The notes below the pieces were generated by a model. It made no database searches and was not told the DNA's origin. It saw only the letters and a program-made list of their open reading frames with translations. A stretch of DNA of 64,000 bases from Actinokineospora bangkokensis (GTDB taxonomy: Bacteria > Actinomycetota > Actinomycetes > Mycobacteriales > Pseudonocardiaceae), in contig NZ_MKQR01000016.1 of NCBI RefSeq assembly GCF_001940455.1, positions 403,125 to 467,124 on the forward strand. The letters are read 5' to 3'. Each line of letters starts with the position of its first letter. The first letter of the stretch is position 1. Position numbers and translations under genes: made by a program. This document shows, piece after piece, positions 1-64,000 of the stretch.

Positions 1-53
1 GCCGCGTCCGCGCCCTGCTCACCGAACTCGCCCCCACCCGGAGCACCCGGTGA
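1..53 (+). CDS. C-terminal tail of an unidentified upstream gene
   Basis: Reading in frame from base 3, the last 16 codons encode RVRALLTELAPTRSTR and stop at TGA 51-53. This TGA overlaps the GTG start of the next gene in a GTGA arrangement. Such four-base overlaps recur in this window and indicate translational coupling, so I take this as the end of a gene whose body lies outside. Too little remains to name a family. Confidence 0.4.
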   Translation, partial: RVRALLTELAPTRSTR

Positions 54-544
54 CCCGCACCGCGCCGATGCTCCCCGAGCACGCCGATCAGGTGCTCGCG
101 ATCTACCAGGCGGGTCTCGACACCGGCAACGCCAGCTTCGAGACCACCGCGCCCGAGTGGGCCACGTGGGACGCCAACCACCTCGCGGACCACCGCCACG
201 TCGCCCTCGACCGCGACGGGCACGTCCTCGGCTGGGTCGCCGCGGGCGCGGTGTCCTCCCGCTGCGTCTATGCCGGGGTCGTCGAGCACAGCGTCTACGT
301 CGCCCACGCGGCCCGCGGCCGAGGGGTGGGCGGCCTCCTGCTGGACGCGCTCATCGCCTCCACCGAGGCGGCCGGGATCTGGACGCTGCAAAGCGGCGTG
401 TTCCCGGAGAACCGCACCAGTCTGGCCCTGCACCGCCGCCACGGCTTCCGCGAGCAAGGCACCCGCGAGCGGATCGGTCAGCACCACGGCCGGTGGCGCG
501 ACGTCATCATGCTGGAGCGCCGCAGCGCCGTGGTGGGCGTCTGA
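50..544 (+). CDS. GNAT N-acetyltransferase, phosphinothricin-acetyltransferase-like
   Basis: A 164-residue protein of the size usual for the Pat/Bar branch of GNAT acetyltransferases. These transfer acetyl from acetyl-CoA to a small amine such as phosphinothricin or methionine sulfoximine. The acetyl-CoA binding motif A (ARGRGVGGLLLDALI) lies near residues 93-107. It is followed by the family pattern NRTSLALHRRHGF, where the Asn and the GF turn are typical, and by a C-terminal GRWRDVIMLERR strand. The GTG start overlaps the stop of the preceding gene, suggesting one operon. The substrate cannot be fixed from sequence; self-protection or detoxification of amino-acid analogues is inferred from the family. 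Confidence 0.85.
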   Translation: MTRTAPMLPEHADQVLAIYQAGLDTGNASFETTAPEWATWDANHLADHRHVALDRDGHVLGWVAAGAVSSRCVYAGVVEHSVYVAHAARGRGVGGLLLDALIASTEAAGIWTLQSGVFPENRTSLALHRRHGFREQGTRERIGQHHGRWRDVIMLERRSAVVGV

Positions 545-739
545 CCACCGCCCCTGGCTTGCTGGATCACGCCGCCGGGTTCCCCGGCCCAGGCGAAGGC
601 CGCGATGGGATCGGTGAGGAAGGCGAGCAGAACCCTGGCCTTCAACCGTCGAGCTGGGCACTCGGCTGACTGTGGGCTGCCCCGGGAGCGGGCGCACCAC
701 GCGTCGCCAGGGGGCGAGCACCATCGCCGGGGTGCAGCC

Positions 740-783
740 GCGCACGGGCGGGGAAGAGTCCTGCGCCTTCCCCGCCCGTGCGC
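740..783. terminator. Hairpin terminator downstream of the aldo/keto reductase
   Basis: A perfect 17-bp inverted repeat (GCGCACGGGCGGGGAAG and its complement) with a 10-base loop. It lies 11 bases past the stop of the minus-strand reductase and also faces the plus-strand acetyltransferase, so it may act in both directions. There is no U tract, as is common in actinomycetes. The preceding stretch 545-739 holds no gene that I can support. Confidence 0.8.
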
Positions 784-794
784 GCTTCGGCTGA

Positions 795-1856
795 TCAGGA
801 CACCGCGGGCATGCGGTCCTTCCACAGGTCCACCGGTCCCCAGCGGTCCGCGCCCTGGGTGCCGAGCATCCAGCCCGGGTACTCCGGCGGCAGTTCGCTG
901 ACCGCGTCGAGCCGCTGGACCTCGTCCTCGGTCAACTCGACGTCGACCGCGGCGAGGTTGTCCTCCAGTTGGGACAGGCGTCGGGCGCCGACGAGCACCG
1001 AGGTGACCGCGGGGCGGGTGAGGAGCCAGGCCAGGGCGATGCGGGCGGGGCTGCACCCGTGGGCCTCGGCGATGGGCCCCAGGACGTCCAGCACGTCCCA
1101 CGCGCGGTCCTTGTCGACCACGGGGAAGTCGAACCCCGAACGCCGCGCACCCTCGGGGGACTGGTTGTCGCGGCTGAACTTGCCCGACAGCAGGCCGCCC
1201 GCGAGGGGGCTCCACACCAGCATGCCCAGGCCCTCCTCGCGCAGCAGCGGGAGGATCTCGCGCTCGACGTCACGGCCCGCGACGGAGTAGTAGGCCTGCA
1301 CGGTGTTCAGCGGGGCGAGGCCGAGGCGCTGGGTGATGCCGAGCGCCTTCGCGATCCGCCAGGCCTGCCAGTTGGAGACGCCGACGTAGCGGACCTTGCC
1401 CTGGCGGACGAGGTCGTCGAGGGCGCGCAGCGTCTCCTCCAGCGGGGTCACCGCGTCGTGCGCGTGGACCTGGTAGAGGTCGATGTGGTCGGTCCCCAAC
1501 CGGCGCAGGCTGGCCTCGACGGCGTCCATGACGTGCCCCCGCGAGGCGCCGACGTCGTTGCGGCCGGGGCCGGTGCGGCTGTACACCTTGGTCGCGAGGA
1601 CGTACTCGTGGCGCGGGACCCCCAGTTCGCGCAACGCCCGCCCGAGCGTCGCCTCGCTCTCCCCGGCGGAGTAGACGTCGGCGGTGTCGAAGAAGTTGAC
1701 CCCACCGTCCACAGCGGCCTTGACGAGCTCGTTGGCGCCCGCCTGGTCGACGTTGCCGATGTGCTCGTACACGCCGCTCGCGCCGCCGAAGGTCATCGTC
1801 CCCAGGCAGAGCTGCGAGACGATCAACCCGGTGTTCCCCAACGTCCCGTACTTCAT
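795..1856 (-). CDS. Aldo/keto reductase
   Basis: A 353-residue NAD(P)H-dependent oxidoreductase of the AKR superfamily (TIM barrel). The catalytic tetrad is visible: Asp57 and Tyr62 in FDTADVYSAGE, Lys90 in LATKVY and His131 in YQVHAHD. The C-terminal cofactor region SVLVGARRLSQLEDNL is also present. I chose the start MKYGTLGNTG at 1856 because GAGAGGAAG precedes it by a good spacing and family members begin this way; an upstream start at 1901 would add 15 residues with no homology. It reduces carbonyls to alcohols; the substrate is unknown. A strong hairpin follows the stop. Confidence 0.9.
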   Translation of the reverse strand: MKYGTLGNTGLIVSQLCLGTMTFGGASGVYEHIGNVDQAGANELVKAAVDGGVNFFDTADVYSAGESEATLGRALRELGVPRHEYVLATKVYSRTGPGRNDVGASRGHVMDAVEASLRRLGTDHIDLYQVHAHDAVTPLEETLRALDDLVRQGKVRYVGVSNWQAWRIAKALGITQRLGLAPLNTVQAYYSVAGRDVEREILPLLREEGLGMLVWSPLAGGLLSGKFSRDNQSPEGARRSGFDFPVVDKDRAWDVLDVLGPIAEAHGCSPARIALAWLLTRPAVTSVLVGARRLSQLEDNLAAVDVELTEDEVQRLDAVSELPPEYPGWMLGTQGADRWGPVDLWKDRMPAVS

Positions 1857-1964
1857 CGCACTTCCTCTCTCACCGTGGTCTTCCGGCTGCCTGACGACCA
1901 CGGTAGGGAGGCGGCGACCTCCCAGGGAGGGTGCGGAACACCCACCCTGGGACGCCTGCCCCGG

Positions 1965-2822
1965 TCAAGCGTCCGCGCTCGTGCGGAGGTGTTCGAGGTG
2001 GTCCCAGAGGTCCCGCTCCCGCTCGGGGTCGTAGGACTCCGCGGACGACGGGACGACCCTGGTGCGGTCGACGTAGGCACCGGACGGCGCGACAACGCGG
2101 CCGAGGACGGCGTCCGCGAGCTTGCGGCCCGCAGCGGCCGGGGTGTCGGCGAGCGGGGTGAGCGCGAGAGGGGCGCTCAACCACCTCATCATGAACCGGC
2201 CCACGGCCCCTGCGTCGCGGGACAGGCCGGTGCGCGGGACGAGGCCGGGGTTGTAGGAGGCGATGGTGGTGCCCGGTGGGAGCCGCCTGGCCCACTCGTG
2301 GACCAGGTGGATCGCGGCGAGCTTGCTGGTGGTGTAGGCGGTCCTGCCCGCGGTGGCCGAGCCGGGGTCGGGGAACGCTCCGGGCCGCGCCAGCACCGCG
2401 GGCGCCGCCCACCGGGGAGGCGGCATGGTGCCGCCGCTGTGCCGGAAGTCCCCGAAGTGGGTGTCGCTGACGGTGACCAGCACTCGGGCGGGCGCCCTCA
2501 TCAGCGGGACCAAGCCCGCGATCAGCAGGTGATTGGCGAGGACGTTGACGGCGAACGTCGTCTCGTGGCCGTCCGCGGTGGTGTGCAGGGCGTCGTCGAG
2601 CGAGACGCCCGCGTTGCCCGCGAACCCGGCGAGCGGTGGCAGCTCCCCACCCGCGACGAAGGTGCGGATCGCGTCGACGGCCGACGCGGTGCTCGCCCGG
2701 CTCGCCAGGTCCGCCTCGACCAGCGTGACCCGCGGCCCGCGCAGCCCCTTCCCCGGCTCCCCGCGGGCGAGCACCACCAGGTGCAGGCGCGGTTCCCGGC
2801 GCAGCAGCTCGCTCGGCGCGTG
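1965..2822 (-). pseudogene. SDR oxidoreductase lacking its 5' end
   Basis: The C-terminal ~285 residues of a short-chain dehydrogenase of the protochlorophyllide-reductase/retinol-dehydrogenase type. The protein enters at about SELLRREPRLHLVVLARG, the helix that normally follows the nucleotide-binding TGxxxGIG loop. That loop and the first strand are absent; the reading frame simply continues into the antisense of the neighbouring TetR fragment. Downstream features are intact: a GNAG motif, the catalytic YTTSK and the NPGLVPRT segment. Without the Rossmann glycine loop it should not bind cofactor. The 5' boundary of about 2822 is my estimate of a deletion junction shared with the divergent TetR remnant. 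Confidence 0.75.
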
Positions 2823-3195
2823 GGAAGACCTCACGCGGCGCATCCACGACATCGCCGCCCGGTCCGTGGAGAGCCCGGCGGCGGCCCTGCGCGCGGCGAT
2901 CGACGAGTTCGTCGGCATCGCCCGCACCAGGCCCAGCCTCTACCGCCTGATGCTGGACCGCGCCCCGTTCGGGGACAACGCCTCCGACGTCGGCGCGCGC
3001 TCGCAGGACGTCTTCCACACCCTCGTCGCCCGCGTGGTCCCGGCGGAGCGGGCCCGGCCGTTCGCCGGTCTGGTCTTGGCGGCCGCCCACGGCATCGCCG
3101 ACCTCGAAGCGGGCGGCCGGCTCGACCCGCGCAAGTGCGACGCGGACGGCGACGCGCTCATCGACCTGCTGATCGCGACCCTGCCCACCCGCTGA
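2818..3195 (+). pseudogene. TetR-family regulator remnant, DNA-binding domain missing
   Basis: About 125 codons, starting near AWEDLTRRIHDIA and ending at the TGA before 3196, encode the C-terminal ligand-binding part of a TetR regulator (WHG/TetR_C type). Typical patterns are PAAALRAAIDEFVGIARTRP, YRLMLD and the helix AAAHGIADLEAGG. The roughly 60-residue helix-turn-helix expected upstream is absent; the open frame upstream is only antisense to the SDR fragment. No credible start or ribosome binding site lies at the junction. The most economical reading is a deletion across the shared promoter of a former divergent SDR/TetR pair. Confidence 0.7.
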
Positions 3196-3289
3196 CCCGC
3201 ACCGCGCGCGGCATCACCGAGTCCTCTGTGGAGGACTGCACCCCGATGCCGTCGAACTCAGCAGATCCTCCGCCGCCTCGGCCCGAACG

Positions 3290-3880
3290 CTAGGTGTGGG
3301 TGGGCAACGCGTGGGAGAGCGCCTCGACGGTCACGCCCACAATGGCCCGCAGTTGCGCCGGGCTGGCCCCGCCCCTGCTCATCACGGCGAGGGACTGGTT
3401 CACCGCTGCCGCGTGCTCCGCGAAGTCCTCGGCGTGCTGGTCGGCCAACCGGCTCGCCTTCAGCGCCGCGCGCAGACGCTTGCGCTGGGCGCCGAGCGCG
3501 TCCTTCGCGCGCGCGGCGACATCCTCGGTGAGCACGGGGATGGCCAGTGCCGATTGGGCGATCAGACACCCATCGGGCAGTGCGGGGTCTGCGATGCGGT
3601 CGAGGGTGACCTGGAAGAACGCGCGGACAGCGGCGAGGGGGTCCGAGGCCGCGCACGACAGGGCGGCGTCGTACTTCTCGCCGTAGCGCGTGGCGTAGCG
3701 GTCCAGGCAGCGCAGGAAGAGCGCGTCCTTGCCGCCGAACGTGGAGTAGAGGGAGCTGCGGTTCAGGCCGGTCACGCGGCACAGGTCGTCCACCGAGGTG
3801 GCGGCGTGGCCTGCGCGCCAGAACCGCGTCATCGCCGCGTCGAGCGCCGCGTCCACGTCGAACTGCTTCCTGCCTGCCAC
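3290..3880 (-). CDS. TetR/AcrR-family repressor
   Basis: A 196-residue regulator. The N-terminal 60 residues form the TetR helix-turn-helix, ending in the signature NRSSLYSTFGGKDALF. The C-terminal part carries DGCLIAQSALAIP, the CL(I)xxxA motif of the TetR_C_16-like ligand pocket. It is divergent from the alpha/beta hydrolase gene at 4000 and an inverted repeat lies between them, so it probably represses that gene and itself. The ligand is unknown. Confidence 0.88.
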   Translation of the reverse strand: MAGRKQFDVDAALDAAMTRFWRAGHAATSVDDLCRVTGLNRSSLYSTFGGKDALFLRCLDRYATRYGEKYDAALSCAASDPLAAVRAFFQVTLDRIADPALPDGCLIAQSALAIPVLTEDVAARAKDALGAQRKRLRAALKASRLADQHAEDFAEHAAAVNQSLAVMSRGGASPAQLRAIVGVTVEALSHALPTHT

Positions 3881-3933
3881 GGGGCACTCCTCGTCGGTGC
3901 GTCGCCCTCGCGGGCCGAGTCGTGCGCCATCCT

Positions 3934-3957
3934 ATCTTGAACTGATCGTTCCAAGAT
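3934..3957. promoter_or_regulatory. Candidate TetR operator
   Basis: An imperfect 24-bp dyad, ATCTTG...GATC...CAAGAT, centred in the 119-bp space between the TetR gene and the divergent hydrolase. Outer arms of six bases and the central GATC are symmetric. The position suits repression of both promoters. Confidence 0.6.
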
Positions 3958-3999
3958 GTGTTAGCGTCTCCCGGCACCCGAGCGCCGTGGAGGACCACC

Positions 4000-4914
4000 G
4001 TGACCAGCGCCCCGCCCGTCCGCGACCTGCCCGACCTGCTTCTGCACGACCTGGAGGGGTTCACCCACCGCTGGGTCGACGCGGACGGCGTCCGCCTGCA
4101 CGCCGTCGAGGGCGGCAGGCCGGACGGCCCGGTGGTGGTGCTGCTCGCGGGGTTCCCGCAGACCTGGTGGGCTTGGCGGGGCGTGATGACCCGCCTGGCA
4201 GGCCGGTGCCGCGTCATCGCGCTCGACCTGCCGGGGCAGGGCCACTCCGAGCGCCCGGAGGGCAGCTACGACACGCACACCGTCGCCGCGCGCGTCGACG
4301 CGGCGGTGCGGGCCCTCGACGTGTCGGACTACTGGCTGGCGGGCCACGACGTCGGCGCGTGGGTGGCGTTCTCCCTGGCGCTCGGCTTCGCGGACCGGCT
4401 GCACGGGGTCGCGCTCCTGGACGCCGGGATCCCCGGCATCACCCTCCCGGACGCGGTCCCCACGGACCCGGACCGGGCGTGGAAGACCTGGCACTTCGCG
4501 TTCCACCTCGTCCCCGACCTGCCCGAGGTGCTCCTCGCGGGCCGCGAGCGGGAGTACGTCGGCTGGTTCCTGGAGGCGAAGTCCCACTCCCCCGGCACCT
4601 TCGACGACGCCGAGCTGGACCACTACGCGGCGGCCGTCGCCGCCGAGGGCGGCCTGCGCGCCTCCCTCGCCTACTACCGGCACGCCGCGGAGTCGGCGCG
4701 CAGGAACCACGAGGCGCTGGACCGGCGGCACGTGCGGGTGCCCGTCCTCGGGATCTCCAGCAGCCACGGGTCCATCCCGGACATGGCGGCGTCCCTGCGC
4801 CCCTGGGCCGACGACGTCACCGGGGTGGTCGTGCCCGACGCCGGGCACTTCATCCCCGACGAGCAGCCCGACGCCGTCGCCGCTGCCCTGGCCCGCTTCG
4901 TCCTCGGCGGGTGA
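4000..4914 (+). CDS. Alpha/beta hydrolase, epoxide hydrolase/haloacetate dehalogenase type
   Basis: A 304-residue alpha/beta-hydrolase. The nucleophile elbow reads GHDVGA with Asp117, so chemistry should go through an Asp ester as in epoxide hydrolases and dehalogenases rather than serine esterases. The oxyanion-hole region reads AGFPQ, so the usual His of HGxP is replaced by Ala. The C-terminal catalytic His is in DAGHFIPDEQP (about residue 283), and cap-domain tyrosines occur in LAYYRHAAE. I prefer GTG 4000, preceded by GGAGG, over GTG 3958, which sits on the operator. Divergent from a TetR gene, so likely induced by its substrate. Confidence 0.85.
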   Translation: MTSAPPVRDLPDLLLHDLEGFTHRWVDADGVRLHAVEGGRPDGPVVVLLAGFPQTWWAWRGVMTRLAGRCRVIALDLPGQGHSERPEGSYDTHTVAARVDAAVRALDVSDYWLAGHDVGAWVAFSLALGFADRLHGVALLDAGIPGITLPDAVPTDPDRAWKTWHFAFHLVPDLPEVLLAGREREYVGWFLEAKSHSPGTFDDAELDHYAAAVAAEGGLRASLAYYRHAAESARRNHEALDRRHVRVPVLGISSSHGSIPDMAASLRPWADDVTGVVVPDAGHFIPDEQPDAVAAALARFVLGG

Positions 4915-4949
4915 CACCGGCAGCGGGCGCGGGACACCAACCGGTCCGC

Positions 4950-5723
4950 TCAGAACTTGCCGCTGGCCATCACGCGCCGTGCGATGGAGAGGCCGAGGCG
5001 CCTGGGCAGCAGCCTGCCGAACAGGAACGCGACCAGCGCGTTGGCCCTGCCGTCGATGACCGCCGGGCTGGTGCCGGACAGGGCGCGCAGGACGGTGGCG
5101 GCGACGGCGTCGGCGCTGCGCGACCCGCGGGGGTTCATCGGCGTCTCGGTGGGACCGGGGCTGACCGCCACCACCCGGACCCCGGTGTCGCGGATCTCGG
5201 CCCACAGCGCCTGGGTGAACGAGAGGACGTAGGCCTTCGTCGCCGCGTACACCGCCAGGTACGGCGCGGGCAGGTACCCCCCGGTGCTGGCGACGTTGAC
5301 GACGGCCCCGTGGCCGCGGGCGACCATCGCGGGCACCAGGAGCGCGGTGAGCTCGGTCAACGCGGTGACGTTGAGGTCGATCATGGACCGGAACCGGGCC
5401 GGGTCGCCGTCGAGCACCGGGCCGCCGTCGCTGACACCGGCGTTGTTGACCAGCACCTCCACCTCGACCCCCGCGTCGGCCAACTCCTTGACCAGCCGCG
5501 TGGGCGCGGCGGCGGCGGCGAGGTCGAGCGGGAAGGTGCGCACGGTCACCCCGTGGTCGCGGGTCAGCCGGGCGGCCAGGTCGTCGAGCTTGTCGGCGCT
5601 GCGGGCGACCAGGGCGAGGTGCGCGCCGGAGGCGGCCAGGCGCTCGGCGGTGGCCGCCCCGATGCCCGTGGAGGCGCCGGTGACGAGGGCGAACGTGTCG
5701 CGCAAGCGAGCTTTCGTGGTCAT
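4950..5723 (-). CDS. Short-chain dehydrogenase/reductase
   Basis: A 257-residue classical SDR: cofactor loop TGASTGIG (15-22), NNAG (93-96), catalytic Ser146, Tyr159 and Lys163 in YAATK, then the SPGPTETPM segment. The residue after strand two (ARSADKL) favours NADP(H). I took ATG 5723 because family homology starts there; the open frame extends far upstream without homology. It is divergent from a MerR regulator and shares a perfect inverted-repeat operator with it. The likely role is reduction of a reactive carbonyl or alcohol when the MerR protein is activated. Confidence 0.9.
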   Translation of the reverse strand: MTTKARLRDTFALVTGASTGIGAATAERLAASGAHLALVARSADKLDDLAARLTRDHGVTVRTFPLDLAAAAAPTRLVKELADAGVEVEVLVNNAGVSDGGPVLDGDPARFRSMIDLNVTALTELTALLVPAMVARGHGAVVNVASTGGYLPAPYLAVYAATKAYVLSFTQALWAEIRDTGVRVVAVSPGPTETPMNPRGSRSADAVAATVLRALSGTSPAVIDGRANALVAFLFGRLLPRRLGLSIARRVMASGKF

Positions 5724-5737
5724 GATCCCCACGCTAA

Positions 5738-5759
5738 ACCTTGACGTCAGTGTCAAGGT
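5738..5759. promoter_or_regulatory. MerR-type operator, perfect 8-bp inverted repeat
   Basis: ACCTTGAC, six spacer bases, then GTCAAGGT. This is a perfect dyad between the divergent SDR and MerR genes. A TTGAC element lies inside each arm, as expected when a MerR regulator binds between over-spaced -35 and -10 boxes. The MerR start is only 18 bases away, so its transcript must have a very short leader. Confidence 0.75.
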
Positions 5760-5777
5760 CAAGGTGAACTGGGGCCC

Positions 5778-6242
5778 ATGCGGATCGGGGAGTTGAGCAG
5801 GGCGACCGGGGTCAGCACCCGGGCGCTGCGCTACTACGAGCAGCAGGGCCTGCTGCGCAGCGAGCGCCAGCCCAACGGGTACCGCGAGTACGCCCCCGAG
5901 TCGGCCGAGGTGGTCGCGTTCGTCCAGGACATGTTCCACGCCGGGCTGTCCTCCGACGTGATCCGCGACATCCTGCCCTGCGCCGGGGGTGAGCGCCCAC
6001 GTGGCGACTGCGCGGCGCTGCTGACGCGCGTCCGGCAGGTCCGCGACGAACTCGTGCAGCAGGAGCACCGCATCGCTGAGCGCCGCAAGCGGTTGGACAC
6101 CTACCTCGCCGAGGGCTACGAGGGGCTTGCGACCTTCCCGTCCAGCCTGGACGCCTCAGCGGGCGGGGTGGACCAGGCGGTCGACGGCGGCGACGATCGC
6201 GGCGCGGTGGTCAGCGACCCGCTGGGGGTCGGCGGGGTCTGA
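5778..6242 (+). CDS. MerR-family transcriptional activator
   Basis: A 154-residue protein. The N-terminal winged helix MRIGELSRATGVSTRALRYY is diagnostic for MerR and is followed by the dimerisation helix (QEHRIAERRKRLDTYL). A single Cys pair-like region, ILPCAGGERPRGDCAALL, lies in the linker. Most relatives stop near residue 125; here the last ~29 residues run through 87 bases antisense to the convergent TetR gene. That tail is Gly/Asp/Val-rich and looks like read-through after loss of the original stop. Likely controls the divergent SDR. Confidence 0.88.
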   Translation: MRIGELSRATGVSTRALRYYEQQGLLRSERQPNGYREYAPESAEVVAFVQDMFHAGLSSDVIRDILPCAGGERPRGDCAALLTRVRQVRDELVQQEHRIAERRKRLDTYLAEGYEGLATFPSSLDASAGGVDQAVDGGDDRGAVVSDPLGVGGV

Positions 6243-6722
6243 GCCGTCCGCGCGCAGCAGCCCGGTCGGGGTCAGGTACCAGGCCTGGGCGAGGGCGTAG
6301 ACGAAGACCAGCAGGTCGACCGCCGTCAGCGGGGCGCTGTCGACGCCTGACACCGCCGTGGTCTTGGCGACGTAGCTCTCCACCGGCTCCGCGGCGGCCT
6401 CCGGGCGTTCGAGGTGCGCCCACATGGTGATGCGCAGGGTCGTGGGCTCGCGGCGGTGGTAGTCGAACAGCTCGCCCGCCCACGCGGGCAGGTCGTCGAC
6501 CCGGGGCGGGACGGCGGCCGCCATCGACTCGACCGCGCCCGCGACGGCGGCGTCGAAGAGGCCGTCCTTGCCGCTGAAGTAGGCGTAGATCATCCGCACG
6601 TTGGTCCCGGCCTCGCGCACGATGCGGTCGACGCGCCCCCCGGCGTAGCCGTGCTCGGCGAACTCGGCCGTCGCGGCGCGCAGGATGCGCGCCTTGGTCG
6701 CGTGGGCGTCGCGCGGGGACAT
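6156..6722 (-). CDS. TetR-family repressor
   Basis: A 188-residue regulator with an N-terminal TetR helix-turn-helix (ILRAATAEFAEHGYAGG then VRMIYAYFSGKDGLFDA) and a C-terminal domain with SYVAKTTAVSG and VFVYALAQAWYLTP. I prefer ATG 6722, preceded by CTGGAGG; GTG 6755 would add 11 weakly coded residues. It is divergent from the aldo/keto reductase at 6893 with a perfect operator between, so self-repression and control of that reductase are likely. Its 3' end overlaps the MerR gene by 87 bases. Confidence 0.87.
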   Translation of the reverse strand: MSPRDAHATKARILRAATAEFAEHGYAGGRVDRIVREAGTNVRMIYAYFSGKDGLFDAAVAGAVESMAAAVPPRVDDLPAWAGELFDYHRREPTTLRITMWAHLERPEAAAEPVESYVAKTTAVSGVDSAPLTAVDLLVFVYALAQAWYLTPTGLLRADGSDPADPQRVADHRAAIVAAVDRLVHPAR

Positions 6723-6779
6723 GCGGCCTCCAGGTGGTGCGGGGTCCTTTGACACGGGATCGAACCCTGCCCTAGTCTA

Positions 6780-6799
6780 AAGTAAGTAACGACTTACTT
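6780..6799. promoter_or_regulatory. TetR operator, AAGTAAGT inverted repeat
   Basis: AAGTAAGT, four bases AACG, then ACTTACTT: a perfect 8-bp dyad, with one further ACTT repeat just downstream. It sits between the TetR gene and the divergent aldo/keto reductase, is unusually AT-rich for this window, and has the size of a TetR site. Confidence 0.8.
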
Positions 6800-6892
6800 A
6801 CTTGCGGGGCGAGGACGCCCCCGCGCGGCTCCCCCCGCCGAGGGCGAAGGGCCCCGCTCCCGCACTCACCCGACCTGTCGGAGGACGAACCC

Positions 6893-7855
6893 ATGCACCA
6901 GCGCATCCTCGGCTCACAAGGGCTCACCAGCTCCGCTCTCGGCTACGGGGCCATGGGCATCTCCACGGCCTACGGCACCGGCAGCGGGTCCGACGGCGCC
7001 GCCGCCATCCGCGCCGCCGTCGACGCGGGCATCACCCACTTCGACACCGCCGAGCTCTACGGGTTCGGGGACAACGAGCGGGTCGTGGGGGCCGCCCTCG
7101 CCCCCGTCCGCGACCAGGTGGTGATCGCCACCAAGTTCGGGTTCACCCGCGACTTCGGGTTCGACAGCCGCCCCGAGCACATCCGCGAGGTCGTGCGCAA
7201 CAGCCTGCGCTTCCTGGGCACCGACCGGATCGACCTGCTCTACCAGCACCGGGTGGACCCGACCGTGCCGATCGAGGACGTCGCGGGGACGGTGGGCGAA
7301 CTCGTCCAGGCGGGCGACGTGGCCTACTTCGGCCTCAGCGAGGCGGGCGAGGGCACCCTGCGGCGCGCCCACGCCGTCCACCCCGTCTCGGTGATGCAGA
7401 TGGAGTTCTCCCTGTTCGAGCGGGACGTGGAGCGGCTGCGCGGCGCCATGGCCGACCTGGGCGTCGGCCTCGTCGCCTACTCGCCGCTCGGGCGCGGGTT
7501 CCTCACCGGCACGGCCAAGCCCGCGGCGCAGTACGAGCCGGAGGACATGCGCACCTCCGACCCGCGCTGGCAGCCGGGGAACTTCGAGAAGAACGTCGCC
7601 GCCGTCGCCCAGCTCGCCGACCTCGCCCGGTCCCTGGGCGTCACGATCAGCCAGCTCGCCCTGGCCTGGGTGCTCGCGCAGGGCGAGCAGGTCGTGCCCA
7701 TCCCCGGCAGCCGCAACCCGGAGCGGGTGGTGGAGAACGCGCGCGCGGCCGACCTGCGGCTGGAACCCGACGTCCTCCAGCGCATCGCCGAGATCCTGCC
7801 CACCGGCGGGTACGGCGCGCGCTACGTCGACGAGCACATGCCGACCTGGCAGTGA
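6893..7855 (+). CDS. Aldo/keto reductase
   Basis: A 320-residue reductase of the AKR13/YakC-like branch. The tetrad is Asp51 and Tyr56 (FDTAELYG), Lys81 (ATKFGF) and His119 (YQHRVD). The C-terminal NADPH-binding pattern IPGSRNPERVVENARA is intact. GGAGGA precedes the ATG by about eight bases. It reduces aldehydes or ketones with NADPH; the target is unknown. The TetR gene and operator upstream imply induction by a small molecule, probably its substrate. Confidence 0.92.
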   Translation: MHQRILGSQGLTSSALGYGAMGISTAYGTGSGSDGAAAIRAAVDAGITHFDTAELYGFGDNERVVGAALAPVRDQVVIATKFGFTRDFGFDSRPEHIREVVRNSLRFLGTDRIDLLYQHRVDPTVPIEDVAGTVGELVQAGDVAYFGLSEAGEGTLRRAHAVHPVSVMQMEFSLFERDVERLRGAMADLGVGLVAYSPLGRGFLTGTAKPAAQYEPEDMRTSDPRWQPGNFEKNVAAVAQLADLARSLGVTISQLALAWVLAQGEQVVPIPGSRNPERVVENARAADLRLEPDVLQRIAEILPTGGYGARYVDEHMPTWQ

Positions 7856-7948
7856 CCCGGCACGGCGGGAGTGACGACGTCGAGCACTGCGCGCGGGCGT
7901 GAGCCTCGGAGGAACCGGGTAGGGGTCGCGACTGGATAGGCTGCGGGG

Positions 7949-8767
7949 ATGGAGCTTTCCCGGGAGTTCGCCTGGCGGGGCAGGACGGTCGCGTGGGAGC
8001 GCGTCGGGACGGGGCCCGCGGTCGTGCTGTGCCACGGCACCCCCTGGTCGTCGTGGTTGTGGTCGCGCTTCGCCGAGGCGCTGGGCAGGGAGCACGCGGT
8101 GTACGTCTGGGACATGCCCGGCTACGGGAAGTCCTCCAAGGACCCCGATCACCCGGTGGACCTGGGCGTGCAGGGAGAGCTCTTCGCGGATCTCCTCCAG
8201 CACTGGGGACTCGACGCCCCGCACGTCATCGCCCATGACTACGGCGGCGCCGTGTCGCTGCGCGCGGCGTTGCTGCACGGTGCCGCCTACTCCTCGCTGG
8301 CCTTGGTGGACGTCGTCGCGCTCCGCCCCTGGGGTTCGGAGTTCTTCCGCCTGGTCGCCGCCAACGCCGAGGTGTTCGCCGCGCTCCCGCCCGCGGTGCA
8401 CCGGGGTGCGCTGGAGGCCTACATCGGCACCGCCAGCCACCGCGGCCTGCGCCCCGACGACTTGGCCGAGCTGACCGGCCCCTGGCTCACCGACGAGGGG
8501 CAGCAGGCCTTCTACCGGCAGATCGCCCAAGCCGACGAGCGCTTCACCGCCGACCTGGAGGACCACCTCCACGACCTGCGGATCCCGGTCCACATCATCT
8601 GGGGCGATCAGGACACCTGGATCCCCCCGGACCGCGCCCACCGCCTCGCCGGCGCCATCCCCGGCGCCACCGTGGAGGTCATCGGGGGCGCGGGCCACCT
8701 GATCCACCTGGACGCACCGGTGGAGTTGGCGACCGCTCTCACCCGCTGGCTGACCCGCAACACCTGA
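7949..8767 (+). CDS. Alpha/beta hydrolase, haloalkane-dehalogenase/epoxide-hydrolase-like
   Basis: A 272-residue alpha/beta-hydrolase. HGTPWSSWLW supplies the oxyanion loop. The nucleophile elbow is AHDYGG with Asp near residue 97, the second acid lies in WGDQDTWIP, and the general base His lies in GAGHLIHLDAP. The Asp nucleophile and Trp after HGTP recall haloalkane dehalogenases and related C-C or epoxide hydrolases. It lies 93 bases after the aldo/keto reductase on the same strand and 16 bases before an XRE regulator, so the three may be co-transcribed. Confidence 0.85.
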   Translation: MELSREFAWRGRTVAWERVGTGPAVVLCHGTPWSSWLWSRFAEALGREHAVYVWDMPGYGKSSKDPDHPVDLGVQGELFADLLQHWGLDAPHVIAHDYGGAVSLRAALLHGAAYSSLALVDVVALRPWGSEFFRLVAANAEVFAALPPAVHRGALEAYIGTASHRGLRPDDLAELTGPWLTDEGQQAFYRQIAQADERFTADLEDHLHDLRIPVHIIWGDQDTWIPPDRAHRLAGAIPGATVEVIGGAGHLIHLDAPVELATALTRWLTRNT

Positions 8768-8783
8768 CCTCGGCGCGGGCGGG

Positions 8784-9644
8784 ATGGGGAAGGACGGATC
8801 TGTGGGGCGTGAGCGGTGGCCGGGTGAGTTGGGCGCGTTCCTCCGGGCCCGCAGGGAGTCGCTGGACCCCTCGGCGGTCGGTGTCGTCGTCGAGCGGGGG
8901 CGGCGGGTGGCGGGTCTTCGGCGGAGCGAGGTCGCCGCACGGGCGGCGATCAGCCTGGACTACTACACGCGGATCGAGCAGGGTCGGATCGCCGTGTCGG
9001 AGCCGGTCCTGGAGGCCGTGGCCAAGGCACTGCGCCTCACCGACGGGGAACGGCACTACGCGGCGACACTCGCGGGCCACAGCGGTCCGCGTGCGCCGGG
9101 GCGCGTGCCGCCGGTGGCGTCGGCTGCGCTCGTGCGGCTGCTCGACGACCTGGGCCTGTTCCCCGCGGTGGTCCTCGGCCCCGGCACCGAGGTCATTGCC
9201 TGGAACGCCCAGGCCGCTGCGCTGTTCACCGACTTCGGCGCCCTGCCGCCGCACGAGCGGTCCCTCGTGCGGCTGGTGTTCCTCGACCCCGACATCCGCG
9301 CGCGGCACCTCGACTGGCCGCAGGCGGCACGGCAGCAGGTCGCCGCCCTGCGCTACGACAGCGCCTGCCGGCCCGATGACCCCGCGCTGCTCGCCACCAT
9401 CGCGGAGCTGCGTGAGCGCGACGTCGACTTCCGCCGCTGGTGGGACGAACACCGCGTCGAGGGTCGCCCTGGCGGACCCACCGGATACCGCCACGACCAC
9501 GCGGGCGAGCTGTGGCTCGACCGGGACGTCCTGGTGCGCCCCGACGACCCGACCCAGAAGTTGCTGACCTTGACCGCCCCTCCCGGCAGCCCGTCCGCGG
9601 CCGGGCTCCGCCGTCTCCAGCGGGTTTCCGCTGAGGGGGGATGA
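8784..9644 (+). CDS. XRE-family regulator with MmyB-like ligand-binding domain
   Basis: A 286-residue protein. The N-terminal helix-turn-helix (LGAFLRARRESLDP..., then VAGLRRSEVAARAAISLDYYTRIEQG) is typical of the actinomycete XRE group. Its C-terminal half is the MLTR/MmyB-like PAS-type sensor domain, recognisable by GPGTEVIAWNAQAAALF, the region LVRLVFLDP and the terminal LWLDRDVLV...TLTAPPGS. Such regulators often control an adjacent oxidoreductase; here a quinone oxidoreductase follows 55 bases downstream. The ATG at 8784 lacks a strong ribosome binding site, so a nearby GTG is possible. Confidence 0.9.
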   Translation: MGKDGSVGRERWPGELGAFLRARRESLDPSAVGVVVERGRRVAGLRRSEVAARAAISLDYYTRIEQGRIAVSEPVLEAVAKALRLTDGERHYAATLAGHSGPRAPGRVPPVASAALVRLLDDLGLFPAVVLGPGTEVIAWNAQAAALFTDFGALPPHERSLVRLVFLDPDIRARHLDWPQAARQQVAALRYDSACRPDDPALLATIAELRERDVDFRRWWDEHRVEGRPGGPTGYRHDHAGELWLDRDVLVRPDDPTQKLLTLTAPPGSPSAAGLRRLQRVSAEGG

Positions 9645-9699
9645 TTCTCTCCCCCTCTCGACCGGAATGGTCGCTCGGCGCCACCGGGTTGTGCAGGGC

Positions 9700-10644
9700 G
9701 TGAAAGCGATCGGATTGCATGAATTCGGCGGGCCGGACGTCCTGCGGGTCCTGGAACTCCCCGAGCCCCGAGCAGGCCGCGGCGAGGTGCGCATCCGGGT
9801 GCACGCGGCCGCGGTCAACGCCACCGATGCGTTGCTGCGCATCGGCGGCCACGCGGTGCGCATGCCGGGGGTGGAACCGCCGTTCATCCCCGGCATGGAC
9901 GCCGCGGGCGTCATCGACGACCTCGGCCCGGACGTCGCGCCCCGGCTCAGCGCGGGGCAGGAGGTCATCGCGATCGTGCCGTTCACCGGGCGCCACGGCG
10001 GCGCGTACGCCGAACAGGTCGTGGTGCCTGCGGCGAGCGTCGTGGCCGCACCCAGCGGGATCCCGCTCACCGCGGCGTCCACGGTTCCGATGAACGCGCT
10101 GACCGCGCGGCTGGCCTTGGACACGCTCGCACTGCCCCGAGGCGCCCACCTCGCCATCACCGGGGCCGCGGGCGCTGTCGGCGGTTACGCGGTGCAGCTC
10201 GCGCGGGCGGACGGGCTCACCGTCCTCGCGGACGCCGCACCGCACGACCGGGACTTCGTGGCCGGTCTCGGCGCCCACCACGTCGTCGAGCGCGGCCCGG
10301 GTGTCGCCGCGCGACTGCGGGACCTCGCGCCTGAGGGCGTCCCGGGCCTCATCGACGGTTCGGTGCAGACCAGCGAACTGCTGCCCGCCCTCGCTGACGG
10401 CGGGACGCTGGTCGAACTCCGCGGCTGGGGCGGCCCGGCCGAGCGCGGCATCCGGGTGCGCCCGATCATGACCTCTGATGTCTGGACCGACACCGGCGCC
10501 CTCGACACCCTCGCCCGCCAGGTCGAAGCCGGGGTGCTGACCCCGCGCGTCCACGCCGTGCTCCGACCGGAACAGGCCGCGCACGCCCACCGCCTCCTCG
10601 CCGCGGGCGGGTTGCGCGGACGCGTGGTCCTGGACTTCTCCTGA
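9700..10644 (+). CDS. NADPH:quinone oxidoreductase-like MDR dehydrogenase
   Basis: A 314-residue zinc-free medium-chain dehydrogenase. The GroES-like N-terminal half includes HEFGGPDVLRVLELPEP and GMDAAGVI. The Rossmann half has the cofactor loop ITGAAGAVGGYAVQLA. No structural or catalytic zinc ligands are visible. GTG 9700 gives the family-typical beginning KAIGLHEFGG; ATG 9667 would add 11 residues. It probably reduces quinones or enones with NADPH. The preceding XRE gene is the obvious regulator. Confidence 0.87.
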   Translation: MKAIGLHEFGGPDVLRVLELPEPRAGRGEVRIRVHAAAVNATDALLRIGGHAVRMPGVEPPFIPGMDAAGVIDDLGPDVAPRLSAGQEVIAIVPFTGRHGGAYAEQVVVPAASVVAAPSGIPLTAASTVPMNALTARLALDTLALPRGAHLAITGAAGAVGGYAVQLARADGLTVLADAAPHDRDFVAGLGAHHVVERGPGVAARLRDLAPEGVPGLIDGSVQTSELLPALADGGTLVELRGWGGPAERGIRVRPIMTSDVWTDTGALDTLARQVEAGVLTPRVHAVLRPEQAAHAHRLLAAGGLRGRVVLDFS

Positions 10645-10709
10645 CGCACGACGGGTGCTCGGCCGGGGCGACTGCGCCGAGGCAGGGGCTCCGAGCGCCC
10701 TGCTCGCCG

Positions 10710-11063
10710 TCAGTCCTCGTCCAGCTCCAGGAGTGCCTCGGCGGCGGTGGAGTTGCCCTGGTCGGCCAGCGCGCGCAGCTCGTCGAGGTCCTCGCGCTCC
10801 ACCGCCGCCTCCACGACCAGGTCCGCGGCGTCCCGGTTGCCCTGCGCGGCCAACCGGCGCAGCTCGTCCACCTCACCCAACTCCGCGGCGAGCGCCACGA
10901 GCTGATCGGTCGCCGTGGGATGCCCCCGGTCGGCGAAGCGACGCACCTCGGCGAGGTCCTGCCGTTCAGCGGCCAACTCGACCCACTCGTCCACGGCGTC
11001 GCTGTCGCCCTGCTCCGCCCGCGCCCGCAACTCCGACCCCTCGTCCGGATCAGCCACTGACAT
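10710..11063 (-). CDS. Small protein made of 28-residue tandem repeats
   Basis: A 117-residue acidic protein built almost entirely from four tandem copies of a 28-residue unit: E-[LV]-R-x-x-A-x-x-G, then A-x-[DE]-x-[LVW]-V, then E-L-A-A-E-x-x-[DE]-[LV]. Units start at about residues 10, 38, 66 and 94, the last being truncated. The helical pattern resembles Sel1 or HEAT-like solenoids but I cannot assign a family. The ATG at 11063 is preceded by GGGACGGGAG. There is no signal peptide or membrane segment, so it is probably a cytosolic interaction scaffold. It is divergent from the FAD monooxygenase with 247 bases between. Confidence 0.75.
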   Translation of the reverse strand: MSVADPDEGSELRARAEQGDSDAVDEWVELAAERQDLAEVRRFADRGHPTATDQLVALAAELGEVDELRRLAAQGNRDAADLVVEAAVEREDLDELRALADQGNSTAAEALLELDED

Positions 11064-11310
11064 CTCCCGTCCCCAGCAGGTCACTCCGCCACCGAGCCTA
11101 GCGACGTCCCGGTGCCTGGCGCTGGAAGCGGGCAACGCCGGAGCAGTCGAGTCCGGGGTGGTCACACCTTCGACTATCTCTGTTGGACACAGGACAACCA
11201 CCCACCTGCGCGATGGGTCGGACATTTCAGACGGCGCAATCCCCCTGCTGCAACAAATCGTCGTTCGGGGGTGTGGTGGGTTGTACGATCCGGGCCGACG
11301 ACGAGGGGGC

Positions 11311-12519
11311 ATGGTGAGCGGTACCAGGGTTTTGGTGACAGGGGCGAGCATCGCCGGGCCGGCGTTGGCGCATTGGTTGCGCAGGCGGGGGGCCGAAGTG
11401 ACGGTGGTGGAGCGGGCTCCTGGGTTGCGGCCCGGGGGGCAGGCCGTGGACGCGCGCGGGGTGGCGAAGGAGGCCATCAAGCGCATGGGGTTGGACGAGG
11501 CGGTGCGGGCGGCGTGCACCGATACCGCTGGGGCGCACTCCGTGGACGCCGACGGGCGGGTGTTGGAGACCTACCGGGCCGATGACGACGGTGGGGACGG
11601 GTTCATCGCGGACATCGAGATCCTGCGGGGGGACCTGTCGCGGGTGCTCTACGACGACACCCGGGACGGGGTCGAGTACGTGTTCGGTGACCGGGTCGTC
11701 GAGGTCGCGCAGGACGCGGACGGGGTGGACGTGGGGTTCGCGGGGGGTGGGCGGCGGCGGTTCGACCTGGTGGTCGGGGCGGACGGGTTGCACTCGGCGT
11801 TGCGGGGGATGGTGTTCGGGCCGCACGAGCGGTTCGTGCGGCACCTGGGGCACGTGCTGGCCTTCTACAGCGTGCCCAACGAGTTCGGGCTGGACCGGTG
11901 GCTGCTGGAGCACCAGGACCAGGCGTCCGGGCGGTCGGCGCTGCTGCGGCCCATCCAGGACGCCACCCGGGCGATGGCGATGTTCTCCTTCACCTCCGAC
12001 GACTTCGACGTGGACCACCGCGACGTCGACGGGCAGAAGGCGTTGCTGCGGGAGCGGGTGGCCGGGCTGGGGTGGCTGACCGAGGACATCCTCGCGCACC
12101 TGGACGACACCCCGGACTTCTACCTCGACCAGGTCGCCCAGGTGGTGATGGACCGGTGGTCGACCGGGCGGGTGGGGTTGATCGGGGACGCGGCGTTCAG
12201 CTCGTCGCCGCTGTCCGGGCAGGGCACGGGGTTGGCGCTGGTCGGGGCGTACCTGCTGGCCGGTGAGCTGGCGGGCGCCGGGTGGGACCCCGAGGTCGGG
12301 TTCGCCCGCTACGAGGCGCTGATGCGCCCGTTCGTCGAGGCCAACCAGGAGATCGGCAGGCTCAACGCCCGCAGCCGCGCCATCCCCGGCCCCGACGCCG
12401 AGCCCGCCCCCGACTTCGAGGGCGAGTGGTTCGTGGAGCTGATCGGGCGCGTCCTCCACGGCGTCGAGCTGCCCGACTACGCGGACCTGCCGGACGCGGG
12501 TGTCCCGGCCAGGTCGTAG
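11311..12519 (+). CDS. FAD-dependent aromatic monooxygenase (TetX/Rox-like)
   Basis: A 402-residue single-component flavoprotein monooxygenase of the p-hydroxybenzoate-hydroxylase fold. The FAD-binding motif is degenerate, GASIAGPALAHWLRRRG near the N-terminus. The ERAPGLRPGGQAVDARG segment and the second FAD motif GLIGDAAFSSSPLSGQGTG are clear. Close families inactivate tetracyclines or rifamycins, or hydroxylate polyketides with NADPH and O2. The ATG is preceded by GAGGGGG. Its stop lies only seven bases from that of a convergent P450 gene, leaving no room for an ordinary terminator. The substrate is unknown. Confidence 0.88.
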   Translation: MVSGTRVLVTGASIAGPALAHWLRRRGAEVTVVERAPGLRPGGQAVDARGVAKEAIKRMGLDEAVRAACTDTAGAHSVDADGRVLETYRADDDGGDGFIADIEILRGDLSRVLYDDTRDGVEYVFGDRVVEVAQDADGVDVGFAGGGRRRFDLVVGADGLHSALRGMVFGPHERFVRHLGHVLAFYSVPNEFGLDRWLLEHQDQASGRSALLRPIQDATRAMAMFSFTSDDFDVDHRDVDGQKALLRERVAGLGWLTEDILAHLDDTPDFYLDQVAQVVMDRWSTGRVGLIGDAAFSSSPLSGQGTGLALVGAYLLAGELAGAGWDPEVGFARYEALMRPFVEANQEIGRLNARSRAIPGPDAEPAPDFEGEWFVELIGRVLHGVELPDYADLPDAGVPARS

Positions 12520-12526
12520 CGGCGGT

Positions 12527-13753
12527 TCAGCCCCAGGTGACCGGTAGTTCGCGGACGCCGTAGACGAGGGTGTTGTCCTTGTAGCGCACCGATTCGCGCG
12601 GGACGGCCAGGCGCAGGTCGGGGATGCGGCGGAACAGCCGGGTCAGGGATTCCTGCAGCTCGACCCTGGCCAGCTGCTGGCCGAGGCACTGGTGGGCGCC
12701 GAAGCCGAAGGCGATGTGGCGGCGCGGGGTCTCCCGGTCGAAGTCGAGCGCGTCGGCCGCGGCGAAGACCTGCTCGTCGCGGTTGGCCGAGCTGAGGGCG
12801 GCGACCAGCCACTCCCCCGCCTTGACCTCCCGGTCGCCCACCCTGGTGTCCTCGGTGGCGTGGCGCAGGACGCCGAACTGCACCACCGACAGGTAGCGCA
12901 GCAGTTCCTCGACCGCGCGCTCGGCGTCGGCGAGCACGACCTCGCGGCCGCCGGGGTGGTCGAGCAGGGCCAGGGTGCTCAGCGCGATCATGTTCGCGGT
13001 CGTCTCGTGCCCGGCGACCAGCAGGCTCAGGCCGAGCATGACCAGCTCGGGCATGGTCAGCTCGTCGCCGGTGGCCGCGCCGCGGGCGATGAGCCTGCTG
13101 ATCAGGTCGTCCTGCGGGTGCTCCCGCTTGCCCGCGAACAGGGCGGCGAGGTAGCCCGACAGCTCGCCGAAGGCCGCCTGGCCCTGCTCGGCGGTGGTGT
13201 CGGTGCTGACCAGGACCGTGCTCTGCCGCTGGAAGCGCTCGCGGTCGGCGTAGGGGACGCCCAGCAGCTCGCAGATGACCAGCGACGGGATGGGCAGCGC
13301 GAAGCCCTCGACCAGGTCGACCGGGCCCGGCGTGGCCAGCAGCGCGTCGAGGTGCTCCTCGACCAGCCGCTGGACGTAACCGCGCATCGCCTCCACCCGG
13401 CGCACGGTGAACTCCGCGACGACCATCCGGCGCAGCCGGGCGTGGTCGTCGCCGTCGAGCTGGATGATCGACCCGGGCGGGACCGGCGCGTCGAGGTCGC
13501 TCTGGTTGACGTGCGCGGAGTTGGCCCCGCGCGAGCTCATCGCCCGGTCGGCCAGCACGGCGCGGACGTCGCCGAACCGGGTGACCAGCCAGGCGTCCAT
13601 GCCGCCCGGGCAGCGCACCCGCGCCAGCGGCTCGTCGGCGCGCAGCGCGGTGTAGGCGGCGGGCGGGTCGAACGGGCACCCGTCCGGCCGGGCCACCGGC
13701 AGCTCGGGCACCTCGGTCTCGGCCACCTCGGTCTCGGCCGCCACGGCCACCAC
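12527..13753 (-). CDS. Cytochrome P450 (CYP105/107-like)
   Basis: A 408-residue soluble actinomycete-type P450. The I-helix reads AGHETTANM, the K-helix EELLRYL supplies the ExxR motif, and the haem-binding loop FGFGAHQCLG places the axial Cys at residue 356. The start is GTG 13753, with GAGGACGGGG just upstream. The N-terminus carries a 15-bp tandem duplication giving ETEVAETEV. Electron donors (ferredoxin, reductase) are not adjacent. It is convergent with the FAD monooxygenase; both could act on the same xenobiotic or metabolite, but their opposite orientation gives no proof. Confidence 0.93.
   Translation of the reverse strand: MVAVAAETEVAETEVPELPVARPDGCPFDPPAAYTALRADEPLARVRCPGGMDAWLVTRFGDVRAVLADRAMSSRGANSAHVNQSDLDAPVPPGSIIQLDGDDHARLRRMVVAEFTVRRVEAMRGYVQRLVEEHLDALLATPGPVDLVEGFALPIPSLVICELLGVPYADRERFQRQSTVLVSTDTTAEQGQAAFGELSGYLAALFAGKREHPQDDLISRLIARGAATGDELTMPELVMLGLSLLVAGHETTANMIALSTLALLDHPGGREVVLADAERAVEELLRYLSVVQFGVLRHATEDTRVGDREVKAGEWLVAALSSANRDEQVFAAADALDFDRETPRRHIAFGFGAHQCLGQQLARVELQESLTRLFRRIPDLRLAVPRESVRYKDNTLVYGVRELPVTWG
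13709..13738. repeat. Perfect 15-bp tandem duplication in the P450 5' region
   Basis: CACCTCGGTCTCGGC occurs twice in direct succession. Because the unit is a multiple of three, the P450 frame is preserved and only lengthens the disordered N-terminal leader by five residues. Confidence 0.85.
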
Positions 13754-13862
13754 CCCGTCCTCGTCGGATTCGATCTTCCTTCCTACCGGAACCGGTGGCC
13801 GCTCCGACAGCTGCGAACGAGGGGTGTGCGCGGGCCCCCGGGTGACGGGTGGGCGCGCGGGG

Positions 13863-15353
13863 TCAGCGCAGGGCGACCAGGGTCGGGCCGCGCTGCTCCA
13901 GGACGATCGGGCCCGTGGTCGACATGGTGATCGGGCCCCGGTAGCCGCCCCGGTCGACGGGGATCAGGCCCGCGTCGGCGCCGGTGACCGGGTCCTTGAC
14001 GGCCAGGCCCGCCTCGACGGGCAGCAGCAGCTTGCCCGCGAACACCACGCCGGACCCGGAGGTCGACGGCACCAGCCAGGTCGGCCGGAGGTCGGACTTG
14101 GCCAGGGCGACGGTCCGGGAGCCGGTGAACCAGTAGACCGCGTCCTGCCCGGTCGTGGTGGCCGCGGTGGCGCCCGGGGGGTCGGTGTTGGCGAGGTCCT
14201 GCTCGGGGATGTCGACCGGGGTGTCGGGCAGGGCGACGCCCGCCGCGGTGTAGGTGCGGACGCGGGGCGGGTCGGCGAGGGCGACCGCGGTGGTGGTGTC
14301 GGTGACGGCGATGACCCGGCCGCGGGCGCCGAGCAGCGTCGAGGAGGTGATCTCGACGTCGTCGTTGTCCTTGCCGGAGGGGGTCTGGGTCTTGTAGACG
14401 GTGAGGCGGTCGGCGCCGTTGTCCTCGGGGCAGCGCTCGATGACGGCGATGCGGTCGGCGGTGACGGCGACGGAGCCGAAGAAGCAGTCCTTGCGCAGGT
14501 TCGGGCGGGGCTGGACCGGGGTGGGGCGGGTGCCGTACTGGGAGGTCATCACCAGGTCGGAGCGCCAGCTGGTGATGAGGCGGCGGCCGGTGGTGGTGAC
14601 GGTGGTGCCGTCGGAGAGCAGGCGGGTGCCGTACTCGGCGTCGGAGTTGCGGGTGGCCTCGACGTCGCCGGAGCCGCCGTCGATGGCCGAGACCTCGCTG
14701 CAGTTGCCGTCGGCGTAGGGGCCGTCCTCGGGCAGGTCGCCGCCCTTGGTGCCGTAGAGGGCCAGGACGGTGCCGCTGTCGGTGCGCTGCGGGGGGACGG
14801 TGTCGAACGGGGCGACCGTGCACAGCTGGAGGTCGCGCTGGTAGCGCCAGACGACCTCGCCGGTGAGCGGGTCCAGGCCGCTGACGGTGCCGCCGTTCCC
14901 GGTGGCGACCACGGGGCCCGCCACGACGGGCACCGGGGTGGAGGGGCTGTCGGCGCGCCAGGTCTCGGCCAGCGACGGGGGGAACTCCAGCGGCGGCACC
15001 TGCGCCGCCAGGGTGGTGGTCGCGGGCTGGCGGGTGGTGGCGGCGATCTCGCTGGTCTGCCAGCGCACGACGGGGGCGACCAGCACGACGGCCAGCAGCA
15101 CCCCGGCCACGGCCCAGTCGCGGCGGCGGGTGAAGCGGGTGCGCGACCCGCGCGGCGCCGAAGTGTGGTCAGGGCCACCCGCGGCCCCGGCGGGCGCGCG
15201 TCCCGGACCAGCCGGGACGGCCTCGCCCGCACCGCTGCCGCGATCTTGCCCGGCCGCACCGCCGACCGCGTCGTCGCCCACCGCGTCTCCCTCGTCCACC
15301 CAGGTCAGCACCGCTTCGCCGGTCACCGTGGCACACCGGCCCCGGTACCTCAA
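13863..15353 (-). CDS. Membrane-anchored PQQ-like beta-propeller protein
   Basis: A 496-residue protein with a ~90-residue cytosolic Gly/Pro/Ala-rich region, one transmembrane segment (WAVAGVLLAVVLVAPVV, about 100-117), then an extracytoplasmic region. The latter has PQQ-propeller-like blades such as GTVSGLDPLTGEVVWRYQ and a last blade with LAVKDPVTGADAGLIPVDRGGYRG. Paired cysteines in the exterior domain (CTVAP...NCSE, DCFF...ERCPED) suggest disulfides. No catalytic motif is visible; a scaffold or sensor role is inference. The start is TTG 15353, chosen because RYRGRCATVTGEAVLTW looks coded; a GTG nine codons on is possible. It is divergent from a TetR gene. Confidence 0.75.
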   Translation of the reverse strand: MRYRGRCATVTGEAVLTWVDEGDAVGDDAVGGAAGQDRGSGAGEAVPAGPGRAPAGAAGGPDHTSAPRGSRTRFTRRRDWAVAGVLLAVVLVAPVVRWQTSEIAATTRQPATTTLAAQVPPLEFPPSLAETWRADSPSTPVPVVAGPVVATGNGGTVSGLDPLTGEVVWRYQRDLQLCTVAPFDTVPPQRTDSGTVLALYGTKGGDLPEDGPYADGNCSEVSAIDGGSGDVEATRNSDAEYGTRLLSDGTTVTTTGRRLITSWRSDLVMTSQYGTRPTPVQPRPNLRKDCFFGSVAVTADRIAVIERCPEDNGADRLTVYKTQTPSGKDNDDVEITSSTLLGARGRVIAVTDTTTAVALADPPRVRTYTAAGVALPDTPVDIPEQDLANTDPPGATAATTTGQDAVYWFTGSRTVALAKSDLRPTWLVPSTSGSGVVFAGKLLLPVEAGLAVKDPVTGADAGLIPVDRGGYRGPITMSTTGPIVLEQRGPTLVALR

Positions 15354-15542
15354 CGGCGACCCACGCTAGCGCGGGGAATGTGTCATCCCCGTTCGGATCG
15401 GGGTGGCCGGGATTGCGCGCGGCGCACACCCGCGCGGCCCGTGGACCATGGAAGTGGCCGGACCGTACACCATACAGGGGGTACCACACCACCGATGTCC
15501 CTCGAATGGAGGTAGCCTCCCCCTCGAGTCCCAGGAGGTTCG

Positions 15543-16160
15543 GTGAGTCCGGCAGCAGAGGCAGAGGCCCCGTGGGCCCGCCGCCCGAAGAGGGCGGACG
15601 GGCGACGAAACTACGACGCGATCCTCGACGCGGCCCGCGTCGCGTTCGCAGAGCGCGGGACGGGGGCCTCGCTCGAGGACATAGCCAAGTCCGCGGGGGT
15701 GGCCATCGGCACCCTGTACGGCCACTTCCCGACCAGGGAGACCCTGGTCGAGGCCACGATCCGCGAGCAGCTCGACCAACTCGACCAGGCCGCGGCGGCC
15801 CAGGCCGACGGCGACGGCGACCCGCTGGGGTCGCTCACCACCTGGATGCGCCTGGCCGTCGAGCACTGCAGCACCTACCGGGGCCTGGCGAGCTTCCTGG
15901 CGGGCAGCACCTACACCGCGGGCGCGCCGCTGCACCACACCAGCGTCACCGTGCACAAGGCGGCGGCCCCGCTGCTGGCCCGCGCCAAGCAGGCGGACCG
16001 CATCCGCGAGGACGTCACCGCCGAGGAGCTGTACGCGGTGATCACCGCCGCGGCGTGGGCACGGGAGAACTCGCCCGCGTCCACCGACCACAGCGTCCGG
16101 CTGATGGCGTTCATGGTCGCGGGCATGTCCCCCTCGGCGGAGGTCCCCGCCCGGGCGTGA
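15543..16160 (+). CDS. TetR-family regulator
   Basis: A 205-residue regulator. The N-terminal HTH spans about residues 20-70 with ILDAARVAFAERG and the motif VAIGTLYGHFPTRETLVEA. The C-terminal domain (GLASFLAGSTYTAGAPLHHTS) matches the SbtR-like group common in actinomycetes. The GTG is preceded by AGGAGG. The 189-bp gap to the divergent propeller protein contains AT-richer sequence around 15465-15500 that may hold the promoter, but I cannot define a clean operator. A strong hairpin terminator follows. Confidence 0.88.
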   Translation: MSPAAEAEAPWARRPKRADGRRNYDAILDAARVAFAERGTGASLEDIAKSAGVAIGTLYGHFPTRETLVEATIREQLDQLDQAAAAQADGDGDPLGSLTTWMRLAVEHCSTYRGLASFLAGSTYTAGAPLHHTSVTVHKAAAPLLARAKQADRIREDVTAEELYAVITAAAWARENSPASTDHSVRLMAFMVAGMSPSAEVPARA

Positions 16161-16177
16161 CGCGCACGAACCACGAC

Positions 16178-16210
16178 GACCCCCGGTGGCCCGCGCCACC
16201 GGGGGTCTTT
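16178..16210 (+). terminator. Intrinsic terminator after the TetR gene
   Basis: A 12-bp perfect stem, GACCCCCGGTGG with its complement, a six-base loop and TTT immediately after. The stem can extend further outward through CGACGA/TCGTCG. It lies 18 bases past the TetR stop. Confidence 0.85.
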
Positions 16211-16288
16211 CGTCGTCGTCCGGGGGCACCGGCCGGATCCGCAGGTCAGACGTGGTGCGCCGGCTCAACCGCGCCAGCGGTGGAGTCC

Positions 16289-16314
16289 TGGTCACACCCG
16301 GGGGCGTGTGACCA
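16289..16314. promoter_or_regulatory. Inverted repeat upstream of a small membrane-protein gene
   Basis: TGGTCACAC and its exact complement separated by eight bases. It lies about 58 bases before the start of the 51-codon gene at 16372. It could be an operator or a leader hairpin; the loop is G-rich. No T tract follows, so a terminator is less likely. Confidence 0.55.
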
Positions 16315-16371
16315 GCGGCGGGGGCGGGTAACTACTGGGCAGACCCGACCGGAGCCGGAGGTAACCGTCCT

Positions 16372-16527
16372 ATGTGGATCGCGCTGGCAACGCCCCTCGT
16401 CCTGATGCTCGGTGCGGTCGGCATGCAGCAGCTGGAACCGAAGGTGCTCCAGTCCGTGCCGCCCACCACCGACGACCCGCTCCAGCTGCCCGGCACCGCC
16501 GCCGTCGAGGACCTCGCCGTCCACTGA
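16372..16527 (+). CDS. 51-residue single-pass membrane protein
   Basis: A short open frame with a strong ribosome binding site, GGAGGTAA, eight bases before ATG. The product starts MWIALATPLVLMLGAVG, a hydrophobic segment long enough to cross the membrane. A short charged and Pro/Thr-rich tail follows, rich in Asp and Glu at the end (AAVEDLAVH). It has no cysteines and no clear cleavage site, so it is probably a membrane-anchored small protein with its tail outside. It lies between a TetR terminator and a MarR gene and has its own upstream inverted repeat. I do not recognise a family. Confidence 0.6.
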   Translation: MWIALATPLVLMLGAVGMQQLEPKVLQSVPPTTDDPLQLPGTAAVEDLAVH

Positions 16528-16542
16528 GGAAGAGCGCGCCGG

Positions 16543-16980
16543 TCAACGCGGCCAGGACCGGCCCTCGGACCCCTCGACGGCCTCGTTGTAGCCGATGAGC
16601 ACGTCCGCGAGCACCGCGACCCGCTCAGCGGGCCACTCGCCCAGGATGTCGCGCAGGCAGCCGAGGATCCGCCCGCGCTCCGCCACCAGCTTCCGCTGCC
16701 CCTCCGCGGTGACCCGCAGCAACCGGGCCACGCCACCGCCGGGGTCGAGCACCCGCTCGACCAGCCCGGCTTTGAGCACCACCGCGACCTGCCGGTGCAC
16801 CGTCGACACGTCCAGCCCGAACGCCTCCGCCAGGGCGGCGATGGTCATCGGGCCCCCGGCGGCCAGCCTGCTGAGCAGCAGGTAGGCCGAGCGCTCCAGT
16901 TCCCCCTTCGCGGGCACGAGCACCGCGTGCCGCGCGGCGAGCATGAGCTCGCGCTCCAGCACCGCCCAGTGGTCAGCCAC
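16543..16980 (-). CDS. MarR-family regulator
   Basis: A 145-residue winged-helix regulator: the dimerisation helix ERSAYLLLSRLA, the HTH TIAALAEAFGLDVSTVHRQV and the wing DPGGGVARLLRVTAEGQRKL are typical. I chose GTG 16980, preceded by CCGGAGA. The MFS efflux gene is divergent and a long inverted repeat lies at its 5' end, so this protein is probably its repressor, released by a drug or phenolic ligand. Confidence 0.88.
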   Translation of the reverse strand: MADHWAVLERELMLAARHAVLVPAKGELERSAYLLLSRLAAGGPMTIAALAEAFGLDVSTVHRQVAVVLKAGLVERVLDPGGGVARLLRVTAEGQRKLVAERGRILGCLRDILGEWPAERVAVLADVLIGYNEAVEGSEGRSWPR

Positions 16981-17013
16981 ACACGTCTCCGGTAACCGGT
17001 GGGAAAAGTTCCA

Positions 17014-17046
17014 CTTGTAGGGTGCAAACCATGTGCACTCTACGAG
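17014..17046. promoter_or_regulatory. MarR-type operator overlapping the MFS start
   Basis: Two 13-base arms (CTTGTAGGGTGCA and TGCACTCTACGAG) separated by seven bases, matching at 11 of 13 positions as an inverted repeat. The second arm begins inside the putative GTG start of the efflux gene. Either that message is leaderless or translation begins later, at GTG 17054. Confidence 0.75.
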
Positions 17047-18508
17047 TCGCCCGGTGAGCCAGCGGCGACGGGGCAGCGCCGCCTTGATCACCGCCTTGGC
17101 CGCCACCGGGATCGTGGTCTCGGTCATGCAGACCGTCATCATCCCGATCAACCCCGAACTCCCCCACCTGCTTGGCACCACCCCCGGCGCCGCGGCGTGG
17201 GCCATCACGGTCACCCTGCTGGTCGGGGCCGTGTCCACCCCCGTCGCCGGGCGCCTGGGCGACATGTTCGGCAAGCGCAGGATGGTCGTGGTGAGCCTGC
17301 TGCTGCTCATCGCGGGCTCGGTGGTGGTCGCGCTCAGCTCGACGCTGCCGCCGGTCCTGGTCGGGCGGGCGTTGCAGGGCTGCGCGGTGGGCGTCATCCC
17401 GCTGGGCATCAGCATCATGCGCGACGAGGTGCCCGCGGGCAGGCTCGCCTCGGCGATGGGCCTGATGAGCTCGTCGCTAGGCGTCGGCGGCGCGCTGGGC
17501 ATCCCGGTGGCGGCGCTGATCGCCGAGCACTTGGACTGGCACGCGCTGTTCTGGCTGTCCGCCGCGCTCGGCGCCGCCGCGCTGCTGGCGGTGCTGGCGC
17601 TGGTGCCGGAGTCCCCGCAGCGCTCGGGCGGGCGGTTCGACGTGCCCGGCGCGATCGGGCTCACCACCGGCCTGGTGTGCCTGCTGCTGGCGGTGTCGCA
17701 GGGCGGGGTGTGGGGCTGGGGCTCGCCGGTGACCCTGGGCCTGTTCGGCGCCGCCGCCGCGGTGCTGCTGGTGTGGGGGTGGTTCGAGCTGCGCACCCGC
17801 GACCCGCTGGTGGACCTGCGCTCCACCGCGCGGCGGCCGGTGCTGCTGACCAACCTGGTCTCGATCGTGGCGGGCTTCGCCATGTACGCGCAGGTCCTGG
17901 CGCTGCCGCAACTGCTGCAACTGCCCGAGGCCACCGGCTACGGGCTGGGGCTGGGCATGCTGGCCGCCGGGCTGTGCACGATGCCCGGCGGGCTGATGAT
18001 GCTGCTCGTCTCGCCGGTCACCGCGCGGATCACCGACCGGTGGGGGCCGAAGGTGTCGCTGCTGCTGGGCATCGCGGTCATGCCGGTGGGCTACCTGTTC
18101 GGGGTGTTCTTCCTGACCGAGGTGTGGCACCTGGTGCTGATCAGCGTGGTGGTCGGGATCGGCACGGCGCTGGCCTACTCGGCGCTGCCCGCGATCATCA
18201 TGTCGGCGGTGCCGTCGGCGGAGACGGCGGCGGCCAACGGGCTCAACGCGCTGATGCGCTCGATCGGCACGTCGTCGGCCGCGGCGGTGATCGGGGTGGT
18301 GCTGGCGGGCATGACCGTGCCGCTGGGCGAGCGGCTGGTGCCCGCCCTGGAGGGGTTCCGGCTGACCTTCGGCATCGGCGCGGCCGCCGCGGTCGCGGGG
18401 GCGCTGGTGACCCTGTTCATCCCCCGGCGCGCGGCGCTGGACCTGCACCACACCCCGCCGGGCGAGCCGCTGCCCGCCGCGGAACCGGTGGTCGCCGCCG
18501 CGCGCTGA
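17033..18508 (+). CDS. MFS drug efflux transporter (DHA2, 14-TM type)
   Basis: A 491-residue polytopic membrane protein. The first loop motif GRLGDMFGKRRM and the segment LVGRALQGCAVGVIPLG mark the DHA2 drug:H+ antiporter family. About 14 hydrophobic segments are visible, with the C-terminus cytosolic (DLHHTPPGEPLPAAEP). It exports drugs or dyes using proton motive force. The start at GTG 17033 lacks a ribosome binding site and overlaps the operator; GTG 17054 is an alternative. The divergent MarR gene is the probable regulator, and a hairpin terminates the unit. Confidence 0.92.
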   Translation: MHSTSRPVSQRRRGSAALITALAATGIVVSVMQTVIIPINPELPHLLGTTPGAAAWAITVTLLVGAVSTPVAGRLGDMFGKRRMVVVSLLLLIAGSVVVALSSTLPPVLVGRALQGCAVGVIPLGISIMRDEVPAGRLASAMGLMSSSLGVGGALGIPVAALIAEHLDWHALFWLSAALGAAALLAVLALVPESPQRSGGRFDVPGAIGLTTGLVCLLLAVSQGGVWGWGSPVTLGLFGAAAAVLLVWGWFELRTRDPLVDLRSTARRPVLLTNLVSIVAGFAMYAQVLALPQLLQLPEATGYGLGLGMLAAGLCTMPGGLMMLLVSPVTARITDRWGPKVSLLLGIAVMPVGYLFGVFFLTEVWHLVLISVVVGIGTALAYSALPAIIMSAVPSAETAAANGLNALMRSIGTSSAAAVIGVVLAGMTVPLGERLVPALEGFRLTFGIGAAAAVAGALVTLFIPRRAALDLHHTPPGEPLPAAEPVVAAAR

Positions 18509-18519
18509 GGCGGGTTTTG

Positions 18520-18549
18520 GGAGCCGCGCACAACCGGGTGCGCGGCTCC
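18520..18549 (+). terminator. Hairpin after the MFS gene
   Basis: A perfect 12-bp stem (GGAGCCGCGCAC and complement) with a six-base loop, 11 bases past the MFS stop. No T tract follows. Confidence 0.8.
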
Positions 18550-18689
18550 TGCGCGCACGCACCACAGCCGTCCGTCCACAAGGGTCCAACGATGGCTGGC
18601 AACGGGGCCCTCGGCGGGATATCCAGGTGGACGCCCGACGACCGGGGCGTGCGCGGGGGCAGCACGCCCGCAGCACCGAGGAGATCCCG

Positions 18690-20246
<1,557 letters not shown>

Positions 20247-20260
20247 CCAGATCATGGGAT

Positions 20261-20302
20261 GAACGGCCCACCTTCCCCGCGACGGGGGAAGGTGGGCCGT
20301 TC
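20261..20302 (+). terminator. Strong terminator after the subtilase gene
   Basis: An 18-bp perfect stem (20261-20278 pairing with 20285-20302) with a six-base loop. It is 15 bases past the stop codon. The remaining gap to the next gene (20303-20542) shows no coding signal. Confidence 0.88.
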
Positions 20303-20542
20303 GCGATCATCTGCTGTTGATGTTGCTGAAACGTTGTAGGGCGCGGATCACATCCCGATTACGTGCACCCCGAACTGCGGATATGCCCGTCGACACCGGT
20401 CACGGGGTCGCGAATCGGGCGCGGGCGATGAATGATGGGTGAACGAGGCGGTCCCGTTCGCGGGAAACGGACGGGAACGTTCAAGTAACCTCCGGCGATG
20501 CACCGGGTGTACCGGACATCACAGTCCGAGAGAGGGGGACGC

Positions 20543-21064
20543 GTGCCCGCGTCTGAGCCTGCCCTACCGAACGGCCGCCTGATCGCGCCCGGCAGTTCCC
20601 GGCCGAAGCGCCCGGCACCCCGCGAGACCGGGGTGCTCACCTTCATCGTCCCCGCCGCGGGCGAGCAGCTGCCCCTGGTGCGCCACCGGGTCAGCTCCTG
20701 GCTCGCCTCGCACCGGGTGTCGGGGGAGCTGCGCCGCGACGTCGTCACCGTCGTCGACGAGGCGGTCTCCAACTCGATCCAGCACGGCTACGCCGACGCC
20801 GACGGCCTGGTCGCCGTCACGGTGCAGGCGGGGCCCGCCGAGGTGCTGGCGCTGGTCGCCGACCACGGCTCCTGGTCCGGCGCGGCGGCCGGAGGCCTCG
20901 GGTTGGCCGTCATGCGCGGCCTGGCCCAGGAGGTCGAGCTGCTGCACGAGGACGGCCGCACCACGCTCAGCGCGCGCTTCGAGCGCCGCCGCGCGGGCGA
21001 CCGCAAGGCGTGGGCGCCACCCGCCCAGCGCGCGACGACCGATCGGGCGTCCGCGAGCCGCTGA
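20543..21064 (+). CDS. RsbW-like ATP-binding anti-sigma/serine kinase
   Basis: A 173-residue HATPase_c_2 protein. The N box reads DEAVSNSIQHGY, the G1 box VADHGSW and the G2 region GGLGLAVMRG. This is the compact RsbW/SpoIIAB layout of actinomycete anti-sigma kinases, which bind ATP and phosphorylate an STAS anti-anti-sigma factor or sequester a SigB/F-type sigma factor. No sigma or STAS gene is adjacent. I prefer GTG 20543, preceded by GAGAGGGGGAC; ATG 20498 would add 15 residues. It faces a histidine kinase gene across a bidirectional hairpin. Confidence 0.85.
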   Translation: MPASEPALPNGRLIAPGSSRPKRPAPRETGVLTFIVPAAGEQLPLVRHRVSSWLASHRVSGELRRDVVTVVDEAVSNSIQHGYADADGLVAVTVQAGPAEVLALVADHGSWSGAAAGGLGLAVMRGLAQEVELLHEDGRTTLSARFERRRAGDRKAWAPPAQRATTDRASASR

Positions 21065-21071
21065 CACCACT

Positions 21072-21109
21072 GGAGCCCCTCCCCGGCGACCCGCCGCGGG
21101 AGGGGCTCC
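21072..21109. terminator. Bidirectional hairpin between convergent kinase genes
   Basis: A 12-bp perfect stem, GGAGCCCCTCCC and complement, with a 14-base loop that can itself fold. It occupies nearly all of the 51 bases between the RsbW-like gene and the convergent histidine kinase. Confidence 0.85.
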
Positions 21110-21115
21110 GGCGCG

Positions 21116-22795
<1,680 letters not shown>

Positions 22796-23249
22796 GACCC
22801 CGTCCTCGCCGACAGCCCACTCCGCGCGGCAGCCTACGGCCAGGGTGGGGCGGGCGCCGGGCACCTCCCGCCGGGTGCGCCCGGGTGGCGGCTCGGCGGG
22901 CGGCGCGGTGCCCTGGCGAGCCGCCGCCCGGGGGCTGGGACGGCACGACCGGGTGGGGGCATCACGCCGGTCACCGTCCGCAGGGGAAAAGGCTTTCGGA
23001 TTAATCGCCGGGGGTCGGAGCACCACGCTACCCCGGCGCACAAGGGCGGGTCCGGTCGTCGGTCGCGGCGGCCACCGTCCGACGGCGACTACGGTGGAGT
23101 AACCCGCGCGCGGTTCACCCGAACGTGCGATGCGGCGCCGCGTAACGGCCCACGGCGGGCCGACGCGGCGGTGCCGGGTGAGGCCATTCGGGGGAAATTC
23201 CGGGCAATTCCGGTTCCGTCCCGGGTGGACAGTGGTGGATCACCACAGG
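22796..23249. other. 454-bp intergenic region, no gene seen
   Basis: Upstream of the histidine kinase and downstream of the cutinase, both on the minus strand. The only AT-richer spot, around 22988-23005 (GGATTAAT), may hold the kinase promoter. I find no codon-biased frame with a ribosome binding site and no clear hairpin terminator for the cutinase gene. Confidence 0.5.
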
Positions 23250-24083
23250 TCAGGACACCCGGCAACCGCCCGCGGACCGGGCGTAACCGGGCACCGCGGC
23301 GTCCGGGCACAGGAAGCGGGTGTACCGGGTGTCGCCGTCGACGTAGCGCTTGAGCCAGGCGACCACCGGGCCCACCACCGGGTCGGGGGTGTTGACGAAG
23401 TTGTGGTCGGCGCCCGCGCGCAGCAGGTAGGACCGCGCGACGGCGGTGAGGGAGTCGTAGGAGGGGCGGGCGTAGCGGGCGGCGGGGGCGATGGTGTCGC
23501 CCTCGGCGCCGACGACGAGGGTCGGCACCCGCACGGCGGAGAAGTCGGCCGTCACGTCCCAGGGCGTCATCGGCACCGCGGCGCGCAGCCAGGGCCGGGC
23601 CAGCGCCGCCTCCAGCGCCCCTCCCCCGCCCATGGAGTGCCCCAGCACGGCGGTGCGGTCCGGGTCGGCGAGCCCGCGCACGGGGCTGTCCCCGACGACC
23701 CAGTCCAGCGCCGCCAGCAGCTCGGTGGCGCGGGCATCCGGGAAGTCGGTGGGCAGCAGGGTGTCGATCAGCACCACGACGAAGCCCTGGGAGGCGAGCG
23801 CGGGCCCCCACCAGGCGAGGGTGGCCGAGTTCTCCCCGTACCCGGGCGCGACCGCGAGCACCCCGAACGGGCCGTCCGCGGCGCCTGCCGGGTAGTAGAC
23901 GACTCCCCCGCCGAACCCCGCCACCTCGGCCCGGTCGACCGAGAGCACGTCGACGGCGTGGGGCCCGGTGCCGGTCGGCAGGGCCACCGGGTCCGGCCCC
24001 CGCCGCACCTCGGGCGGCGGCGCCGGGAACGCCCCGCCTGCCGCGAGCGCGAACAGCAGCACGACCACCACCAGCGCGCGCAC
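23250..24083 (-). CDS. Secreted cutinase / polyester hydrolase (PETase-fold family)
   Basis: A 277-residue secreted alpha/beta-hydrolase with a signal peptide (hydrophobic residues 3-19). Key features match the Thermobifida cutinase/PET-hydrolase family in order: oxyanion Tyr82 in APGYGENS, nucleophile Ser150 in GHSMGGGG followed by Met151, aromatic-clamp Trp175 in TPWD, Asp196 in GAEGDTIAP, His227 in GADHNF, and then VAWLKRYVDGDTRYTRFLCP. Cys259 and Cys274 would form the conserved C-terminal disulfide. It should hydrolyse ester bonds of cutin, triglycerides or aliphatic/aromatic polyesters outside the cell. GTG 24083 is preceded by GAGGGAGG. The upstream spacer is a C-rich, quadruplex-prone stretch. 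Confidence 0.9.
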   Translation of the reverse strand: MRALVVVVLLFALAAGGAFPAPPPEVRRGPDPVALPTGTGPHAVDVLSVDRAEVAGFGGGVVYYPAGAADGPFGVLAVAPGYGENSATLAWWGPALASQGFVVVLIDTLLPTDFPDARATELLAALDWVVGDSPVRGLADPDRTAVLGHSMGGGGALEAALARPWLRAAVPMTPWDVTADFSAVRVPTLVVGAEGDTIAPAARYARPSYDSLTAVARSYLLRAGADHNFVNTPDPVVGPVVAWLKRYVDGDTRYTRFLCPDAAVPGYARSAGGCRVS

Positions 24084-24491
24084 CCGACCTCCCTCACCCG
24101 GACGGACCAACGCCCCGAGTCTAGGCACCCACCCTGTGAACCCCCGCCCCCCGAACTCCCCCACCCCAGCGACCCCCACCCGCCTCCCACGCCCTCGCCG
24201 CTCCACCCGTCCACGCACTCCCACCGACCACCCGATCGCGCCCACAGGACCACCACCAGCAGCGCCAACCCGTCCCACCCAGCCACCACCAGCAGTGCCC
24301 GCTCACCTCACCCAACCACCACGGCAGGCCATCTCACCCAACCCGCCCTCCACCAGCCGAACCAACCCACCCCACCAGGCCACCACCGCCGAGCGAACCC
24401 ACCCAACCCAACCCCCGCCAGCCGAACCCGCCCCCTCAAGCCGGGCACGATGCCGGGCGGGGCGAGGGGGCGGGTGGCGGGAGGAAATGCC
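24084..24491. other. 408-bp low-complexity, strand-skewed spacer
   Basis: From about 24120 to 24430 the plus strand is almost entirely C and A in CCACC/CCAACC-type runs; G and T are rare. The minus strand, which is the coding strand of the genes on either side, is correspondingly G/T-rich. No reading frame here has normal actinomycete third-position bias. I see no gene. It contains a quadruplex motif listed separately. Confidence 0.7.
24398..24416 (-). promoter_or_regulatory. Canonical G-quadruplex motif
   Basis: Minus strand reads GGGGG TT GGG TT GGG T GGG: four G runs of at least three with one- or two-base loops, the tightest quadruplex consensus. It lies about 315 bases upstream of the cutinase start on its non-template strand, and 76 bases beyond the 3' end of the YbjN-like gene. 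Confidence 0.65.
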
Positions 24492-24902
24492 TCAGTAGTT
24501 GTCGCCGCCGAAGAACATCTCCTCGATCTGGTCGGCGGTGCCCGCGAGCAGGGCCAGCGGGTCGTCGAACTCGTGCACGTCGAGGTCGCGCAGGGGCAGG
24601 GAGTGGCGCAGGACGACGTGCTCGCCCATGATGGCCGCGCCGCAGGCGATGGAGGCCTGCCCCACCTCGCGCAGCAGGGCGGCGAGGTCGACCTCGGCGG
24701 CCAGGCCGACGGGGCTGGCGATCTGCACCCACTCGTGGACGTTGTCGAGCACCTCGCGCACCAGCACGACGACCTGGGTGCGCTCGTCCTCCTCGTCGTA
24801 CTTGTCGAAGCCGAACTCGATGCGGATCTCGTCCTCGCGCTCGTCGATGACCTCGTACTCCTCGCGGATGTACTGGGCCAGGTCGCCCCACGTCGATACC
24901 AT
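24492..24902 (-). CDS. YbjN / type-III-chaperone-like conserved protein
   Basis: A 136-residue acidic cytosolic protein. It resembles the actinobacterial YbjN/CesT-like fold: an N-terminal helix (WGDLAQYIREEYEV), beta strands (EIRIEFGFD, TQVVVLVREV, EWVQIASPVG), then a helix and strands (GEHVVLRHSLPLRDLDVHEF) and a final helix LLAGTADQIEEMF. Such proteins act as peptide-binding chaperones or co-factors in other systems; a role here is unknown. ATG 24902 has only a weak ribosome binding site. It is divergent from the acyl-CoA ligase gene. Confidence 0.65.
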   Translation of the reverse strand: MVSTWGDLAQYIREEYEVIDEREDEIRIEFGFDKYDEEDERTQVVVLVREVLDNVHEWVQIASPVGLAAEVDLAALLREVGQASIACGAAIMGEHVVLRHSLPLRDLDVHEFDDPLALLAGTADQIEEMFFGGDNY

Positions 24903-25031
24903 GCCGCCCAGCCTACGGGAGTGGATCACCGCGCGGGTGGGCCGTTCGCGCCCTTGTGCGCCCCTGCCCGGTCGTGTTAAGTCGAACGGGTGGCCGACGC
25001 GGGCCCCGGGACCGTCCACTCAGGAGGCTCC

Positions 25032-26597
25032 ATGCCGAACCGGATCGTGCCGCCGGGGTTGCCGGAGCACCTGGAGTACCCGCGGGTGCCGGTGGGGGCG
25101 GTGGTGCTGGGCGCGGCCCGGCGCTGGGGCGAGCGGGTGGCGTTCCGCCGCGGCGCCGAGTCGATCACCTTCGCGGAGCTGGGCCGGGCGGCCGCGCGCA
25201 CCGCGAACGGGTTGCGCGCCCGCGGCGTGGAGCCCGGCGACCGGGTGGCGCTGCGGATGCCGAACCGGATCGCCTTCCCGGTGGCCTACTACGGGGTGCT
25301 GCTGGCCGGTGCCGCGTTCGTGCCGGTGAACCCGCTGCTGCCGGAGGCCGCCGCGCGGGCGCAGATCGCCGACTCGGGCGCGGTGCTGGTGCTCGGCGAG
25401 GGCGACGTGGCGCCGCTGGCCGAGGGGATGCCGGACGTGCCGCCGCGGGTCGAGGTCGACGTGGACGAGCACCTGGCGCACCTGGCCTACACCGGCGGCA
25501 CCACCGGGGTGTCGAAGGGCGTGCTGCTGCCGCACTCGAACGTGGTGACGAACCTGCTCCAGTACTGCTGCTGGGGGACGGGGTCGGTGCCCGCGCTCGA
25601 CGACGAGGGCGGGTTGCGGCTGGAGCAGGTGGGCAGCGCCGAGGAGTGGCCCGCCCGGCTGGGCACCGGCGTGGTGGTGAACCTGACGCCGTGGTTCCAC
25701 GTCATGGGCACGATCGCGGGCATGAACGCCCCGGTGCTCACCGGCGCCACCGTGGTGCTGCACGACCGGCTCGACCCGGCCGCCTACCTCGCGGCGGTGG
25801 AGGAGCACCGGGCCACGACCATGGGCGGCGCGCCCGCGCTGTTCGCCGCGCTGGCCGCGCACCCGGACTTCGACACCCGCGACCTGTCGTCGGTGCTCAC
25901 CATCAGCTCCGGCGCCTCCCCGATGCCGCACGACACCGCCGAGCGCCTGCGCGCGCGGGTGCCGAACGCGGTGGTCGTGGAGGGCTACGGCCTGACCGAG
26001 GTGACCATGGGCGCCACCGGCGGGCCGACCTGGCGGTCGGGTGTGCGCAAGCTGGGGTCGGTGGGCCTGCCGACCTTCGACACCGAGGTCCGCGTGGTGC
26101 CGGTCGACGGCGGGGACCCGCTGCCCCCCGGCGAGCCGGGCGAGGTCTGCCTGCGCGGCCCCCAGGTGATGCGCGGCTACCACAACCACCCCGAGGCCAC
26201 CGCGGAGGTCCTGGTAGACGGCTGGCTGCACACCGGCGACATCGGCGTGCTCGACGAGGACGGCTACCTGTTCATCGTCGACCGCAAGAAGGACATGCTG
26301 CTCTACAAGGGCTACAACGTCTACCCGCGCGAGCTGGAGGAACTGCTCGTCGCCCACCCCGCCGTCCACGGCGCCGCCGTCGTCGGCCGCCCGCACCCCA
26401 CCGCGGGCGAACTCCCCGTCGCCTTCGTCGTCCCCGCGCAGGCTTCCCTGACCCCCCAACAACTCCAGGACGACATCAACGCCAACCTGGTCCCCTACAA
26501 GCGCCTCCGCGAAGTCCACTTCGTCGACGCCATCCCCTACTCCGCCGCGGGCAAGATCCTCAAGCGCGAACTCCGCAACCGCCTCACCGCGGGCTGA
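25032..26597 (+). CDS. Long-chain acyl-CoA synthetase / AMP-dependent ligase
   Basis: A 521-residue ANL-superfamily adenylating enzyme. Motifs in order: P-loop YTGGTTGVSKG, GYGLTE (A5), the hinge region TGDIGVLDEDGYLFIVDRKKDM and catalytic Lys508 in AAGKILKREL. It activates a carboxylic acid to acyl-AMP and then acyl-CoA. Family resemblance is to FadD-type long-chain ligases, though the insertion around GSVPALDDEGGLRLEQVGSAEEW is unusual. ATG 25032 is preceded by AGGAGG. It probably feeds fatty acid activation or a secondary pathway; no beta-oxidation genes are adjacent. Confidence 0.9.
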   Translation: MPNRIVPPGLPEHLEYPRVPVGAVVLGAARRWGERVAFRRGAESITFAELGRAAARTANGLRARGVEPGDRVALRMPNRIAFPVAYYGVLLAGAAFVPVNPLLPEAAARAQIADSGAVLVLGEGDVAPLAEGMPDVPPRVEVDVDEHLAHLAYTGGTTGVSKGVLLPHSNVVTNLLQYCCWGTGSVPALDDEGGLRLEQVGSAEEWPARLGTGVVVNLTPWFHVMGTIAGMNAPVLTGATVVLHDRLDPAAYLAAVEEHRATTMGGAPALFAALAAHPDFDTRDLSSVLTISSGASPMPHDTAERLRARVPNAVVVEGYGLTEVTMGATGGPTWRSGVRKLGSVGLPTFDTEVRVVPVDGGDPLPPGEPGEVCLRGPQVMRGYHNHPEATAEVLVDGWLHTGDIGVLDEDGYLFIVDRKKDMLLYKGYNVYPRELEELLVAHPAVHGAAVVGRPHPTAGELPVAFVVPAQASLTPQQLQDDINANLVPYKRLREVHFVDAIPYSAAGKILKRELRNRLTAG

Positions 26598-26655
26598 CGC
26601 GGCAGACCAGGCGCATCGACTGGACGCGACCTCGTGGCAGAAGGCGAGGAATGCA

Positions 26656-27648
26656 ATGGGCTACAGCCTGGAAGACCGGCTGGTGATCGGGGTGGCGTCC
26701 AGCGCACTGTTCGACTTGTCCGAGTCGGACGCCGTCTTCCGCAACCGCGGGGAGGAGGCGTACCGCAGCTACCAGGAGCAGCGCTTGGACGAACACCTGC
26801 AACCAGGTGTCGCCTTCTCCTTCGTCAGGCGCCTGCTCTCCCTCAACGACCTCGCGCAACCGGACGACCCGCTGGTGGAGGTCATAGTCCTGTCGAAGAA
26901 CGACCCGGACACCGGGCTGCGGGTGATGCGCTCGATCGAACACCACGGGTTGGACATCACCCGTGCAATCTTCCAGCAGGGGCGCTCGCCCTACGAGTAC
27001 ATCTCGGTGCTGAACATCGCCCTCTTCCTGTCCGCCGACGACGGGGATGTGGCGAAGGCGGCGGAGATGGGGCTCCCAGCGGGCAGGGTTCTGACCGCCT
27101 CGCTGGCGGACACCGAAGACGACGACCTCCGCATCGCCTTCGACTTCGACGGGGTGCTGGCGGACGACAGTTCGGAGAAGATCGCGCAAGCGGACCTGAC
27201 GGCATTCCGGGAGCACGAGGTCCAGAACGTCAGGACGGCCCACAACGCGGGCCCGCTGAAGGACCTGCTGGCGGGCATCAACCGGATCCAGCAGCGGGAG
27301 GTGGAGCGCAAGGAGGCGGATGACGACTACCAGATCCGCGTCCGGGTCTCCATCGTGACCGCGCGGAACGCGCCGGCGCACGAGCGGGCGATCCTGAGCC
27401 TGAAGCAGTGGGGGGTGCGGGTCAACGACGCGTTCTTCCTGGGCGGCATCGACAAGGGTCCGGTGCTGGAGGTGCTGAAGCCGCACATCTTCTTCGACGA
27501 CCAGTTGAAGAACCTGCAAAGCAGTTCGAGCAGGGTACCCAGCGTGCACATCCCCTTCGGGATCGCGAACCTGCCCGCGCGGGTGGACGACGCCCGACGC
27601 GAGGTGGACGCGTCAGGTGAGGACTTCGAGGGTGGCGGGTCCTGTTGA
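26656..27648 (+). CDS. Cytosolic 5'-nucleotidase, cN-I family
   Basis: A 330-residue protein matching the 5'-nucleotidase family PF06189. The catalytic HAD-like motif I is DFDGVLADD (163-171). Earlier family patterns are LVIGVASSALFDL near the N-terminus and VIVLSKNDPDTGLRVMRSI. Later come TARNAPAHERA and the acidic motif HIFFDDQLKNL. It should dephosphorylate nucleoside monophosphates such as AMP or dCMP in the cytosol. ATG 26656 has GGCGAGGAATGCA upstream. Its last 36 bases overlap the convergent MOSC gene. The gene uses slightly more A/T-ending codons than its neighbours. Confidence 0.85.
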   Translation: MGYSLEDRLVIGVASSALFDLSESDAVFRNRGEEAYRSYQEQRLDEHLQPGVAFSFVRRLLSLNDLAQPDDPLVEVIVLSKNDPDTGLRVMRSIEHHGLDITRAIFQQGRSPYEYISVLNIALFLSADDGDVAKAAEMGLPAGRVLTASLADTEDDDLRIAFDFDGVLADDSSEKIAQADLTAFREHEVQNVRTAHNAGPLKDLLAGINRIQQREVERKEADDDYQIRVRVSIVTARNAPAHERAILSLKQWGVRVNDAFFLGGIDKGPVLEVLKPHIFFDDQLKNLQSSSSRVPSVHIPFGIANLPARVDDARREVDASGEDFEGGGSC

Positions 27649-28113
27649 GAGGGTGCCGGAGTCCAGGGGGGTGCAGCGGACGCCCGCTCGGCCGCGGAGG
27701 GCCCTGAAGGCGCCGTCGGCCAGTTGGGTGTCCATCCAGCGGCAGGGGGAGGCGGGGCGGTGGGCCCGGAAGCGGAGGGGGCCGGTGCCGGTGTCGAGGG
27801 TGAACAGGGCGCCGGGGGTGGTGCGGGTGGCGGCGAGGGTGTCGACGGGGAAGCCGCGGAGGAGGAGGTTGCGGCGGGTCCGGAAGGGGTCGAGCGGGGT
27901 GGCGAGGGCGCGGGCGACCTCGTCGAGGGCGTCGAGGGAGAGCAGGGTGACCGCGGCGGTGCGGTGGGCGGGGTGGTTGTAGTAGCGGTCGCCGAGGAGG
28001 CCGAGGTCGGCGTGGACCTCGACCTGGTCGAGCGGGGTGGGGGGCGGGCCAGGGGGGTCGGTGGGCCTGCCCTCGTAGGCGTGCACCGGGGAGACCAGGA
28101 TGGCCTCCAGCAC
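27613..28113 (-). CDS. MOSC-domain protein
   Basis: A 166-residue protein with a MOSC (molybdenum cofactor sulfurase C-terminal) fold: GLLGDRYYNHPAHRTAAVTLL, TRRNLLLRGFPVDTL and a conserved Cys in ASPCRWMDTQL. MOSC domains carry sulfur or detoxify N-hydroxylated compounds (YiiM/mARC relatives). GTG 28113 lies 15 bases past the stop of the cold-shock gene, so the two are probably co-transcribed. The gene converges with and overlaps the 5'-nucleotidase by 36 bases. Confidence 0.82.
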   Translation of the reverse strand: MLEAILVSPVHAYEGRPTDPPGPPPTPLDQVEVHADLGLLGDRYYNHPAHRTAAVTLLSLDALDEVARALATPLDPFRTRRNLLLRGFPVDTLAATRTTPGALFTLDTGTGPLRFRAHRPASPCRWMDTQLADGAFRALRGRAGVRCTPLDSGTLSTGPATLEVLT

Positions 28114-28127
28114 GACCGGGGTGGGCG

Positions 28128-28556
28128 TCAGTCGCCCAGCCAGCCGTGGCCCTCGGCGAGCTTGACCATGGCGCGCCGGACGCCGACGATCTGCTCGCCG
28201 GTCAGCGAGCCGACCGAGGTGAGCAGGGCCTCGGTGACCTCGGCGCTGAACTCGCCCGCCGGGATGAAGTCGCACAGCACGTCGTCATCGCCCGAGCCGC
28301 CCGAGCCGCCGACCGCGGTGCGGGTGGGCGCGGCCTCGGAGCGGCGCACGAGGGTGACCCCGAACGCCTTGGGGCCCCGGGGGCTGTCCTCCACCTCGAA
28401 CTCCACGAGCGAGCCCGCCGTCAGCAGGTGCTTGTCGAACTCCAGGTCGTTGACGTGCAGGAAGATGTCCTCCCCACCCGCGTCGTTGGCCACGAACCCG
28501 TACCCGCGGACCTGGTCGAACTTCACCACTGTCCCTGTCGCCACAGCAACCACCAC
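28128..28556 (-). CDS. Cold-shock-domain protein with extra C-terminal domain
   Basis: A 142-residue protein. Residues about 5-70 form a cold-shock OB fold with RNP-1-like GYGFVAND and RNP-2-like DIFLHVNDL, expected to bind single-stranded nucleic acid. Residues 80-90 are a Gly/Ser/Asp linker. The last 50 residues (VLCDFIPAGEFSAEVTEALLTSVGSLTGEQIVGVRRAMVKLA region) form a helical domain seen in actinobacterial two-domain Csps. GTG 28556 is chosen; GTG 28544 would give the shorter N-terminus usual for Csps. Followed closely by the MOSC gene. Confidence 0.87.
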   Translation of the reverse strand: MVVAVATGTVVKFDQVRGYGFVANDAGGEDIFLHVNDLEFDKHLLTAGSLVEFEVEDSPRGPKAFGVTLVRRSEAAPTRTAVGGSGGSGDDDVLCDFIPAGEFSAEVTEALLTSVGSLTGEQIVGVRRAMVKLAEGHGWLGD

Positions 28557-28603
28557 ATCACTTCAACTACGGCGCACCACTGCGCCACCACGGAAACCTC
28601 CGC

Positions 28604-29128
28604 TCATTGTGCCACCACCCGCGTCCGGCGCCACGCCACGACCAGGAAACCGGCGAGCCCGACCAGCGGCAGGGTGCTCGCCGACCAGCTCAGCGCCAGC
28701 GGCGGGCCGGGCTGCTCCAGCACGTTCAGCGAGGTCAGCGCCCCGTCACCGGTTCCGAGCGGACCGTCGAGGTGGAACCGCAGCGCCCACTGCCCGGCCG
28801 CGTCCACGGACTTGATGTCGAGCCCCCAGACCTCCAGCTTGCGGGGGTGGCGCGCCAACGGCCGCTGCCGCGGTTGGCCGGTGGCGCCGGGGGCGACCAT
28901 GGCGAGGGTGCCGGACTTGTCCCCGATCCCCCCATCGGGCGCGAAGGTCCAGTCCAGTGACTGGTACGCGCGCACGGGCCAGGTGCTGAACCCGACGGTC
29001 ACGCCGTAGGGGCCGACTTGCACCCGTTCGGTGTGCACGACGTTCACGGGCTCGTAGGCGTTCGCGGCGGGCGCGGAGGCGACCACGAGGCAGGCGGTGA
29101 AGGCGAGGGCGGTCAGCGTGCGGCGCAC
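28604..29128 (-). CDS. Exported membrane-anchored protein, last gene of the envelope operon
   Basis: A 174-residue protein with a signal peptide (cleavage after APAANA), an extracytoplasmic beta-rich region and a C-terminal membrane anchor (LPLVGLAGFLVVAW) followed by RRTR. The exterior part includes VGPYGVTVGFSTWPVRAYQSLDWTF-type strands and ends LDGPLGTGDG. It resembles YtkA-like or Ig-like accessory proteins but I cannot name a family. GTG 29128 lies three bases after the preceding stop, so it belongs to the operon that begins with the histidine kinase at 34007. Confidence 0.75.
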   Translation of the reverse strand: MRRTLTALAFTACLVVASAPAANAYEPVNVVHTERVQVGPYGVTVGFSTWPVRAYQSLDWTFAPDGGIGDKSGTLAMVAPGATGQPRQRPLARHPRKLEVWGLDIKSVDAAGQWALRFHLDGPLGTGDGALTSLNVLEQPGPPLALSWSASTLPLVGLAGFLVVAWRRTRVVAQ

Positions 29129-29131
29129 GGC

Positions 29132-30295
29132 TCAGGCCTCCTTGACGGCAGCGGGGACAGCAGGAGCGGGGATGGCGGTGTCGGACCGGGTGGGCGCCCC
29201 GGGGTTGGCCGCGCGCAGCATGCGGCCGAAGCGCCACCCCAGGAACCCGGCCAGCAACCCGACGACCAGACCGGCGACGGCGTTCGGCAGCAGTTGCGCG
29301 ACCTGCACCCGGTAGCCGTACACGAGCGAGTCCTGCACGCCCTGCACCCCGGCGAGGACCGCGCCCGCCACCCCGCCGCCGACCACGGGCGCCCAGCCCG
29401 CGCCGCGGCGGGCGCGGGCGGCGAACAGCTCCAGCAGCAGCGCGACGGGGATCAGCAGCATCGGCATCAGCGCGGGCATCACCGGCACACCGCGGACGTA
29501 GTCGCGCACCGGCAGCCCCACCGACTCCGCGTACACCCGCGCCGCCCACGGCGAGAACCACCAGCCGACGAGCTGCACCACCCCGAGGGCCGCGGCCACC
29601 CACACCATCAGCCCGGCCTTGCGCGCGAACCCGCCCGCGGTGACCACGAGCATGACCACGAGCCAGGCCATCGCGGTGTAGACCGCCTCGAACGGACCGT
29701 CCACGCTGGTGAGCCCGAGCACCACGATGGTGCTGAACGCCGCGAGCGCGCCCAGCGACACCACGAGCCCCACCTTGCCCCAGCGGTGCTCGAACGCGGC
29801 GGCGAACACGACCGCGGTGCCCACCATGGTGGCCATGACCGACAGCAGCAGCCCGATGTGCGGCGGGGACTCGATCACCGCGTCGAAGCCGTAGAGGCTG
29901 TGCCACCACAGGTCCCACAGCCCGTAGACGAGGAAGGACGCCGCGCCGCACCCGGCGACGAGGTGGCCGACCGGCGCCTTGAACACGCCCAGCACGGCGA
30001 CCGGCACCCCGCCCGCGACGGGGTCGGGGTCGCGGCCCGCGCGCTGGGCCGCGGTGGCGGCGAGCACGGCGGTGAGGCTCGCCAGCCCGGCGATGGCGCT
30101 GCCCGCGTAGAGGAACAGGTGCGGCAGGGTGAAGAAGGTGTCCGGGCCGACGTCGGTGTGCCACTGCACGTCCCAGGTCAGGCCCACCAGCGTGATCAGC
30201 GACCCGAGCAGCAGCGCGGCCGCGGTCGGCAGGCCGCCGCTGAGCGCGGCACCGCCCACCCGGGCGCGCGGCAGGGTCCCCGCGGTCATGTCCAT
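29132..30295 (-). CDS. Polytopic membrane protein with duplicated WDxxWH motif
   Basis: A ~387-residue protein with about ten membrane segments. It contains two copies of an unusual pattern, WDxxWHxxxGxD followed five or six residues later by PH: WDVQWHTDVGPDTFFTLPH near residue 45 and WDLWWHSLYGFDAVIESPPH near residue 130. Each lies at the start of a membrane segment, so Trp, Asp and His would cluster at the membrane face, plausibly for a metal, haem or quinone. Two further segments have FxxAxxR caps. I do not recognise a family. AGGAGG lies eight bases before ATG 30295; ATG 30301 is also possible. Confidence 0.75.
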   Translation of the reverse strand: MDMTAGTLPRARVGGAALSGGLPTAAALLLGSLITLVGLTWDVQWHTDVGPDTFFTLPHLFLYAGSAIAGLASLTAVLAATAAQRAGRDPDPVAGGVPVAVLGVFKAPVGHLVAGCGAASFLVYGLWDLWWHSLYGFDAVIESPPHIGLLLSVMATMVGTAVVFAAAFEHRWGKVGLVVSLGALAAFSTIVVLGLTSVDGPFEAVYTAMAWLVVMLVVTAGGFARKAGLMVWVAAALGVVQLVGWWFSPWAARVYAESVGLPVRDYVRGVPVMPALMPMLLIPVALLLELFAARARRGAGWAPVVGGGVAGAVLAGVQGVQDSLVYGYRVQVAQLLPNAVAGLVVGLLAGFLGWRFGRMLRAANPGAPTRSDTAIPAPAVPAAVKEA

Positions 30296-30307
30296 GCCCA
30301 TCCCCTC

Positions 30308-30733
30308 CTAGTTCCCCACCCGCAGCGGGAGCACGGTCGACTCGGCGGCTCCCGCCCGGCGGACGGTCACGGTGATCTCCCAGGTGCCCGCCATCGACAG
30401 GTGCGCGGCCGGGACCCGGTAGCGGCCGGGGGCCTCGGCGGTGGCGGTGGCGGGCGGCTCGGCGTGCCCCATGCCGGGCATCACCGGTTCGACGGTCACC
30501 TCGTCGGCGGTGACCGGGGCGCCCGCGTGGTCGGTGACCTCGACGAGCAGGGCGTTGTCGCCGACCGACGCGGGCCCGTCGAGGACGACCCGCACCGCGT
30601 AGGTGTCGGACCCGCCGGTCAGCTCCTGGGGCTCGTCCTCGGGCCACAGCCACACGACGAGCAGCACGACGACCACGGCGGCGGCGACGGCGGCCAGCAG
30701 TCGGGTCCGGGGCAGGGCCCTGGTCTCGGTCAC
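30308..30733 (-). CDS. FixH/YtkA-like membrane-anchored protein
   Basis: A 141-residue protein. One N-terminal membrane segment (LLAAVAAAVVVVLLVVWLW) is followed by a YtkA/FixH-type beta-sandwich: YAVRVVLDGPASVGDNALLV..., the Met/His-containing VEPVMPGMGHAEPP and GRYRVPAAHLSMAGTWEITV. In other bacteria such domains occur with copper handling and cbb3 oxidase assembly. GTG 30733 overlaps the TGA of the upstream gene by four bases, so translation is coupled. Metal binding is inferred from MPGMGH only. Confidence 0.8.
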   Translation of the reverse strand: MTETRALPRTRLLAAVAAAVVVVLLVVWLWPEDEPQELTGGSDTYAVRVVLDGPASVGDNALLVEVTDHAGAPVTADEVTVEPVMPGMGHAEPPATATAEAPGRYRVPAAHLSMAGTWEITVTVRRAGAAESTVLPLRVGN

Positions 30734-32127
30734 GGTGTCCCCCCGGGGGTCGCGGCGATGTCGAGCAGGGCGGGCGCGGTGAGGACCTGGTAGCCCCGCT
30801 CGGCCTGGAACCACAGCCGGTACTGGCCGGGGCGCGGGAAGGTGAAGGTCCAGTCGACGTGCGGGTCGTAGGCGGCGACGGTCTCGTCCGGTTCACCGCC
30901 GACCGCGCCGGGGGTGGTGGGCACCATGGCGTGCGCGTGCGCCCACACCGGCGCGGCCAGCGCGGCCTCCCCGACCGGGGCGCCCGGCGGCAGCGGGCCG
31001 ATGACGACGAGGTGCCCGCGCATGCCCAGCCACGGCTGGAGGTCGGCGGGCCCGCCGAAGTCGGCGGTGAGGGTGGTGGGGCGCCCGGCGACGAGCCGGT
31101 CGGCGGTCACCTCGACCTGGGCGGTGCCCGCCGCGCGCTTGCCCGGTCCACTGGGGACGGTGGAGGCGCGCGGTTTCCCCGCAACGTCGAACGACCCGCG
31201 CACCTGCGCCACGCCCGCGCCCGCGCGCGACAGCTCGGCGGACACGGCGAAGCGCCCGCCCTCGCCGGGGGTGAACGCGGCCCGGTACTCCCCCGCCGCC
31301 GCGCGCACCGGGTGCAGGTGGCTGAGCACGCCGGACGGGCTCACCACGACCAGGTGCACGAACGCGGCGTGCTGGGCGCGCAGGTCGTCGACGGGGCGGC
31401 CGGTGGCGGCGTCGGTGAGGTCCAGCACCACCGCCGTCGGGCTCCCGGCCCGCGCGGGTTCGGCGCGCACGGCCATGTTGGCGGGCGGCCTGCTGCCGTC
31501 GAGGGCGGGGGCGGCGACCGGGGTGGACGCCGACAGCAGGGCGGCGGTGGCCGCCACGGTGATCGAGACGAGCACCCCGGCGCCCGCGGTGACGGCGCCC
31601 GCGCCGACCCCCCGGCGCAGCGCGAAGCCCAGCGCCAGCACCAGGAACACCCCGGCGGCGACGAAACCGCCGTAGGTCGCGCGCTCCCAGGTCTGGGTGA
31701 CCCGCTCCAGCACGGTGAACGGGATGCGCGCGGTGTTGCCCGCGCCGTCGTCGAGTTCGAGGTCCCAGGGGCCGAAGCGGTCGATGGTCAGCGTCGTGGA
31801 GGTCGCGCCGGGCGGACCGACCCGCACCACCGACTCGGACACGGCGCTGCCGCCCGGGGGCACCGCCCGCAGCCTCAGCTCACCGGGAGCGGTGCCGACG
31901 TGCGAGACGACGTCCACCGACACCGGCGCGGGTGCCCCCTCGACGCGGCGCACCACCACGGTCAGCTCGCGCTCCCCCAGCGTCTGCGCGACGTGCAGGT
32001 CGGCCCCCAGCGGAGCGCCGTCGGCCCACGCGGGCGGCGCGAAGACCACCAGCAGCACGCCCACCAGGGCCACCAGCGCCCGCACCCGTCCCCGCACGCC
32101 GGTGACGGTACCGAGCCGGGCGGGCAC
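30730..32127 (-). CDS. Large exported protein with central membrane segments
   Basis: A 465-residue protein with a signal peptide (ending PPAWA) and an extracytoplasmic beta domain up to about residue 145. Two membrane segments follow (about 150-170 and 178-200), then a second large exterior region. That region contains YtkA-like repeats: HLVVVSPSGVLSHLHPV, FTPGEGGRFAVSAEL, MRGHLVVIGPLPPG, and the His-rich VWAHAHAMVP. The ending reads TFTFPRPGQYRLWFQAERG. Similar HLH and AHAH patterns occur in copper-linked proteins, but no family is certain. The start is uncertain (GTG 32127 or GTG 32097). It is 63 bases downstream of the response regulator. Confidence 0.75.
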   Translation of the reverse strand: MPARLGTVTGVRGRVRALVALVGVLLVVFAPPAWADGAPLGADLHVAQTLGERELTVVVRRVEGAPAPVSVDVVSHVGTAPGELRLRAVPPGGSAVSESVVRVGPPGATSTTLTIDRFGPWDLELDDGAGNTARIPFTVLERVTQTWERATYGGFVAAGVFLVLALGFALRRGVGAGAVTAGAGVLVSITVAATAALLSASTPVAAPALDGSRPPANMAVRAEPARAGSPTAVVLDLTDAATGRPVDDLRAQHAAFVHLVVVSPSGVLSHLHPVRAAAGEYRAAFTPGEGGRFAVSAELSRAGAGVAQVRGSFDVAGKPRASTVPSGPGKRAAGTAQVEVTADRLVAGRPTTLTADFGGPADLQPWLGMRGHLVVIGPLPPGAPVGEAALAAPVWAHAHAMVPTTPGAVGGEPDETVAAYDPHVDWTFTFPRPGQYRLWFQAERGYQVLTAPALLDIAATPGGTP

Positions 32128-32190
32128 GGCTCGTCACGGCGGAAGGGGACCCGGGCTCCCCCGGGGGAGGGATGCGACCCCCGTCCGCCC

Positions 32191-32847
32191 TCAGGGGCGG
32201 CGCACCAGGCCGTGCCGGTGGGCGTAGACGACGGCGTGCACGCGGTCGCGCAGCCCGAGCTTGGCGAGCACCCGGGACACGTGCGTCTTCACCGTCTCCT
32301 CCCCGATGTGCAGCGCGGCGGCGATCTCGGCGTTGCTCAGCGCGTCCGCGACCAGCAGCAGCACCTCCTGCTCGCGGCTGGTGAGCCGGTCGGGCTCGGC
32401 CAGCGCCGGGGCGGGGGCGAGGCTGGCGGTGAACCGGCTGACCAGCCGCTTGGTGACCGAGGGGTCGATGAGCGCGTCGCCGCGCGCGGCCACCCGCACC
32501 GCCGAGACCAGCTCCTCCGGCGGCAGGCTCTTGAGCAGGAAGCCGCTCGCGCCGAGGGACAGCGCGCGGTGGACGTGCTCGTCGAGGTCGTAGGTGGTGA
32601 GCACCAGGACCCGGGTGCGGTTGCCGGGGGTGGACAGGATCGCCTCGGTGGCGGCGAGGCCGTCGAGGCGGGGCATGCGGATGTCCAGGACGGCGACGTC
32701 CGGGCGGGTGGCGGCCACCTCGCGCACGGCCGCGGCGCCGTCGGCGACCTCGCCGACGCACTCCAGGTCGGGTTGGGTGTCGAGGACCGCGCGCATGCCC
32801 GAGCGGAACATGGCGTGGTCGTCGGCCAGCAGCACGCGCAGGGTCAC
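32191..32847 (-). CDS. NarL/FixJ-type response regulator
   Basis: A 218-residue regulator. The receiver domain has acidic residues 9-10, phospho-acceptor Asp55 (VLDIRMPR) and Lys106 (FLLKSLPP). The LuxR-type HTH reads LTSREQEVLLLVADALSNAEIA and GEETVKTHVSRVLAKLGL. GTG 32847 overlaps the stop of the histidine kinase by four bases. It presumably activates the four envelope genes downstream, which lie on the same strand. Confidence 0.94.
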   Translation of the reverse strand: MTLRVLLADDHAMFRSGMRAVLDTQPDLECVGEVADGAAAVREVAATRPDVAVLDIRMPRLDGLAATEAILSTPGNRTRVLVLTTYDLDEHVHRALSLGASGFLLKSLPPEELVSAVRVAARGDALIDPSVTKRLVSRFTASLAPAPALAEPDRLTSREQEVLLLVADALSNAEIAAALHIGEETVKTHVSRVLAKLGLRDRVHAVVYAHRHGLVRRP

Positions 32848-34007
32848 CGGGCCTCCAGGGGGACGCGGACGCGGACGACCCAGCGGCCGCCGTCGGGCCC
32901 GCAGGTCACCTCGGCCCCGAACAGCGCCGCCCGCCTGCGGATGCCGCTGAGGCCGCGCCGGGTCGGGCCGCGGGTCGCCCCCGGTGCCGCGGGCAGGTCG
33001 TTGTCGACGGTGAGCACGACGTCGGCGGGCGTGCGCGCCAGGGCGACCGCCGCGCCGCGGCCGCCGCCGTGGCGCAGGGCGTTGGTCAGCGCCTCCTGGG
33101 CGATCCGGTACAGCGCGACGTCCACCGAGGGCGGCAGCGCCACGTCCGGCCCGGCGGTGGTCAGGGTCGTCGGCAGCCCGGCGGCCCTGGTGCCCCGCAC
33201 CAGCTCGTCGAGGTCGTCGAGCCCGGGTTGGCGCGCGGCGCCGTCGCCGTGGTGGAGCAGGTCGAGCAGGCGGCGCAGGTCCACCATCGCGGACCGGCTC
33301 GCGGTCTCCACCGCCGACAGCGACGGGCCCACCCGGTCGGGGGCACCCGCCAGCGACAGCCGCGCGGCGCCCGCGTGCACGCCGATCGCGCTGACGTGGT
33401 GGGAGATGACGTCGTGCAGGTCACGGGCGATCGCCGTGCGCTCCTCGGCGACAGCGCGGCGCACCGCGTCCTGCGCCTCCTGCTGCCGGTCGGCCTCGCG
33501 CCGCTCCAGCTCGGCCAGCAGCCCGCGCCGGGCGGTGGTGGTGCGGCCCACCAGCCACGGCAGCAGCACGGTGGTGAGGGTGTGCGCGGTGACCAGCCGC
33601 CAGTCCCCGGCCAGCGGCGACGGCGGGAACAGCGCGCGCCCCAGCAGCGCGCACACCAGCAGCACCCCGAGGACGACCCCCGCCTCCCGCAGGCCGAGCC
33701 ACGCCCCCGCCCGGTACCCGGCCACGAGCAGCCCGGTCTCGTTGGCCCCCGGGTACCCGCCCACCCCGGTCAGCAGCACCGGCCCGACCACCTGGAGCGC
33801 GGCGTGCCCGGCGGCCACGGGCCCGCAGAAGCGGGCGGGCGTGGCCAGCGCGAGGTCGGCCGCCAGGATCAGGAGCACGACCAGGTACCCGGCGGCCGAC
33901 GACGTGGCCCGGGGGCAGAGCACGAGCAGGATCACCACGTCGGCCACCGCGCACAGCACGGCGACGACCAGCTCCTGCCCGCGGAGGCCCGCTGCGGTGT
34001 CCCACAC
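32844..34007 (-). CDS. Sensor histidine kinase, HisKA_3 (NarL-partner) type
   Basis: A 387-residue kinase. The N-terminal ~155 residues hold about five or six membrane segments without a large exterior loop, so it likely senses a signal within the membrane. The dimerisation/phosphorylation helix reads ERTAIARDLHDVISHH with His198, and the ATPase domain has QEALTNALRH and GLSGIRRRAALFG. It is coupled to the response regulator by a GTGA overlap. First gene of a six-gene operon reaching 28604. Confidence 0.93.
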   Translation of the reverse strand: MWDTAAGLRGQELVVAVLCAVADVVILLVLCPRATSSAAGYLVVLLILAADLALATPARFCGPVAAGHAALQVVGPVLLTGVGGYPGANETGLLVAGYRAGAWLGLREAGVVLGVLLVCALLGRALFPPSPLAGDWRLVTAHTLTTVLLPWLVGRTTTARRGLLAELERREADRQQEAQDAVRRAVAEERTAIARDLHDVISHHVSAIGVHAGAARLSLAGAPDRVGPSLSAVETASRSAMVDLRRLLDLLHHGDGAARQPGLDDLDELVRGTRAAGLPTTLTTAGPDVALPPSVDVALYRIAQEALTNALRHGGGRGAAVALARTPADVVLTVDNDLPAAPGATRGPTRRGLSGIRRRAALFGAEVTCGPDGGRWVVRVRVPLEAR

Positions 34008-34051
34008 GCCCCCAGCTTGGCACCTCGCCCGCGGGCCGGGGAGCGGTCGGG

Positions 34052-35620
34052 TCAGAACAGCTCCTCACCCCACACGACCTCGCCCGCGACGACGGTGGCG
34101 CGGACGCCGACCGAGGCCGGGGGGACCACGTGCGGGTCGGCGGTCAGCACGGCCAGGTCGGCGTGCGAGCCGGGGGTGAGCGAGCCCAGCTCGTCCTCCC
34201 AGTGGCAGGACCAGGCGGCCTCGGTGGTGTAGGCGTGCACCGCGGTGGCCGGGCTGACGGCCTCGGCGGGGGCGATGCGGGTGCCGCGGTGGGAGGTGCG
34301 GTCGAGCATGAACTGCATCGCGCGCAGCGGGGCGCCGACGGTGACCGGGCGGTCGGAGCTGCCCACCAGGCGGACGCCCTCGTCCACGAAGGACTGTCCC
34401 CTGTAGAGCCACTGGGCGCGCTCGGGGCCCATCACCTCGGCGTAGTCGTCGCCGAAGGACCACAGGAACGTCGGTTGCACGACCGGGGTGACGCCCAGGG
34501 TGGCGAAGCGCGGGAGCTGGTCGGGGCGCACCAGCCCGGCGTGCTCGACGCGGTGGCGGGCGCGCGGGCGGGGGTGGGCGGTCTGGGCGGCCTCGATGGC
34601 GTCGAGGGCCACGTCGACGGCCCGGTCACCGATGGCGTGCACCGCCAGCTGCCAGCCCGCGCGGTGCCCGTCGACGATGACCGAGCGCAGCTCGTCGGGG
34701 TCGGCGTAGAGCTCGCCCGCCGAGTCCGACCCGGCGTAGGGCTCGGTGAGCGCGGCGGTGCGGGCCATCATGCCGCCGTCGGTGAAGACCTTCAGCGCGC
34801 CCAGCGACAGCCGGTCGCCGCCGAAGCCGGTGCGCAGGCCCAGGTCCATCGCGCGGGGGGTGTCGTCGGTGCCGTGCGCGGCGACCGGGCGCAGCAGCGC
34901 GCCCGCGACCATCAGCCGCACCCGCAGGGGCAGCCTGCCCTGCTCCTGGGCGCGCTGGTAGGCCGCCAGCTCCACCGGGCTGTGCCGGATGAGCCCGCCG
35001 CCGATGCCCGCCTCCGCGACCGCGGTGACCCCCTCGGCCAGGCACTGCCGCCCGGCGCGCTCGACGGCGGCCACCAACTCGGCCAGCGGGTAGGGCTGGC
35101 GCAGCTCGCGCACCAGCGCCGCGCCCGCCTCCACCAGCAGCCCGTCGCGGTGCGGCACGTCGGCGGGCAGCGCGGCCAGCACCCCGGAGTCGACCACGCA
35201 GGCGTGCCCGGAGTCGTGCACCAGGTTCACCCGGCGGCCCGCGGCGACGGTGTCGAGGTCGGCGGCGGTGACGTGCCGCCCGAGCCTGCGCTGGTCGTAG
35301 CCCACCACGTCGACCCACTCGCCGACCGGGCGCTGCCGGGCCGCGGCCGCCACCGCGGCGAGCACCCCGGCCACGGAGTCCTCGGCGGCCACCGACGCGG
35401 TGTCGGCGGCCAGACCGGCCCAGGCCAGGTGCACGTGCGGGTCGACGAAGCCGGGGAGCACCACCGCGCCGCGCAGGTCGACCACGCGGCGCGCGGGAAG
35501 CCCGGCGACCGCCTCGTCCAACCCCACCACCCGGCCGCGCCAGACGCCCAGCGCCGACGCCGTCGGCCGGGCCGGGTCCAGGGTGGTGAACCGGCCACCG
35601 ACGAGCAGGAGATCCAGCAT
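34052..35620 (-). CDS. Amidohydrolase family 3 (YtcJ-like) metal-dependent hydrolase
   Basis: A 522-residue amidohydrolase. The N-terminal beta sandwich leads into the metal-binding DPHVH motif (near residue 60). Further ligands and family motifs are KVFTDGGMM (carbamylated Lys candidate), VHAIGDRAVD and RHRVEHAGL, with the C-terminal TAAVHAYTTEAAW and SHADLAVLTADP segments. It hydrolyses an amide or N-formyl bond in a cyclic or acylated substrate; YtcJ-type specificity is unknown. ATG 35620. It is transcribed toward the two-component operon, with 44 bases between. Confidence 0.9.
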   Translation of the reverse strand: MLDLLLVGGRFTTLDPARPTASALGVWRGRVVGLDEAVAGLPARRVVDLRGAVVLPGFVDPHVHLAWAGLAADTASVAAEDSVAGVLAAVAAAARQRPVGEWVDVVGYDQRRLGRHVTAADLDTVAAGRRVNLVHDSGHACVVDSGVLAALPADVPHRDGLLVEAGAALVRELRQPYPLAELVAAVERAGRQCLAEGVTAVAEAGIGGGLIRHSPVELAAYQRAQEQGRLPLRVRLMVAGALLRPVAAHGTDDTPRAMDLGLRTGFGGDRLSLGALKVFTDGGMMARTAALTEPYAGSDSAGELYADPDELRSVIVDGHRAGWQLAVHAIGDRAVDVALDAIEAAQTAHPRPRARHRVEHAGLVRPDQLPRFATLGVTPVVQPTFLWSFGDDYAEVMGPERAQWLYRGQSFVDEGVRLVGSSDRPVTVGAPLRAMQFMLDRTSHRGTRIAPAEAVSPATAVHAYTTEAAWSCHWEDELGSLTPGSHADLAVLTADPHVVPPASVGVRATVVAGEVVWGEELF

Positions 35621-36033
35621 GGGCCCAGCCTAGGGCGGCGGATTCCCGACAGGAATTGCCGGTCGGCGCAACGCGGCGGGGGTGGGCGAATGGGTGACCG
35701 CAAACACCCGGCTAATGTCCGGTGCGGACCGGGGGTGCGCACGCGCGTACCCGGGGCGACACCACCGCGCGCGGGCGGGCGACCCGGCCGATCGGGCAGT
35801 GCGATTGCCCGACCCGCCCCTGCGGATTCACGTTCGGCGCGATCGCGCCAGTGCCCCGGCGGCCCGGCGGGGCGCACCGAATCCGGACAACCCACCGCGG
35901 GGAATAGCAGGCGGGATTGCCAGGGGTGCGCCGCCGGGGGCGGTGTGGGTGACGCGGCGCCGGACCGCGGCCTGCCGGACGGGCCCGCGCGGGTCACGCG
36001 GTTGCGCAGTTACAGGGTCACGCGGTCACGCAG
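35621..36033. other. 413-bp intergenic region between lsr2 and the amidohydrolase
   Basis: I find no coding frame with a ribosome binding site. The region is very GC-rich apart from the 35690-35715 area (CGCAAACACCCGGCTAATGT), which may hold the amidohydrolase promoter on the minus strand. Its right end carries a 24-bp tandem duplication listed separately. Confidence 0.5.
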
Positions 36034-36038
36034 CTACA
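35991..36038. repeat. 24-bp tandem direct repeat at the lsr2 3' end
   Basis: Two adjacent 24-base units (35991-36014 and 36015-36038) both begin GGGTCACGCGGT and differ at only four positions. The second unit includes the last codons and stop of lsr2, so the first looks like a duplication of the gene terminus into the spacer. Confidence 0.7.
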
Positions 36039-36405
36039 CGCTGGAGAGCCTGCGCTTGCCCGCGTGGGCCTCCTCGAACGCCTCCACGACCGCCGAGGGG
36101 ATGCGCCCCCGCTCGGAGATGTCGTGGCCGTTCTGCCTGGCCCAGTCGCGGATGGCCCTGGTCTGCTCCTTGCTGCGGACCTCCCCGACGGCCTTGGCGG
36201 GCGCCCCGCCGCGGCGCACGCGGCCCCCGGTGCGGCGGGCGGCGTTGACGAACTCCGCGAGCTCGTCGCGCAACCGGGAGGCGTTGCGCTCGTTCAGGTC
36301 GATTTCGTAATGCACCCCGTCGAGACTGAACTCGATCGAGCGAATGTCATCGCCCGGCGAACCGTCCAGGTCGTCGAACAGCTGCACGATCGTCTTCTGA
36401 GCCAT
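36034..36405 (-). CDS. lsr2: Lsr2 nucleoid-associated xenogeneic silencer
   Basis: A 123-residue protein. The N-terminal dimerisation domain (KTIVQLFDDLDGS, then EFSLDGVHYEIDL) and a C-terminal DNA-binding domain ending ISERGRIPSAVVEAFEEAH are characteristic; the RGR triplet inserts into the minor groove of AT-rich DNA. A basic linker (TGGRVRRGGAPAKA) joins them. Lsr2 bridges DNA and silences horizontally acquired genes in actinobacteria. ATG 36405 with AAGGTG upstream. An AT-rich palindrome lies 33 bases upstream and may be an autoregulatory site. An AlaGlyLysArgArgLeuSerSerVal tail follows the last helix. Confidence 0.96.
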   Translation of the reverse strand: MAQKTIVQLFDDLDGSPGDDIRSIEFSLDGVHYEIDLNERNASRLRDELAEFVNAARRTGGRVRRGGAPAKAVGEVRSKEQTRAIRDWARQNGHDISERGRIPSAVVEAFEEAHAGKRRLSSV

Positions 36406-36437
36406 GGCACACCTTATTGCAGAAACGGGCAGATCCT

Positions 36438-36451
36438 ATCCATTATTGGAT
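36438..36451. promoter_or_regulatory. AT-rich palindrome upstream of lsr2
   Basis: ATCCATTATTGGAT: five-base inverted arms round an AT centre, an AT island in otherwise very GC-rich DNA. It lies 33 bases upstream of the lsr2 start codon, in promoter position. It could be the -10 region, an operator, or an Lsr2 self-binding site. Confidence 0.5.
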
Positions 36452-36566
36452 CACATCCGCGTCCGCGACGCCATGCGCGCGCCCACATCACCGGTTGCCG
36501 ATCCGGTGGGTGGGACAATCGAGCCGCCTTTGGCACGGCCGGGGCAGGAGAATGCGGGTGGGCAAT

Positions 36567-37067
36567 TCAGCCGCCCGCGGACCCCGGCAGCAGGTTCAGC
36601 AGCCCGCCCGCGGCCCAGATCCGGCGCACGAACTCCCCCGGCGGCACCAGGTCGACCACCGTGCCGTCCGCGCAGGTCAAGGTGGCCGCGACCGGGTCGA
36701 GGGTGACCCGGGAACCGGCCTCGACCAGGTCCAGGTCGGCGGGCCGGGCGGGGGTCAGGCAGGGCAGCCCGTTGTTGGTCGCGTTGCGGAAGAAGATCCG
36801 CGCGAAGTCGACGGCGACCACCGCCCCGACCTGGTTGAGCTTGATCGCCCGGATGGAGGTCTCCCGGCTCGACCCGCAGCCGAAGTTGCGGCCCGCGACG
36901 AACACGTCACCCGGGCGCACGTCCCTGGCGATGGCGGGGTCGTAGCCGTGGAACAGGCCGCGGCGCACCTTGTCCGGGTCCAGGCTGTAGAACGCGGGCG
37001 GGTGGATGACGTCGGTGTTGACGTCGTCGCCGAAGCGCCACACCCTGCCGGTGGTCGGGGCGGTCAC
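36567..37067 (-). CDS. Aconitase-family small subunit (LeuD/homoaconitase-like)
   Basis: A 166-residue swivel-domain subunit: [15 protein letters not shown] near the N-terminus, [18 protein letters not shown] in the middle and [22 protein letters not shown] after it. The SSRE motif supplies substrate-carboxylate binding and LeuD/AksE members share this size. It should join the large subunit encoded immediately upstream to isomerise a 2- or 3-hydroxy tricarboxylate by dehydration and rehydration. GTG 37067 overlaps the large-subunit stop by four bases. Specificity (isopropylmalate, homocitrate, other) is undetermined. Confidence 0.88.
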
Positions 37068-38356
37068 GACGCCTCCTCGGTGCCGCCGGGCAGGGCCGCG
37101 CCCGCCCGGTAGAGGTCGGGGGTCAGCGCGCCGCGCAGCGCGGCCCTGGCCACGGTGCGCGGCGAGGCCAGGTAGGTGCGGCTGTCCCAGTGCCCCATCC
37201 GGCCGCGGAAGTTGCGGTTGGAGCTGGAGACGCACACGTCGGCCGAGCCGAGCACGCCCTTGTCGATGCCGCCGCAGGCCCCGCAGCTGGAGTGGTTGAA
37301 CTGGGCCCCGGCCTCGGTCAGGGTCTCCACGTAGCCCGCGCGCAGGGCCTGCTTGAACACCTCCACCGACGCCGGGATCACCACGAACCGCACGTCGGGG
37401 TGCACCCGCTTGCCCTCGACCTCGGCCGCCGCCGCGGCGATGTCGGCGAGCCTGCCGCTGGCGCACGAGCCGAGGAACGCCGAGGTGATCGGGATCTCCT
37501 CCAGCTCGGTGATCGGCACCACGTTGCCCGGCGACCACGGCTTCGCGACCCGGGCGGTGAGGTCGGTCACGTCCAGCTCGACCACCCGCTCGTAGACCGC
37601 GTCGGCGTCGGGCCGCACGGGGTTGCCCAGGAACCGGCCGTCGCGGGCGGTGCAGTAGGCCTCGGTGACCTCGTCGGGGGCGAACACACCGAACTTGGCG
37701 CCGATCTCCACGGCCATGTTGGCGATGGCGAACCGGTCGTCCTGCGGCAGCCGGGTGGTGGTCTCGTCGTGGAACTCCAGGCTGCGGTACTGCGCGCCCG
37801 CCTCGCCGAGCAGGCGCAGCAGCTCCAGCACGACGTCGCGACCGCCGGACTCCTCGGGCAGCTCGCCGCGCAGCCGCACGGCGATGCTCGCGGGCTTGCG
37901 CATCCAGGTCTCACCGGTGGCGAGGGTGAACAGGATGTCGGTGGCGCCCATGCCGGTCGCGCAGGCGCCCACCGCCCCGGCCATGATGGTGTGGCTGTCG
38001 GCGCCGACGATGAGCCCGCCGGGCTGGCACAGCTCGTGCTCGACCAGCAGCTGGTGGCAGATGCCCTTGTCCAGCATGAGGTTCGGCATCCCCTGCCCGC
38101 GCGCCCAGCCGAGGAACTTGTTGGAGATGTCGGCGCGCTCGGCGGTGGCGGGCGGGGCGAAGTGGTCGTTGGTCAGCAGCACCTTCGACTTGTCCCAGAT
38201 GGACAGCCCGCGCCGCTCGAAGTCGTCGATGAGCAGCGCGGTGGTGGCGTCGTGGCCGAGCACCGCGTCCACCCGCACCCGCCGGTACTGCGCCGACCGG
38301 TCGTCGTCGAGGGTGTGCTCGTCGATGACCTTGTCGGAGATCGTCCTGCCGCTCAC
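37064..38356 (-). CDS. Aconitase-family large subunit (LeuC/homoaconitase-like)
   Basis: A 430-residue iron-sulfur hydro-lyase subunit. The three [4Fe-4S] cysteines are Cys298 (GSCASGR), Cys358 and Cys361 (SSCGACGG). The GADSHT motif near residue 119 and RNFRGRMG near 385 are family hallmarks. At about 420-430 residues it fits the short archaeal/Thermus LeuC/HacA branch rather than the long bacterial LeuC. GTG 38356 overlaps the synthase stop. With the synthase and small subunit it can carry out the first steps of a 2-oxoacid chain elongation. Confidence 0.9.
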
Positions 38357-39687
38357 CGCTGCCCCTCCGCCCGCTCACCCGGCGCCGGGACGCCCCGGGC
38401 CGCGCCGTCGCCGTCCGCGCGGCCCTCGTGCCGCAGCTTGCGGTGGCGCGCCACGACGAACTCCGGCGGCACCCCCGCCAGCGCCCGCGCGGTGAACTGC
38501 TCCTTGGCCGCGAAACCCACGTCGTGCAACGCCTTGTCCCGTCCCTCGACGGCCGTCTTCACCGCCTCCAGCAGCGCGCGGGCGGTGTCGTCGTCGACCT
38601 CCTCGGCCGTCCCGGTGCGCCGCAGCACCTCGCGCACCAGCGCGGTGCCGGAGTGCTTGCCCAGCACGTACTCCCGGTCCAGGCCGACCCAGGACGGCGG
38701 CAGCACCTCGTAGCTGCGCACGTCCTTGAGCATGCTGTCGACGTGCAGGCCGGACTCGTGCCGGTAGACGTTGACGCCGGTGACCGGCTTGGTGGCGCCC
38801 ATGTGGATGCCGCTGATCCGCTCGACGAACCGCGACAGCCCGGGCAGCGCCGCGGGGTCGACGCCGTGCGCCACGCCGTGCAGGTGGGTCAGCGAGGCCA
38901 GGCACTCGGCCAGGTCGGCGTTGCCCGCGCGCTCACCGATGCCGTTGACGGTGCAGGTGATGGCGCGCGCGCCCGCCTCCACCGCCGCGAGGGTGTTGGC
39001 GGTGGCCAGCCCGAAGTCGTTGTGGGCGTGGGTGCACAGCGCGATGCTCGGGTCGAGCCTGCCGACCAGCTCGCGCACCAGGCGCTGGGTGGAGCCCGGG
39101 TGGGCGCAGCCGACGGAGTCGGCCAGGATCAGCCGGGAGACCTCGCCGGGCAGGCAGACCTCGTCGATGAGGCGGGCCATGTGGTCGGGGTGGGCGCGGG
39201 TGGCGTCCTCGAAGACGACGTTGAGGCCCATGCCGTGCCCGAGCACCTCGTCCACGCCCGCGCGCATGATCGCCGCGGCCTGGTCGCGGGTGATGCCCAG
39301 GGTCTCGCGCAGCCGCAGGTCGGAGGTGGGCATGAAGAGGAAGACCTCGTCGGCGCCCGCCTTGCGGGCCGCGGCGATGTCCTGCTGCACCGGGCGGGCG
39401 GTGGCGCCGAGGGAGGCGGTGACGCCCGCCTCGCGCATCCCCTGCATGGCCTCGACGTCGGCGCCGGAGGCGGCGGGGAAGCCCGCGTCGAGCACCCGCA
39501 CACCCGCCTCGGACAGCAGCTGGGCCAGCCGCACCTTCTCCTCGACGGTGAACCAGACGCCGGGGGTCTGCTCGCCGTCGCGCAGCGTGCAGTCGATCAC
39601 GTCCACCGAGGTGGGCATGCCCGGGGTGGGCGCGGTGCCGGGCGGCACGGGGTGGGTGGGTGCGTCGGCGCGGTCGTGGGCGTCCAC
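38353..39687 (-). CDS. Homocitrate/isopropylmalate-synthase-family enzyme
   Basis: A 444-residue HMGL-like carbon-carbon ligase that condenses acetyl-CoA with a 2-oxo acid. Motifs: [16 protein letters not shown] (metal and substrate binding), the THAHNDFG metal-binding His pair, [12 protein letters not shown], and [10 protein letters not shown] with GKHSGTALV. The length and missing LeuA regulatory domain resemble NifV/AksA homocitrate synthases. A ~50-residue C-terminal extension, rich in Arg and ending PGERAEGQR, is unusual. GTG 39687 is chosen; Met at 39618 is an alternative. It lies in an operon with aconitase subunits and transporter genes; the true substrate is unknown. Confidence 0.85.
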
Positions 39688-39730
39688 GGGCAGCGGTCCC
39701 CTCTCTCGGTTGGGCCGGGACTTCGATCGG

Positions 39731-40549
39731 TCATCGGGCCCCCGCCCGGGCAGCGCCCACCCGTTCCCCCCAGCCGCCGGACCGCGCGCGGTGCCACCCG
39801 AGGGCGCGCCGCTCCACGGCCAGCAGCGCGGTGTTGAGGGCGTAGCCGAACACCCCCAGCACCACCAGCACCGCCCAGGAGGCGGCGAAGTCGAACTTGT
39901 TCTGCGCGTCGCGCAGCTGCGCGCCCAGCCCGCCGTTGGCCGCGAACAGCTCCGCGACCACCACGAGCACCAGCGCCTGCGACAGGCTGACCCGCAGCCC
40001 GGCGAACACCTTGGGCAGCGCGGCGGGCAGCACGACCCGCAGCAGCGCCGCCCCCGGCGACAACCGGAAGGCGCGCGCGGTGTCCAGCTGCACCGGGTCC
40101 ACCGAGCGCACACCATCCACAGTGGACATCAGCACCGCCCACACCGCGCCGAACACCGCGACGGTGAGCACCATCTGCGCGCCCAGGGTGGTCAGCAGCA
40201 CGAACACCGGCACCAGGGCGGGCAGCGGCAGCGAGCGGAAGAACGCGAACACCGGCCCGGCGGCGACCGAGGCCGAGCGCGAGGAGCCGAGCAGCACGCC
40301 CAGCGCCACGCCGAGCACCGAGGCCAGCGCCCACCCGCCGACCACGCGGCCCAGGCTGGTGAGCGGGCCGTCCCAGGCCGCGGTGGTGAGGAACCCCGCG
40401 GTGGCGGGGGCGGACAGCCACAGGCGGCCCGCCGCGCCCAGGATCTCCAGCGGCGCGGGGAAGAACGGGTGGTAGGCGGCCGCGGCGACGACCTGCCACA
40501 CCAGCACGACGGCGGCGAAGGTGCCCCAGCGCAGCGCGAAGCCCCTCAC
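39731..40549 (-). CDS. ABC transporter permease, NitT/TauT (SsuC) family
   Basis: A 272-residue permease with about six membrane segments. The family EAA-type loop reads LDTARAFRLSPGAALLRVVLPAALPKVFAG. It pairs with the adjacent permease to form the membrane channel for the NMT1-like binding protein. GTG 40549 overlaps the stop of the first permease (GTGA). It ends with a basic cytosolic tail. No ATPase gene is present in the operon. Confidence 0.9.
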   Translation of the reverse strand: MRGFALRWGTFAAVVLVWQVVAAAAYHPFFPAPLEILGAAGRLWLSAPATAGFLTTAAWDGPLTSLGRVVGGWALASVLGVALGVLLGSSRSASVAAGPVFAFFRSLPLPALVPVFVLLTTLGAQMVLTVAVFGAVWAVLMSTVDGVRSVDPVQLDTARAFRLSPGAALLRVVLPAALPKVFAGLRVSLSQALVLVVVAELFAANGGLGAQLRDAQNKFDFAASWAVLVVLGVFGYALNTALLAVERRALGWHRARSGGWGERVGAARAGAR

Positions 40550-41313
40550 CGCGGCCGCACCTCGCGCGCGCCCCAGCCGAGCCAGCGCCGCTGGGCGCGC
40601 TCCAGGCCCTCGTTGATCAGGTAGCCGAGCAGGCCCGCGACGACCACGCCCGCGAGCACCTGGTCCATCCTGGTCACCCCGCTCGCCGCGACGAGGATGA
40701 ACTCCCCGATGCCGCCGCTGGTCCCGGTCAGCATCTCCACGCCGATGAGCACCGACAGCCCGATCGCGGCGGAGAGCCGCAACCCGGTGAGCACGAACGG
40801 CGCCACGCTGGGCAGGGCCACCCGCGCCAGCACCGCGGCCCGGCCCAGGCCGAACGAGCGCGCGGTCTCCACCAGCAGCGGCTCGACCTCCTCGAAGGCG
40901 TAGGTGGTGGCGAACAGCACCGGCCACAGCGCGGCGAAGGCGGTGAGCCCGATCTTGGTGCCGGGTCCGCCGCCGACGGCGACCACGGCCAGCGGCACCA
41001 TCGCCACGGTGGGGATGGGCCGCAGGAACTCCACCACCGAGCGGCTGGCCGCCCTGGCGGTGGCCGAACTGCCCAGCAGCAGCCCGAGCGGCACGCCGAT
41101 GGCCACGGCGATCAGCAGCCCGATGGCCCAGGACAGCACGGTCGCCACGACCCCGAGCAGGAACCCGCCGTCGCCGAGCAGCGCGACGACCCGCGGCAGC
41201 ACCTCGCTGGGCGGGGGCAGGTACCCGTCCAGGAACACCCCGGAGCGGCCCGCGGCCTCCCACACCAGGAGGACGCAGGCCGCGCCGAGGAGCCGCAGCA
41301 GGCCGTCGCGCAC
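40546..41313 (-). CDS. ABC transporter permease, NitT/TauT (SsuC) family
   Basis: A 255-residue permease with six predicted segments and the EAA loop ARSFGLGRAAVLARVALPSVAPFVLTG. The N-terminal pattern PPPSEVLPRVVALL and the later FLRPIPTVAMVPLAVV are typical of SsuC/TauC/ThiX proteins. GTG 41313 lies four bases past the stop of the binding-protein gene. Two non-identical permeases suggest a heterodimeric channel. Confidence 0.9.
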   Translation of the reverse strand: MRDGLLRLLGAACVLLVWEAAGRSGVFLDGYLPPPSEVLPRVVALLGDGGFLLGVVATVLSWAIGLLIAVAIGVPLGLLLGSSATARAASRSVVEFLRPIPTVAMVPLAVVAVGGGPGTKIGLTAFAALWPVLFATTYAFEEVEPLLVETARSFGLGRAAVLARVALPSVAPFVLTGLRLSAAIGLSVLIGVEMLTGTSGGIGEFILVAASGVTRMDQVLAGVVVAGLLGYLINEGLERAQRRWLGWGAREVRPR

Positions 41314-41317
41314 GCGC

Positions 41318-42370
41318 TCAGCCCGCGGGGGTGCCCAGCACCATGGGCTTGATGTCGAACCGCTCGGAGATCAGGCCGAACTCCTGCATCAGGTCCGGCA
41401 CCCGCTGCAACCGGGTGGCGTCGGTGGTGATCGGGTAGTCCGGCAGGTGCAGCACCGGGGCGATCTCGGCCTTGACGCCCGCGTTCTGCACCAGCGCTTG
41501 GCGCACGGCGTCGTCGCCGGTGCGGGTGGCCGCCTCTCGGTGGGCCTTCTCCACCGCGCGCTGGAAGGCCGCGACGGTCCTGGGGTTCTGCTGGGTGGTC
41601 TTCTCCAGCGCGGCGTAGCCGTTGAGCGCGATGCCCTCCAGCCTGCCGGTCATCGGCTGGAAGACGGTGAACACGCCGAGCTGGGCCTGGGCGACCGAGA
41701 GGAACGGCTCGACCAGGAACGCCGCGTCGACCTCACCGGAGGCCAGCTTGGGCAGCATGTCGGGGAACTTCATCTGCTGCCACTGGATGCCGGAGGTGTC
41801 GGCCTTGGCCGCCTTCATGCCCGCCATCACCGCCAGGTCGGCCATCGAGCCGGTCGAGGTGACCGCGATCCGCTTGCCCTGCAGGTCCGCGGGGCTGCGC
41901 AGCGGGGAGTCCTTGGCCACCACGACCGCGGTGGTGTCCGGCTTGGCCGCCGAGGCGTCGGCGACGACCTTGATGTTGGTCGCGCCGCGGCCCTTCTGCT
42001 GCGCCTGCACCAGCAGCGGGTAGCTGGCGAAGGCGAAGTCGACGTCGCCGCCGAGCAGCGAGGTGATGACGTCACCGCCGCCGCCCTTGACGACCAGCTC
42101 GACGTCGAGGCCCTGCTCGGTGAAGTAGCCCTGGGACTTGGCCACCCACAGCGGGGCCATGTCGGTCGAGGGGATGACCGCCACCCGCACCTTGGGCTTC
42201 TCCGGGCCACCGCCCTGGGCCGCCGCCGGGGCGGCGTCGTCGGACCCGCCGAGCAGGCCGCACCCGGACGCGGCCAGGGCCACCGCGGTCGCCGCGGCGG
42301 CCAGCCGCACCGCCCGCATCAGGCCCCGGGTCCGGGCCACCGGTCGGCCGCAGCCGCCGCTTCGCACCAC
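41318..42370 (-). CDS. NMT1/THI5-like (NitT/TauT) substrate-binding lipoprotein
   Basis: A 350-residue lipoprotein. After a basic n-region, the lipobox LAASGC places the lipidated Cys at residue 37; a Gly/Ala/Asp linker follows. The mature domain is of the NMT1/SsuA type: VIPSTDMAPLWVAKSQGYF, LLGGDVDFAFASYPLLV, GKRIAVTSTGSMADL and ASGEVDAAFLVEPF. Ligands of this fold include nitrate, sulfonates, taurine and pyrimidine precursors; this one is unknown. GTG 42370 is preceded by AGGAG at six bases, better than Met 42319. First gene of the operon ending at 36567. Confidence 0.9.
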   Translation of the reverse strand: MVRSGGCGRPVARTRGLMRAVRLAAAATAVALAASGCGLLGGSDDAAPAAAQGGGPEKPKVRVAVIPSTDMAPLWVAKSQGYFTEQGLDVELVVKGGGGDVITSLLGGDVDFAFASYPLLVQAQQKGRGATNIKVVADASAAKPDTTAVVVAKDSPLRSPADLQGKRIAVTSTGSMADLAVMAGMKAAKADTSGIQWQQMKFPDMLPKLASGEVDAAFLVEPFLSVAQAQLGVFTVFQPMTGRLEGIALNGYAALEKTTQQNPRTVAAFQRAVEKAHREAATRTGDDAVRQALVQNAGVKAEIAPVLHLPDYPITTDATRLQRVPDLMQEFGLISERFDIKPMVLGTPAG

Positions 42371-42863
42371 CGCTTGCTCCTGTCTCGCAGATGAGTCTTC
42401 GACTGCCGAATCGTGGGCGCACTCCTCCACGCGGCGAGCCGACTTTAACCCCCCGATCGCGCATCCTGGATCACACGTCGGCAACGGTGTACCGCCCTAC
42501 GGCGCAAGCCCCCTGCACCCAGTCACCACGATTATCACGACATTACCGGCGGGTAGTAACGGCGTACGTACGGCCTGAGCACCTGAAACACCGTCACGGC
42601 CAGCGGGTAACCGACTCGCGAATGCCAGTGCGAGGAGTCACCGTACGGCCGAAAGTTAACTCCTGGTGGCATTTGGACCCCCACTCCGCCCAATGGGGCC
42701 GGACGTTGACAGGATTGCCCAGCGTGCCAGTATCCCCGCATGCGCGAGCGGCGAATCGGCGTCACCAGACATTTCCCGGAAACGGCGGTGACCCCGGGCT
42801 GACGTCGCTCGTTGGCTGGTTGCAGCACCCCCGAACCCTGCCGATCACCAGGAGGCCCCACCG
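42371..42863. other. 493-bp divergent intergenic region
   Basis: It separates the transporter operon (minus) from the conservon-like operon (plus). Around 42541-42560 an imperfect dyad TTACC..GGGTA..TAA and, nearby, the palindrome CGTACGTACG (42563-42572) could be operators; ACCGTACGGC recurs near 42641. A plus-strand promoter candidate is listed separately. I see no convincing gene or known riboswitch. Confidence 0.5.
42706..42734 (+). promoter_or_regulatory. Sigma70-like promoter for the conservon-like operon
   Basis: TTGACA at 42706-42711, then 16-17 bases to CAGTAT/AGTATC around 42728-42734. The -35 box is a perfect consensus and the site lies about 130 bases upstream of the kinase start on the same strand. 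Confidence 0.55.
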
Positions 42864-45857
42864 GTGAGCGCGGACGACAGCACCCCGGCACCGCCGTCCA
42901 CCCCGGACGCGCGACCGGACCACGACCGCGCCATCCTGGCGCCCAAACCGTACCGTCCCAAGCGGACGACTGCGTCGAACAGCCCATGGCGTCCCGCCAA
43001 TTGGCGGCTGCGCACCAAGATGACGGTCGTGCTCGTGGTGCCCGCGCTGACCGCCGCGGTGTTCGGCTGGCTGCGGGTGCAGGCCGAGCTGGACAACGCC
43101 GAGGGCTACCAGCGCATCGTCGACCAGGTGGACGTGGCGCAGGCGGTGACCGGGCTGGTGCACCAGCTCCAGGCCGAGCGCGCGATCGTGGTGACCCACG
43201 TCGCCGCCGGGGACGCGGGCCTGGCCGAGGACCCCGAGGTGCGCGGGCAGTTCACCGACACCAACGGCGCGGTCTTCGAGTTCCGCAGGGCGCTGGAGGG
43301 CCTGGAGCTGGCCGACACCGACAAGCGCGACCGCTACCAGTTGGCCTACGACCAGTTGCGCCAACTGGACGCGCTGCGCAACCTGGCCTCCGGCGCGGTG
43401 TACCCGGACCTGGCGGTGCTCAGCAGCTACACCGGGCTGATCGACCCGCTGGTGCAGCTGGGCCGGGAGATCTCCTCCGACACCGGGCCGTCGCGGGTGA
43501 GCACGGCCGTGCAGACCCTGGGGCAGGCCAAGGAGCGCGGCGCGCAGCTCGACGCGCTGCTGCTGATCGCCTCGGTGCGCAACTCCTTCGGCGCGGCCAG
43601 CGTGCAGAACCGGGCTCGCTCGGCCGAAGCCGGGTTCGAGGCCTCGATCGCGGACTTCGTGGCGGTGGCCACCCCCGACGAGCGGCAGGCCTACAACGAC
43701 GGTTACTCCGGGCCAGAGGTCGACCGGCGGCGGGCTATCGCGCAGACCGCGCTGTCCAGCGTCGACCCGAACGCCCCGCTGGACACCGACGTCACCGCGC
43801 TGCGGTCCACCTCCACCGCGGCCAACGACAAGCTGCGCGGGGTGGAGACCGACCTGGTGTCGCGGCTGCGGGGGCAGGCCGCGACCGCCGCGGACGCCGC
43901 GCTGGCCGCCGCCACCCGCGACGCGGTGATCGTGCTGGCGCTGCTGGTGGTGGCCCTGGCGCTGATGTTCTACGTGGCCAGGACCATCCTGACCCCGATC
44001 CGCACGCTGCGCCGCGAGGCGCTGGACGTGGCCAGGGTGCGGCTGCCGGAGACGGTCAAGCGGATCCTGGCCGACCCGAACCCGGTGGAGGCGGCCAAGA
44101 GCGCGGTGGACCCGGTGCGGGTCTCCGGCGGCGAGGAGATCGGCCAGCTGGCCCGGTCGTTCGACGCGGTGCACGAGCAGGCGGTGCGGATGGCCACCGA
44201 GCAGGCGGTGCTGCGCGACAGCGTCAACTCCATCTTCGTCAACCTGTCCCGCCGCAGCCAGGCGCTCATCGAGCGGCAGCTGGCCGAGCTCGACCAGCTC
44301 GAGCGCGACGAGCAGGACCCCGACCGGCTGGGCCGGTTCTTCGTCCTGGACCACCTGGCCGCGCGGATGCGGCGCAACTCCGAGAACCTGCTGATCCTCT
44401 CCGGCAGCGGCCTGGCCAAGCGGATGGCCCGGCCGGTGCCGGTGGGCGAGGTCGTGGAATCGGCGCTCTCGGAGGTCGAGCACTACACCAGGGTGCGGGT
44501 CAAGCAGGTGCCCGAGCTGGTGGTGCAGGGCCGGGTGGTCAAGGACCTGGTGCACCTGATCGCGGAGCTGCTGGACAACGCCGCGACGTTCTCCGCCCCG
44601 CAGACGCAGGTCGTGGTCGCCTCGGCCAGGGTGCGCTCGGGCGAGCTGGCCATCCAGATCTCCGACGAGGGCATGGGCATGTCCGACGACGAGCTGGCCG
44701 ACGCCAACGAGCGGCTGGCCGACCCGCCGGACTTCGACGTCTCGCTCTCCCGCCGGATGGGCCTGTACGTGGTGGCCCGGTTGGCCCAGCGGCACGACAT
44801 CCGGGTGCGCCTGCACGGCGGGGTGGACGCGGGCACCACGGCGGTCATCACCATCCCGGCCGAGCTGGTGGCCGAACCGCGCCGCGGCGGCCCGGCGACC
44901 GACCCCGGCCCGCTGACCGGCGCGCCCGCCCCGCGCCGCCCGTCCTTCGCCGGGAACCTGCCGGTGGCCAACCCGAACACCCCGTGGTTCGCGGGCGGCG
45001 GCGACGAGGCCCCCGGCCGCGCCGCGCAGGACACCGACGTGGAGGCGGCGCCGGGCGCGCTGCCCAAGCGCACCCCCACCGCGGGCGGCGAGACCACCCG
45101 CCGCACCGCCACCCCGGCGGGCGGTCTCCCCACGGCCACGCGCAACGGCACGGCCACCCCGCCCGGGGGCACCCCCCGCCCCCAGCGCGGCACCGCCACT
45201 CCCCCCGGCGGCGTCCCGCGGGCAGGCAAGGCGGGCGCGGCCACCCCGGCGGGCGGCGTCCCCCACGCGCCCGCCCAGCCCAAGCAGGGCGCCTCGGCGA
45301 CCTCGTCCCACGGCGTCGCGCAGGCCACCGGGGCCAAGCAGGCCACCCGGCCCGCGACCGGCACGCCCGCGGGCGGCGTCCCCCGCGTCCAGCGGCAGGC
45401 CACGAACGGTACCGCCACCCCGCCGGGCGGCACCCCGCAGGCGACCCGCACGACCACCCCGGCGGGCGGGATCCCGCAGGCCGGGCGCCCGGCCACCCCG
45501 CCCAGCGGCGTCCCGCAGGCCGGGCGCACCAGCACGCCTCCCGGGGGCATCCCGCAGGCGGGGCGCACCGCCACTCCCCCGGCGGGCGTGCCGCGGGCGG
45601 GCACCGGCGGCACCGCGGGCCGCGCGGGCGGGACGGGCACCCCGCCGCCCGGCAGGCACACGATCCCCGGCGCGGGGCAGCCGCCCCAGGCCGACCAGGG
45701 CACCGAGGAGGCGACGACGGTGAACGGCTTCGAGGCGCCGCAGCGCTCACCGGAGGAGATCCGGGCCCGGCTCTCGGGCTTCCAGCAGGGGCTGCGCCGC
45801 GCGCGGCGACCCGAACCGGCCGAGGACGACCGGTCCGGCGCCCGGGGCGAGCGGTGA
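42864..45857 (+). CDS. CvnA-like nitrate/nitrite-sensing histidine-kinase-fold protein
   Basis: A 997-residue membrane protein. After a cytosolic N-terminus, TM1 (about 54-72) is followed by a ~280-residue all-helical NIT sensor domain (QLQAERAIVV..., RNLASGAVYPDLAVLSSYT). TM2 (about 350-370) leads to HAMP and a HATPase domain (ELLDNAATFSAP, SDEGMGMSDDEL, MGLYVVARLA). No phosphorylatable His box is evident, typical of conservon CvnA/Nla6-like kinases. Residues about 745-930 are a long Pro/Gly/Thr-rich tail of TPxGGxPxAxR-like repeats. GTG 42864 has AGGAGG upstream. The stop overlaps the roadblock gene. Confidence 0.9.
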   Translation: MSADDSTPAPPSTPDARPDHDRAILAPKPYRPKRTTASNSPWRPANWRLRTKMTVVLVVPALTAAVFGWLRVQAELDNAEGYQRIVDQVDVAQAVTGLVHQLQAERAIVVTHVAAGDAGLAEDPEVRGQFTDTNGAVFEFRRALEGLELADTDKRDRYQLAYDQLRQLDALRNLASGAVYPDLAVLSSYTGLIDPLVQLGREISSDTGPSRVSTAVQTLGQAKERGAQLDALLLIASVRNSFGAASVQNRARSAEAGFEASIADFVAVATPDERQAYNDGYSGPEVDRRRAIAQTALSSVDPNAPLDTDVTALRSTSTAANDKLRGVETDLVSRLRGQAATAADAALAAATRDAVIVLALLVVALALMFYVARTILTPIRTLRREALDVARVRLPETVKRILADPNPVEAAKSAVDPVRVSGGEEIGQLARSFDAVHEQAVRMATEQAVLRDSVNSIFVNLSRRSQALIERQLAELDQLERDEQDPDRLGRFFVLDHLAARMRRNSENLLILSGSGLAKRMARPVPVGEVVESALSEVEHYTRVRVKQVPELVVQGRVVKDLVHLIAELLDNAATFSAPQTQVVVASARVRSGELAIQISDEGMGMSDDELADANERLADPPDFDVSLSRRMGLYVVARLAQRHDIRVRLHGGVDAGTTAVITIPAELVAEPRRGGPATDPGPLTGAPAPRRPSFAGNLPVANPNTPWFAGGGDEAPGRAAQDTDVEAAPGALPKRTPTAGGETTRRTATPAGGLPTATRNGTATPPGGTPRPQRGTATPPGGVPRAGKAGAATPAGGVPHAPAQPKQGASATSSHGVAQATGAKQATRPATGTPAGGVPRVQRQATNGTATPPGGTPQATRTTTPAGGIPQAGRPATPPSGVPQAGRTSTPPGGIPQAGRTATPPAGVPRAGTGGTAGRAGGTGTPPPGRHTIPGAGQPPQADQGTEEATTVNGFEAPQRSPEEIRARLSGFQQGLRRARRPEPAEDDRSGARGER
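45100..45650 (+). repeat. Coding repeats TPxGG(V/I/T)PxAxR in the kinase tail
   Basis: Roughly twelve imperfect units of 11-14 residues, built round TP-P/A-GG-x-P-x-A, occupy residues about 745-930 of the CvnA-like protein. At DNA level they give recurrent CACCCCGGCGGGCGG-type segments. The tail is predicted to be disordered and basic, with Pro-rich character suitable for protein docking. Confidence 0.8.
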
Positions 45858-46342
45858 CCCGGGCGGCCCGGCGCAGGCCGGAGCTGGCGGCGCGGATCGT
45901 GGCGCAGGTGCCCAGCAGACCCGGGGACCTGGGCTGGTTCCTGGCCGACTTCGTCACCCGGGTGCCCGGGGCGGCGCACGCGCTGGTCGTCTCCGCCGAC
46001 GGCCTGGTGCTCGCCAGCTCGGCCACCCTGCCCAAGGGCCACACCCAGCAGCTCGCGGCGATCGTGTCCGGCCTGGTCGGGCTGACCGAGGCCGCGGCCC
46101 GCGCGCTGGACGCGGGCGGGGTGGTGCAGACCAGCGTGGACATGCAGCTGGGGTCGCTGTTCCTGATGGGGATGGGGCAGGGCGCGCACCTGGCCGTGCT
46201 CGCCGCCGCCGACTCCGACCTCGGCGTCCTCGCCTACGAGATGGGGACCCTCGTCGAGCGCGTCGGCGCCCGGCTGACCCCCGAGCTGCGCGCGGCGCTC
46301 ACCGCCACCGCGCAGGAGGAGAACGACGGCACCAGCACGTAG
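45854..46342 (+). CDS. CvnB-like roadblock/LC7 domain protein
   Basis: A 162-residue cytosolic protein. The roadblock/LC7 fold is recognisable by LGWFLADFVTRVPGAAHALVVSADGLVLASSATLP, followed by QLAAIVSGLVGLTEAAARA and MQLGSLFLMGMGQGAHLAVLA. In streptomycete conservons CvnB binds CvnA and the GTPase CvnD. Here GTG 45854 is coupled to the kinase by a GTGA overlap. Neither a DUF742 (CvnC) nor a GTPase (CvnD) gene follows. It ends in an acidic tail. Confidence 0.9.
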   Translation: MTRAARRRPELAARIVAQVPSRPGDLGWFLADFVTRVPGAAHALVVSADGLVLASSATLPKGHTQQLAAIVSGLVGLTEAAARALDAGGVVQTSVDMQLGSLFLMGMGQGAHLAVLAAADSDLGVLAYEMGTLVERVGARLTPELRAALTATAQEENDGTST

Positions 46343-46474
46343 GCGACCCCACCGACCCGGACCCCACCCGCCCCAGACCCCCACCAGGAGCCAGGGACGT
46401 CGGCACGACCACGGACGCGCCCGCGGCGCCTCCGTCGAGCACGGCCCAGTTGAACCGGAAGAAGCTGATCGACC

Positions 46475-47479
46475 ATGCAGCCCCTGCACACCTTCACCGA
46501 GGCTGAGAAGAGCGCGCTGGCCGCGGTGCTGGCGTCCGTCACCGCGAACCCCTACTCCGACCGGCCCGCCTTCGCCGCGCAGGTGGCCGGGCTGCGCGAG
46601 CGCGGCGAGGTGCCCGCGGCCCTGCTGCGCGCGACCGAGCGGCTCAAGGCCGAGCGCGCCGCCGGGGTGCACGCGCACGCGCTGCGCAACTGCCCGCTGG
46701 ACGAGGTGATCCCGGTCCTGGACCAGGACGACCCGCTGGCGGACAAGTACGCCAAGAAGGAGACCTTCGTCGGCGAGGCGCTGCTGGAGCTGGTCGGGCA
46801 GCTGCTGGGCACCCCGCTGCTGTCCTACGCCACCCGGTTCAACGGCGACTTCTACATCGACGTCATCGCCATCACCCGGTACCGGGGCAAGCAGACCGGC
46901 TACAGCGACGGCGAGCTGGCGTTCCACAACGACCGCACCGCCCACCCCGTGCGCGCCGACTACATCACCCTGCTCGGCATGCGCTGCCCGGAGTCGGAGG
47001 TCACCTACACCGGGTTCGTCGGCGGTGACGCGCTGCTGGCGCACGTCGGCCCCGAGCACGAGGCCCTGCTGCGGGAGCCGCACTTCGTGACGCCGTTCGA
47101 CGTGGTCTCCAAGGACAACAACGCGGCGCTGACGGTGTCGGAGAAGCACCCGGTCTTCTACGGCGAGCACAGCGTCCGCTACGTCGACACGCACACCACC
47201 GTCGCCCCCGACGCGCCGCCCGCGGCCAAGGACGCGCTGCTGGCGCTCAAGGACGCGCTGGTGCGGGTGCCCAAGAGCAAGCACCGCATCCTGGAGGGCG
47301 ACCTGTTCACCTTCGCCAACCAGGACGGCCTGCACAGCCGCGAGCACCTGGAGATCACCGACCCGGAGCTGGCCGCGACCCGCTGGCTGCTCAAGACCTA
47401 CGCCTTCCGCGACGAGGCCGCCTCGGCGGCGCACGCGGACCGGTGGCTGGGCGGCGTGCCCGGCCGGGTCGGGGACTGA
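46475..47479 (+). CDS. Fe(II)/2-oxoglutarate oxygenase, clavaminate-synthase/amino-acid beta-hydroxylase type
   Basis: A 334-residue non-haem oxygenase. The iron facial triad is visible: His151 and Asp153 in AFHNDRTAHPVRADYI, and His287 in the clavaminate-synthase-like N-x4-H-x-R motif (NQDGLHSRE). Arg289 is positioned to hold 2-oxoglutarate. Relatives (AsnO, VioC, OrfP, clavaminate synthase) hydroxylate or desaturate free or carrier-bound amino acids at the beta carbon. It lies four bases before the FAD/NAD(P) protein and 132 bases after the roadblock gene. Its product is unknown. Confidence 0.88.
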   Translation: MQPLHTFTEAEKSALAAVLASVTANPYSDRPAFAAQVAGLRERGEVPAALLRATERLKAERAAGVHAHALRNCPLDEVIPVLDQDDPLADKYAKKETFVGEALLELVGQLLGTPLLSYATRFNGDFYIDVIAITRYRGKQTGYSDGELAFHNDRTAHPVRADYITLLGMRCPESEVTYTGFVGGDALLAHVGPEHEALLREPHFVTPFDVVSKDNNAALTVSEKHPVFYGEHSVRYVDTHTTVAPDAPPAAKDALLALKDALVRVPKSKHRILEGDLFTFANQDGLHSREHLEITDPELAATRWLLKTYAFRDEAASAAHADRWLGGVPGRVGD

Positions 47480-47483
47480 CGCC

Positions 47484-49310
47484 GTGGCCCCCCAGGTGAT
47501 CGCGGTGGTGGGCAGCGGCCCGCGCGGGCTGATGGCGGTCGAGCGGATGGCCGCCCGGCTCGCCGAGGAGGGCAGCGCCCGCGAGGTCGACCTGCACCTG
47601 ATCGACGCCGTGGAGGTCGGCGCGGGCCGGGTGTACCGGACCGACCAGCCGGGGTGGTTCCTGATGAACACCGTGGCGGGCATGGTGTCGGCGTTCTCCG
47701 GGGTGCCCGACGGCGGCCCGGTGCGCGCGGGCGCGGGCCCGTCGCTGTACGAGTGGTGGGCCGAGCGCGACCCGGCGGCGAGCCCGGACGGCTACGCCAG
47801 CCGCGCCGACTTCGGCCGCTACACCCGGTTCGTGCTGGACTCCGTGGCCGCGACGCTGCCGCCGGGGGTCCGGCTGCACCGGGTGCGCGCCGAGGTGGCC
47901 GACCTCGAACCGCACGGCGCCGGGCACCTGCTGCGCTTCGCCGACGGCCGCGAGCTGCGCGCCGACCAGGTGGTGCTCACCACCGGGCACTCGGTGCCGG
48001 AGCTGACGGGGGTGGAGAAGGCGCTGGCCGACTTCGCCGCCGAGCGCCCCGGCCTGCGCTACCTGCGCGGCGACTCGGCCGCGGACATGCCGCTCGACGA
48101 CATCCCGGCGGGCAGCCCGGTCGGGGTGATCGGCATGGGCCTGTCGTTCTACGACGTGCTGGCCGCGCTCACCCTGGGCCGCGGCGGGGTGTTCGACGAG
48201 CGCCCCGACGGCAGCCTGCGCTACACCCCGTCCGGGCGCGAGCCGCTGGTGCTGGCGGGCTCGCGCAGCGGGATGCCGCTGCCCGCGCGCGGGCGCAACC
48301 AGAAGCCGCCGCGCTTCGCCTACCGGCCGGTGCTGTTCACCCAGGACAACTTCCGCACCCACGGCGGCCAGCTCGACTTCCGCCGCGAGGTGCTGCCGTG
48401 GCTGCTGGCCGAGGTCGACCTGGTGCGCTGCGCCACCCAGCTGCGGCTGCGCTCGGGCGAGGAGGCCGCGGCCGGGTTCACCGCCGCGGTGGCGCGCGCG
48501 GCGGAGTCGGGCGCGGTGCCGGACGTGTGCGCGATGGCGGCGGTGCACGGCGTGGTGTGCGCCCCCGCCGACCTCGACGCGCTGGCGCGCCCGTTCGCCG
48601 GGCGCCGCTTCGCCGACCGGGCGGAGTTCGACGCCGCGCTGGTGGCCGAGGTGGCCGCGGACCTGGCCGAGGCCGACCGGGGCAACGTCGACTCCCCGCT
48701 CAAGGCGGCGCTGGACGTGCTGCGCGACTGCCGCGGCGCGATCATGCGGCTGGCCGACTTCGCGGGCCTGACCCCCGACTCCCACCGCGACGACCTCATC
48801 GGCTGGTACGGCCCGCGCAGCGCGTTCCTGGCCGCCGGGCCGCCCGCCGAGCGCCTGCGGCAGGTGCTGGCCCTGCTGGCGGCGGGGGTGCTGCGGGTGA
48901 TCGGCCCGCACGCGGTGTTCGACCCCGACCCCGCCGCGGGCCGGTTCGCGGTGTCCTCCCCGGTGGTGGGCGGGGCGCGGGAGCTGGTGGACACCGTGGT
49001 CGACGCCCGCATCCCCAGCCCGGACCTCGACCGCGACCTCAACCCGCTGGTGGTGCGGCTGCGCGAGCGCGGCACCTGGACCACCTACGCCAACGGCCAC
49101 TTCCGCACCGGCGGCGTGGCGGTGACCACCAGCCCGTTCCACCCCGTCGACGCCACCGGGCGGCCGGTGCGGTCGCTGCACGTGGTCGGCATCCCCACCG
49201 AGCACACCCGGTGGTTCATGCAGGTCGGCAGCAACCGCCCCGGCCTGTGGGGCGACCTGGTGCACGACGCGGACGCCATCGCCGCGCACGTGCTCAAGGC
49301 CGGGACCTGA
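47484..49310 (+). CDS. FAD/NAD(P)-binding protein (NAD_binding_9 type)
   Basis: A 608-residue two-dinucleotide-domain flavoprotein. The N-terminal FAD motif is VVGSGPRGLMAVERM, a second is VGVIGMGLSFYDVLAALTL near residue 213, and the pattern VVLTTGHSVPE lies near 160. A C-terminal THxxWFMQVGSNRPG segment is typical of this actinobacterial group. Homologues are annotated only as FAD/NAD(P)-binding; N-hydroxylation or another oxidation is plausible. GTG 47484 is four bases after the oxygenase stop, so the pair is co-translated and probably works in sequence. Its stop abuts the convergent isochorismatase gene. Confidence 0.85.
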   Translation: MAPQVIAVVGSGPRGLMAVERMAARLAEEGSAREVDLHLIDAVEVGAGRVYRTDQPGWFLMNTVAGMVSAFSGVPDGGPVRAGAGPSLYEWWAERDPAASPDGYASRADFGRYTRFVLDSVAATLPPGVRLHRVRAEVADLEPHGAGHLLRFADGRELRADQVVLTTGHSVPELTGVEKALADFAAERPGLRYLRGDSAADMPLDDIPAGSPVGVIGMGLSFYDVLAALTLGRGGVFDERPDGSLRYTPSGREPLVLAGSRSGMPLPARGRNQKPPRFAYRPVLFTQDNFRTHGGQLDFRREVLPWLLAEVDLVRCATQLRLRSGEEAAAGFTAAVARAAESGAVPDVCAMAAVHGVVCAPADLDALARPFAGRRFADRAEFDAALVAEVAADLAEADRGNVDSPLKAALDVLRDCRGAIMRLADFAGLTPDSHRDDLIGWYGPRSAFLAAGPPAERLRQVLALLAAGVLRVIGPHAVFDPDPAAGRFAVSSPVVGGARELVDTVVDARIPSPDLDRDLNPLVVRLRERGTWTTYANGHFRTGGVAVTTSPFHPVDATGRPVRSLHVVGIPTEHTRWFMQVGSNRPGLWGDLVHDADAIAAHVLKAGT

Positions 49311-49898
49311 TCAGGCGTGCACGCCGACCGGCAGCGCCGCGTCCACCGAGGTCACCTCGGCGGTGCGCGCGGCGAGGCGCAGCGCCCAGGCGTGCACCTG
49401 CTCGTCGCCGGTGGCGGTCGCGTCGGCCAGCACCCGCACCCGGTAGTCGCGGTCGTGGGCGTCGCGGGCGGTGGACAGCACCACCAGCTCGGTGGCCACC
49501 CCGGTGAGCAGCACGGTGTCGACGCCCAGCCCGCGCAGCAGCAGGTCGAGGTGGGTGCCGTGGAAGGGGCTCACCCGCCGCTTGACCACCACCGGCTCCC
49601 CCGGCAGCGGGGCCACCGCCTCGTGCACGCGGGTGCCCCAGGTGCCCAGGGCGGGCTTGTCGTCGTCGGACTCCGCCCGGAACAGCGGCGAGTCGGCGGG
49701 CCAGTCGAGGAAGCCGGGGTCGAACCCGATGACCACGTACACCACCGGGATGCCCGCCGCCCTGGCCCTGGCCACCGCGGTGGCGGCCCGGTCGAGGACG
49801 CCGTGCTCGGTGGCGAACCGGTGGTAGCCCTCACCGGCGCGCTTGCCGTCGGCGTGCACCAGGTCGTTGATCAGGTCGAGGACGAGCAGTGCCTGCAT
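49311..49898 (-). CDS. Isochorismatase-fold hydrolase lacking the catalytic Cys
   Basis: A 195-residue cysteine-hydrolase-superfamily protein. Asp8 (LVLDLINDLV) and Lys106 (VVVKRRVSPF) of the usual triad are present. The position of the nucleophilic Cys in GVxTxxCV is Val139 (LTGVATELVVLSTARDA). Amidase-type members need that Cys, whereas true isochorismatases such as PhzD and EntB do without it. Hydrolysis of an enol-ether substrate like isochorismate is therefore more likely than amide hydrolysis, if the protein is active. ATG 49898 has GGAGGT upstream. It is divergent from the cytokinin-dehydrogenase-like gene. Confidence 0.85.
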   Translation of the reverse strand: MQALLVLDLINDLVHADGKRAGEGYHRFATEHGVLDRAATAVARARAAGIPVVYVVIGFDPGFLDWPADSPLFRAESDDDKPALGTWGTRVHEAVAPLPGEPVVVKRRVSPFHGTHLDLLLRGLGVDTVLLTGVATELVVLSTARDAHDRDYRVRVLADATATGDEQVHAWALRLAARTAEVTSVDAALPVGVHA

Positions 49899-49954
49899 GG
49901 GGACCTCCGCGGGTTCGACTGCCCCCCGATGCTCGCACACCACCCCTCACCAGG

Positions 49955-49970
49955 CCACTGTGTACAGTGG
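49955..49970. promoter_or_regulatory. Operator-like palindrome, CCACTGT-GT-ACAGTGG
   Basis: A perfect 7-bp inverted repeat with two-base spacer in the 103-bp gap between the divergent isochorismatase-like and oxidase genes. The core TGTGTACA resembles GntR-family sites. No regulator gene is adjacent, so the protein that reads it is elsewhere. Confidence 0.65.
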
Positions 49971-50001
49971 AGTGTGGACTGTCAGTCACCTTGGAGGCAC
50001 T

Positions 50002-51252
50002 GTGCGCACTGAGGACTTCGGCCACCTGGTGTCCCGCACCCCGCACTCGGTGCGCCGCGCGGAGCACCCCGCGCAGGTCGTCGAGGCGATCGCGTTCGCC
50101 CGGGCGGCGGGTCTGCCGCTGGCCCCGAGGGGCGCGGCCCACTCGGTCTACGGCCGCTCCCAGGCCGAGGGCGGGGTGGTGCTCGACGTCACCGGCATCG
50201 CCGCGGTGGGCGAGGTCACCCCGGACCGGGTCACCGTCGGCGCCGGGGCGAGCTGGCGGGCGGTGGTCGAGGCCACCCTGCCCGCGGGCCTGGCCCCCCC
50301 GGTGCTCCCGGACTACCTCGACCTCACCGTCGGCGGCACGGTCGTGGTCGGCGGCGTGGGCGGCACGACCCACCGCCACGGCCTCGTCAGCGACAACGTG
50401 CTGGAGCTGGAGGTGGTGACCGGGACCGGTGACGTGGTCGTCTGCGGCCCCGGCCACCCGCTGTTCGACGCGGCCCGCGGCGGCCTGGGCCAGGTGGGGG
50501 TGGTGACGTCGGTGACGCTGGCCCTGGCGCCCGCCCCGCCGCAGGCCCGCCGGTACGTGGTGGAGTACCGCACCCTGGAGGACATGGTCGCGGACTCCCG
50601 GGCGCTGCTCGCGGAGAACCGCTGGGACTACCTGCAGGGCGCCGTCCTGCCCACCCCCGACGGCTGGCGCCCCGTCCTCGAAGGCGCCGCCCTGGTGACC
50701 GGCACCCACCAGGACGTCATCGAGGGGCTCAACGGCGTCGTCGAGATCACGACGATGAGCCACCGGGAGCTGCTGTCCCGCCTGGAGCCCCTGGAGGCCG
50801 CGCTGCGCGAGCTGGGCCAGTGGGACAACCCGCACCCCTGGCTGACCACCTTCGTCCCCGACGCGGCGGTGGAGGACGTGGTGGGCAAGATCCTGGACCG
50901 CACGCCACCCGAGGACCTGGGGAAGTTCGGGCGCGTGGTGGTGTCCCCCATCGCCGAGGGCGCGGTGCGCACCCCGCTGGTGCGGGTCCCCGAGGGCCAC
51001 CACCACGCCGTGAACGTGCTGCGGTTCCCCGGTGCCGACCCGGACGAGGCCGAGCGGCTGGTGGCGGTCAACCGCGAGCTGTACGAGGTCGTGGTGCGGG
51101 CCGGGGGGACGCTGTACCCGGTGAGCGCGCTGCCGCTGAGCGCGGCGGAGTGGGCCGCGCACTACGGCGACGCGATGGCCGGGTTCGCCGCCGCCCGGGC
51201 GGAGTTCGACCCGGACGGCATCCTGACGCCCGGGTACGAGGTCTTCCGCTGA
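50002..51252 (+). CDS. FAD-linked oxidase, cytokinin-dehydrogenase-like
   Basis: A 416-residue PCMH-type flavoprotein. APRGAAHSVYGRSQ contains His47, the site of covalent FAD attachment in cytokinin oxidase/dehydrogenases. The segment LPDYLDLTVGGTVVVGGVGG followed by HGLVSDNVLELEVVTGTG closely follows the plant and Rhodococcus FasE pattern. In the substrate domain WDYLQGAVLP and the C-terminal FDPDGILTPGYEVF also fit. Such enzymes cleave the isoprenoid side chain of N6-adenine cytokinins. No secretion signal is seen, and isopentenyl adenine is an inferred substrate. GTG 50002 follows GGAGG by four bases. Convergent with geosmin synthase. Confidence 0.82.
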   Translation: MRTEDFGHLVSRTPHSVRRAEHPAQVVEAIAFARAAGLPLAPRGAAHSVYGRSQAEGGVVLDVTGIAAVGEVTPDRVTVGAGASWRAVVEATLPAGLAPPVLPDYLDLTVGGTVVVGGVGGTTHRHGLVSDNVLELEVVTGTGDVVVCGPGHPLFDAARGGLGQVGVVTSVTLALAPAPPQARRYVVEYRTLEDMVADSRALLAENRWDYLQGAVLPTPDGWRPVLEGAALVTGTHQDVIEGLNGVVEITTMSHRELLSRLEPLEAALRELGQWDNPHPWLTTFVPDAAVEDVVGKILDRTPPEDLGKFGRVVVSPIAEGAVRTPLVRVPEGHHHAVNVLRFPGADPDEAERLVAVNRELYEVVVRAGGTLYPVSALPLSAAEWAAHYGDAMAGFAAARAEFDPDGILTPGYEVFR

Positions 51253-51275
51253 GCGCGGGGCCGGGGTAGGGCCCC

Positions 51276-53636
<2,361 letters not shown>

Positions 53637-53794
53637 TCAGACAACCAACTCGCCGGGGGCCTTTCCAAGGGGCGCACCGGGTTTCCACTCGAACGGGCAG
53701 TGCGCGGAACGCTCAGTGATCATCGGTGGGCGATCTTGGACGCGCGGTGCCCGGTAGGGTGATTGCGGTCCGGACGCCCACGGGGGGAGTGACC

Positions 53795-54973
53795 ATGGCC
53801 GACGCGCGGGCCCGGCGCGCCCGGGCCGCGGTGGCCGCGGTCTTCCTCACCAACGGCTCCCTCTACGCCAACGCCGTCCCGCGCTTCCCCCAGGTGAAGG
53901 CGGACCTGGGGCTGTCGAACGCCGAACTGGGCGCGGCCGTCGCGGCGCTGCCCGCCGGGTCGCTGGTGGGCGGGCTGTTCGCCTCGGCGCTGATCGTGCG
54001 GCTGCGCTCGGGGCCGGTCGCCGCGCACGGCATCGTCGCGCTGGCCGCGGCGGTGGCGCTCGTGGGCTTCGCGCCGTCGGGGCCGCTGTTCGCCGCGGCC
54101 CTGTTCGCCGCGGGGGCGGTGGACGCGGTGGTCGACGTCGCCCAGAACACCCACGGCCTGCGGGTGCAGCGGGTCTACGGCCGGTCGATCGTGAACTCCT
54201 TCCACGGGCTGTGGTCGATCGGCGCCGTCCTCGGCGGGCTGATGGGGTCCGCGGCGGCGGGCCTGGCGGTGCCGCTGGCGGTGCACCTGACCGCCTCGGG
54301 CGCGCTGTTCGCCCTGGTGGCGCTCATCGCCGGGCGGTTCACGCTGCGCGGCGCCGACACGGTGGAGAAGGCGGGGGCGGCCGGGGAGGGCCGGTGGACC
54401 TGGCCCGCGTTGCGCCTGGTGGCGCTGCTGGGCGTGCTGGCCTGCTGCGGGGCGGTGACCGAGGACGCCGGGGCGTCCTGGGGCGCGCTCTTCCTGACCC
54501 AGGAGGCGGCCGCCGCCCCGGCGACCGCGGGCCTGGCCTTCGTGGCGCTCCAGGTGGCGATGACGGTGGGCCGGTTGCTCGGGGACCGGGTGGTCGACCG
54601 GTTCGGGCCGCGGCGGGTGGCCCGCGCGGGCGGGCTGCTGGCGGCGGCGGGCATGGGCCTGGCGCTGGCGCTGCCCTCGGTGCCGACCGCCCTGCTCGGG
54701 TTCGCGCTGGCGGGGCTGGGCACGGCGACGGTGATCCCGGCGGCGATGCACGCCGCCGACGAGGTGCCGGGGTTGGCGGCGGGGGCGGGGCTGACGGGGG
54801 TCAGCTGGTTCCTGCGGATCGGGTTCCTGGCGTCGTCGCCGGTGGTGGGCCTGGTCGCGGACGCCACGTCCCTGCGCGTCGGGCTGCTCGGGGTCGTGCT
54901 CGCCGGGCTCGCGGTGCTGGCGCTGGGGCGCGTGCTGGCCCCGTCCGCCCGCGCGGGCGCCCCGCCCGGCTGA
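53795..54973 (+). CDS. MFS transporter
   Basis: A 392-residue polytopic protein with about 12 hydrophobic segments. The N-terminal TNGSLYANAVPRFPQVKADLGLSNAELGAAVAALP and DVAQNTHGLRVQRVYGRSIVNSFHGLWSIGAV are typical of the YbjJ/FsaF-like MFS group (sugar or small-molecule efflux, function mostly unknown). ATG 53795 follows GGGGGAG. It is divergent from geosmin synthase, but no link to geosmin export is established. Confidence 0.88.
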   Translation: MADARARRARAAVAAVFLTNGSLYANAVPRFPQVKADLGLSNAELGAAVAALPAGSLVGGLFASALIVRLRSGPVAAHGIVALAAAVALVGFAPSGPLFAAALFAAGAVDAVVDVAQNTHGLRVQRVYGRSIVNSFHGLWSIGAVLGGLMGSAAAGLAVPLAVHLTASGALFALVALIAGRFTLRGADTVEKAGAAGEGRWTWPALRLVALLGVLACCGAVTEDAGASWGALFLTQEAAAAPATAGLAFVALQVAMTVGRLLGDRVVDRFGPRRVARAGGLLAAAGMGLALALPSVPTALLGFALAGLGTATVIPAAMHAADEVPGLAAGAGLTGVSWFLRIGFLASSPVVGLVADATSLRVGLLGVVLAGLAVLALGRVLAPSARAGAPPG

Positions 54974-55031
54974 GCTTGCCGTCTCAGCAACAAACTTTGC
55001 GCTCAGGGCGTCCAGGGCACAGGGTGGTGCC

Positions 55032-55940
55032 ATGCATGGACACGCGCAGCAGCAGGGTCACGGTCACGGGGATGGGCACAGCGACGAGCACGAGCACGGG
55101 CACGACCGGTCGTTCGCGGACATGGGCGAGTTCCTGGAGCGGGAGGCCGGGCTGCACCGGCAGTTCGTCGACGACGTCGCCGCCTGGTTGGGCGGGCTCG
55201 TCAGCACCCCGGTGACCCGGGTGGTGGACGCCGGCAGCGGGCCGGGGGTGGGCGCGGTGCAGTTGGCGAGGGCGTTCCCCGACGCGCGCGTCGTGGCGCT
55301 CGACCCCGAGCGCGTCCTGCTCGACCGGGCGGTGGAACTGGCCGCGGCGGCCGGGGTGGGCGACCGGTTCGAGGTGGTGGAGGCGGCGCTGCCGCACGGC
55401 GTCGACGGGCTGGCGGCGGCCGACCTGGTGTGGTCGAAGCTGGCCCTGCACCACGTCGGTGACCAGCAGGCGGCGGTGGCCGCGCTGGCCGGGCTGGTGC
55501 GCCGGGGCGGGGTCGTGGCCGTGATCGAGGGCGGGCTGCCGATGCGGACGCTGCCGCGCGACATCGGCGTCGGCCGCCCCGGGCTGGAGGCCCGCCTCGA
55601 CGGGCTGGCCGCGGAGTGGTTCGAGCACATGCGCGCGCAGACCCCCGGCTCGACCACCGCCGTCGAGGACTGGGGCGGCATGCTGCGCGCCGCCGGGCTC
55701 ACCCCGAGCGGCACCAAGACCTTCGTGGCGGACCTGCCCGCGCCCCTGGCGCAGGCCGACCGGGAGGTCCTGTTCGACCGGTGGCGGCGCACCCGCGAGC
55801 GCCTGGGTGACAAGGCCTCCGCCGAGGACCGCGAGGCCCTCGACGTCCTGCTCGACCGCGACGACCCCCGCGGCTTCCCGAACCGCGAGGACGTCTACTT
55901 CCTGCACGCCATGACCGTCCACACGGCACGGCGGGACTAG
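55032..55940 (+). CDS. Class I SAM methyltransferase with His-rich N-terminus
   Basis: A 302-residue protein. The SAM-binding motif I is VVDAGSGPGVGAVQLA, with the acidic ribose ligand in VVALDPE, and a Trp/Ser post-motif LVWSKLALHHV. Before the domain lies a ~26-residue leader of alternating His, Gly and Asp/Glu (HGHGDGHSDEHEHGHD), strongly predicted to bind divalent metal such as nickel, zinc or copper. The methyl acceptor is unknown. The segment RALHHVGDQ resembles UbiE-type enzymes. ATG 55032; the convergent membrane-protein gene is separated by a GC hairpin. Confidence 0.87.
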   Translation: MHGHAQQQGHGHGDGHSDEHEHGHDRSFADMGEFLEREAGLHRQFVDDVAAWLGGLVSTPVTRVVDAGSGPGVGAVQLARAFPDARVVALDPERVLLDRAVELAAAAGVGDRFEVVEAALPHGVDGLAAADLVWSKLALHHVGDQQAAVAALAGLVRRGGVVAVIEGGLPMRTLPRDIGVGRPGLEARLDGLAAEWFEHMRAQTPGSTTAVEDWGGMLRAAGLTPSGTKTFVADLPAPLAQADREVLFDRWRRTRERLGDKASAEDREALDVLLDRDDPRGFPNREDVYFLHAMTVHTARRD

Positions 55941-56023
55941 GGCCTGTCCTCGGGCCGGGTTCCACCCCACCGACCCACCCCTGCTCCACCAGCCCACCGA
56001 GTTCGGCGAACGCGTCGAGTCCC

Positions 56024-56045
56024 GCCCCGCCGCGTGCGGCGGGGC
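56024..56045. terminator. Hairpin between convergent genes
   Basis: GCCCCGCCG, loop CGTG, CGGCGGGGC: a 9-bp perfect stem immediately before the stop of the minus-strand membrane-protein gene. It can end transcription from the methyltransferase side. Confidence 0.6.
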
Positions 56046-56047
56046 GG

Positions 56048-56644
56048 TCAGAACCAGTACCGGATCCAGCTCGCCCCGAGGAACAGGCACACCACGGAGG
56101 TGACGACGATCGTCCAGCCGCGCAGCGCCGGGGTCAGCTCCTTTTTCCGCGCGAACGGGTAGCGCGCGAGGAACACCAGGAACCACGCGGGCAGCCACAG
56201 CACGACGGCGAGGAAGCCCGCCCGCAGGCCCGCGATGAACCCGATGTTGAGCGGGTCGGTGTCGAAGGTCGGCAGGGTGACCGCGGCGATGGCCCCGAGC
56301 ACCACGCACACGGCGAGCCAGCGCGCCTTGCCCTCGGCGGTCATCTCCGGCTGGTAGGCGGCGTAGAGGCCGATGGCGACCATGGGCAACCCGCCGGGCA
56401 GCCAGCCGACGATGGTGTTCACCGCCGCGACGTCGCCGACCGCGCGGTCGAGCGCGGGCACGATCACGTACCAGAAGATCGGGAACAGCGCGATCCACGC
56501 GATGATCCCGACGACGACGAGCGCCGCCTGCCACCCGGACGCCTGCTTGGCCGGGGTGGGCGCGGCGGCCGCCCGCGCCGCGGCAGTGCGCTGGTTGCGC
56601 TCACGCTTCGCGCGCTCGGCCGCGCGCCCTTTGGTCTTCGCCAC
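56048..56644 (-). CDS. Small polytopic membrane protein with basic N-terminus
   Basis: A 198-residue protein. The first ~37 residues are very rich in Lys, Arg and Ala (AKTKGRAAERAKRERNQRT) and probably cytosolic, followed by about five membrane segments, such as ALVVVGIIAWIALFPIFWYVI and WLAVCVVLGAIAAVTL. It ends with WIRYWF. I do not recognise the family and see no motif for catalysis or transport. ATG 56644. It lies convergent to the methyltransferase gene. Confidence 0.7.
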   Translation of the reverse strand: MAKTKGRAAERAKRERNQRTAAARAAAAPTPAKQASGWQAALVVVGIIAWIALFPIFWYVIVPALDRAVGDVAAVNTIVGWLPGGLPMVAIGLYAAYQPEMTAEGKARWLAVCVVLGAIAAVTLPTFDTDPLNIGFIAGLRAGFLAVVLWLPAWFLVFLARYPFARKKELTPALRGWTIVVTSVVCLFLGASWIRYWF

Positions 56645-56770
56645 GCGGGGACTCTACAAAACGGACAGCCGCCGCGGTGGCGGTACGCGCACTCCGCCCG
56701 GCGCCCGTTCCCAAGGGGGTGGCGCACGCGCGCCCGTCGTGGTGGCGGCGGGACGAGGGCTAGACGAGGG

Positions 56771-57448
56771 CTAAGCGTGGTGCCACGCCGCCGTTCCCCG
56801 CGCGGCCAGCGCCGCCGCGACCGCCACGACGAGGACGAGGAGCAGGGCCAGCAGCAGCGCCCAGGCGAGGGCGGCGTGCAGGACGACCAGCGCCCCCACC
56901 ACCGCTCCGCCGAACATCGACAGCACGGCCAGCAGCCGCCGCACGGCCTGCGCCCGGTCGCCGCCGCGCACGTCGGCGGCGATGCCGGTGAGCGTCATGG
57001 TGAGGACGGTCGTGGTCAGGTCCGGCACGCCCAGCGCCCGCACCACCGCGTTCTGCCCGCCCATCGCGCAGGCCAGCAGCGCCGCCGCGCCGACGAGCAC
57101 GGGTGTGCCCGACGACAGCGACACCAGCAGCAGCGCGACCGCGAGCAGCACCACCTCCGCCGCCGCGCACCCCGCGAGCAGCCTGCCGCGGTGGCCGCCC
57201 GCCAGGCCCACCGCGCGCCCAGCGAGGAACGAGCCGACCAGGAAGCCGAGCAGCGCGGCGGCCGAGGCGGCCAGCGAGAAGCCGGGGACCCCGGCGATGG
57301 CGAAGCCGACGAACACGACGTTGCCGGTCATGTTGGCGACGAAGACCCGGCCGAGGCCGAGGATGCTGACCGCGTCCACCACGCCGGTGGCCGCGGTCAG
57401 CACGAGCAGCAGGTGCGGCAGGGGTCCGTGCCCGCGTGTGGTGGTCAC
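56771..57448 (-). CDS. YoaK/DUF1275 family membrane protein
   Basis: A 225-residue protein with six predicted membrane segments. The family patterns ATGVVDAVSILGLGRVFVANMTGNVVF and CAMGGQNAVVRALGVPDLTTTVLTMTLTG are clear. DUF1275 proteins are widespread, of unknown function, and possibly transport-related. GTG or ATG near 57448 starts the gene; its stop lies 126 bases from the basic membrane protein and it is 25 bases downstream of the quinone oxidoreductase-like gene, so read-through from that gene is possible. Confidence 0.88.
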   Translation of the reverse strand: MTTTRGHGPLPHLLLVLTAATGVVDAVSILGLGRVFVANMTGNVVFVGFAIAGVPGFSLAASAAALLGFLVGSFLAGRAVGLAGGHRGRLLAGCAAAEVVLLAVALLLVSLSSGTPVLVGAAALLACAMGGQNAVVRALGVPDLTTTVLTMTLTGIAADVRGGDRAQAVRRLLAVLSMFGGAVVGALVVLHAALAWALLLALLLVLVVAVAAALAARGTAAWHHA

Positions 57449-57473
57449 CCCGCCATCCTGCCCGCTCGGCGGC

Positions 57474-58466
57474 TCACCAGCCCTCGACGACCACCTTGCC
57501 GACCATCCCGGAGCCCTCCACGGCCCGGTGCGCGGCCCGCAGGGTGTCCGGGGAGATGGGGCCGAGCCGCTGGGTCAGCGTGGTGCGCAGGGTGCCCGCG
57601 TCCACCAGGCGGGCCACCTCGTCGAGCAGCTCGCGCTGCGCGGTGCTCTCCGGGTCGTGCAGCGGGCGGGTGAACATCAGCTCCCAGGTCCAGGTCTGGC
57701 TCTTGGCCTTCAGCGGCAGCGTGTCGAGCCCCTCGGGCTCGTCGATGGCCACGACCTGCCCGCCGACGCCCATGATCTGCGCGAACGTCTCGACGTTGCC
57801 CGCGGAGAACGGCGAGAACACCCAGTCCACGCCGGAGACCGCCGAGCGCAGCTCGCGGTGGTCGACCACGGAGTGCGCGCCGAGGTCGAGCGCCCACCGC
57901 CGGGACTCCGGGCGCGAGGCGGTGGCCACCACGGTGACCCCGGTCAGCGCCCTGGCCAGCTGGATGACCATGGACCCGACGCCGCCCGCGCCCGCGACCA
58001 CGAGCAGGGTGCCGGTGCTGTCGGCGGTGAGGCGCATGCGGTCGAACAGGGTCTCCCAGGCGGTGATCGCGGTCAGCGGCAGCGCCGCGGCCTCCGCGAA
58101 GTCCAGGGTGGCTGGCTTGTGGCCGACGATGCGCTCGTCGACCAGGTGGAGGCGGGCGTTGGTGCCGGGGCGGGCGATCGAACCCGCGTAGTAGACCTCG
58201 TCGCCGACGGCGAACGCCCCGACCCGCTCGCCCGCGGCGACCACCACCCCGGCCGCGTCGTAGCCGAGCACCTTCGGGGCGTCGCCGTCGAAGGAGGAGC
58301 GGACCTTGTGGTCGGCGGGGTTCACCGACACCGCGCGCACCTCGACCAGCAGGTCGTGCGGGCCCGGGGCGGGCAGGTCCAGGTCGACCTCGACGAAGGA
58401 GTCGGGGTCGTCGACGGTGCCCGGGCGCAGGGCGGCGACGGCGCGGGTGGTGTTCGGTGTGCTCAT
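57474..58466 (-). CDS. Zinc-type alcohol dehydrogenase-like quinone oxidoreductase (QorA-like)
   Basis: A 330-residue MDR enzyme. The GroES half has VNPADHKVRSSF and VLGYDAAGVVV; the Rossmann half carries VVAGAGGVGSMVIQLA. No zinc ligands remain, as in NADPH:quinone reductases. It is divergent from an HxlR regulator with N-terminal cysteines. This arrangement equals the Corynebacterium qorA-qorR pair, where quinones or diamide oxidise the regulator and induce the reductase. ATG 58466. Confidence 0.9.
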   Translation of the reverse strand: MSTPNTTRAVAALRPGTVDDPDSFVEVDLDLPAPGPHDLLVEVRAVSVNPADHKVRSSFDGDAPKVLGYDAAGVVVAAGERVGAFAVGDEVYYAGSIARPGTNARLHLVDERIVGHKPATLDFAEAAALPLTAITAWETLFDRMRLTADSTGTLLVVAGAGGVGSMVIQLARALTGVTVVATASRPESRRWALDLGAHSVVDHRELRSAVSGVDWVFSPFSAGNVETFAQIMGVGGQVVAIDEPEGLDTLPLKAKSQTWTWELMFTRPLHDPESTAQRELLDEVARLVDAGTLRTTLTQRLGPISPDTLRAAHRAVEGSGMVGKVVVEGW

Positions 58467-58484
58467 GCCGGCACCGTATGCCGG

Positions 58485-58499
58485 GGGTACTGGTTACCC
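58485..58499. promoter_or_regulatory. Candidate HxlR operator
   Basis: GGGTA, five bases, TACCC, inside the 65-bp gap between the divergent oxidoreductase and regulator genes. A second TTACC lies 15 bases on (58513-58517). The spacing fits two adjacent HxlR/QorR binding sites covering both promoters. Confidence 0.55.
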
Positions 58500-58531
58500 G
58501 CAACGGATGTTAGTTACCGAAGGGAACTGTC

Positions 58532-58897
58532 GTGGTCAGCACCCATCCCCGCCACTCGCTGTGCACCCCGGGCGACGTCTACCGCGCCGACTGCCCGTGC
58601 CGGGGCCTGCTCGACCTGCTCGCCGACAAGTGGAGCGCGCTGGTGCTCGGCGCGCTGGAGACCGGCCCGCTGCGCTTCGGCGCGCTGAAAGCGCGGTTGC
58701 AGGGGATCAGCCCCAAGGTGCTCACCGCCGTGCTGCGGCGGCTGGAGGACGCCGAACTGCTCTCCCGCACCGTTTACCCGGCCGTGCCGCTGCACGTGGA
58801 ATACGAATTGACCGAATTGGGGTATGACGCGTGCGTGCCGCTCGCCGCGCTGCGCCGCTGGGTGGAGGCCAACGTGGAACGCTTCCCCGCCCGGTGA
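58532..58897 (+). CDS. HxlR-family redox-responsive regulator (QorR-like)
   Basis: A 121-residue winged-helix regulator of HxlR/DUF24 type: DKWSALVLGALETGPLRFGALKARLQGISPKVLTAVLRRLE spans the DNA-binding domain, and YPAVPLHVEYELTELG follows. Cysteines 11, 21 and 23 near the N-terminus match the position of redox-sensing Cys in YodB, CatR and QorR. It probably represses the divergent reductase gene and itself until oxidised or alkylated. GTG 58532 follows GAAGGGA. Confidence 0.9.
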   Translation: MVSTHPRHSLCTPGDVYRADCPCRGLLDLLADKWSALVLGALETGPLRFGALKARLQGISPKVLTAVLRRLEDAELLSRTVYPAVPLHVEYELTELGYDACVPLAALRRWVEANVERFPAR

Positions 58898-59052
58898 TCG
58901 ACGACACCGCGCCCTGGTGGGAACGCCCGCGACGGCGAGCCGTATAAAGGGAGGTGCGTCCCCCACCGGTGCTCGGAATGGCCCAGGGGAACGCTTTGTC
59001 GTCAGGTCGAACGAATGCCTTTCACCGGTCATTCGAGAATCGCGGGGATCAG

Positions 59053-60258
59053 ATGCGCAAACCGGACAGGTTCGGCGTGCTCGGGGTGGCGCTCGCGGGC
59101 GCCCTGCTGCTGGCTGGCTGCTCGTCCGACGACGGCGGCGGTGCCCCCGCGGCCGCGGGCGGCCAGCAGGCGAACCCCTCGGCCTCGGCGGCCGCCGCCG
59201 CGGCCGAGGTGGCCGTGACGCCCGGTGACGGCGAGCAGGCCAACCCGACCACCCCCATCGTGGTGACCGCGAAGGAGGGCACGCTCGACTCGGTGACGGT
59301 CACCAACGCCAAGAAGGGCAGCGCGGTCAAGGGCGAGCTCTCGGCGGACAAGAAGACCTGGACCTCCGCGGAGGTGCTCGGCTACGCGGCGTCCTACCAG
59401 GTCAAGGCCACCGCCGTGAACACCGACGGGCAGCGGGTCGACCGCACCGCCACCGTCACCACCCTGTCCCCCAAGGCCCAGGCGTACCCGTCGTTCATCC
59501 CCGCCCCGAGCATCACCGACGTCGGCGTCGGCCAGCCGCTGGTGGTCAAGTTCGACCAGGACGTCACCGACAAGGCCGCCGCGGAGAAGGCGCTGAAGGT
59601 CACCTCGACCCCCGCGCAGACCGGCGGCTGGTACTGGCTGTCCAAGCGCGAGGTGCACTACCGCCCGCAGCAGTACTGGAAGGCGGGCACCACCATCGCC
59701 CTGCACGCGGCCATCTACGGCGTCGACCTCGGCGGCGGGGTCTACGGCCAGACCGACCGCGACCTGACGCTGAAGGTGCACGACGCGTGGGTGGCCAAGG
59801 CCGACGGCAACACCGAGCAGATGCAGGTCTTCCAGAACGGCTCGCTGGTCAAGACCATGCCGATCAGCATGGGCAAGGACGCCACCCCCACCCACCTGGG
59901 CGCGCACGTCATCTCCGACAAGAAGCAGAAGTACACGATGGACTCCTGCACCTACGGGGTCTGCCCGCCGGACCCCAAGGCCTACCGGTCGGACGAGAAC
60001 TTCGCGCTGCGCATCTCCAACGACGGCGAGTTCGTCCACGAGAACCCCAACAGCGTCGGCGCGCAGGGCAGCGCGAACGTCAGCCACGGCTGCATCAACC
60101 TCAACGCCGCCAACGCCTCCTGGTTCTTCGACCACTTCAACCTCGGTGACGTCGTCGAGGTCGCCAACTCCGGTGGTCCGCAGCTGCCCATCTACGACAC
60201 CTACGGCGACTGGGCGGTCTCCTGGGACGCCTGGCAGGCGGGGTCCGCGCTCAAGTAG
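59053..60258 (+). CDS. L,D-transpeptidase lipoprotein (LdtMt2-like)
   Basis: A 401-residue envelope enzyme. The lipobox LLLAGC places the lipidated Cys at 23, followed by a disordered Gly/Ala/Ser linker. Two Ig-like domains span about residues 60-245, then the YkuD catalytic domain with the catalytic Cys347 in SHGCINL and the distal His in EFVHENP. It makes 3-3 crosslinks between peptidoglycan stem peptides outside the membrane; relatives are the target of carbapenems. A C-terminal extension (WAVSWDAWQAG) packs on the active site in mycobacterial homologues. ATG 59053 follows GGGGAT. The promoter is probably the CCGTATAAAGG region near 58940. Confidence 0.95.
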   Translation: MRKPDRFGVLGVALAGALLLAGCSSDDGGGAPAAAGGQQANPSASAAAAAAEVAVTPGDGEQANPTTPIVVTAKEGTLDSVTVTNAKKGSAVKGELSADKKTWTSAEVLGYAASYQVKATAVNTDGQRVDRTATVTTLSPKAQAYPSFIPAPSITDVGVGQPLVVKFDQDVTDKAAAEKALKVTSTPAQTGGWYWLSKREVHYRPQQYWKAGTTIALHAAIYGVDLGGGVYGQTDRDLTLKVHDAWVAKADGNTEQMQVFQNGSLVKTMPISMGKDATPTHLGAHVISDKKQKYTMDSCTYGVCPPDPKAYRSDENFALRISNDGEFVHENPNSVGAQGSANVSHGCINLNAANASWFFDHFNLGDVVEVANSGGPQLPIYDTYGDWAVSWDAWQAGSALK

Positions 60259-60373
60259 CCCGGGGGCGGGGGTAGGTCTTCTCCTGGACCGGGGCCGCCG
60301 AGGGCACCCCTGTGGTCGGGGTCACCGCACACTGGACGGCGCGGTGACCCCGACGAGCACAGGAGCAAGCGCG

Positions 60374-61780
60374 ATGACCCGAACAGCCGTCCCCACCCTG
60401 TTCGTCCTGTTCGGTGGCACGGGCGACCTCGCCAAGCGCAAGCTGTTCCCCGGCCTCTACCGCCTCTACCGGCGCGGCCTGGTCCCCGGCGAGTTCCGCG
60501 TCATCGGCACCGGCCGCACCTCCCCCGGCGGGGACGAGGCCTACCGGGCGCTGCTGGAGGAGTGGGTCCGCAAGTTCGCGGGCGACGACTTCGACGACGC
60601 CGCCTGGGCCCGCTTCGCCGCCCGGATCACCTTCACCGCGTCCTCGGCGCAGGACGGGTGGGCGCTCGCCGCCCGCGTCCGCGCCGCGCAGGCCCAGCTC
60701 GGGCCCGGCGCGGAGACGGTGCTCTACCTGTCGGTGCCGCCGACCACGATGGAGCCGGTGGTGTCCATGCTGGGCCGCACCGGGCTGGCCGCGGGCGCCC
60801 GGCTGGTGCTGGAGAAGCCGTTCGGCAGCGACCTGGCCTCGGCCCGCTCGCTCAACGCCGCGCTGCACGGGGTGTTCGACGAGGACCGGCTGTTCCGCAT
60901 CGATCACTTCCTGGGCAAGGAGGCGGTGCAGAACATCCTCGCGTTCCGCTTCGCCAACGGCATGTTCGAGCCGCTGTGGAACCGCGACCGGATCGCCTAC
61001 GTGCAGATCGACGTCCCCGAGGTCATCGGCATCGAGGGCCGAGCGGCGTTCATGGAGTCCACCGGCACCTTCCGCGACATGGTGTGCACCCACCTGTTCC
61101 AGATGCTCGGGTTCCTCGCCCTGGAGCCGCCCGCGTCGCTGACCGCCGACGCGCTGCGCGAGGAGAAGCGCAAGGTGTTCGCCGCCGTGCGCGACATCGC
61201 CCCGCGCGACGTGGTGTTCGGCCAGTACGACGGCTACCGCGCCGAGGACGGCGTGGACCCGGCCTCGACGGTGGAGACCTTCGCCGCGGTGCGGGTGTGG
61301 GTGGACAACTGGCGCTGGCAGGGCGTGCCGTTCCTGCTGCGCACCGGCAAGGCGATGGCCGAGTCGCGGCGCACCATCACCCTGGGCCTGCACGAGCCCC
61401 CGACCCGGCTGTTCCCCTCGGCCGAGGGCACGCCGAACGAGCTGGTGTTCGACCTGTCCGACGACGCCAGGGTGCGGGTGGAGTTCCGGGTGAAGCGCCC
61501 GGGGCCGCGGCTGGAGGTGGGGCACGCGCAGCTGTCGCTGGACGTGTCGGAGGCCTTCCCCGGCGAGCAGGCGCTGGAGGCCTACGAGCGGCTGCTGCTC
61601 GACGTGCTCAACGACGATCGCACGCTGTTCACCTCCGCCGACGAGGTGGAGCGGTTGTGGGAGCTGAGCGACCCGGTGCTCGAAGGCGCGCCGAAGGTGC
61701 TGCCCTACCCGCGCGGTTCGTGGGGCCCGGACGCGGTGCGCGAGCTGGCCGGGGAGCGGGGCTGGCGCCTGCCCGAATGA
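60374..61780 (+). CDS. zwf: Glucose-6-phosphate dehydrogenase
   Basis: A 468-residue G6PD catalysing the first oxidative step of the pentose phosphate pathway. The dinucleotide motif FGGTGDLAKRKLFPGLY is at the N-terminus, and the active-site RIDHFLGKE (175-183, with His178 and Lys182) is intact. The ATG at 60374 follows AGGAGC. It stands alone, not in the usual actinobacterial tkt-tal-zwf-opcA-pgl order, so it is probably a second paralogue. It ends at a strong hairpin. Confidence 0.94.
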   Translation: MTRTAVPTLFVLFGGTGDLAKRKLFPGLYRLYRRGLVPGEFRVIGTGRTSPGGDEAYRALLEEWVRKFAGDDFDDAAWARFAARITFTASSAQDGWALAARVRAAQAQLGPGAETVLYLSVPPTTMEPVVSMLGRTGLAAGARLVLEKPFGSDLASARSLNAALHGVFDEDRLFRIDHFLGKEAVQNILAFRFANGMFEPLWNRDRIAYVQIDVPEVIGIEGRAAFMESTGTFRDMVCTHLFQMLGFLALEPPASLTADALREEKRKVFAAVRDIAPRDVVFGQYDGYRAEDGVDPASTVETFAAVRVWVDNWRWQGVPFLLRTGKAMAESRRTITLGLHEPPTRLFPSAEGTPNELVFDLSDDARVRVEFRVKRPGPRLEVGHAQLSLDVSEAFPGEQALEAYERLLLDVLNDDRTLFTSADEVERLWELSDPVLEGAPKVLPYPRGSWGPDAVRELAGERGWRLPE

Positions 61781-61788
61781 CCGCGCAC

Positions 61789-61833
61789 GCGGAAGGGGGG
61801 TGGCGCCGGGCTCCGGCGCCACCCCCCTTCCGC
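61789..61833. terminator. Strong bidirectional terminator between zwf and an RsbW-like gene
   Basis: A 19-bp perfect stem (61789-61807 with 61815-61833) and a seven-base loop. It fills the 59-bp gap between convergent genes. Confidence 0.9.
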
Positions 61834-61839
61834 GCGTCG

Positions 61840-62226
61840 TCAGGCCGCGGCGTCGCCGCAGGGCACGACCGCCCACACCGTCTTGCCCGTGCCGTTCGGC
61901 GTGCACCCCCAGGCCAGGGCGAGGTTGTCCACCAGGAACATGCCGCGGCCGGTGATGGCGTCGACGTCCTTGGGCTTGACCACCGGCTCGGCGGGGTTGC
62001 TGTCGTCGACCTCGACGCGCAGCGTGCCGGGGCGGGCGGTGCGCCCCACGCGGATGCCCTGCAACCCGCCGCCGTGCTCCTTGGCGTTGGCCAGGAACTC
62101 CCCGCACACCAGGTGCAGCACGTCCAGGTCGGCCGCGGCGCCCGGGAGCCGGGCGGCCAGCTCCCTGCGCAGCGCGGCCGCGGCGGGCACCGAGGGCGCC
62201 TTCTCCTCCAGCACCAGCTCCGTCAT
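61840..62226 (-). CDS. RsbW-like ATP-binding protein
   Basis: A 128-residue HATPase_c_2 protein. The N box is degenerate (LVCGEFLANAKEHGGG); the G1-like VEVDDSN and the G2-like TGRGMFLVDNLALAWG follow. It belongs to the large actinomycete group of ATP-binding regulators that act as anti-sigma or partner kinases. ATG 62226 is preceded by GAGGGGGGAA. No target gene is adjacent; the gene converges with zwf across a terminator. The 62227-62618 gap holds no other gene I can support. Confidence 0.87.
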   Translation of the reverse strand: MTELVLEEKAPSVPAAAALRRELAARLPGAAADLDVLHLVCGEFLANAKEHGGGLQGIRVGRTARPGTLRVEVDDSNPAEPVVKPKDVDAITGRGMFLVDNLALAWGCTPNGTGKTVWAVVPCGDAAA

Positions 62227-62618
62227 CGCCAGTTCCCCCCTCATCTGCTGACCAGGTCGTCGGTCGGGGTGTCCTGCCCCGGCGGCGCCTTCCGGCATGC
62301 CTCCTCCTCCGGGCTTGCGCGGAGCCCGTCCCCCCGGGCGGGCCGCCGCTCCCGGGTGCCCCGCCGCGCCGCTCGCGGGCCACCGGCACCCGCACTGTTA
62401 CTACCCCCGCGCCAGACGGGTGTCACACCGGCCGCGGCGAAAACCGTTTCACGTCCGGGTGTTCCGTTGTCCCGCGGCGCGCAGCGCGGCGCCCGGCGTT
62501 GTCCGCCGCTGAGCGTTCCCGACCCCGCGGAGCGCCGTTGACCAGGCCGGGGGCAACGCTTAGCACATCGTTGGTGACACACCGCGTGATCGCCCACGAT
62601 CGGGGGTATTCACCAGTC

Positions 62619-63056
62619 ATGACTTCGCCCCACGGGGATCGTCGCCCCTCGCACGACGACCTCGCCGCCGGGTTGCGCGGCTACCTCCAGCTGGTCGCCG
62701 ACCTGGTCGGGGCCGACCACCGGGCGGGCATCACCGACGTCGGGTCGGTGGCCTCCGCCGTGCTGCCGCTGCCGCAGCGGCTGACCTGGTTCCCCGAGCG
62801 CGGGCTGGTGCTCGGCTGGGACGAGGAGCACGGCTGGTCGGCCCAGCTCGACGCCGCCGACGGCGTGGAGCTGCTGCCGGTGTCCTACCTGGGGGTGGAC
62901 GCGCTGCCCACGCCCCGGGTGGTGGCCTGGTTCCTCAAGGACCTGCTCGCGGGCGGCGACCCCGGCTCGCCCTACCCGCCCGCCATGCGCGACCGGGGTG
63001 AGGGCGACGACTTCGAGGAGCGGTTGATCGCCTACGCCACCCACTCCGACCGCTGA
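62619..63056 (+). CDS. DUF6292-like protein
   Basis: A 145-residue soluble protein. The layout (an N-terminal helix LAAGLRGYLQLVADLVGA, strands WFPERGLVLGWDEEHGWSAQL and ELLPVSYLG, then a C-terminal helix PRVVAWFLKDLLAG) resembles the actinobacterial DUF6292 family of unknown function. Such genes are common in Pseudonocardiales, often in multiple copies. ATG 62619 has GGGGGT about ten bases upstream. The 72-base gap to the next gene could allow co-transcription with the phosphatase. Confidence 0.65.
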   Translation: MTSPHGDRRPSHDDLAAGLRGYLQLVADLVGADHRAGITDVGSVASAVLPLPQRLTWFPERGLVLGWDEEHGWSAQLDAADGVELLPVSYLGVDALPTPRVVAWFLKDLLAGGDPGSPYPPAMRDRGEGDDFEERLIAYATHSDR

Positions 63057-63127
63057 GGCCACCGCGGGTGCCGCGCCCGCTGCCGCCGCTGACGACTGGC
63101 GGCGGCGCGAGCGGGTACAACGGCGGC

Positions 63128-64000
63128 ATGAGGTTGGGTGTCATCGACGTCGGGTCCAACGCCGCGCAACTTCTCGTGGTGGACGCCCACCCCGGCTCGG
63201 CGCCGCTGGCGTCCTACGCGTTCAAGCGGCCCACGGTGCTGGCCGAGGAGATCGACGCCGACGGCGCCCTCTCGGCCGAGGGCATCCGCCGGGTGGTGCG
63301 GGCGATGGCCTCGGTGGTCGGCCGGGCGCGCTCGCTGGACGTCGGGGAGCTGTTCGTCTTCGCCACCTCCGCGGTGCGCGACGCGGCCAACCGCGACGAG
63401 GTGGTCGCCGCGGTGCGCGAGGCGACCGGCCTGCGCCCGCAGTTCCTCACCGGCGAGGACGAGGCGCGCCTGACCTACCACGCCGCGCACCGCTGGTACG
63501 GCTGGTCGGCCGGGCGCCTGCTGCTGCTCGACATCGGCGGCGGCACGCTGGAGGTGGTGCTCGGCCGCGACGCCGAGCCGGAGCTGGCGATGTCGCTGCC
63601 GCTGGGGGCGGGCCGGATGACCCGGCGCTTCCTGCACTCCGACCCGCCCACCGGCAAGCAGCTGCGCAAGCTCGGCAAGCACGTGCGCACCGGGCTGCGC
63701 GAGGCGGTGGAGCGGCTGCGCTGGGAGGGCGCCTTCGACCGGGCGGTCGCCACGTCGAAGACGTTCAAGCAGCTGGCCAGGCTGGCGGGGGCGGCCCCGC
63801 AGAGCGCGGGCCCGCTCGCCCGCCGCTCGCTCACCGTCGAGGCGCTCGACCACTGGATCCCGGAGCTGGCCAAGCGCACCAGGGCGCAGCGGGCGGCGCT
63901 GCGCGGGGTGTCCCCGTCGCGCGCCGGCCAGGTCGTGGCCGGGGCCGCGGTGGCGCGCGAGCTGATGGTGGCGCTGGACGTGCGCGAGGTGGACATCTGC
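63128..64000 (+). CDS. Ppx/GppA exopolyphosphatase family, 3' end outside window
   Basis: The first 291 residues of a phosphatase of the ASKHA fold. The phosphate-1 motif GVIDVGSNAAQLLVVDA is at the N-terminus, the CONNECT/phosphate-2 motif LLLLDIGGGTLEVVLG is near residue 137, and FATSAVRDAANRDE and TGEDEARLTYHAA lie between. The family hydrolyses terminal phosphates of polyphosphate or the gamma phosphate of pppGpp. ATG 63128 is the likely start. The open frame continues to the window edge, so the C-terminus is not visible. Confidence 0.92.
   Translation, partial: MRLGVIDVGSNAAQLLVVDAHPGSAPLASYAFKRPTVLAEEIDADGALSAEGIRRVVRAMASVVGRARSLDVGELFVFATSAVRDAANRDEVVAAVREATGLRPQFLTGEDEARLTYHAAHRWYGWSAGRLLLLDIGGGTLEVVLGRDAEPELAMSLPLGAGRMTRRFLHSDPPTGKQLRKLGKHVRTGLREAVERLRWEGAFDRAVATSKTFKQLARLAGAAPQSAGPLARRSLTVEALDHWIPELAKRTRAQRAALRGVSPSRAGQVVAGAAVARELMVALDVREVDIC

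Follow-up and report, generated by a model that had tools for sequence, protein, structure and literature searches.

A conserved actinobacterial gene module pointing to an unrecognized branch of the methane- and ammonia-oxidizing copper enzyme family

The window is the whole 64,000-nucleotide stretch of Actinokineospora bangkokensis DNA that was analysed (contig NZ_MKQR01000016.1, positions 403,125 to 467,124). Its minus strand carries six open reading frames, namely a sensor kinase, a response regulator and four proteins denoted P3 to P6, which are listed here with their conserved motifs.

32844-34007, minus strand: sensor kinase, HisKA_3-type (Pfam HisKA_3)
32191-32847, minus strand: response regulator, NarL-type (Pfam Response_reg and GerE)
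30730-32127, minus strand: P3, exported protein (no family over cut-off; model pLDDT 87.2)
30931-31356, minus strand: P3 invariant residues H258, H270, H272, M369, H372, H397 and H399 (79 of 79 rows each)
30308-30733, minus strand: P4, membrane-anchored YtkA/FixH-like protein (Pfam YtkA and FixH over cut-offs)
30392-30481, minus strand: P4 Met/His motif M-x2-M-G-H ... M (M86, M89, H91 and M115 in 80 of 80 rows each; residues counted from base 30736)
29132-30301, minus strand: P5, membrane protein of 389 amino acids (model pLDDT 89.2)
30119-30172, minus strand: P5 CuC-type motif D44-x3-H48-x12-H61, residues 44-61 (spacing as in PmoC D156/H160/H173)
29858-29914, minus strand: P5 CuD-type motif D130-x3-H134-x13-H148, residues 130-148 (spacing as in PmoC N227/H231/H245)
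28604-29128, minus strand: P6, exported protein (no family; C-terminal hydrophobic anchor seen by eye)

The kinase and regulator genes overlap by 4 bases, as do those of P3 and P4. The regulator is separated from P3 by 63 bases (∼ 93 if P3 starts at the GTG near 32097), P4 from P5 by 6 and P5 from P6 by 3. These coordinates agree with the initial annotation, which had described six genes on one strand with gaps from overlaps to 63 bases and had read them as a six-gene operon. The six-gene run is present in this genome, but kinase placement varies across 80 database loci and we therefore take the four genes P3 to P6 as the conserved unit. Their order and strand are kept in 78 of these loci (the other two are cut by contig ends), and the same 12 of 41 genomes, among them the present one, have all four; P3 to P6 are thus a real module, shared by soil actinobacteria, and not a chance association. 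The co-conservation of the envelope genes, which the initial annotation had put forward as a check, is borne out, and separate occurrence in relatives was not what we found: at full strength, P3, P5 and P6 appear in the 41 genomes only together, and the matches that stand apart from the full sets are a single distant one to P5 and a single weak one each to P3 and P6. An amidohydrolase gene (34052-35620) was considered as a seventh member and rejected; 7 of the 80 loci have it next to P3 to P6, and each of these carries Actinokineospora in its title.

The kinase and regulator are, by their Pfam domains, a NarL-type two-component system. HisKA_3 scores 57.2 in the kinase (cut-off 24) and HATPase_c falls 2.5 bits short of its cut-off (23.9 versus 26.4), while Response_reg and GerE both exceed theirs in the regulator. 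The pair is encoded beside P3 to P6 here, as had been noted, but is not a constant part of the system: 42 of the 80 loci have a kinase near the module (divergent in 27, on the same strand in 15), and in 38 none was seen within the fetched flanks. The regulator is matched in 43 of 80, one of these (L117) far away and at only 38% identity.

The assignment of P4 as FixH/YtkA-like stands, since both Pfam cut-offs are exceeded (YtkA 59.4 versus 25.9; FixH 32.5 versus 23). P4 thereby reaches named profile families; none was reached by P3, P5 or P6. P6, which matches nothing in Pfam or NCBIfam at E up to 1, has two invariant histidines, H32 and H94 (81 of 81 rows). Several P6 reading frames rank high with a PmoB HMM; in the alignments listed the similarity is confined to signal peptides, and we discarded this relationship as an artefact. 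P3 gave sub-threshold matches only against Pfam and NCBIfam. Its model comprises a signal peptide, a beta domain, two transmembrane helices and further beta domains, and its region of invariant residues includes the motifs HLHP and WAHxHA. H76, outside that region, is also invariant and is the first such histidine of P3; across 79 rows none precedes it (H45 is His in only 35), and P3 would therefore lack an N-terminal His brace of the PmoB type. Profile comparison revealed no similarity between P3 and PmoB, genome G000 contains no PF04744 match (both controls match), and fold searches with P3 returned Ig-like structures, PmoB not being among the 50 matches listed.

P5, the WDxxWH membrane protein of the initial annotation, is predicted to have 10 transmembrane helices with both termini inside, according to the positive-inside rule and loop charges. 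The two motif-bearing loops contain no Lys or Arg and would face outwards. The first motif satisfies the CuC ligand pattern of CuMMO subunit C, Asp-x3-His-x12-His (the PmoC ligands D156/H160/H173 were confirmed on the PDB sequence). At the second, the CuD pattern Asn-x3-His-x13-His, P5 retains the spacing and both histidines while Asp replaces Asn227; in a third subfamily the spacing of this motif is longer. D sites are missing in some CuMMOs, according to an extract of PMC9038741. All six putative ligands (D44, H48, H61, D130, H134 and H148) are present in each of 81 close-family rows and account for six of the nine invariant columns among 29 superfamily rows, an invariance that is partly a product of how the rows were found. 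The Asp at site 2 and the longer spacing would suit a PmoC homologue that binds zinc, iron or no metal and serves some other membrane function, and, according to an extract of PMC12576850, the earliest crystal structures of pMMO had zinc at the CuC site. However, the ligand set is fully kept and the neighbouring Met/His proteins are, in our interpretation, of copper type, so that we consider this explanation quite unlikely.

Used by itself, the close-family profile of P5 found nothing in the PDB and matched PmoC weakly in hhalign (probability 6.3), and the search was therefore widened to divergent members. The superfamily profile A11, run against 177,635 PDB sequences, gave 13 matches at E up to 10, every one of them PmoC/AmoC (best E 0.0015); the PDB holds 14 distinct PmoC/AmoC sequences that a PmoC query can retrieve. 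All 11 matches of profile A14 were likewise PmoC/AmoC (best E 0.032). With hhalign, A14 aligned to PmoC with a P-value of 6.6e-6 and a probability of 84.7, both copper sites being collinear, at a low identity of 22% over 96 columns. The profile-profile score was 43.0, compared with a maximum of 24.7 for 200 shuffled controls that preserved local composition, and with 10.7 for reversed PmoC, 17.0 for PmoA and 19.6 for PmoB. An HMM of the P5 superfamily was also run against 1081 ORFs; of its 25 best matches, 24 are identified as pmoC by their motifs, and the other occupies the pmoC place of its locus. Two unrelated membrane proteins could each have acquired a short D-x3-H...H motif, and such convergence would fit the low identity and the single-family profiles, which are weak or empty (that of the third subfamily found zero PDB chains and reached a probability of 5.5 with PmoC). 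Convergence is made very improbable by the presence of both motifs, in matching order and almost equally spaced, by the unbroken run of PmoC/AmoC matches in the PDB and by a score far above the composition-preserving shuffles.

Searches with PmoC models were less telling. Their best E-value against ORFs, 0.0016, is weak by itself, because an unrelated ORF reaches E 0.0033 and reversed ORFs score down to E 0.18. Among 531 locus ORFs that unrelated ORF came top with both models (E 0.0033 with 7 sequences, 0.068 with the larger model) and superfamily ORFs followed at E 0.38 and 1.3, which speaks against the PmoC reading at that level. P5 has no match in Pfam or NCBIfam at E up to 1, so PF04896 and TIGR03078 are not passed; one relative, L135, comes near with E 0.23 and 0.2, both short of the cut-offs. 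PF04896 matches both plasmid controls but, even at E up to 10, nothing in genome G000. Foldseek of P5 against the PDB and viral models gave no match at E up to 0.001, with no CuMMO among the 50 matches listed. Taken at the level of superfamily profiles, the N-terminal half of P5 as a remote homologue of PmoC/AmoC is well supported by the sequence comparisons. The initial annotation had been able to match the set to nothing nameable; for P5 this has to be revised, while its view that the set as a whole fits no named family and carries copper-type motifs holds.

The C-terminal half of P5 is possibly PmoA/AmoA-like, as suggested by one structural comparison. AmoA (9pxf_D) was the top row when P5 was re-aligned with VIA-align to 1000 chains taken from the Foldseek ranking, 9pxf_D among them. 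Residues 171-370 of P5 align with residues 24-244 of AmoA (165 residues, rmsd 3.0) at Z 10.4, which is within the range that helical bundles reach by common arrangement. Sequence comparisons of this half with PmoA gave no support, the one value being E 0.9 in a single search; with a PmoA HMM, three superfamily ORFs headed the ranking of 6026, but at E 0.087 to 1.1.

We propose, at a probability of roughly 55%, that P3 to P6 form a membrane complex that resembles an oxygenase, depends on copper and has its own means of copper delivery. P5 would bind copper at both motif sites, which would lie in the membrane's outer half. P4, with its Met/His motif, and P3, with its several invariant His and Met residues, would bind or deliver this copper and cover the complex on the outside, while P6 may be a further anchored subunit. 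We infer that such a complex would be catalytic, oxidizing a small substrate with O2 and a membrane reductant as CuMMOs do, and that the neighbouring two-component system would set expression of the module in about half of the loci. Alternatively, the proteins may be a PmoC-derived copper handling system devoid of oxygenase activity, in which P5 holds or passes copper, P3, P4 and P6 relay it outside, copper or envelope stress is the signal for the two-component system and the clients are copper oxidases. The YtkA/FixH nature of P4, the invariant His and Met residues of P3 and P4, the invariant His of P6 and the failure to see a PmoB His brace all agree with this, as do superfamily members located near a P-type ATPase with metal-binding domains (L271) or multicopper oxidases (L272, L136). 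These copper neighbours amount to three loci, however, from a scan of 10 hand-picked neighbour proteins of which the others have no copper link, and both PmoC sites are kept across a very large sequence distance, as expected of a functional site of fixed geometry. We regard copper handling as a credible alternative, although we would not expect it to prevail.

The oxygenase-like reading could be taken further. Somewhat tentatively, we suggest a class of copper membrane oxygenases, widespread among Actinobacteria, that combines C and A functions in one polypeptide, replaces the PmoB His-brace subunit by a YtkA-type copper carrier and a multi-His exported protein, and oxidizes compounds that are neither methane nor ammonia. 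The P5 signature points to an unrecognized, widespread branch of the methane/ammonia-oxidizing copper enzyme family, and the literature searched gave no account of such a protein. The superfamily is present in 56 of 396 sampled genomes of the phylum, about one in seven; genera that carry it include antibiotic producers. P5 had zero matches in the plasmid collection searched. CuMMO-type chemistry has so far been tied to a few oxidizers of methane, ammonia and short-chain hydrocarbons. If our reading is true, that chemistry has relatives across this share of genomes. The active site of pMMO has been disputed for three decades, as an extract of PMC12576850 relates; a large natural family with CuC- and CuD-type ligands and no visible CuB brace would allow the importance of the sites to be tested independently, and could yield proteins that are easier to study.

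Compared with known systems, P5 resembles PmoC/AmoC (of pMMO, AMO and the actinobacterial butane/hydrocarbon monooxygenase; PF04896, TIGR03078) in having both copper-site motifs in order, in the helix-loop-helix placement of the ligands in its model and in its profile-level homology. It differs in the Asp for Asn at CuD, in an extra 6-helix half and in being missed by PF04896; the two N-terminal transmembrane helices of PmoC are also missing in P5. CuMMO operons combine xmoC, xmoA and xmoB, whereas the order here is P3-P4-P5-P6 and neither xmoA nor xmoB lies beside P5. PmoB consists of a signal peptide, a beta domain, two transmembrane helices and a beta domain. P3 shares this order with PmoB/AmoB (PF04744), but differs in its Ig-type structural matches, its longer outer part, its lack of an N-terminal invariant His and of a PF04744 match. 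P4 is like YtkA/FixH domain proteins in its Pfam scores and Met/His motif; FixH is usually found in fix or oxidase clusters, whereas P4 sits in the P3 to P6 module. The CuB site is itself not universal, Verrucomicrobia being excepted (extract of PMC6215863). A further comparison is with the divergent archaeal CuMMOs of Ca. Angelarchaeales. In the extract of PMC9038741 these are deep relatives that were at first visible only beneath the customary profile threshold, and their CuC ligands are kept, as in P5. There, an amo/pmoCAXB cluster and the CuB histidines are kept and the D site is missing, whereas the P5 module keeps the CuD-type spacing and shows no CuB brace.

The six genes that the initial annotation placed on one strand are all confirmed there, and the FixH/YtkA-like protein it named is a YtkA/FixH protein. 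They run from 34007 to 28604 of the window, within an assembly of 7.45 Mb:

First of six, minus strand: kinase, HisKA_3 type
Second, minus strand: regulator, NarL type
Third, minus strand: P3, exported protein
Fourth, minus strand: P4, YtkA/FixH protein
Fifth, minus strand: P5, ten-helix membrane protein with two WDxxWH motifs
Last, minus strand: P6, anchored exported protein

P3, P5 and P6 reached no Pfam or NCBIfam cut-off.

In P5, D44, H48, H61, D130, H134 and H148 are invariant in 81 of 81 rows, partly by selection because the locus scan demanded TWD[VI]QWH or [LM]WD[QL]WWH; H61 and H148 lie outside both patterns, and 12 rows from a whole-protein search show the same six-residue invariance. 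The spacing D130-x3-H134-x13-H148 equals that of N227/H231/H245, the CuD residues of PmoC, subunit C of the copper membrane monooxygenases (CuMMOs), and all three are present at these positions in a verified PmoC sequence. The other site, D44-x3-H48-x12-H61, is spaced as the CuC residues D156/H160/H173, and CuD comprises one Asn and two His (both from excerpts of PMC12576850). At the first site P5 and PmoC have D-x2-W-H-x5-D-T-x-F-T-x2-H in common. We predict with good confidence that one or both P5 sites bind copper.

A P5 profile (A5) found 28 places in 26 of 396 genomes of the phylum, window included. Each of the 19 fetched with flanks had an ORF fitting the motif pattern, which also served for cutting the N-terminal regions. 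Profile A11 (26 rows: L025, seven close rows and 18 from the 19 divergent places, leaving out the short ORF L138; the L150 cut holds the first site only) gave 13 hits at E up to 10 among 177,635 PDB sequences, all PmoC/AmoC, and matched a PmoC profile with P 1.6e-4 and probability 50.6. A11 matches 56 of the 396 genomes; in the good-quality subset the figure is 44 of 301. A third subfamily among the A11 matches that were fetched, mostly about 320-390 aa, has the motifs D-x3-H ... PWH and D-x2-W-H ... SPxH. Adding 10 of its 15 rows and dropping some from A11 gave A14 (29 rows), whose nine invariant columns (D33, H37, H50, D119, W122, H123, G127, P135, H137) include six copper-ligand positions, the second-motif residues being partly selected in rows cut by that motif. 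All 11 PDB hits of A14 at E up to 10 were again PmoC/AmoC (best E 0.032); against the PmoC profile it reached P 6.6e-6, probability 84.7 and a score of 43.0, compared with 24.7 for the best of 200 local shuffles and with 10.7 (PmoC reversed), 17.0 (PmoA) and 19.6 (PmoB). Longer divergent members (about 590-700 aa) have, by eye, an extra domain followed by a last hydrophobic segment.

In reciprocal searches, an HMM of the superfamily (P5 and its divergent relatives) ranked pmoC at 24 of the top 25 among 1081 ORFs, 86 of them pmoC by motif (best E 4.7e-5; best reversed decoy 0.14); the remaining one, L169_2989_3393, sits at the pmoC place of its locus. When 6026 ORFs, 100 of them superfamily by motif, were ranked with a large PmoC HMM, the first 9 were all superfamily members, as were 46 of the first 50; the lowest E was 0.0016, against 2 for the leading reversed decoy. 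With a 7-sequence PmoC HMM, superfamily ORFs were the top three (best E 0.005; decoy 0.18). On 531 other ORFs an unrelated one ranked first at E 0.0033, so single values near this mean little. We put the probability that the N-terminal half of P5 is homologous to PmoC at about 0.93. The initial annotation could name no pathway that the set matches; through P5 it does resemble a named family, PmoC/AmoC.

Some relatives have copper-related neighbours. Beside or near superfamily members, L271 (169-2643 and 3373-4500) has a P-type ATPase that carries heavy-metal-associated domains, and L272 (3084-4208 and 4285-5754) and L136 (6735-7817 and 8667-9560) have multicopper oxidases. Next to a long P5 relative and transcribed away from it, L143 (5876-6694) and L145 (5818-6558) have a gene that looks by eye like a MerR-type regulator; L146 (2380-3126) and L150 (8923-9669) have such a gene within a few kb. 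Family f8 of the same order, perhaps Mycobacteriaceae, has a member in 12 of 14 genomes listed, and the Mycolicibacterium vanbaalenii plasmid NZ_CP126903.1 carries a relative annotated as hypothetical. As for pmoC itself, IMG/VR phage contigs held it in 133 stretches (80 kept, L153-L232); amoC also lies on a plasmid of Nitrosomonas and on one of Methylocystis rosea (L238, L239), where the fetched stretch has no annotated amoA/amoB.

In the confidently predicted P5 model (pLDDT 89.2), the Asp and first His of each site sit close to where a helix ends (D44/H48 at helix 1, D130/H134 at helix 3), and the second His close to where the next one begins (H61 at helix 2, H148 at helix 4). Mean K+R alternates over loops 0-10 (2.4, 0.0, 4.75, 0.0, 1.79, 0.48, 1.89, 1.19, 2.67, 0.51, 2.12); both site-bearing loops should therefore face outside, the side expected for P3, P4 and P6 as well. 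For residues 171-370, AmoA (9pxf_D) was top in VIA-align with Z 10.4 (next row 7.7), which by itself may reflect a common helical arrangement, and profile A12 also reached this AmoA chain, with E 0.9, as the last of its four hits. The chances that this half is PmoA-like appear even, and a C-A fusion would be plausible.

The partner proteins keep His or Met residues: P3, with two TM helices flanked by beta regions in its predicted structure, has H76, H258, H270, H272, M369, H372, H397 and H399 invariant (79/79 rows), P4 M86, M89, H91 and M115 (80/80) and P6 H32 and H94 (81/81). These residues would fit a putative outward copper binding. P3 showed no similarity to the PmoB profile, and searches of the own genome with PF04744 (both controls matched) and PF04896 gave no match. 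A His brace in P3 is unlikely, because its likely mature N-terminus is D36 (by eye) and no invariant His precedes H76. Copper handling by P3-P6 without catalysis is a possibility we rate as the minor one; we lean slightly towards a putative oxygenase-type catalysis by a P3-P6 complex.

The four envelope genes are co-conserved, occurring together in the same 12 of 41 genomes (own genome and 40 relatives): 11 of 16 of the genus and 1 of 9 from other genera of the family. Stray matches were a distant P5 (G033), a weak P3 (G028) and a weak P6 with stops (G030); YtkA-type matches occur in seven further genomes. Order and strand are constant across the window and 11 fetched loci, and the two-component pair adjoins in 11 of these 12, sometimes divergently. 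Among the best 80 of 112 relatives from a contig-database scan (genera including Actinokineospora, Amycolatopsis, Lentzea, Kibdelosporangium, Umezawaea, Nocardia, Nonomuraea and one Rhodococcus), P5 and P6 occur in 80, P4 in 79 and P3 in 78, all four being collinear in 78; the exceptions (L117, L124) are at contig ends. The kinase lies within the flanks of 42 (27 divergent, 15 same strand), and the two-component system is likely the regulator where adjacent. Remaining neighbour clusters reach at most 29 loci. A conserved gene of 27 loci, with a median distance of about 4.3 kb ahead of P5 (L065:3501-4376 is one case), looks by eye like DUF2236/MpaB-type oxygenase proteins. The window's amidohydrolase gene (34052-35620), which lies immediately upstream of the kinase gene, adjoins the set in 7 loci, all titled Actinokineospora; the cold-shock-domain (28128-28556) and MOSC-domain (27613-28275) genes just downstream of P6 do so in 2 and 3, a third cold-shock match (L093) being distant. 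Outside the class, in L134 (G228, 4994-9815), P5 and P6 are adjoined by a similar regulator and kinase in divergent orientation; no P3 or P4 was found there.

Among the open-access papers listed by our searches, we found no description of a P5-like protein or PmoC-type fusion. The CuMMO groups given in PMC6215863 include, for Actinobacteria, a putative butane monooxygenase. The divergent archaeal CuMMOs of PMC9038741 retain separate subunits and CuB, the N-terminal His brace of subunit B. The P5 set lies outside the CuMMO family as defined because it departs from the curated models, CuB and operon organization; P5 is a remote branch related to CuMMO subunit C.
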